This document shows, in pieces, positions 1 to 23,218 of a DNA stretch of 23,218 bases. Both the position numbers and the translations under genes were made by a program. The DNA is taken from positions 1 through 23,218 of IMG/VR virus record IMGVR_UViG_3300042542_000932. One strand, given 5' to 3'. Positions within the stretch are counted from its first letter, which is position 1. Each line of letters starts with the position of its first letter. The stretch is from a virus. The notes below the pieces were generated by a model. That model was not told the origin of the DNA. It did not search any database and saw nothing but the letters and a program-made list of their open reading frames with translations.

Positions 1-1
1 A

Positions 2-205
2 GTTGTTGCTTCTACTGACGACAGAATTACTATTACAGTTAATTACGATGATGTGCTAAAAACGCTCGGAAAAATTGACCCAGGGACTTACGATCTCTAC
101 GCTGACAGAACCTCTGGCAGTGACACAGAAACCGTGTACATTGCCTCGGGAAACATTGACGTTGCGCTAGCGTCTTCAGTAGTTAGTGCTTATACTTTAG
201 GGTAG
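2..205 (+). CDS. C-terminal part of a structural (head/neck/tail) protein, 5' truncated
   Basis: An open frame runs from the window edge to a TAG at 203-205 and gives 67 residues with no start inside the window. The visible part looks like a beta-rich domain: a segment reading GTYDLYADRTSGSDTETVYI is followed by ASGNIDV, the pattern of strands and short turns seen at the end of Ig-like or baseplate-type phage structural domains. The next start codon lies only two bases after its stop, so it is probably in the same transcript as the neck genes that follow. I do not recognise the family; a head decoration, connector or tail protein would all fit. The reading frame is well supported, the function is not. 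Confidence 0.6.
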   Translation, partial: VVASTDDRITITVNYDDVLKTLGKIDPGTYDLYADRTSGSDTETVYIASGNIDVALASSVVSAYTLG

Positions 206-207
206 TT

Positions 208-711
208 ATGGGTATTGTAGATATAGACGATATTTCAGAAGATGTCACTAACATTGTTGACTTTATGGACAATGTTCTTGCCCGTTTAGAAGATGTTTTT
301 GAGTCGTATAACGTTCCGCTTCCGGCAAGACGGTACTGGACTGTTGGCCAGCCAGCAATTGACTGTGAACAGCTCGTCATTACGCTTATTCAAATCTATC
401 TCGGCCCTCCAGGAGATCAAGCCGCATCTCCGCAAAGATGCAATATGCCGAGAACGGCCGTGATGAGTGTAATGATTGCAAGAGAAATTCCAGTGGTTGG
501 TCAAAATGGTAGACCGCCGTCGGCAGAAAAGATCAACGATGCCGCAAAAATATCTGCAATTGATGCGTACACTATGATGCAGTCAATTAATGTCTTTGAC
601 GTTTGGGAGCCTGGTGGCTACGGCGTAGGCGTAATTGCAACTGCTGATATTCAAGAGCCGCAAGGTGGCTTTCAAGTTGTTAATCTACAGCTCACGATGG
701 CGATCCCATAA
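208..711 (+). CDS. Putative tail terminator or neck protein
   Basis: This 167-residue protein starts at an ATG two bases after the upstream stop and ends in a TAATG overlap with the next gene. It has an N-terminal helical stretch (LARLEDVFESYNV), then PARRYWTVGQPAIDCEQLVI around residues 40-60, a GPPGDQ turn, a lone Cys in PQRCNMPR, and an acidic and hydrophobic C-terminal half ending in strands (GGFQVVNLQLTMAIP). The layout, a helix then a small alpha/beta domain with a GGF-type strand near the end, is what tail terminator proteins of actinophages usually look like, and the place beside an HK97 gp10-like gene supports a role at the head-tail junction. The precise role (terminator, stopper or other neck protein) cannot be settled from sequence alone. 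Confidence 0.6.
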   Translation: MGIVDIDDISEDVTNIVDFMDNVLARLEDVFESYNVPLPARRYWTVGQPAIDCEQLVITLIQIYLGPPGDQAASPQRCNMPRTAVMSVMIAREIPVVGQNGRPPSAEKINDAAKISAIDAYTMMQSINVFDVWEPGGYGVGVIATADIQEPQGGFQVVNLQLTMAIP

Positions 712-1109
712 TGGCAAAAAACATAGAGATTAAGTTTAAGCCAAACGATAGCGGTCTATATTATACACTAAAAGCCCCCAATGGCACAGTTGGCAGACAC
801 CTAAAAACAAGAGCAGAACTTATTCGCAGTCTCGCAAGAGTGCGAGTAGGCAAAAGAACAGGCGCTCTTGCAATGTCGCTATACATTAATCAGACCGTGT
901 TTCTTAACGGGCAAATAATTGAAATTGGATCTAAGCTACCGTACGCGCTTTTTCATCACGAAGGCACTCGCCCTCACGTTATTCACGCGCGACAAGGAGG
1001 AACTCTTCGGTTTACTAGCAGCAGCCGAATTGTCTACTCAAGGGCAGTTATGCATCCTGGAACTAAGGCAAATAGGTACCTGGCTGACTCGCTTCCTTTG
1101 ATACTATAG
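711..1109 (+). CDS. HK97 gp10-like tail completion / neck protein
   Basis: This 132-residue basic protein shares its first base with the stop of the preceding gene (TAATG). The C-terminal half carries the hallmark run of the HK97 gp10-like family: PYALFHHEGTRPHVI around residues 77-91, then LRF, the strand RIVYSRAVMHPGTKANRYL around residues 106-124, and a short terminal helix. Proteins of this family sit at the joint between head and tail and complete the tail end. Its position just before the tail assembly chaperones agrees with that. The family assignment is fairly firm; whether it acts as terminator-adjacent joining protein or stopper is inference. The stop overlaps a ten-base palindrome, TACTATAGTA, at 1102-1111. 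Confidence 0.8.
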   Translation: MAKNIEIKFKPNDSGLYYTLKAPNGTVGRHLKTRAELIRSLARVRVGKRTGALAMSLYINQTVFLNGQIIEIGSKLPYALFHHEGTRPHVIHARQGGTLRFTSSSRIVYSRAVMHPGTKANRYLADSLPLIL

Positions 1110-1165
1110 TAATGACGCGCTATACGTCGACGTGACATCACGACTAATAGATATGGAGAAATTAG

Positions 1166-1522
1166 ATGGCAAGATTTAAAGACTTTGGATCAGGAGCTTC
1201 TAACGGCTCAGCACCTGCTGAACTTATTACGTTTAAGCTTCATGATGAAGAATTTACATGCAGGGCTGAAATCCCTGGCAAGACAGTTCTAAACCTTGTT
1301 GCAGGGTCGTCAAGCGACAACCCTGGCGAGGCCGTGGCTGTAATTACTGTTTTCTTTAAAACAGTACTTATCCCAGAAAGCTATGAGCGATTTAATGTTC
1401 TTGCTGAAGATCCTGATCGTTTAGTGTCTATGGAAACATTAAGCAGCATCATCGAGTGGTTGGTCGAGCAGTATACCGACCGCCCTACGGTGCGGCCAGA
1501 AGCTTTGCCGAGTGGGCAATAG
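1166..1522 (+). CDS. Tail assembly chaperone, short frame (G-like)
   Basis: This 118-residue protein starts at ATG 1166 behind GGAG at 1155-1158. It has the usual actinophage chaperone plan: a polar N-terminus, FKLHDEEFTC, a central helical part with ITVFFKTVLIPESYERFN, then LSSIIEWLVEQYTDRP near the C-terminus. Tail assembly chaperones bind the tape measure during tail assembly and are not in the finished virion. The gene sits directly before the tape measure, as expected. The last 106 bases (1417-1522) overlap an open frame in the -1 register that continues to 1905, so a fraction of ribosomes is predicted to shift and make a longer G-T protein. The short product ends soon after the shared region with RPEALPSGQ. 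Confidence 0.85.
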   Translation: MARFKDFGSGASNGSAPAELITFKLHDEEFTCRAEIPGKTVLNLVAGSSSDNPGEAVAVITVFFKTVLIPESYERFNVLAEDPDRLVSMETLSSIIEWLVEQYTDRPTVRPEALPSGQ

Positions 1523-1905
1523 ACCTCTGGCCGTATGTTAATGGCAAAGCTGTAGCATCTGGGCTCGATCTTACGAGTCTAAATGCAGCAGATCTTATAG
1601 ACGTTTTTCATTACTATTTTGAAGAAGATGCAAATTTTGCTTCTGGAGAACAAATGGAAGCTCGAGATAAAATGCGTAGCACTATTTATAGAGAGCTGTA
1701 CCTACGCTCGTATAAGTATGGCTCGTCGTCTTCTACAACTACTGATTTCAGCGCGTTAGATGACCCACTAAACGACGATATACCTACCCCTGTAGACCCA
1801 ATGGTTAAATCATTCTCTGCTGTAAAACCATTCGTGCCAGCTACTGAAATAAATGAAGGGTCTTCTAAGCCGTTTGGGCGGCTACTTGATGCTCCACTAG
1901 GCTAG
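1456..1905 (+). CDS. Tail assembly chaperone, frameshifted extension (T-like)
   Basis: The frame is open from 1417 (after a TGA at 1414-1416) to a TAG at 1903-1905. A GTG at 1456 would permit separate initiation, but it has no clear ribosome binding site and lies inside the upstream gene, so I read this as the C-terminal extension made by a -1 shift. From RSFAEWAIDLWPYVNGKAVASG it has an aromatic helical segment, then FHYYFEEDANFASGEQMEARDKMRSTIYRELYL, and a low-complexity Ser/Asp/Pro tail. The length and place, between short chaperone and tape measure, match the T domain of G/GT systems in long-tailed phages. The extension would recruit major tail protein to the tape measure-chaperone complex. 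Confidence 0.75.
   Translation: MVGRAVYRPPYGAARSFAEWAIDLWPYVNGKAVASGLDLTSLNAADLIDVFHYYFEEDANFASGEQMEARDKMRSTIYRELYLRSYKYGSSSSTTTDFSALDDPLNDDIPTPVDPMVKSFSAVKPFVPATEINEGSSKPFGRLLDAPLG
1483..1488 (+). other. Candidate -1 ribosomal frameshift site
   Basis: The two chaperone frames overlap from 1417 to 1522, and moving from the first to the second needs a -1 shift. No classical X XXY YYZ heptamer in the right phase is visible. The best single-codon candidate is the zero-frame Pro codon CCT at 1484-1486, preceded by C, so the same tRNA could re-pair on CCC at 1483-1485 and go on with TAC. The joined protein would read TDRPYGAARSFAEW. This placement is inference. Confidence 0.35.
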
Positions 1906-1917
1906 TTATAGACAGGA

Positions 1918-1923
1918 TAAAAT
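1918..1923 (+). promoter_or_regulatory. Possible -10 box before the tape measure gene
   Basis: TAAAAT lies 39 bases before the tape measure start, inside GGATAAAATAG, just after the chaperone stop. Similar AT-rich boxes occur in most other gaps of this window. No convincing -35 box is present, so this is weak. Confidence 0.25.
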
Positions 1924-1940
1924 AGTATATGACGCAGCAG

Positions 1941-1950
1941 AAGGAGGTGA
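1941..1950 (+). promoter_or_regulatory. Very strong ribosome binding site of the tape measure gene
   Basis: AAGGAGGTGA is a near-complete match to the anti-Shine-Dalgarno sequence and is followed by a six-base spacer to ATG 1957. It is the strongest such site in the window and fixes the start of the tape measure gene. Confidence 0.85.
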
Positions 1951-1956
1951 AGAGAC

Positions 1957-4900
1957 ATGGCTTTAGTTGGCACAGCAAGCATAAGAATTAGAGCGATTAC
2001 CACTGACTTTGAAGCTGAGCTAAAGCGTGCAGTTAGTAAAATTCAGTCACTGCAAGGCAGAGGCGACATCGGCGATCTTTTTAAGAATAGCAGGAAATCT
2101 TTTGCGCAAATAGGCAGAGAGGCTGATGCAGTTTACGACTCTATCAATGGGCTAGTCACTAAAAGTTACTATTTACAGTCTGCTATTTCTGCGTTAGTGC
2201 CTGTTCTTGCTTCGGCTGGCGCAGGTCTATTTGCACTTGGCTCTCAAGCGGCGTCAGCAGGACCGGCTCTTGTAGTATTGCCATCTATGCTCACGGCTAT
2301 AATGCAAGCAGCCATTACAGCAAAGCTCGCGCTTGGTGGCGTGTTTAAAGCTGTCGGCGAGCTCGGAAGAGCGAAGACTTCCGCTATAGATCAAGTGCCT
2401 GCAAAACTTGAAGCATTTCGCTCCGCGCAGGAACGACTAAGACGTTCAACAAAAGCTCTTGAAAAAGCGTATCGCGACGCAAATGAACGAATTGAACAAC
2501 TTACGTTTAGTATTGAAGACGCAGCAATTGCCGAAACAAGAGCTGCGATGGCTCTTAATGATGCAAGGGCTACGCTTGCTCGAGTTCAAGACTTGCCACC
2601 AAACTCAAGGGCACGTAAAGAAGCAGAACTTGCATTTAAAGAAGCGGATCTCAACTATAGAAGAGCCGTAGACACAAGCAAAGATCTTGCAGATGAGCAA
2701 AACCGTGTAACTAAAGACGGAACGCTAAATAGCGACGAACAAATAGCGCAATCCGAAGAGGTAGTTAATGCTATCTACGAGAACGAGCAGGCTACTAAAG
2801 CTGTTGCAAAAGCACAACTTGAACTAAATAAGGCGCGAAAAGGTAGCGGCGCACTTGATGAATTTAATAAACTGTCAAAAGCAGGGCAAGAATTTGCAAA
2901 ATTTCTTGCAAATCTTAAGCCAAAGATTCAAGAGCTCAAAGACGCAGCAGGCGAGAAGCTTTTTGCACCATTACAAACTGCAATACAAACTCTTGTTGAT
3001 AAATTTTTTCCAGTACTAATACCTCTTCTTAAAGACACAGGCGGCGCTTTTGGCAACGCAGCAATTGACTTTGCAAAAGCTGTAACAAGTACTGATAATT
3101 TAAAGAACTTTGAGATTGTCGGTAGAACAAATATTGACACGATAGGAAAACTTGGAAAAGTACTTGGCAATCTCTATGGCGTATTTGTGGCTGTTCTTGC
3201 AGCGGCAGATCCTTTAATCCGTAGATTTACAGACTGGGTTGTTGCATTAACTGACGGGTGGAGAAACGCCGACATTCTTAAGAATGAAGGCGGCAAACTG
3301 ACAGATATGTTCAATAAAGCCGGCGATGCTGCCGCGCAATTAGGCGACATTATTGGGAACTTAATTGGCGGTTTGATTAACATGGGCAAGGCCGCGTCTG
3401 GCCCTGGCAGCGGCGGACAACTAATCTTCGACGCGTTAGAAAGAAACACACAAAAATTTAAGGACTGGTCAAAGGCTGTTCTTGAAGACGGGTCATTAAA
3501 AGAATACTTTAGAGGAGCGTCTGAAAATTTCTTAAAAACAGCCGGAATATTTGGCAAAATATTTAAGATTATTGCTAAGTCTGCTACGCAAGCAGGTACA
3601 GGAGAGTTCTTAGATAGCATTTCTCGCGCTGTTGACACACTTGCTGTCGGTTTTGATCATCTTGTCGGAGCAGCTCCCGCATTCGGCAAGTTTATTGAAG
3701 GAATGGCAAGATTTATAGTTGCTTTTATGGAGTCTGGTAGTATTATCACATTCTTTGAAGTCCTAACTACAGCAGTAAACTTTGCAGCAAGCATCTTTGA
3801 AAACGAGTTTGTGAAAAAAATATTTAACGTACTTGCTGTTTTACACGGTTTTAAGCTTGCGATTATGGTCTTAAAAGGCGTTTTTATAGCATTTGGGTAC
3901 TATATAATTGGAATGGCTCAGGCGGTGTGGGCGCCGCTTAGCGCCGTGTTCACATTTCTAACAGGCACAATGGGCATGGCGGCGGGCGCAGCAATTGGGC
4001 TTATGGCAGGCGTTGCTGCTCTTGTCTACGTGCTTGTTCGTGCATATATGGAAAGTGAGAAGTTTAGAAACGCTCTTGCTGATCTTGGAAAAGCGATTTG
4101 GGGCGCGCTTGTTGACGCAGTGAAAGAGGTTCGCGAGGCGTTTAGTAGCATTTTTAGTAGTGGCTCTGGCCAATCAATTACAAACGGTTTTAAAGCTTTT
4201 GGAGACTTTCTTGCTGCGTTTATCATACCGCTTTTAAAGGTGCTTATCCCAGCTGCTATTAGTGTTCTAAAAAACGGCATTATCGGATTGATGAAAATAA
4301 TTGGCGGTGTTATAAAAGTTGTCATGGGTCTTTTTAGTATTATTATGGGAGTTGTTCGCCTTTTTACTGGAGACTTTTCAGGCGCATGGGAAGGCCTGTC
4401 TAGCGGTGTAGCTAACATTGTTGGCGGACTAGTTCTAGTAATTAGAGGTATATTCCAAGGACTTATTGCTTTTTTAATTGGTCTTTTTCCGCCGCTGCTT
4501 ATCCCGTTCGCGCTCGTGCGTCTTGCAATAGCCGCAATTGGCACAGTTCTTAGTTTTGTTTGGAATAACGTCATTAGACCAATTTTTGAAGCGTTTGGTA
4601 TTGTGTTCCGTCTCGTGTGGGACAGTATCTTATTTTATTTCAATACCATATGGACCATCATTACTACCGCAATTACATTTGCATGGAATAACGTCATTAG
4701 ACCAGTGTTTGACGCAATTGGCCGCGTGTTCGGGACCATATGGTCTGGGATTCAAACAGCGTTTAGTCGAGCATGGGACTTTATTACTGGTGCTGTCAGA
4801 GGTGCTGTGTCTATCTTTGGCGGAGTGCGCGACACAATTGTTGGCGCATTTAGAAACGCTATCAACTTTATTATCCGCGGCTGGAACAACCTAGACTTTA

Positions 4901-5232
4901 CTATTCCAAAAGTAAAAGTTGCCGGCATTTCATTTGGCGGATTCACTATTGGACTTCCAGACATTCCAGAACTTGCCGAAGGTGGTATTATCAACCCAAC
5001 GCCGGGCGGAACTCTTGCCCGTATTGGCGAGGCTGGAAAAGCAGAGCGTGTCGAGCCTCTTGACCCTGATGGACTTTCTAAGAGAGATAAAGCCATAATT
5101 GCTATGCTGTCTGGCAGCACAGGCGGCGGTATCACTCTCAATGTCTACCCGTCGCCTGGCATGAACGAGGTAGAACTAGCAGCACTCGTCAACAGACAAC
5201 TTGCTTTTCAGCTTAGAAGAGGGGCAGCATAG
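1957..5232 (+). CDS. Tape measure protein
   Basis: This is the longest gene in the window, 1091 residues, directly after the chaperones. Residues about 68-130 are hydrophobic and Ala/Gly-rich. Residues about 147-295 are a long charged coiled coil (LRRSTKALEKAYRDANERIE and following). Residues about 620-695 and 745-865 hold several hydrophobic helices. Residues 869-960 contain two copies of a WNNVIRP unit typical of tape measure C-terminal halves, and the protein ends with a Gly-rich EGGIINPTPGGTLARIGEAG segment and a short amphipathic helix. Tape measure proteins set tail length and can be ejected to form a channel through the membrane. At the usual rule of about 1.5 angstrom per residue, a tail of roughly 160 nm is expected. 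No lysozyme or peptidase domain is seen. Confidence 0.95.
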   Translation: MALVGTASIRIRAITTDFEAELKRAVSKIQSLQGRGDIGDLFKNSRKSFAQIGREADAVYDSINGLVTKSYYLQSAISALVPVLASAGAGLFALGSQAASAGPALVVLPSMLTAIMQAAITAKLALGGVFKAVGELGRAKTSAIDQVPAKLEAFRSAQERLRRSTKALEKAYRDANERIEQLTFSIEDAAIAETRAAMALNDARATLARVQDLPPNSRARKEAELAFKEADLNYRRAVDTSKDLADEQNRVTKDGTLNSDEQIAQSEEVVNAIYENEQATKAVAKAQLELNKARKGSGALDEFNKLSKAGQEFAKFLANLKPKIQELKDAAGEKLFAPLQTAIQTLVDKFFPVLIPLLKDTGGAFGNAAIDFAKAVTSTDNLKNFEIVGRTNIDTIGKLGKVLGNLYGVFVAVLAAADPLIRRFTDWVVALTDGWRNADILKNEGGKLTDMFNKAGDAAAQLGDIIGNLIGGLINMGKAASGPGSGGQLIFDALERNTQKFKDWSKAVLEDGSLKEYFRGASENFLKTAGIFGKIFKIIAKSATQAGTGEFLDSISRAVDTLAVGFDHLVGAAPAFGKFIEGMARFIVAFMESGSIITFFEVLTTAVNFAASIFENEFVKKIFNVLAVLHGFKLAIMVLKGVFIAFGYYIIGMAQAVWAPLSAVFTFLTGTMGMAAGAAIGLMAGVAALVYVLVRAYMESEKFRNALADLGKAIWGALVDAVKEVREAFSSIFSSGSGQSITNGFKAFGDFLAAFIIPLLKVLIPAAISVLKNGIIGLMKIIGGVIKVVMGLFSIIMGVVRLFTGDFSGAWEGLSSGVANIVGGLVLVIRGIFQGLIAFLIGLFPPLLIPFALVRLAIAAIGTVLSFVWNNVIRPIFEAFGIVFRLVWDSILFYFNTIWTIITTAITFAWNNVIRPVFDAIGRVFGTIWSGIQTAFSRAWDFITGAVRGAVSIFGGVRDTIVGAFRNAINFIIRGWNNLDFTIPKVKVAGISFGGFTIGLPDIPELAEGGIINPTPGGTLARIGEAGKAERVEPLDPDGLSKRDKAIIAMLSGSTGGGITLNVYPSPGMNEVELAALVNRQLAFQLRRGAA
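4561..4704 (+). repeat. Internal repeat in the tape measure gene (123-base period)
   Basis: The 21 bases starting TGGAATAACGTCATTAGACC occur at 4561 and again at 4684, an exact 41-codon offset. The protein units read WNNVIRPIFEAFGIVF and WNNVIRPVFDAIGRVF. They look like an in-frame duplication of one helical turn unit. Confidence 0.85.
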
Positions 5233-5234
5233 GT

Positions 5235-5240
5235 TATGAT
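5235..5240 (+). promoter_or_regulatory. Possible -10 box before the fibre gene
   Basis: TATGAT lies three bases after the tape measure stop and 39 bases before the GTG start at 5274. A matching -35 at 16-18 bases upstream is not evident. It is listed because the same arrangement recurs in other gaps. Confidence 0.3.
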
Positions 5241-5273
5241 TACTAATGAACATTTGAAACGGAGAACCCTACG

Positions 5274-6617
5274 GTGACACTACTAATTGACGGCGTAACG
5301 CCATTACCAGAAAACGGCGACACAGGTTGGGGCACAGTACTTAATGCTGCAATCAACGCCATTGACAACAGATTTGTCTGGGCGAGCGGTCAGGCTGTTG
5401 CGAGCAAGGCAGCAGCAAGCGGCATTACAGGCACGACGCTAGCATCTAATGTAGTATCGTCTAGTCTTACTTCAGTAGGAACACTGACGTCTCTTGCAGT
5501 ATCTGGAGCTATCACAATAGGCGGTGACTTAACTGTAAACGGCACTACCACTACTATTAACACTGCTACTCTAAGCGTGTCTGATAATATCGTTATTCTT
5601 AATAGCGACGTGGCTGGCTCGCCAACTGAGAATGCAGGCATAGAAGTAGAACGCGGTACTTCAACAAACGTCTCAGTGCGCTGGAACGAGACAACAGATC
5701 TTTGGGAGTTCACAACAGACGGAAGCACTTATAATGCGTTTAACGCGGCTGCATCTATCACGGGCGCGACACTTGCTGCTAACGTACTGTCATCAAGTCT
5801 GACAAGCGTTGGGACAATTAGCAGTGGAACATGGCAAGGTTCAGTTGTTGCTGGTCAATACGGCGGCACAGGTGTTGCAAACACTGGCAAGACAATTACT
5901 CTTGGCGGCAACTTAACAACGTCTGGCGCATACGCTGTAACATTTACTGTAGGCGCTACAACATCTTTGACACTGCCAGCATCTGGCACAGTTGCAACTC
6001 TTGCTGGGTCAGAGTCACTGACAAACAAGAAACTTGGCAGTCTAACAAGCAATGGCATTGTAACAACGTCTGCGGGCGATGGTACTCTTGGTATAACGTC
6101 TACAACTGGGTCTGGAAACGTTGTTCTCGCTACGTCGCCTCAAGTAACGACTTCACTAACTACTGACAGCTCAACTTTTTCTCTTGTTAACTCGACAGCG
6201 ACAACAGTAAACTTTGCTGGCGCAGCAACAGCGCTGAGCATTGGCGCAGCGACCGGCACAACAACAATAAACAACGGTCTTACTGTTGCTGGAACAACTG
6301 TGCTTGGGCCTTCGTCAATTGCTCAGCAGTCAAGCGACTACACGCTAGTGTTAGCAGATCAAGGCACCTTAATAGAAATGACTAACTCTTCAGATGCAAC
6401 GGTAACTATCCCGCCGAACACTACAGCATTCCCAATCGGCGCGCAGATTACTGTTATTAGAAACGGATCTGGTAAAGTTTTATTTGCTGCTGGCGCTGGA
6501 GTAGCTATCTACTCTGACTCGTCAAAACTATATCTTTCTACGCAGTACTCTGCTGGCACTCTTATTAAGCGTGCTACAAACACCTGGTACTTGATTGGTA
6601 ACCTTTCAGCGTCATGA
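5274..6617 (+). CDS. Tail fibre / tail-tip structural protein
   Basis: This 447-residue protein starts at GTG 5274 behind GGAG at 5261-5264. The N-terminus (LPENGDTGWGTVLNAAINAI, residues 11-30) is a segment common at the start of phage fibre proteins, where it attaches the fibre. The rest is rich in Ser, Thr, Gly and Ala with many short strands. A 20-residue unit occurs twice, ITGTTLASNVVSSSLTSVGT at 51-70 and ITGATLAANVLSSSLTSVGT at 162-181. Between them lies a domain with VSDNIVILNSDVAGSPTEN and RWNETTDLWEFTTDGSTYN. A GGTGVANTG linker follows at about 197. The C-terminal domain (QSSDYTLVLADQGTLIEM onward) looks like a compact beta fold. Composition and place suggest a trimeric fibre involved in adsorption. 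The receptor is unknown. Confidence 0.75.
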   Translation: MTLLIDGVTPLPENGDTGWGTVLNAAINAIDNRFVWASGQAVASKAAASGITGTTLASNVVSSSLTSVGTLTSLAVSGAITIGGDLTVNGTTTTINTATLSVSDNIVILNSDVAGSPTENAGIEVERGTSTNVSVRWNETTDLWEFTTDGSTYNAFNAAASITGATLAANVLSSSLTSVGTISSGTWQGSVVAGQYGGTGVANTGKTITLGGNLTTSGAYAVTFTVGATTSLTLPASGTVATLAGSESLTNKKLGSLTSNGIVTTSAGDGTLGITSTTGSGNVVLATSPQVTTSLTTDSSTFSLVNSTATTVNFAGAATALSIGAATGTTTINNGLTVAGTTVLGPSSIAQQSSDYTLVLADQGTLIEMTNSSDATVTIPPNTTAFPIGAQITVIRNGSGKVLFAAGAGVAIYSDSSKLYLSTQYSAGTLIKRATNTWYLIGNLSAS

Positions 6618-8095
6618 CTCGTGGTTTTGTTGGTCTTGCGTCTAGTAGTGGCGGCGGTCCTGGTGGCCCAGGCAAGCCTCTAAACGTCGCGGCTGTGTCA
6701 GTGGCTAACGGCGCTAACTATGATATGCCTGTTTCGTGGAATGCCCCAGTAAGCAACGGTGGCAGCGCTATTACAGATTACACAATTCAGTACTCTACTA
6801 ATAGTGGCTCTACATGGTCTACGTACTCAAAGCCAGCAAGCGGCGCAGATACTGTTTTTTCAACAAACATCGGTACTGGTGCTGGCAGCGCCGTCAATGC
6901 AGTAGCGACACAGTCTGATAAAAAAATCATTGTAGGCGGCTCGTTCACCACTTGGAACGGTACAACAGTAAACCGTATTGTTCGTTTAAACTCTGACGGT
7001 ACAAGAGATACTGCGTTTACTACAAACGTCGGTACTGCCGCTCAGCAAGTTGTCACTTCTATAGCAATTCAATCTGATGGTAAAATAGTTGTAGGAGGCC
7101 AGTTCACCACTTGGAACGGTACAACAGTAAACCGTATCGTGCGCTTAAACTCAGACGGCACTAGAGATACTACTTTTACAACAAATACTGGTACTGGTGC
7201 TAATGGCTCTGTTTTTGCAGTAGCAATTCAATCTGACGGTAAAATTATTGTAGCTGGTTCGTTTACTACTTGGAACGGTGCAATGGTGGGCCGTATGGTT
7301 AGACTAAGTTCTGACGGTACAAGAGAGGTTGATTTTACCTTTAATGTTGCAGGAGGCGGCGATAGCAGCATTAATACAATAGCAATTCAATCTGACGGCA
7401 AAATTATTGTGGGCGGACTTTTTACTACTTGGGGAGTTATAGCAACTGTAAGAGGCATCGTTCGTTTGAACACTAACGGCTCTCGGGATACAACTTTTAC
7501 TACAAACACTGGAGCAGGCGCAGTTGCCCCTTCCGTTTATTCTGTAGCAGTGCAGTCTGATGACAAAATTCTCGTATGTGGCGATTTTGGCAATTGGAAC
7601 GGAGTAAATGTTGGAGCCATTGTTCGCCTCAATTCTAACGGCACTAGAGACACAGCTTTTACGACAAACGTTGGTACAGGCTCTGACGGCTTGCCTATCA
7701 ACGTAGCAACAGTCCAGTCTGATGGTAAAATACTTGTTGGTGGTGAGTTTGCTTATTGGAACGGTGTATTAGTAGATTGCATTGTTCGCCTAAACTCTGA
7801 CGGCACTAGAGATACTACGTTTACTACAGATACTAATACGCCAAATGGTTACGTTGAGTGTTTTGCACTTCAGTCTGACGGCGACATTGTTGTTGGTGGA
7901 GACTTCACGTTGTGGGGCATTGTAAATGCACCTGGTGTTGTTTTCTTAAACTTGAACAATTCTACATCTGTAGTGGCGTCTGGTCTAACTGCTAACGGCA
8001 CTAGTTACATTTTCCGTGTGCTCGCAACTAACGTTATCGGCAGCGGGCCGTACTCTGACGCTTCATCTGCTGTAGTAAACGGGATTAGCGAATGA
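6614..8095 (+). CDS. Tail protein: Fn3 domain with an inserted seven-bladed beta-propeller
   Basis: This 493-residue protein starts in an ATGA overlap with the fibre gene. After a Gly/Pro-rich leader (SSGGGPGGPGKP) comes the first half of a fibronectin type III domain (residues 21-77: MPVSWNAPVSNGGSAITDYT, WSTYSK). At residue 79 the Fn3 sequence stops and seven tandem repeats of 49-54 residues follow up to 448, each built as D-T-x-F-T-T-N, then QSDGKIIVGG.F, WNG, IVRLNSDGTR. This is the delta-60 / DUF5122-type propeller repeat. At 449 the Fn3 pattern resumes with VVASGLTANGTSYIFRVLAT and NVIGSGPYSDAS. Together the two ends make one complete Fn3 domain, so the propeller appears to sit in one of its loops. 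It probably displays a carbohydrate- or protein-binding surface at the tail tip; that function is inference. Confidence 0.85.
   Translation: MTRGFVGLASSSGGGPGGPGKPLNVAAVSVANGANYDMPVSWNAPVSNGGSAITDYTIQYSTNSGSTWSTYSKPASGADTVFSTNIGTGAGSAVNAVATQSDKKIIVGGSFTTWNGTTVNRIVRLNSDGTRDTAFTTNVGTAAQQVVTSIAIQSDGKIVVGGQFTTWNGTTVNRIVRLNSDGTRDTTFTTNTGTGANGSVFAVAIQSDGKIIVAGSFTTWNGAMVGRMVRLSSDGTREVDFTFNVAGGGDSSINTIAIQSDGKIIVGGLFTTWGVIATVRGIVRLNTNGSRDTTFTTNTGAGAVAPSVYSVAVQSDDKILVCGDFGNWNGVNVGAIVRLNSNGTRDTAFTTNVGTGSDGLPINVATVQSDGKILVGGEFAYWNGVLVDCIVRLNSDGTRDTTFTTDTNTPNGYVECFALQSDGDIVVGGDFTLWGIVNAPGVVFLNLNNSTSVVASGLTANGTSYIFRVLATNVIGSGPYSDASSAVVNGISE
6848..7957 (+). repeat. Seven tandem beta-propeller blade repeats
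   Basis: Residues 79-448 of the Fn3 protein divide into seven blades starting at residues 79, 132, 185, 238, 292, 346 and 400. Their lengths are 53, 53, 53, 54, 54, 54 and 49 residues. Each carries a QSDxKI(I/V)VGG strand and most an IVRLNSDGTR strand. Seven is a number that closes a propeller. The last blade is the most diverged. Confidence 0.9.
6944..7137 (+). repeat. Near-identical DNA repeat between blades 1 and 2
   Basis: A 35-base stretch starting TTCACCACTTGGAACGGTAC is identical at 6944-6978 and 7103-7137, offset 159 bases (53 codons). This is closer than the similarity among the other blades and suggests a recent duplication or gene conversion. Confidence 0.85.
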
Positions 8096-9303
8096 GTATG
8101 TTTTACACTCCAATTACATTTTATGGTGAAGGCGAATACGGCTCATACGCATACAATGACGGGCCAAGTCAAGGCATTGAAACAACAGCTGTCGATAGAA
8201 CTTTAATTCCTCTTCCGCCGCCAGTCTTTTCCGGCATGAAGCTTCAGTCGGACGTTATTCTTGGTAGCTTAGTTTTCAACACTATTGATGCAAATAACGT
8301 TATCTGGGTATGCACAGACATTGAAGGTTGGTGGGTTCACCCAGATCCAGACATCCCAGATGTAACTCGAGGCTGGCGTGATGGTTCATACGATGCTCGT
8401 GGGCGGTGGCAGGCTCGTCAAATAACTCTTACAGGCTCTATTCTTTCGCCTGACCCGAGTCTTTCGCCAGCCGCACGTAACACTCTTATCGAGGCAACGA
8501 GTTTAGTGTACACCGGGGCATGGTTAAAGACTATGGAGAATCCTACTCGAGCAGCGTACGTTCGTCTAAGCGGTCGGCCAAGTATTACAAGTACTACTGC
8601 GCGTGGTCGCATAGATTTTTCAATTGGTTTACGAGCTGCCGATCCGATTAAATACTCGTGGGACGACTCTGACCCAGACGGCTATGGCCTTGTGACTATA
8701 CCTTGCAAAAACGCTGCGACAACGCAAGACGGCCAAGAGTCCATTACTAACTTAGGTAATATTTCTGTTCCTGTGTTTTTGGAAGTTACTGGACCTACAG
8801 TAGGTGACACCACTGTAATTAATGAAACTACTGGTGAAGTACTGACAATTACAGGTACTCTTCGTGCATCAGAAGTTCTGACAGTGACAAATAAAGAGCT
8901 GACGTCTAATGAAGCCATTCTTACAGTATCTTCAGTCGGCAATCTTGTAGAAGGCGATACAGTCACTGTCGCTGGCGTAGATTCTACGTTCAACGGTTTG
9001 CATGTACTGACAGATGTAGACGCTGGCACAAATAAAATTCGCTATGCTCTTACTGCAACTACCGTGGTGTCTCAAGCAAGCTCGGGCACAGTGACTCGCG
9101 ACGCTGACTATTTGGAAATTGATACGCACGAGCGGGAGGTCGGTCTAAATGGGTCTACGTTTGGCGCACGAACATACATTGATACTCTTACGGACTGGGT
9201 TACTCTTCAGCCTGGCGCAAACATAATTAAGTTTATTGACGAAGGCGCAGCTAATGCTACAGCTTCTCTCAAAGTGTACTACAGATCCGGGTGGATCGGG
9301 TAG
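8092..9303 (+). CDS. Distal tail (Dit-like) minor tail protein with an inserted module
   Basis: This 403-residue protein starts in an ATGA overlap; ATG 8098 is an alternative start two codons later. The N-terminal half has GWWVHPDPDIPDVTRGWRDG, RGRWQARQITLTGSIL and a long helix (SPAARNTLIEATSLVYTGAW), the usual plan of actinophage Dit-like proteins that form the ring joining tail tube and tail tip. The C-terminal beta-sandwich begins at VPVFLEVTGP (226-235) and ends DYLEIDTHEREVGLNG, DWVTLQPGANIIKF and YYRSGWIG. Between ASEVLTV (259-265) and DYLEID (339-344) sits an extra module of about 70 residues, TNKELTSNEAILTV through SQASSGTV, which is repeated in the next gene. The gene precedes the hub gene, as Dit genes commonly do. 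Family call is by pattern. Confidence 0.75.
   Translation: MSMFYTPITFYGEGEYGSYAYNDGPSQGIETTAVDRTLIPLPPPVFSGMKLQSDVILGSLVFNTIDANNVIWVCTDIEGWWVHPDPDIPDVTRGWRDGSYDARGRWQARQITLTGSILSPDPSLSPAARNTLIEATSLVYTGAWLKTMENPTRAAYVRLSGRPSITSTTARGRIDFSIGLRAADPIKYSWDDSDPDGYGLVTIPCKNAATTQDGQESITNLGNISVPVFLEVTGPTVGDTTVINETTGEVLTITGTLRASEVLTVTNKELTSNEAILTVSSVGNLVEGDTVTVAGVDSTFNGLHVLTDVDAGTNKIRYALTATTVVSQASSGTVTRDADYLEIDTHEREVGLNGSTFGARTYIDTLTDWVTLQPGANIIKFIDEGAANATASLKVYYRSGWIG
8884..9096 (+). other. Inserted beta module, copy 1 (in the Dit-like protein)
   Basis: Residues 265-335 read TNKELTSNEAILTVSSVGN, then GDTVTVAGVDSTFNGLHVLT and a Val/Ser-rich end. This matches the plan L-T-S-N-x-A-x-L-T, G-D-x-V-x-V-x-G-V-D-S-T-F-N-G seen in three further segments of the hub gene. 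It interrupts the C-terminal beta domain of the host protein. Confidence 0.7.
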
Positions 9304-9309
9304 TATACT
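9304..9309 (+). promoter_or_regulatory. Possible -10 box before the hub gene
   Basis: TATACT lies immediately after the stop of the Dit-like gene and 34 bases before the hub start, inside the ten-base palindrome TAGTATACTA (9301-9310). There is no evident -35. Confidence 0.3.
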
Positions 9310-9337
9310 AATAACGGAATGACATGGAGAATTTTAT

Positions 9338-11317
9338 ATGCCGGTATTTGACCCATTAGTAGCAGAGTACAGATACTTTGTTGCTGACATTCTATCAAAC
9401 GAAGTTATTGCAGAACTGCCGCTAAAAGGCGTAACCTACGAGCGCGCAATTAAAAGCGCTGGCAGTTTCAGCGCAAGTATGCCTATCATTGATGCAACGT
9501 CTGCGTACAATATGTACGAGTACACAATGCCCGGAAAGACCGCTCTTTACGTTGTACGTAACAACGAATGCGTTTGGGGCGGAATCATATGGTCGCGCGC
9601 GTATTCCGCCGCTAACCGTGAGTTGAGTATTAGCGGTTCTGAGTTTACAAGCTATTTTTACCATCGCAATGTCTGGAAAACGTACAGTCATCAGTTTGAG
9701 GCGTCTATTACTGCGTCAGGCGGCACTGCTGCTGTTACACTAACAAACGCAACGTACCCATTCTCAGCAGGTATGCCTTTACGCATCGATTTTGTTGGTT
9801 CTTTATCTAGCTATAATGGCGCAAGGACTGTGCTTGCTAGTCCTGCGCCAACTGCTACTACCTTTTCAGCCACTATCACTGGTCTACCAAACGATTCGTA
9901 TACTGGAGTAACTATTACCGTTCGCATTGACAGCTACGACTACGTGCGTCGTCTTATTGACACAGTTCTTAGCGACTTTAAAGATATGGCATTTGCAAAT
10001 AATGAAATCGAGCCAAGTCTGCAAAACAGATACAACATTACAAATAAAGTACTGACAAGCAATACTGCCACACTTACTACTTCTGTAGCACATGATGTGA
10101 TTGTCGGGCAGGTTGTAGATATCGAGAATGTAGACAGCACTTTTAATGGCGCTCACGAAGCGTCTGCAATTACTAGTAATACTGTTTCATACCAAAAAAC
10201 AGCAACAAATGTTGCGTCAACAGCTGTGTCCTCTGTTGCGCGATCTGTTACATTGCGGCAATTTGACGCGCCAAGTAGCACTGCTACTTTGACTACATCC
10301 GCGTCTCACGGCTTTTCGGTAGGTAACGTAGTTGAGGTATCTGGTGTTGACGACCCGTCGCTAAGCGCGACGGTGTTTAACGGTAAATTTGCTATTACAG
10401 GCGTGCCAGCGGCAAACCAGTTTACGTATTTTTCATACTTTGGCAGTAACATTGACTCTGGTGCCACGAGCGGCACAGCAACTGTTGTACCATCGCTATG
10501 GTCTAATACGTTTGGGCCGTTTAGTGGTAACGCAGATTTCGGCCTTGAGTATTCAACAGCAGACTATAGTGGTGTTAATCTTTCAAACGTAATATTGCGA
10601 GGATTTGAACTCAAGTCGGTCGGCGAAGAATTAGACACATACTCAGACTCAATTAACGGTTTTGAGTATCGCATTGATTGTTCATATGACGTAGCTACTT
10701 CTTCTTTTAAAAGAACGTTTGTTTTAATACCCATTAACTTCCCAAATCCTCCACCTTCTGGAGAAGCTTCTCCAATTACACGTTTTGGCGCACAAAATCT
10801 TGTTTTTGAGTTTCCCGGAAATATTAGCACTGTTAGCATTGACGAGTCTGCAGAAGACGCTGCAACAAGATTTTTTGTTGTTGGCAACGATCCAGCACTT
10901 ACTGGAGACGCAAGTCAGCCTTATGCAGTCGCAAGCGCAAAAGATCTTCTCAATGACGGCTGGCCATTGCTTGACGGCGAAACTTCTAAAAATGATTTAA
11001 TCAATGAAGAAGCGTTGTACGACTATGCTAGTAGATATATTTCCGAGTTTCGTCCGCCCGTAACCGACATAAAAGTATCTGTTAATGGCTCGCTAGCTCC
11101 GCAGGTTGGGACATACAGCCCCGGCGACTGGTGCTGTCTAATTATTGATGACTACTTTGTTCAGCAGCGTCTTTTAAGCAAACTAGAACCAAGATCTGAT
11201 CTTCTTGTGAGAAAAATAGAATCATTTAAAGTTTCTGTTCCAGATAATCCATCGTTTCCTGAGCAGGTTGATTTAGGCCTGATCACTGAGTGGGAGGTAG
11301 ACAAAGTTGGCGAGTAA
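9338..11317 (+). CDS. Tail hub (Tal-like) minor tail protein with inserted modules
   Basis: This 659-residue protein starts at ATG 9338 behind GGAG at 9326-9329. The first 120 residues carry the typical start of phage hub proteins: YRYFVADILSNEVIAELPL, YERAIKSAGSFSASMP, then ALYVVRNNECVWGGIIWSRA and a RELSISGSEFTSYFYHR strand-helix. Three beta modules follow (121-196, 234-304, 307-384), separated by short hub segments such as YDYVRRLIDTVLSDF. The hub fold then resumes with GVNLSNVILRGFELKSVGEELDTYSDSINGFEYRID and ends in strands (YSPGDWCCLIIDDYFVQQRL). Hub proteins close the tail tube and trigger DNA release. The protein is longer than simple hubs mainly because of the modules. No peptidase motif is apparent. 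Confidence 0.8.
   Translation: MPVFDPLVAEYRYFVADILSNEVIAELPLKGVTYERAIKSAGSFSASMPIIDATSAYNMYEYTMPGKTALYVVRNNECVWGGIIWSRAYSAANRELSISGSEFTSYFYHRNVWKTYSHQFEASITASGGTAAVTLTNATYPFSAGMPLRIDFVGSLSSYNGARTVLASPAPTATTFSATITGLPNDSYTGVTITVRIDSYDYVRRLIDTVLSDFKDMAFANNEIEPSLQNRYNITNKVLTSNTATLTTSVAHDVIVGQVVDIENVDSTFNGAHEASAITSNTVSYQKTATNVASTAVSSVARSVTLRQFDAPSSTATLTTSASHGFSVGNVVEVSGVDDPSLSATVFNGKFAITGVPAANQFTYFSYFGSNIDSGATSGTATVVPSLWSNTFGPFSGNADFGLEYSTADYSGVNLSNVILRGFELKSVGEELDTYSDSINGFEYRIDCSYDVATSSFKRTFVLIPINFPNPPPSGEASPITRFGAQNLVFEFPGNISTVSIDESAEDAATRFFVVGNDPALTGDASQPYAVASAKDLLNDGWPLLDGETSKNDLINEEALYDYASRYISEFRPPVTDIKVSVNGSLAPQVGTYSPGDWCCLIIDDYFVQQRLLSKLEPRSDLLVRKIESFKVSVPDNPSFPEQVDLGLITEWEVDKVGE
9698..9925 (+). 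other. Inserted beta module, copy 2 (hub protein, most diverged)
   Basis: Residues 121-196 read EASITASGGTAAVTLTNATY, then FSAGMPLRIDFVGSLSSYNG and a Thr-rich strand end. The order of strands and the S-x-x-N-G turn resemble the other modules, but the match is weaker. It separates two hub segments. Confidence 0.5.
10037..10489 (+). other. Inserted beta modules, copies 3 and 4 in tandem (hub protein)
   Basis: Copy 3 (residues 234-304) starts TNKVLTSNTATLTTSVAH and has VDSTFNGAH. Copy 4 (307-384) has STATLTTSASHGFSVGN, VVEVSGVDD, then TVFNGKFAITGV and SGATSGTATV. Copy 3 is very like the module in the Dit-like gene (TNKxLTSN, VDSTFNG). Such modules are often matched by automatic tools to an E1 enzyme FCCH-like small beta fold; the name does not imply enzyme activity here. 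Confidence 0.7.
11292..11297 (+). promoter_or_regulatory. Ribosome binding site deciding a TTG start
   Basis: GGGAGG lies inside the end of the hub gene with a nine-base spacer to TTG 11307. It supports TTG as the start of the fibre protein, with an 11-base overlap between the genes. Confidence 0.7.
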
Positions 11318-12557
11318 TCTAAAACGAAGTAAGCGTACTGTTGGGCAAAGACTTATAGATCTTCAAACAAAAGTCTCAGGCTTACAAAAAAGAGTTGGCC
11401 CTGTCGAGCTTGGCACAAACGCGGTGTCTACTGCTAGTCTGCAGCCTGGCGCTATTGGTGGTTGGGTGGTTGACGTAACATCAATCTACACAGGCGTAAA
11501 AACAGCAACTGGTTCGTTTGCGCCTGCAGGCTCAATTACGATAGGCTCTGACGGTCACATTACAGCAAGCAAATTTCGCATTGACGCTAACGGAAACGCG
11601 TTTTTTACTGGTGCAATTAGCGGTGGTACGATTGACATCGGCGATTTTGACACTTCTTCTTTTCATGTTGATGCGGTAGGGCAAATGTGGCTTGGCGGAG
11701 CTAACTATACTGATGCGCCATTTAGAGTAAGCGCTGATGGCATTTTGAGATCAAGAGTAGTGTTCAGCAGTGGCAGCACGTTTACTACAACTATATCAAG
11801 TGGGTCGTACAGAAGTGAATTTTATGATAGCCCAAATAATGCGTATGCGCTATACACAATTGGGTCGACTCAGCAAGCAAGCACCGCTTTTTGGGTAAAT
11901 ACAAACAGTACTTTAGACGCAGATATTAGAGAAAAAGTTGTGTATCAGACCAACGGTATTTTTTTGGACGGCAGATCAGCAATCGGCGGCACGTACAGTA
12001 ACGTAGGTGCGTTCTACACAAGTCGTGGCACTGGCTACGTTAACTCAGTACTTAGTGTGCTAACAAAAAACAATAGCGGTACTACACTACAGTCTGTGGG
12101 TATATACGACGGTAACGTAGTCGCTACAGCCACTATTTCTGGCGCAGCAAAATTCTTCAAAATAAACCACCCGCTATACCCAGATAAAAAATTAGTTCAT
12201 GCGTCTATAGAAGGGCCGACTCTCGATGTGTTTTACAGAGGCATATCAGAACTAGTCAATGGCGAAGTAGAAATTGAATTGCCTGAGTACTTTGAAGCTT
12301 TAACTAGACAAGAAAATAGAACAGTACTGCTAACTGCAGAGGTAGATAACAGTGACGCTCAGGTCGCTCAACTTGCGTACTCTGCCGTGCGCAACGGCAA
12401 AATTAAGGTGTTTGAAGTTAACGAATCGCGGAACCCTTTTCAAAAGTTTAGTTGGGTTGTAATGGCTATACGATCTGACACTGATTTTGATGTGGTAGTT
12501 GACAATGATACTGCTCAAAGTGGCGCAATGCAGGCGCGTGAAATAAATACGCAATAG
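11307..12557 (+). CDS. Trimeric tail fibre / minor tail protein
   Basis: This 416-residue protein starts at TTG 11307 (GGGAGG upstream). The N-terminus is basic and heptad-like (RLIDLQTKVSGLQKRVG), a likely trimeric coiled coil. It continues with a beta-rich stalk: GGWVVDVTSIYTG, ITIGSDGHITASKFRIDANG and FFTGAISGGTIDIGDFDTSS, a layout seen in phage central fibre and tail-tip proteins. The final part, from about residue 282, contains FKINHPLYPDKKLVHASIEG, then VFYRG, EIELPEYFEALTR, and FSWVVMAIRSD. This is the conserved C-terminal domain (HPLxPxxKxLxHxxxEGP) found at the end of many fibre, spike and surface proteins. It is the last gene of the tail block. Role in adsorption is inferred. Confidence 0.75.
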   Translation: MASNLKRSKRTVGQRLIDLQTKVSGLQKRVGPVELGTNAVSTASLQPGAIGGWVVDVTSIYTGVKTATGSFAPAGSITIGSDGHITASKFRIDANGNAFFTGAISGGTIDIGDFDTSSFHVDAVGQMWLGGANYTDAPFRVSADGILRSRVVFSSGSTFTTTISSGSYRSEFYDSPNNAYALYTIGSTQQASTAFWVNTNSTLDADIREKVVYQTNGIFLDGRSAIGGTYSNVGAFYTSRGTGYVNSVLSVLTKNNSGTTLQSVGIYDGNVVATATISGAAKFFKINHPLYPDKKLVHASIEGPTLDVFYRGISELVNGEVEIELPEYFEALTRQENRTVLLTAEVDNSDAQVAQLAYSAVRNGKIKVFEVNESRNPFQKFSWVVMAIRSDTDFDVVVDNDTAQSGAMQAREINTQ

Positions 12558-12599
12558 ATATAAACCTAGTGCGGCTAAAAAACATATTTTATTATTTAC

Positions 12600-12626
12600 A
12601 GAGTATGTACGGCTTGTGCATACTCT
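12600..12626 (+). other. Hairpin at the tail/metabolism gene boundary
   Basis: AGAGTATGTAC (12600-12610) pairs with GTGCATACTCT (12616-12626) around the loop GGCTT, giving an 11-bp stem with one G-T pair. It is not followed by a clear T-run on either strand, so it is not a textbook terminator. It could end or attenuate tail transcription or protect an RNA end. It stands in the largest gap of the window, 12558-12670. Confidence 0.5.
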
Positions 12627-12630
12627 ATGT

Positions 12631-12638
12631 GATAAAAT
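12631..12638 (+). promoter_or_regulatory. Possible -10 box before the metabolism cluster
   Basis: GATAAAAT lies four bases after the hairpin and about 38 bases before ATG 12671. The same octamer stands at 1916-1923 before the tape measure gene. No good -35 is seen at normal spacing. Confidence 0.3.
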
Positions 12639-12670
12639 TTGATCAAATGTAATCATAGAGAGACACTTAT

Positions 12671-13141
12671 ATGATCGAAGTAAAAGACGGATCGAGAATC
12701 CTAAAGTTTAACGGCAAGCTGCTTGGCAAATCGTCATCGTATCGCCGTGGCTCAAACCGATGGATTGAGTTTGAACTTTATAAAACAGACAATGGCTCAT
12801 ACGTACTATCGCGTATTGGCGTGTCTGTCATATACCACACAGGCGCTTGCCATTTAGTCAAAAGATACGGTCTACAAGAAATAAGCTCGCAGGATGTCGT
12901 TAGTGATGTAGTCCCTTGCGACGACTGTAAGCCGTCGCTTATGGCAGAAGTTGTATTCCCAGAAAAGAATAGATACTGGGCGCAGGTCAGTGACGACCCG
13001 AATGCAGTACTTGAGGCGCTTTACAAATTTGACAACGGTGGCGCTAAATATTTAACGCATGTGGCACAACGGCTGCTTGAAGAATCTTCTGTGGCTGACA
13101 AAGGCATTGAGTCAGTCTACAGAATTGAAATGATTCCCTGA
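12671..13141 (+). CDS. Conserved hypothetical protein with a possible zinc site
   Basis: This 156-residue protein starts at ATG 12671, with GAGAG about ten bases upstream. The N-terminal half is strand-rich (ILKFNGKLLGKSSSYRRG, RWIEFELYKTDNGSYVLSRI, GVSVIYH) and looks like a phage and mobile-element family I have seen but cannot name. H56, C60, C83 and C86 (IYHTGACH and PCDDC) could bind a metal. The C-terminal half (DDPNAVLEALYKF, LTHVAQRLLEESS) is helical. It is the first gene after the boundary gap and probably starts an early or middle operon that leads into nucleotide metabolism. No function can be given. Confidence 0.75.
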   Translation: MIEVKDGSRILKFNGKLLGKSSSYRRGSNRWIEFELYKTDNGSYVLSRIGVSVIYHTGACHLVKRYGLQEISSQDVVSDVVPCDDCKPSLMAEVVFPEKNRYWAQVSDDPNAVLEALYKFDNGGAKYLTHVAQRLLEESSVADKGIESVYRIEMIP

Positions 13142-13147
13142 TATAAT
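13142..13147 (+). promoter_or_regulatory. Perfect -10 hexamer before the kinase gene
   Basis: TATAAT begins immediately after the TGA stop at 13139-13141 and 32 bases before ATG 13174. TTGAAA at 13125-13130 is only 11 bases upstream, too close for a standard sigma-70 promoter. Confidence 0.35.
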
Positions 13148-13173
13148 CAACATCTAACAGAAAGACGAATGAC

Positions 13174-14160
13174 ATGTTTATTGCTATTGAAGGCGCCGAT
13201 GGCGCAGGCAAAAGTTCGCTGATTGCGGCAATTAAATCGCAGCTGCTGGTTAAGCAGCCGAGTCTTCAAATTGTCGATCATCATAAAGGTAGACCGCCAG
13301 AAGAGACTCGTGAATGTCTTCTCTATGAATACGCCGCAAGTCTTGAAAGTGCAGATCTTTATGAGTCCGTGCATATTGCAGATCGCTGGCACTGGGGCGA
13401 ACGTACTTACGCGCCAACTAAGCGCCCTCACACTAATACTGACGGGTACGGTCTTCTTGGCAAGTCAGGCTGGCGCTGGGTGGAGCTGTTTATGCAGTCT
13501 CGTGGAATGGCACAGTTTATGTTATTCCAAAAACTTGATGTTATACGGGAAAGAGTAGCCGCGCGTGGCGATGACTACATTGAAATGTCAGAACTTGAAG
13601 AAATCTACAATGCGTATATAGAAACGTCTCAGGTTGCCATTCTTACCGAGACAATTATGCCTGGTAAAACAAGTTTTGAAAGTCTGCCTGGTTTTGCAAG
13701 TCATATTATTGATGTGGCAAATGCAGTAGCTGCGCGCGTTGAGTGGTTGCGCGCGTATCCTAGCTATATTGGGTCATCTCGCCCGCAGATTCTTTTGCTC
13801 GGTGATGACTTCAACGACAATAGTGAATTTGCTAATATTCATAATCTTCCGTTTATCCCAACGCCTGGCAGTTACAGCGAGTTTCTTTTTGAAGCATTCC
13901 CTGAAGATTTGTGGAAAAATGTTGGTATTATTAGCACTCGCTGGATTGGTTCAGATGAATTAGTAAATTTGCATGCAAAACTTGGCCGTCCTACGATTAT
14001 AGCTTTAGGTACTGGAGCAGAACGATTTATTCTTAGGACTACAGTTCATGTAGATGACTATGTCACTATTCGTCACCCACGGGCGGCAATGGACGATGAT
14101 CGTAGCGAGTACGGTTTACAAATTCAACAGGCAAACAAAAGAAAGATTGCAAGTAAATGA
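13174..14160 (+). CDS. dNMP (thymidylate-like) kinase with a C-terminal UDG-superfamily-like domain
   Basis: This 328-residue protein has two parts. Residues 1-190 are a P-loop nucleotide kinase of the thymidylate kinase kind: EGADGAGKSS at 6-15, the ADRWHWGERTY segment at 69-79 in the place of the DR(Y/H) motif, and RGDDYI-ELEEIYNAY in the lid/helix region. Such kinases raise dNMPs to dNDPs. Residues 204-310 are a separate alpha/beta domain: ILLLGDDFND, LPFIPTPGSYSEFLF, VGIIST, GRPTIIALGTGAERFI and IRHP. The order of these pieces resembles uracil-DNA glycosylase superfamily proteins, but the catalytic residues cannot be assigned. At 328 residues it is far longer than the usual 200-230 of the kinase family. 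It overlaps the next gene by ATGA, so kinase and synthase-family enzyme are probably co-translated. Phosphorylating a modified dCMP, as T4 gp1 does, is inference. Confidence 0.75.
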   Translation: MFIAIEGADGAGKSSLIAAIKSQLLVKQPSLQIVDHHKGRPPEETRECLLYEYAASLESADLYESVHIADRWHWGERTYAPTKRPHTNTDGYGLLGKSGWRWVELFMQSRGMAQFMLFQKLDVIRERVAARGDDYIEMSELEEIYNAYIETSQVAILTETIMPGKTSFESLPGFASHIIDVANAVAARVEWLRAYPSYIGSSRPQILLLGDDFNDNSEFANIHNLPFIPTPGSYSEFLFEAFPEDLWKNVGIISTRWIGSDELVNLHAKLGRPTIIALGTGAERFILRTTVHVDDYVTIRHPRAAMDDDRSEYGLQIQQANKRKIASK

Positions 14161-15017
14161 GTGCTTCAGTTATTGAAATACAAGATGGCGTTAATGGATA
14201 CGTAGATCTTGTTGGTCATGTTCTTAGACATGGAGAAAAGGCCGCTCCTCGTGGAATGAATACGCGAGAAATAGAAGATGCCGTTATTTATATTAATGAT
14301 GTGTATCACACACTCCCTGTCAAAGTTGGCCGCGGCACTGTTCCAGGGATTGGCGCAGTTGAAGCTTGTCAACTATTGTCTGGTACAAGTTTTCCAAAGA
14401 CTGTAATTGCAATTGGGCCGCAGTTTAAGAATTACACAGAAGACAGCGGCATTTTTCACGGAGCGTACGGGTTACGCACTAGTGGCCAGTACGACGCAGT
14501 TATTGATAAACTTAAAAGCGACTCCGACTCACGGCAGGCTGTTGTGACAATATGGAATCCAGAGTACGACAATCAGCCAAATAAACGCGACTACCCTTGC
14601 ACAGTTCTTCATCAGTTCCGTATCCGCAATGACAAGCTCAACATGAGCGTGTATATGCGTTCAAACGATGTATGGCTTGGCGCCGCATACGATTTTTTTC
14701 AATTTACCCAGGTGCAGATTGCTCTAGCGTCTGTTTTAGGCATAGAGCCTGGTAAGTACGCTCATCATGTAGGGTCATTGCACATTTATGAACAGCATTA
14801 CACATCCGCTGAAAGTCTTACGTATACCAATGATCTTGTCGATATCCCAAGCATAACGGGCTCTACATGGACTGACGTAAGCGCGTCAGCACTCAAAGCA
14901 TTAAATACAGTAGATAATGACACAATTATTCCGCAACTAAACGCCGCTGAACTGTGGCACGCTAATGCTATGATTACTGCAGTACAGAAAAATAAAGGAA
15001 AAACTAGTAATGAGTAA
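14157..15017 (+). CDS. Thymidylate synthase-family enzyme, predicted dCMP (hydroxy)methylase
   Basis: This 286-residue protein shows the whole thymidylate synthase fold pattern: HGAYGLR (101-107), DSRQAVVTIWNP (124-135, phosphate-binding Arg), YPCTVLHQF with catalytic Cys148, RSNDVWLG (168-175), and GSLHIYEQH (206-214). In thymidylate synthase the RS(C)DVFLGLPFN motif ends with an Asn that binds the uracil ring; here the same position is Asp179. T4 dCMP hydroxymethylase has Asp at this site, as well as MRSNDV and VGSLHVY segments that closely resemble this protein. The likely reaction is therefore CH2-THF-dependent hydroxymethylation (or methylation) of dCMP, not dUMP methylation. Whether water or hydride ends the reaction cannot be read from these residues. 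It lies between a dNMP kinase-like gene and a dCMP deaminase gene. Confidence 0.8.
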   Translation: MSASVIEIQDGVNGYVDLVGHVLRHGEKAAPRGMNTREIEDAVIYINDVYHTLPVKVGRGTVPGIGAVEACQLLSGTSFPKTVIAIGPQFKNYTEDSGIFHGAYGLRTSGQYDAVIDKLKSDSDSRQAVVTIWNPEYDNQPNKRDYPCTVLHQFRIRNDKLNMSVYMRSNDVWLGAAYDFFQFTQVQIALASVLGIEPGKYAHHVGSLHIYEQHYTSAESLTYTNDLVDIPSITGSTWTDVSASALKALNTVDNDTIIPQLNAAELWHANAMITAVQKNKGKTSNE

Positions 15018-15192
15018 TTTTGATTTTGACGAGCAGTCTCCGCTAAAAGCTGCAGCAGTTTCTATGCATGAATTGTACGTAACTCTAAAAGAAGCTGGTT
15101 TTTCTAGAAGAGACTCTATAGAACTCATTGCTAAAATTCTTACAGGGACTATATCAGACGCAATGATAAATCAACCAGAAGAAGACGAATGA
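15010..15192 (+). CDS. Small acidic hypothetical protein (60 residues)
   Basis: The gene overlaps the end of the synthase-family gene by eight bases and the next gene by ATGA, and has AAAGGA about ten bases upstream, so it looks like a real member of the operon. The core SMHELYVTLKEAGFSRRDSI reads as one amphipathic helix, followed by ELIAKILTGTISDAMI as a second. The ends are acidic. Similar tiny helical proteins with a HELY-LKEAGFSR core recur in actinophages. I cannot assign a function; a small adaptor or regulator of its neighbours is only a guess. Confidence 0.7.
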   Translation: MSNFDFDEQSPLKAAAVSMHELYVTLKEAGFSRRDSIELIAKILTGTISDAMINQPEEDE

Positions 15193-15677
15193 CAGACGAA
15201 CGGCCATCGTGGCATGAAACATGGTTAGCAGTAGCAGAAACAGTAGCTAAAAGATCTCGATGCACTAGAGCTCAAATGGGCGCAGTAGTTGTATCTCGAG
15301 ATAATCATATTGTAGCAACTGGCTATAACGGCCCATCAGCAAATTGGCCAGAGCAAGGCGAGTGCATAAATTGGTGCGAACGCGCGCAAGGCAAGACTCC
15401 TCTTGACGGACTGTACGACGCGTGCCCGTCTATACATGCTGAGGCAAACGCCTTGCTGTACGTAGATCGTTCTCGTAGTCTTGGCGGTACTATTTACATT
15501 GTCAGTGCGCCATGTATGCAATGCGCTAAACTAATATCAAACTCTGGGATTACTCACGTGGTTTGTAGACTTAAAAAAGCAGACATGCACCGTAACCCGT
15601 ACGGCGTATTAGAATATCTACGCAAGTGCGATATTGAAGTGACAGTTATAGAGGACGAAGATGCCAAATACCCATGA
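15189..15677 (+). CDS. dCMP deaminase
   Basis: This 162-residue zinc deaminase has the motifs HAE at 83-85 (Glu85 proton shuttle) and PCMQC at 108-112, with C109 and C112 as zinc ligands. It also has RAQMGAVVVSRDNHIVATGYNG and a substrate loop GECINWCERAQG, as in ComEB/dCMP deaminases. It converts dCMP to dUMP, the precursor of dTMP. The length is normal for the family. It starts in an ATGA overlap with the 60-residue gene and overlaps the polymerase gene by 17 bases. In T4-like phages a deaminase works beside dCMP hydroxymethylase to balance T and modified C; the same balance is plausible here. The family assignment is firm; the specific substrate dCMP is the usual one. Confidence 0.9.
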   Translation: MTDERPSWHETWLAVAETVAKRSRCTRAQMGAVVVSRDNHIVATGYNGPSANWPEQGECINWCERAQGKTPLDGLYDACPSIHAEANALLYVDRSRSLGGTIYIVSAPCMQCAKLISNSGITHVVCRLKKADMHRNPYGVLEYLRKCDIEVTVIEDEDAKYP

Positions 15678-17487
15678 TCTTTCAAATGTGCAATTGCACT
15701 TAGTAGATAACGTACAAAAAGCCAATGACTTTCTTGCATGGTTAAGCGAGCGTCGCCCGCATAATGCTCTCGCTGTTGACACTGAAACTGGTGAGCTTCC
15801 GGGGAATCCACGAGATCACGCGTTTTCTCCGTGGCACGGCCGTCTTCGTTTAGTTCAGGTTGGCGATGGAGAACAAGGCTGGTCTATTCCGTGGGACGAA
15901 TGGAAAGGTGTCTTCTACGAAGGCATGGATAAGTTTGATGGTCCTATTATCTGTCATAACATTGCGTTCGAAGCTCGTTGGTTTGCAGTTCAGTCCCGTT
16001 GGGAACTACCTTGGCATCGTGCGCACGATACAATGATCATGGCGCATATTATTGATCCGCTCGGCTCAGGCGCGCTTAAAAGACTTGCAGCACTTAATAT
16101 TGATAGCCGTGCAGTTGCATTACAAGACACTTTGGATGTAGAGCTTTCTAAAAACGGGTGGACATGGGGAACTGTTCCTATAAACTTTCAGCCTTATTGG
16201 TCGTATGGCGCATTAGACTGCGTACTTACTACTAGATTGTGGGAACAGTTTTATAAAAAATGCGGCCCAGACGGTCCGTACAGCAGACCATACGAACTTG
16301 AGATGGCAACACGTCGTATTGTTACTCGTATGGAAATCAACGGAGCTCGTGTAGATCTTGACTACTCCAAACAAAAGTTCGATGAACTCAATAACTACGC
16401 GGAGTCAGTCAAGTCCTGGGCAAAGCAAACGTACGGCGGCACATCAATCACGAGTAATCAACAACTTGTAAGACTGTTTGAAAGTCTTGGTGCAGATATT
16501 ACTGAGTACACACCGACTGGGCAGAAGTCTTGCACAAAAGATCAGCTAAAGAAACTAATGATTGATGACAACAAGGAGATCGCAAACCTCGCTGATACTG
16601 TACTCAAGCAACGTAAGGCTGACAAACTTGCTAACACGTACTTCTCTAACTTTTTGACTGAGTCAATTGACGGAGTTGTTCACCCGTCTGTTCGTACGCT
16701 CGGTGCGCGAACATCTCGTATGTCAATCACAAACCCAGCTCTACAGACCTTGCCAAAAGGTGATGATGTAGTTCGTCGTGCGTTTATTCCAAAAGACGAT
16801 AATCATGTGATTGTTACATCAGACCTTGACCAAGTTGAATTTAGAATGTTTGCTAGTCTTTCACAGGACCCTAACTTAGTGAGCATGTTCAACATTGCAG
16901 ACTCGACAGGGTCTGATCCGTTTACCGAAATCGGTCGTGATGTTTATAACGATCCGACAATGCCTAAGTCTGATAAACGTCGTAATCTCATTAAGTCAAT
17001 GGTTTACGGTCGCCTTTACGGCGCTGGTGTTGCTAAGCAAGCAATAACTGCCGGAGTACACGAATCACAGATGAAACTAGTATCAGATACGTTTGACGCT
17101 AGATTTCCGGGAATGGCATATTTCCAAAGACAGATTGAAGACATTGGTATGCGTAGATTCAAGAGCGAAGGTCAGGGGTATGTATATACATGGACTGGCA
17201 GACGTATTCCTTGCGACGACAATCGTGTATATACTTTAGTAAATTATCTAATTCAAGGTGGAGCTGCTGAAGTATTCAAGAGTAATCTTGTAAAACTAGA
17301 CCAAGCAGATCTCACTGAGCTACTAATTGTCCCAGTGCATGACGAAATTGTTCTTAATGCGCCACGTAAGGATGCTGAAGAAATTATGCGTATTGTAAAA
17401 GAATGCATGACAACAACTGAAGGCTGGGCAGTTCCGCTCACCTCAGGGATTGATGGTCCAATGGAGACCTGGGGAGATAAATACTAA
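15661..17487 (+). CDS. Family A DNA polymerase with 3'-5' exonuclease domain
   Basis: This 608-residue protein has a proofreading domain followed by a polymerase domain and no 5'-3' exonuclease domain. Exonuclease motifs are DTE at 40-42 (VDTETG), HNIAFEARWF at 99-108, and YGALD at 182-186. Polymerase motif A is SDLDQVEFRMFA (Asp388). Motif B has Arg441, Lys445, Tyr449 and Tyr453 (RNLIKSMVYGRLYG). Motif C is VPVHDEIVL (His560-Asp561-Glu562). Tyr449 occupies the position of T7 Tyr526, where E. coli Pol I has Phe762, which in known enzymes lowers discrimination against dideoxynucleotides. It is the replicative polymerase of the phage. It overlaps the deaminase gene by 17 bases and is joined to the RuvC-like gene by TAATG. 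Confidence 0.95.
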   Translation: MPNTHDLSNVQLHLVDNVQKANDFLAWLSERRPHNALAVDTETGELPGNPRDHAFSPWHGRLRLVQVGDGEQGWSIPWDEWKGVFYEGMDKFDGPIICHNIAFEARWFAVQSRWELPWHRAHDTMIMAHIIDPLGSGALKRLAALNIDSRAVALQDTLDVELSKNGWTWGTVPINFQPYWSYGALDCVLTTRLWEQFYKKCGPDGPYSRPYELEMATRRIVTRMEINGARVDLDYSKQKFDELNNYAESVKSWAKQTYGGTSITSNQQLVRLFESLGADITEYTPTGQKSCTKDQLKKLMIDDNKEIANLADTVLKQRKADKLANTYFSNFLTESIDGVVHPSVRTLGARTSRMSITNPALQTLPKGDDVVRRAFIPKDDNHVIVTSDLDQVEFRMFASLSQDPNLVSMFNIADSTGSDPFTEIGRDVYNDPTMPKSDKRRNLIKSMVYGRLYGAGVAKQAITAGVHESQMKLVSDTFDARFPGMAYFQRQIEDIGMRRFKSEGQGYVYTWTGRRIPCDDNRVYTLVNYLIQGGAAEVFKSNLVKLDQADLTELLIVPVHDEIVLNAPRKDAEEIMRIVKECMTTTEGWAVPLTSGIDGPMETWGDKY

Positions 17488-17957
17488 TGAAAAGGATTGT
17501 GCTTGCGGTTGACCCCGGTAAAGCAACAGGCGTTGCATGTTTTGGTTGGTCTACAAACGAAGAGCCTCATTTAATTATGTCAGGTGAGTATCAGCCAAAT
17601 GAATTTGCTGCGCCTACTCGTGAGATTATTGCGAGCGCGCAGGCTGAGAATATTCCTATTGAGATTGTCTGTGAACGGTTTACAATAAATGCGCAGACTG
17701 TTAGAAACTCGCAGGCTCCGTATTCTTTAGAGCAGATCGGCGTGCTCAAGCAGATTATGCGAGACGCTGGATTGAAAGATGCCGATCTTAAATTCCAAAG
17801 TCCAGCCGATGCTAAGCGTATGTTTCCTAATGAGGCGGTTAAAAAACTTGGATATTGGCATAAAGGTGGCGAAGGTCATGCTATTGACGCAATTCGTCAT
17901 GGCTTGTTGTATTTGGCAAAGAACGGTTGGACGCCGCTCAGACTGCTGCAACAATAA
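17487..17957 (+). CDS. RuvC-like Holliday junction resolvase
   Basis: This 156-residue protein of the RNase H fold begins IVLAVDPGKATGVACFGW, with Asp9 as the first catalytic acid. It continues with IVCERFTI (Glu63), a helix LEQIGVLKQIMRDAG, and the C-terminal GEGHAIDAIRHGLLYL with His131 and Asp134. This is the acidic set expected of RuvC-type resolvases, which cut branched DNA. The size is slightly below cellular RuvC and usual for phage members. It shares one base with the polymerase gene (TAATG), so the two are probably translated together. A role in resolving replication or recombination intermediates before packaging is inferred from family and context. Confidence 0.85.
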   Translation: MKRIVLAVDPGKATGVACFGWSTNEEPHLIMSGEYQPNEFAAPTREIIASAQAENIPIEIVCERFTINAQTVRNSQAPYSLEQIGVLKQIMRDAGLKDADLKFQSPADAKRMFPNEAVKKLGYWHKGGEGHAIDAIRHGLLYLAKNGWTPLRLLQQ

Positions 17958-17969
17958 AACATCTAAAAG

Positions 17970-18014
17970 ATACTAAGACAAATTCTGTGTAAAGTGCAGA
18001 TTTCTGCTTAGTAT
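17970..18014 (+). other. Long imperfect stem-loop between resolvase and helicase genes
   Basis: ATACTAAG (17970-17977) is the perfect complement of CTTAGTAT (18007-18014). Inside, AAAT-CTG (17980-17987, one bulged T) pairs with CAG-ATTT (17997-18003), and the two stems are separated by a small internal loop. GATACTAA occurs again in direct orientation at 18025-18032. There is no T-run after it, so a simple terminator is unlikely. An operator or attenuator is possible. Confidence 0.45.
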
Positions 18015-18024
18015 ATGATATAGT
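18014..18024 (+). promoter_or_regulatory. Overlapping possible -10 boxes before the helicase gene
   Basis: TATGAT (18014-18019) and TATAGT (18019-18024) overlap by one base and lie 36-41 bases before the TTG start. TAGTATATGA at 18009-18018 is shared exactly with 1923-1932 in the gap before the tape measure gene. No -35 of standard form is seen. Confidence 0.3.
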
Positions 18025-18054
18025 GATACTAACAAAACGACAAGAGGTAAAGAG

Positions 18055-19848
18055 TTGCCAGTAAACGTAGAGCTCAACGATACAGACGAGCACATCCGCA
18101 TTGAAACGGAATGGCGTTATAAGGAACTGTGCAAGAGCATACCTGGTGCATCGTGGAACGCAAAAGATCAAGCGTGGCGTTTACCTTTAAGCTGGGCATC
18201 ATGCTTAGCACTGAGAGCTGTATTCAAGACAGAGTTATCAATTGGGCCAAAGCTAACTGCCTGGGCGGCTAATGAAAGAACTGTACGAGTAGATCCGGCT
18301 AATTCTCTTAGGGACTTAGATACATACGAAGGTGACGAAGATTTGTTCCCTCACCAGCGCGCTGGCGTAGCATTTTTATCAATGGCCCGTCGTGCACTGC
18401 TCGCTGACGAGCCTGGCCTAGGAAAAACTGCACAAACAATTCGTGCGCTTAAAAACATGAAAAAGACTGAAGAAGTATTTCCTACGCTAATTGCATGCCC
18501 AAATACTCTTAAGAAGAACTGGGAACGTGAGTACAAGATGTGGTGGCCTGAAGCTCGTGTTCAAGTCATCAAAGGTTCTGCTGGGCAGCGACGCAAGCAA
18601 TTTGAAACAGATGCCGATGTGTATATCATTAACTGGGAGTCTCTTCGTACTCACTCGAAGTTAGCATCGTATGGGTCTATTGCATTAGCGCGCTGCCCCG
18701 AATGCGGCGGCCATGATGAAAGTGTCACTCAGAACCGTTGTGAAGTTCATAAACGGGAACTTAACGAAATTGATTTTAAGTCGGTCGTGGCGGACGAGAT
18801 TCACCGCTCGAAGGATCCTAAGTCCAAGCAAACACGTGCGCTATGGGCAGCAACTGGCGACGCAGATATTAGATTTGCATTGACTGGTACGCCGATTGCC
18901 AATAACGTTTTAGATCTTTGGTCTATTCTTCATTGGCTATCTCCAGAAGAATGGCCAAGCAAGACTCGGTGGATTGATCGCATGATTGACACTATGCTAA
19001 ATGCCTTCGGTGGCATGATGGTTATTGGTGTGAAGCCGCATATGAATGACGAGTTCTATGCCACTATCAACCCGCGTATGCGTCGTATGTTAAAGGCGCG
19101 AGTTCTGCCGTGGTTGCCACCAGTGCTTAAGGAGCGTCGCGATGTCGAGATGTCTACTAAGCAAAAGAAAGCCTACAAGCAAATGCTCGAGGTAATGATT
19201 GCAGAACTAGAAGACGGCGGAGCAGTAGTGGCGCCAAGCGCACTTACACAAACAACACGTCTTTTACAGTTTGCTAGTTCATACGCAGAAATAAGTATCG
19301 ATGAAATTACCGGAGAAATGAGAACTTTACTCACCGAGCCTTCTTGTAAAGTAGATGCTCTTATGGACGACATCAAAAATGGCGACTTTGGCGAAGACTC
19401 TGTAGCAGTCTGCGCAGTATCTCGTCAGCTCATTGAACTTCTCAGTAAAGCGCTGACTGACGCTAAAATTCCTCACGGCTTAATTACCGGAGCACAAGAC
19501 GAAGACCAACGGCAGAAAGCTGTTGATGATTTTCAGTCTGGAAAGATTAAGTGGATCTTGTTTACTGCTCAGGCAGGCGGTGTCGGTATCACGCTTACTG
19601 CTGCGCGACGTCTTGTGATGCTTCAGCGTCCGTGGTCTTTGGTTGACTATAAGCAAGCCCTAGACAGAGTTCATCGTATTGGCTCAGAGATTCACGATTC
19701 TGTGGTCATCATGGATTATGTTACAGAAGGAACGATTGAAGAACGTGTTATCGATGTGCTAGATGCAAAAGCAGACAACTTCGAAAATATTGTAAAAGAT
19801 AAGCATCAGCTCTTGCGTATGCTTCAAGATAGTAAAGAGACATTGTGA
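18055..19848 (+). CDS. SNF2-type DNA helicase / translocase with a small zinc insertion
   Basis: This 597-residue protein starts at TTG 18055 behind AAGAGGT (18042-18048). Residues about 1-75 form a small domain (EWRYKELCKSIPGASWNAKD then WRLPLSW) like the DNA-binding region that precedes SNF2 cores in some phage helicases. The motor motifs are in order: LFPHQRAGVAFL, DEPGLGKT (118-125, Walker A), VVADEIHRSKD (245-255, DEIH box), FALTGTP (274-280), GVGITLTAARRLVMLQRPWS and QALDRVHRIGS (motif VI). Between motifs Ia and II is CPECGGHDESVTQNRCEVH, whose C214, C217, C229 and H232 may hold zinc. It probably remodels DNA in replication or recombination. It ends in a GTGA overlap with the nuclease gene. 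Confidence 0.9.
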   Translation: MPVNVELNDTDEHIRIETEWRYKELCKSIPGASWNAKDQAWRLPLSWASCLALRAVFKTELSIGPKLTAWAANERTVRVDPANSLRDLDTYEGDEDLFPHQRAGVAFLSMARRALLADEPGLGKTAQTIRALKNMKKTEEVFPTLIACPNTLKKNWEREYKMWWPEARVQVIKGSAGQRRKQFETDADVYIINWESLRTHSKLASYGSIALARCPECGGHDESVTQNRCEVHKRELNEIDFKSVVADEIHRSKDPKSKQTRALWAATGDADIRFALTGTPIANNVLDLWSILHWLSPEEWPSKTRWIDRMIDTMLNAFGGMMVIGVKPHMNDEFYATINPRMRRMLKARVLPWLPPVLKERRDVEMSTKQKKAYKQMLEVMIAELEDGGAVVAPSALTQTTRLLQFASSYAEISIDEITGEMRTLLTEPSCKVDALMDDIKNGDFGEDSVAVCAVSRQLIELLSKALTDAKIPHGLITGAQDEDQRQKAVDDFQSGKIKWILFTAQAGGVGITLTAARRLVMLQRPWSLVDYKQALDRVHRIGSEIHDSVVIMDYVTEGTIEERVIDVLDAKADNFENIVKDKHQLLRMLQDSKETL

Positions 19849-20804
19849 CAGATATTACGCCAGTAGAAATTTCTCCTAGAGGCCCAATAAAAATCTCTAA
19901 CTCTGAGATTCAAACATTCAAGGATTGTCGTCGTAAATGGTGGCTTAGCTATTACCGTAGACTTCAGCCACAGACTCAGAACTTTACTGGAGCACTTGCA
20001 CTAGGCTCTCGTGTGCACGCTGCACTAGACGCGTACTACTCCGCTGGAATCCCGCTACTTGAAGCGCACTCGCAGTTAGTTGAAGTTGATAAGCAGCTTC
20101 TTCGTGAAAGCTTTCGTGACACTATGGATCTAGACAGTGAAGCAGAGCTCGGCCGTATTATGCTTGAAGGCTACCTTGAATGGGTAGACGAGAATGGTAT
20201 TGATGCTGAGCTTGAAATGATCTCAACAGAGGAGATTATTTCAATGCCAATGTTCGGTGGCGAAGTAGAGCTACAGGGTAAACTTGACATGCGCGTGCGT
20301 CGTAAGGCAGATGGGGTTCGTATGTTTCGCGACTTTAAAACAGTCGGCGGCTCATTTACAGAGTTTGCAAGTCTTGCGCACATGAACGAGCAGATTCTTA
20401 CTTATATGATTCTTGAGGCTGCGCAAAACAAAGAAGGTGAACGTTCCGAAGGCGGAATCTTTACGATGTTAAAGAAAGTAAAGCGCACTGCAAATGCAAA
20501 ACCACCATTCTATGAGCAGATGGAAGTTCGTCATAATCAGTTTGCGCTTCGTGCATTCTGGAATCGCCTACACGGCGCAGTCAAAGACATGATGGATACT
20601 CGCAAAGCTCTTGATAACGGAGCAGACGTTAATTTCGTGGCATACCCACGTCCTAGTAGGGACTGTAAATGGAAATGCCAATTCTTCGCTGTTTGCCCAC
20701 TGTTCGACGACGGTAGCGCCGCCGAGCAAGCAATCACCGAACTGTATAAGGTCGATGACCCATATGCATATTACAAAACAACAGAGATAAAAGGAAATGA
20801 ATGA
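19845..20804 (+). CDS. Cas4/RecB-like PD-(D/E)XK nuclease with iron-sulfur cysteines
   Basis: This 319-residue protein starts at GTG 19845, overlapping the helicase stop (GTGA). The N-terminus ISNSEIQTFKDCRRKWWLSY carries Cys28 in the position of the first cluster ligand of Cas4/AddB nucleases. LGSRVHAALDAYY (His58) follows. The active site strand reads LQGKLDMRV (Asp148) and FRDFKTV (Asp163, Lys165). The C-terminus has DCKWKCQFFAVCPLF with C274, C278 and C284, completing a four-Cys iron-sulfur set. Such enzymes degrade DNA ends to expose single strands. Being next to a Sak4-like ATPase and an SSB-like gene, it most likely supplies the resection step of phage recombination. The Cas4-like name reflects the fold and does not imply a CRISPR role. 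Confidence 0.9.
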   Translation: MTDITPVEISPRGPIKISNSEIQTFKDCRRKWWLSYYRRLQPQTQNFTGALALGSRVHAALDAYYSAGIPLLEAHSQLVEVDKQLLRESFRDTMDLDSEAELGRIMLEGYLEWVDENGIDAELEMISTEEIISMPMFGGEVELQGKLDMRVRRKADGVRMFRDFKTVGGSFTEFASLAHMNEQILTYMILEAAQNKEGERSEGGIFTMLKKVKRTANAKPPFYEQMEVRHNQFALRAFWNRLHGAVKDMMDTRKALDNGADVNFVAYPRPSRDCKWKCQFFAVCPLFDDGSAAEQAITELYKVDDPYAYYKTTEIKGNE

Positions 20805-20805
20805 C

Positions 20806-21591
20806 ATGTCACAAGTACAACGTTCACTAACTATTATGGTCTATGGCGAATCAAAGGTTGGTAAATCTACCTTTGCAGTCACAGCACCATATCCACGTCT
20901 CATGCTCGACGTTGAAGGCGGACATCGTTTCTTGCCAATCAACGTTAAGTATTGGGATCCACTACGCGAGGAGCCACCAGTAGCTGATGGCACTTGGGAT
21001 ACATGCGTTGTCAACGTTACAGACTACGACACAGTGCTCAAGGCATATCAGTGGCTACAGCTCGGTAAGCATCAGTTCAAATCACTTATCATTGACTCAG
21101 TATCTGAGCTTCAAGTTAAGTGCGTTGATAACATTGCTGGAAAAAATCAAATGCAAATGCAACAGTGGGGCGAACTTCTTCGTCACATGGGCGCGTTACT
21201 TCGAGATCTCCGAGATCTTACAATGCACCCGACTAACCCGATAGAGGCAGTAGTTCTTACAGCAATGGCACGACAAGGGCAAGATGGTAGATACCGTCCG
21301 TACCTTCAAGGTCAGCTTGCTATCCAAGCTCCATATTTCTACGACATTCTTGGCGCAATTAGCGTTGAAGAATTCCCTAGTCAAGACCCAACGCAGCCGC
21401 CATACAAAGCGCGTCGTATGTACGTTGAGCGTACAAATCAGTACGAAGCAGGCGAGCGAGTTCAAGGCCGTCTAGGTAAGATCGTTGAGCAGCAACACCT
21501 CGGAATTGAGGCAATGCTTGACATAGTTTTCGGACCACGTCCGGAAAAAACAACAACAACAAAAACAGAAGGACATGGTGAACAATCATGA
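20806..21591 (+). CDS. Sak4-like (RecA-type) ATPase, recombination protein
   Basis: I choose ATG 20806 because AGGA at 20792-20795 is ten bases away; the in-frame ATG at 20797 would leave almost no spacer and adds only three residues. The protein has 261 residues. Walker A is GESKVGKST (14-22) and a Walker B strand is SLIIDS (Asp97). A histidine- and acid-rich stretch, LDVEGGHRFL, follows the first helix, as in Sak4-type AAA/RecA-core proteins. The C-terminal tail is Thr/Glu-rich. Sak4 proteins are single-strand annealing proteins that need ATP and a partner SSB, and here the SSB-like gene follows in an ATGA overlap. Annealing of ssDNA during recombination-dependent replication is the expected role. 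Confidence 0.85.
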   Translation: MSQVQRSLTIMVYGESKVGKSTFAVTAPYPRLMLDVEGGHRFLPINVKYWDPLREEPPVADGTWDTCVVNVTDYDTVLKAYQWLQLGKHQFKSLIIDSVSELQVKCVDNIAGKNQMQMQQWGELLRHMGALLRDLRDLTMHPTNPIEAVVLTAMARQGQDGRYRPYLQGQLAIQAPYFYDILGAISVEEFPSQDPTQPPYKARRMYVERTNQYEAGERVQGRLGKIVEQQHLGIEAMLDIVFGPRPEKTTTTKTEGHGEQS

Positions 21592-22163
21592 GCACATTAA
21601 ATTGGGGAGACCTAGTTAAAGAAGCCGGCGATGTCGGGAGTTACGACCCGCTCCCGGATGGTGATTACGATCTTGCAATCGTAGAAGCCACCGCAAAGGT
21701 ATCGCAGTCAGGCAAGACAATGTTTGCAGTTAAGGCGCAGGTTCAGACCGGTGCTCATGCAAAGCGTCTCGTCTGGGACAACCTAGTTGTTTCAACTGAC
21801 AATCCAACCGCACTTGGAATTTTCTTCCGCAAGATGAATGCACTCGGTCTCGGCCGTGAATTCTTTGCAACAAGCCCAAGCAACGCACAGATTGAGCAGG
21901 CATTGAATGGCCGAAGCTTCCGTGCGCAAATTGGTTCTCGTACATGGCAAGGCCAGAAGAAGAACGAAATTAAAGCGTACTACAATGCCCCTAATGCTGC
22001 TGCACCGGCTCCTGTCTCGGCACCAGCTCCGGCACCGGCACCTGCACCAGCACCTGCACCTGCACCTGCACCTGCACCAGCACCTGCACCTGCACCTGTT
22101 GCAGAAGCTCCTGTTGCTGCTGCAGAAGCACCGGTTGCTGCACCGCCAGCAGCGCCTTTCTAA
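21588..22163 (+). CDS. SSB-like (DUF669-type) single-stranded DNA-binding protein with a Pro-Ala tail
   Basis: This 191-residue protein starts in an ATGA overlap. The N-terminal 135 residues match the plan of phage SSB-like proteins next to Sak4: PLPDGDYDLAIVEATAKVSQ, SGKTMFAVKAQV, RLVWDNLVVSTDNPTALGIF, then MNALGLGREFF and SFRAQIGSRTWQGQKKNEIK. This is probably an OB-like fold that coats ssDNA. From about residue 136 to the end the chain is almost only Pro, Ala and a few Glu/Val. Cellular SSB ends with an acidic tip that binds partners; here that tip is missing and the protein ends APPAAPF. The tail is probably an unstructured spacer or a contact site. Family call is by pattern and by context. 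Confidence 0.8.
   Translation: MSTLNWGDLVKEAGDVGSYDPLPDGDYDLAIVEATAKVSQSGKTMFAVKAQVQTGAHAKRLVWDNLVVSTDNPTALGIFFRKMNALGLGREFFATSPSNAQIEQALNGRSFRAQIGSRTWQGQKKNEIKAYYNAPNAAAPAPVSAPAPAPAPAPAPAPAPAPAPAPAPAPVAEAPVAAAEAPVAAPPAAPF
22020..22098 (+). repeat. Hexanucleotide repeat coding for Pro-Ala
   Basis: About a dozen GCACCN units (GCACCT, GCACCA, GCACCG and some variants) stand in tandem, coding for alternating Ala-Pro. The repeat lies in the tail of the SSB-like gene and could change length by slippage. It is a coding microsatellite, not a CRISPR array. Confidence 0.85.
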
Positions 22164-22192
22164 ATAAGAAAGAAAAAAAAAAATGTTGTTGA

Positions 22193-22234
22193 GCGTGTCA
22201 GAATTGTTTTCCTTAAGATACAGTTCTGGCACGC
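22193..22234 (+). other. Long imperfect hairpin before the glycosyltransferase gene
   Basis: GCGTGTCAGAATTGT (22193-22207) pairs with ACAGTTCTGGCACGC (22220-22234), 15 bp with two G-T pairs and a 12-base loop. An 11-base A-run (22173-22183) stands before it. No T-run follows on the + strand. On the - strand it would look like a terminator with a distant T-run, but no - strand gene is present. A transcript-processing or attenuation role is possible. Confidence 0.5.
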
Positions 22235-22258
22235 CAGCATACTACAAAGACAGGTTTT

Positions 22259-23218
22259 ATGAAAATTCTAATGACAGGCTTTACTGCGCTTCAGATTAAC
22301 ACTGAACGACGCACTATTCAAAAAATTGACGTACCCGCATCGATTGTTAAAGCACTCGAAGAATGCGGTCACCACGTCGACTGGAGACGAGTTACTCCAG
22401 GTGAAGATCTATCTATGTACGATGTTATCTGGGTAAATCTTGCGCCACTTAACTCGCTCAATGGCAGACAAGGCGCAATGGGCGCACTGTATGCTCTCTC
22501 TTCGGGAATACCCGCTGTTGGCTTTTTTGATGACTGGCAGTTTAGTTCAGTTTTCAATGCGTGCCGCGCGTTGAAAAATCACCCAGAGCTTCTGTACAAG
22601 TATTTGCTAAGTGGCCCTCGTGGAGATGAGCCAGCGACTTACTATAGTTATGAAGATGCGCAAGTTACACTTGCTCGTATCCGAGATGCAGACCCAGATG
22701 CTGCTGCTAAATGCGCAGTTGGCAGATACTTTTTTAATGACACAGATGAAAACATAAAGCAACACGAAGGTCAACTTGTTGCTATCGCGGCGGCGATGCT
22801 TGCTGAGCGATGGTCATACGGTTTAGTCCCTGCGTGCCCAATGTATTCATTCGGTGATCGTTCTCTTGTAAGAAAGCGTATGCCTGCTGAAATGAATGGG
22901 ATTGAAGCACTTGATCCTAGTCCAACAATTTACGACATTCTTGCTACATCAGAACCTAAGGACACGGGTCTTAAGGAACGTAAGTGGGTTCTAGGCGCGC
23001 TAATGCCGCACGATACTTGGCTTGAGCGCAAGAAGCCAGAATGGCCAGTTGAAATCATTGGCAGCCGCAAACTAATTAAGAAGTTTGGTGGGCAGCGTCT
23101 TGACAGCGAGGCAGACGTTCTTTCTTTCTATAATGATTACTGGGGTATTCTTTCGCCTCCGTACCCTCACGCAGGCTCTGGGTGGTGGCGGAGTCGGTTT
23201 ATGTATGCCGCTAAGATT
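22259..23218 (+). CDS. GT-B-like glycosyltransferase (3' end outside window), possible DNA base glycosyltransferase
   Basis: The frame opens at ATG 22259 and runs 320 codons to the window edge without a stop. The N-terminus KILMTGFTALQINTERRTI with PASIVKALEECGHHVDWR is a Rossmann-like start. It continues with MYDVIWVNLAPLNSLNGRQ, then GALYALSSGIPAVGFFDDWQ. A second domain from about residue 240 shows KWVLGALMPH, WPVEIIGSRKLI and ILSPPYPHAGSGWWRSRFMY. This two-domain layout is that of GT-B glycosyltransferases. The stretch with YD-x-x-x-VN, an N-x-x-G turn, and an F-x-D before a Phe/Gln resembles the corresponding part of T4 beta-glucosyltransferase, which glucosylates hydroxymethylcytosine in DNA. 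Since a predicted dCMP hydroxymethylase lies 7 kb upstream, a DNA target is plausible. The function remains inference; a protein or surface target is possible. Confidence 0.6.
   Translation, partial: MKILMTGFTALQINTERRTIQKIDVPASIVKALEECGHHVDWRRVTPGEDLSMYDVIWVNLAPLNSLNGRQGAMGALYALSSGIPAVGFFDDWQFSSVFNACRALKNHPELLYKYLLSGPRGDEPATYYSYEDAQVTLARIRDADPDAAAKCAVGRYFFNDTDENIKQHEGQLVAIAAAMLAERWSYGLVPACPMYSFGDRSLVRKRMPAEMNGIEALDPSPTIYDILATSEPKDTGLKERKWVLGALMPHDTWLERKKPEWPVEIIGSRKLIKKFGGQRLDSEADVLSFYNDYWGILSPPYPHAGSGWWRSRFMYAAKI

Follow-up and report, generated by a model that had tools for sequence, protein, structure and literature searches.

A predicted seven-bladed delta-60 propeller nested in a single Fn3 domain, encoded in the tail-tip gene block of an uncultured phage

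Domain structure of the gene and its neighbours

The window, i.e., the whole stretch of DNA analysed here (23,218 nucleotides), is IMGVR_UViG_3300042542_000932, an uncultured-virus contig of about 23 kb from a metagenome. The ORF at 6614-8095 (plus strand) starts with ATG, encodes a protein of 493 residues and shares a 4-nt ATGA overlap with each of its neighbours, the fibre-like gene upstream and the Dit gene downstream (Table 1). Since a tape measure gene and the fibre-like gene lie upstream, and Dit and Tal-like genes downstream, the ORF belongs to a siphovirus-type tail-tip block. The Dit (residues 265-344) and the Tal-like protein (residues 234-310, and more weakly 282-382) have a module of about 80 residues in common (41% identity, E 1e-10), which looks like another exchangeable tail-tip insert because it is absent from the Dit of a related phage (L195), where the alignment jumps from 255 to 339. 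Elsewhere in the window, the ORF at 21588-22163 ends in a long Ala-Pro-rich repeat, and the region 13174-15677 holds ORFs with a dTMP kinase-like N-terminus, a thymidylate synthase-like and a ComEB-type deaminase-like sequence, all below curated cut-offs.

Table 1. Features of the tail-tip block and of the nested gene (positions refer to the window, residues to the protein encoded at 6614-8095)
Feature	Position	Strand	Basis
Tail length tape measure protein	1957..5232	+	phrog_4197, E 6e-57
Fibre-like / virion structural gene, upstream; its stop overlaps the ATG of the nested gene	5274..6617	+	phrog_6002, phrog_8780
N-terminal segment, residues 1-20 (MTRGFVGLASSSGGGPGGPG)	6614..6673	+	alignment with propeller-less L078, L079, L111 and filled L034
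Fn3 N-terminal part, residues 21-76, strands A, B, C, C'	6674..6841	+	Pfam fn3 profile 5-41; strands 23-27, 35-43, 55-61, 69-71
Inserted, predicted seven-bladed delta-60/DUF5122 propeller, residues 77-448	6842..7957	+	seven DUF5122 stretches; TIGR02608; model
Leading DTVFSTNI element, residues 79-86	6848..6871	+	outer element absent from blade 7; helix 80-86 in model
Blade unit 1, residues 94-146	6893..7051	+	repeat listing
Blade unit 2, residues 147-199	7052..7210	+	repeat listing
Blade unit 3, residues 200-252	7211..7369	+	repeat listing
Blade unit 4, residues 253-307	7370..7534	+	repeat listing
Blade unit 5, residues 308-361	7535..7696	+	repeat listing
Blade unit 6, residues 362-413	7697..7852	+	repeat listing
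Blade unit 7, strands A-C only, residues 414-448	7853..7957	+	repeat listing; no DTxFxTN after it
Fn3 C-terminal part, residues 449-488, strands E, F, G	7958..8077	+	Pfam fn3 profile 46-82; strands 452-458, 464-472, 477-480
Distal tail protein (Dit); its ATG overlaps the stop of the nested gene	8092..9303	+	Pfam SPP1_Dit, E 4e-10; phrog_33
Tail-associated (Tal-like) minor tail protein	9338..11317	+	phrog_1885, E 3e-31

The Pfam fn3 profile (PF00041) matches the intact 493-residue protein in two stretches, residues 27-65 (profile 5-41) and approximately 450-486 (profile 46-82), with 34.8 bits for the split match, above the gathering cut-off of 25. Taken alone, both ends fall below this cut-off (residues 1-77: profile 5-41, 22.2 bits; residues 446-493: profile 46-82, 20.1 bits); joined, they give a continuous match to profile positions 5-82 with 45.5 bits (E 8.7e-12). 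The half scores are additive and the profile parts do not overlap, as expected of a single interrupted Fn3. Aligned with intact Fn3 domains, the interrupted one breaks off after S76 and resumes at N449, which is in the C'-E loop, and hardly any Fn3 sequence, if any, has been lost: the interrupted loop reads ...WSTYSKPAS^[propeller]^NSTSVVASGLT..., and an uninterrupted Fn3 reads ...WTPFVRPASTATSAVVTGLS....

Between the two halves, Pfam DUF5122 (PF17164) was found in seven stretches (265 bits, cut-off 27, E 1.7e-80), and NCBIfam delta_60_rpt (TIGR02608) scored 191 bits against a cut-off of 76.5. There are seven A/B-turn motifs (QSDxKI; residues 100, 153, 206, 259, 314, 368 and 420) and seven DTxFxTN elements (residues 79, 132, 185, 238, 292, 346 and 400), A-B-C units alternating with DTxFxTN elements at a unit spacing of 52-55 residues. 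Because the first DTxFxTN element (residue 79) precedes unit 1 and unit 7 is without one, it is the N-terminal element that would close the ring. Exactly 7, 14 or 21 blades were counted in 35 of the 46 complete delta-60 ORFs in the fetched loci, which suggests that seven blades make up a closed unit. The delta-60 arrays of the viral loci L003-L076, with 7, 14 or 21 blades, amount to one to three successive rings, and many of them are preceded by YVKVxGxWK-type repeats. When isolated phages were searched by tblastn, the only ones with similarity to the propeller (weak, over residues 94-432) were two phages of Stenotrophomonas, each about 320 kb long, and a sequence search of the PDB matched Fn3 relatives (titin) and no delta-60 structure.

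The structure was predicted with AlphaFold2 from an alignment in which rows for the N-half and the C-half of the Fn3 were kept separate, the window protein and the filled relative L034 being the only sequences that link the halves. Alignments with whole Fn3 rows were discarded, as their rows were scattered through the propeller, and so was one (A6) in which N-half rows were split. The model of the whole protein (mean pLDDT 89.4, pTM 0.82) places strands A, B, C and C' by residue 72, seven blade repeats at 80-445, and strands E, F and G from residue 452, i.e., all seven strands of the Fn3 sandwich (A B E / C C' F G) are present in the correct order. Each blade repeat has three strands, mostly with a short helix after them, and residues 1-20 are of low confidence. 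The order was identical in a first model from a thinner alignment with fewer Fn3 rows, in which pLDDT was about 60-75 for most of the Fn3 and below 50 for its last strand. Using Foldseek, the best matches in the PDB were propellers, with CylK first (7dvq_T reached a TM of 0.74 by target length with the first model), and the top two in a viral library were phage proteins, one of them named delta-60 repeat. Strand order, confidence and these matches point to a closed ring and to two Fn3 halves that probably pair in common sheets. The initial annotation had read residues 21-77 and 449-488 as one Fn3, with exactly seven propeller repeats between its halves and with WSTYSK running on to VVASGLT in the uninterrupted form. 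The complementary half-profiles and the seven A-B-C units and DTxFxTN elements bear this out, the boundary now being narrowed to S76/N449, and the whole-protein prediction that it had suggested, in which Fn3 strands surround the propeller, likewise speaks for a single Fn3 with seven blades.

Empty and filled Fn3 domains

Further loci were fetched via the propeller, the fibre gene, Dit and the Fn3 halves, and were scanned for split Fn3 domains. The gene order tape measure - fibre - [Fn3 gene] - Dit - Tal is common to the window and the loci L078, L079, L111, L192, L195 and L034. In five of these, which represent distinct related phages (L078, L079, L111, L195 and L192, the last comprising three near-identical contigs, L192-L194), the orthologous gene has an intact first Fn3 with an empty loop (L111: SGSTWTTFTDGVSATASTTVTGLSAGTSYTFRVLAKNAIGDGPYS). 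These orthologues share the N-terminus of the window protein and continue with further Fn3 domains after the first; the proteins of L078, L079 and L111 are about 640 residues long, have three or four Fn3 domains each and end in a different C-terminal region. The window protein stops after its first Fn3 and, lacking the extra Fn3 domains and the C-terminal region of the orthologues, may not occupy their position. In L034 (IMGVR 3300044675_004297), a seven-blade delta-60 propeller sits in the same loop, in the first of four Fn3 domains. As close relatives carry the same Fn3 with an empty loop, the propeller behaves like a plug-in.

Of the Fn3 domains of this type in the fetched viral loci, 273 distinct ones are intact and 2 are filled by a propeller, in a fetch-biased sample that does not represent a population frequency. 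Among the 62 fetched ORFs with at least three blades, most of which are free-standing tandem arrays of 7, 14 or 21 blades, a propeller inside an Fn3 was found only in the window protein and L034; a scan for the C-terminal junction gave nothing beyond these two, and a single-protein scan with L034 matched nothing except L034 itself. The search of viral metagenomes for Fn3 relatives with and without the insertion, as proposed in the initial annotation, thus found both at the same locus. The nesting had been called unusual: this stands as far as rarity is concerned, but it recurs in a second phage and in two analogous cellular cases (see below). Both domain families are already known; their nesting appears to be new, rare but recurrent, and in the open-access literature searched, no description of a propeller within an Fn3 turned up.

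From these sequence comparisons, we regard it as almost certain that a complete seven-bladed delta-60 propeller splits one Fn3 at the C'-E loop. Contact between the two terminal pieces is not directly seen in the model, which would leave room for two separate partial Ig-like pieces that flank a tandem propeller without forming a joint domain. This arrangement is nevertheless very improbable, because the pieces match complementary parts of one Fn3 profile, continuous once joined, because no missing strands are found near either half, because the joined version is present in orthologues, and because A-B-C-C' and E-F-G occur in the model only as a set. Still slightly less probable is a fusion of a propeller gene with an Fn3 gene by an assembly or recombination artefact; the contig is of metagenomic source and the risk of misassembly is high for repeats, but a second, separate contig (IMGVR_3300044630_001354) is about 99.95% identical to the window over the region of the nested gene, the frame is open and overlaps its neighbours on both sides, and the same architecture is found in the second phage at about 51% identity. 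As far as can be seen, the nested gene does not appear to be an assembly chimera.

With support 98/97, the tree of the Fn3 shells groups the window with L078 and L079 (both empty), and L034 with L111, L192 and L195 (all empty). In the propeller tree, the window is placed with the Fn3-less proteins L004, L008, L022 and L029 (SH-aLRT 98), not with L034, and its propeller is 63% identical to that of L022 and 54% to that of L034. One nested clade of window and L034 was rejected by the AU test for the shell (p 0.029) but not for the propeller (p 0.12), the shell and propeller tests being weakened by short shells and homogenising repeats; for Dit, such a clade was not rejected either (p 0.18). Matching the propellers of the window and L034 blade by blade gave no register, so that common descent of the two nested arrays is not demonstrable in this way. 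Shell tree, propeller tree and identities lead us to favour two insertions that would have occurred independently; an old insertion shared by both, followed by exchange of the cargo and by several losses, is less favoured.

Bacterial and archaeal loci fetched with an Fn3 half and scanned for split domains yielded two further split Fn3 domains with recognisable cargo. A Thaumarchaeota MAG (NORP47; L286, ORF 2531-8131, residues 491-865) encodes six NHL repeats (E 4.6e-58) in a split Fn3, and an Actinomycetota MAG (L276, ORF 656-4978, residues 1205-1421) a CBM6-like insert of about 120 residues, whose match to CBM6 is weak (E 8.5e-5) and below its cut-off. A third cellular candidate (L277) was left uncounted, since its halves are weak. 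The archaeal protein resembles that of the window in having a propeller nested in an Fn3; however, its propeller is of the unrelated NHL family, the insert lies before C' rather than after it, and the carrier is a giant cellular Fn3 protein.

Possible role of the nested propeller

We slightly favour the view that the product of the gene is an accessory adhesin at the tail tip of a siphovirus-like phage, and that its Fn3 displays the propeller as a binding head; for host binding by the propeller itself, argued by analogy, we see an even chance. The propeller would form a closed, self-contained ring with both ends adjacent, so that a surface loop of the Fn3 could hold it while the sandwich stays intact. 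Attachment close to the Dit/Tal hub would be provided by the Fn3 together with the conserved N-terminal segment (residues 1-20, for which attachment to the virion is a possible function), and the head would reach the host surface, where its partner would probably be a glycan or a protein. Phages might gain, lose or exchange this head as a plug-in, like the CBMs in 'evolved' Dit proteins. Adjacency to Dit does not prove a location in the virion, and the protein is presumably placed at the tail tip.

The related Fn3 of L276, which holds the CBM6-like insert on the same edge, speaks for an adhesin, as do two precedents, the propeller in the receptor-binding protein of phage phi11 and the binding modules in evolved Dit proteins (see below). 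With the same nesting, the propeller might also be a passive or weakly adhesive decoration that extends or stiffens the tip, or gives a general hold on surfaces, without any part in the choice of host. The Fn3 and Ig-like domains of phages are mostly seen as accessory, at this locus five distinct relatives lack the propeller, which the tail in general therefore does not need, and relatives differ in how long their Fn3 gene is and what it contains. Even so, we consider mere decoration rather unlikely, because the recurring cargo consists of binding or display modules (two delta-60 propellers, one NHL propeller and one CBM6-like insert) and not of random folds. That the propeller is a tail-tip enzyme cutting or modifying a surface polymer is improbable: enzymes are common among propeller folds, and CylK, which heads the structural matches, is an enzyme, as are several further matches, but at 14-16% identity the likeness is confined to the fold, the repeats that make up the blades are regular, and no enzyme family scored above its cut-off in Pfam or NCBIfam.

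More tentatively, the C-C'-E edge of the Fn3 might be a general socket that has been plugged independently in phages and in cells (by delta-60 propellers at least twice, by an NHL propeller once, and by a CBM-like module), as this edge would tolerate cargo with close ends; among the relatives of the window, it would be filled, empty or refilled, and could so retune binding at the tail tip. For the Fn3 and Ig-like domains that are found here and there in phage tails, and whose function is poorly understood, orthologues that differ by a whole propeller in one loop constitute a natural experiment, which makes the idea of such domains as scaffolds for exchangeable host-binding heads directly testable, and an Fn3 loop that accepts an insert of 370 residues may be useful for protein engineering.

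Comparison with known systems

The blades of the window protein place it among the delta-60 proteins of viruses and bacteria (TIGR02608 / DUF5122, PF17164), with scores above the curated cut-offs of both Pfam and NCBIfam; rings of seven are also usual there, but those propellers are mostly free-standing, whereas that of the window is nested in an Fn3. Evolved Dit proteins carry inserted carbohydrate-binding modules (PMC8540738) and offer a parallel, a binding module inserted in a structural protein of the tail tip, although in the window binding is presumed, the recipient is the product of an Fn3 gene upstream of Dit (Dit itself is the next gene), and the cargo is a propeller. By analogy, the window protein may function like an evolved Dit, yet it is not one. 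The receptor-binding protein Gp45 of phage phi11 has a five-bladed propeller with a cavity that might accommodate GlcNAc (PMC4901313), and thus also places a propeller in the adhesion device of a siphophage; it differs in having five blades, in being trimeric, and in not being described as nested in an Fn3. Among the tail-tip proteins lambda gpJ and T5 pb3 (PMC10721106), lambda gpJ has domains inserted into domains; in these proteins, however, the Ig-like domain is the guest, whereas in the window the Fn3 is the host of the insertion.
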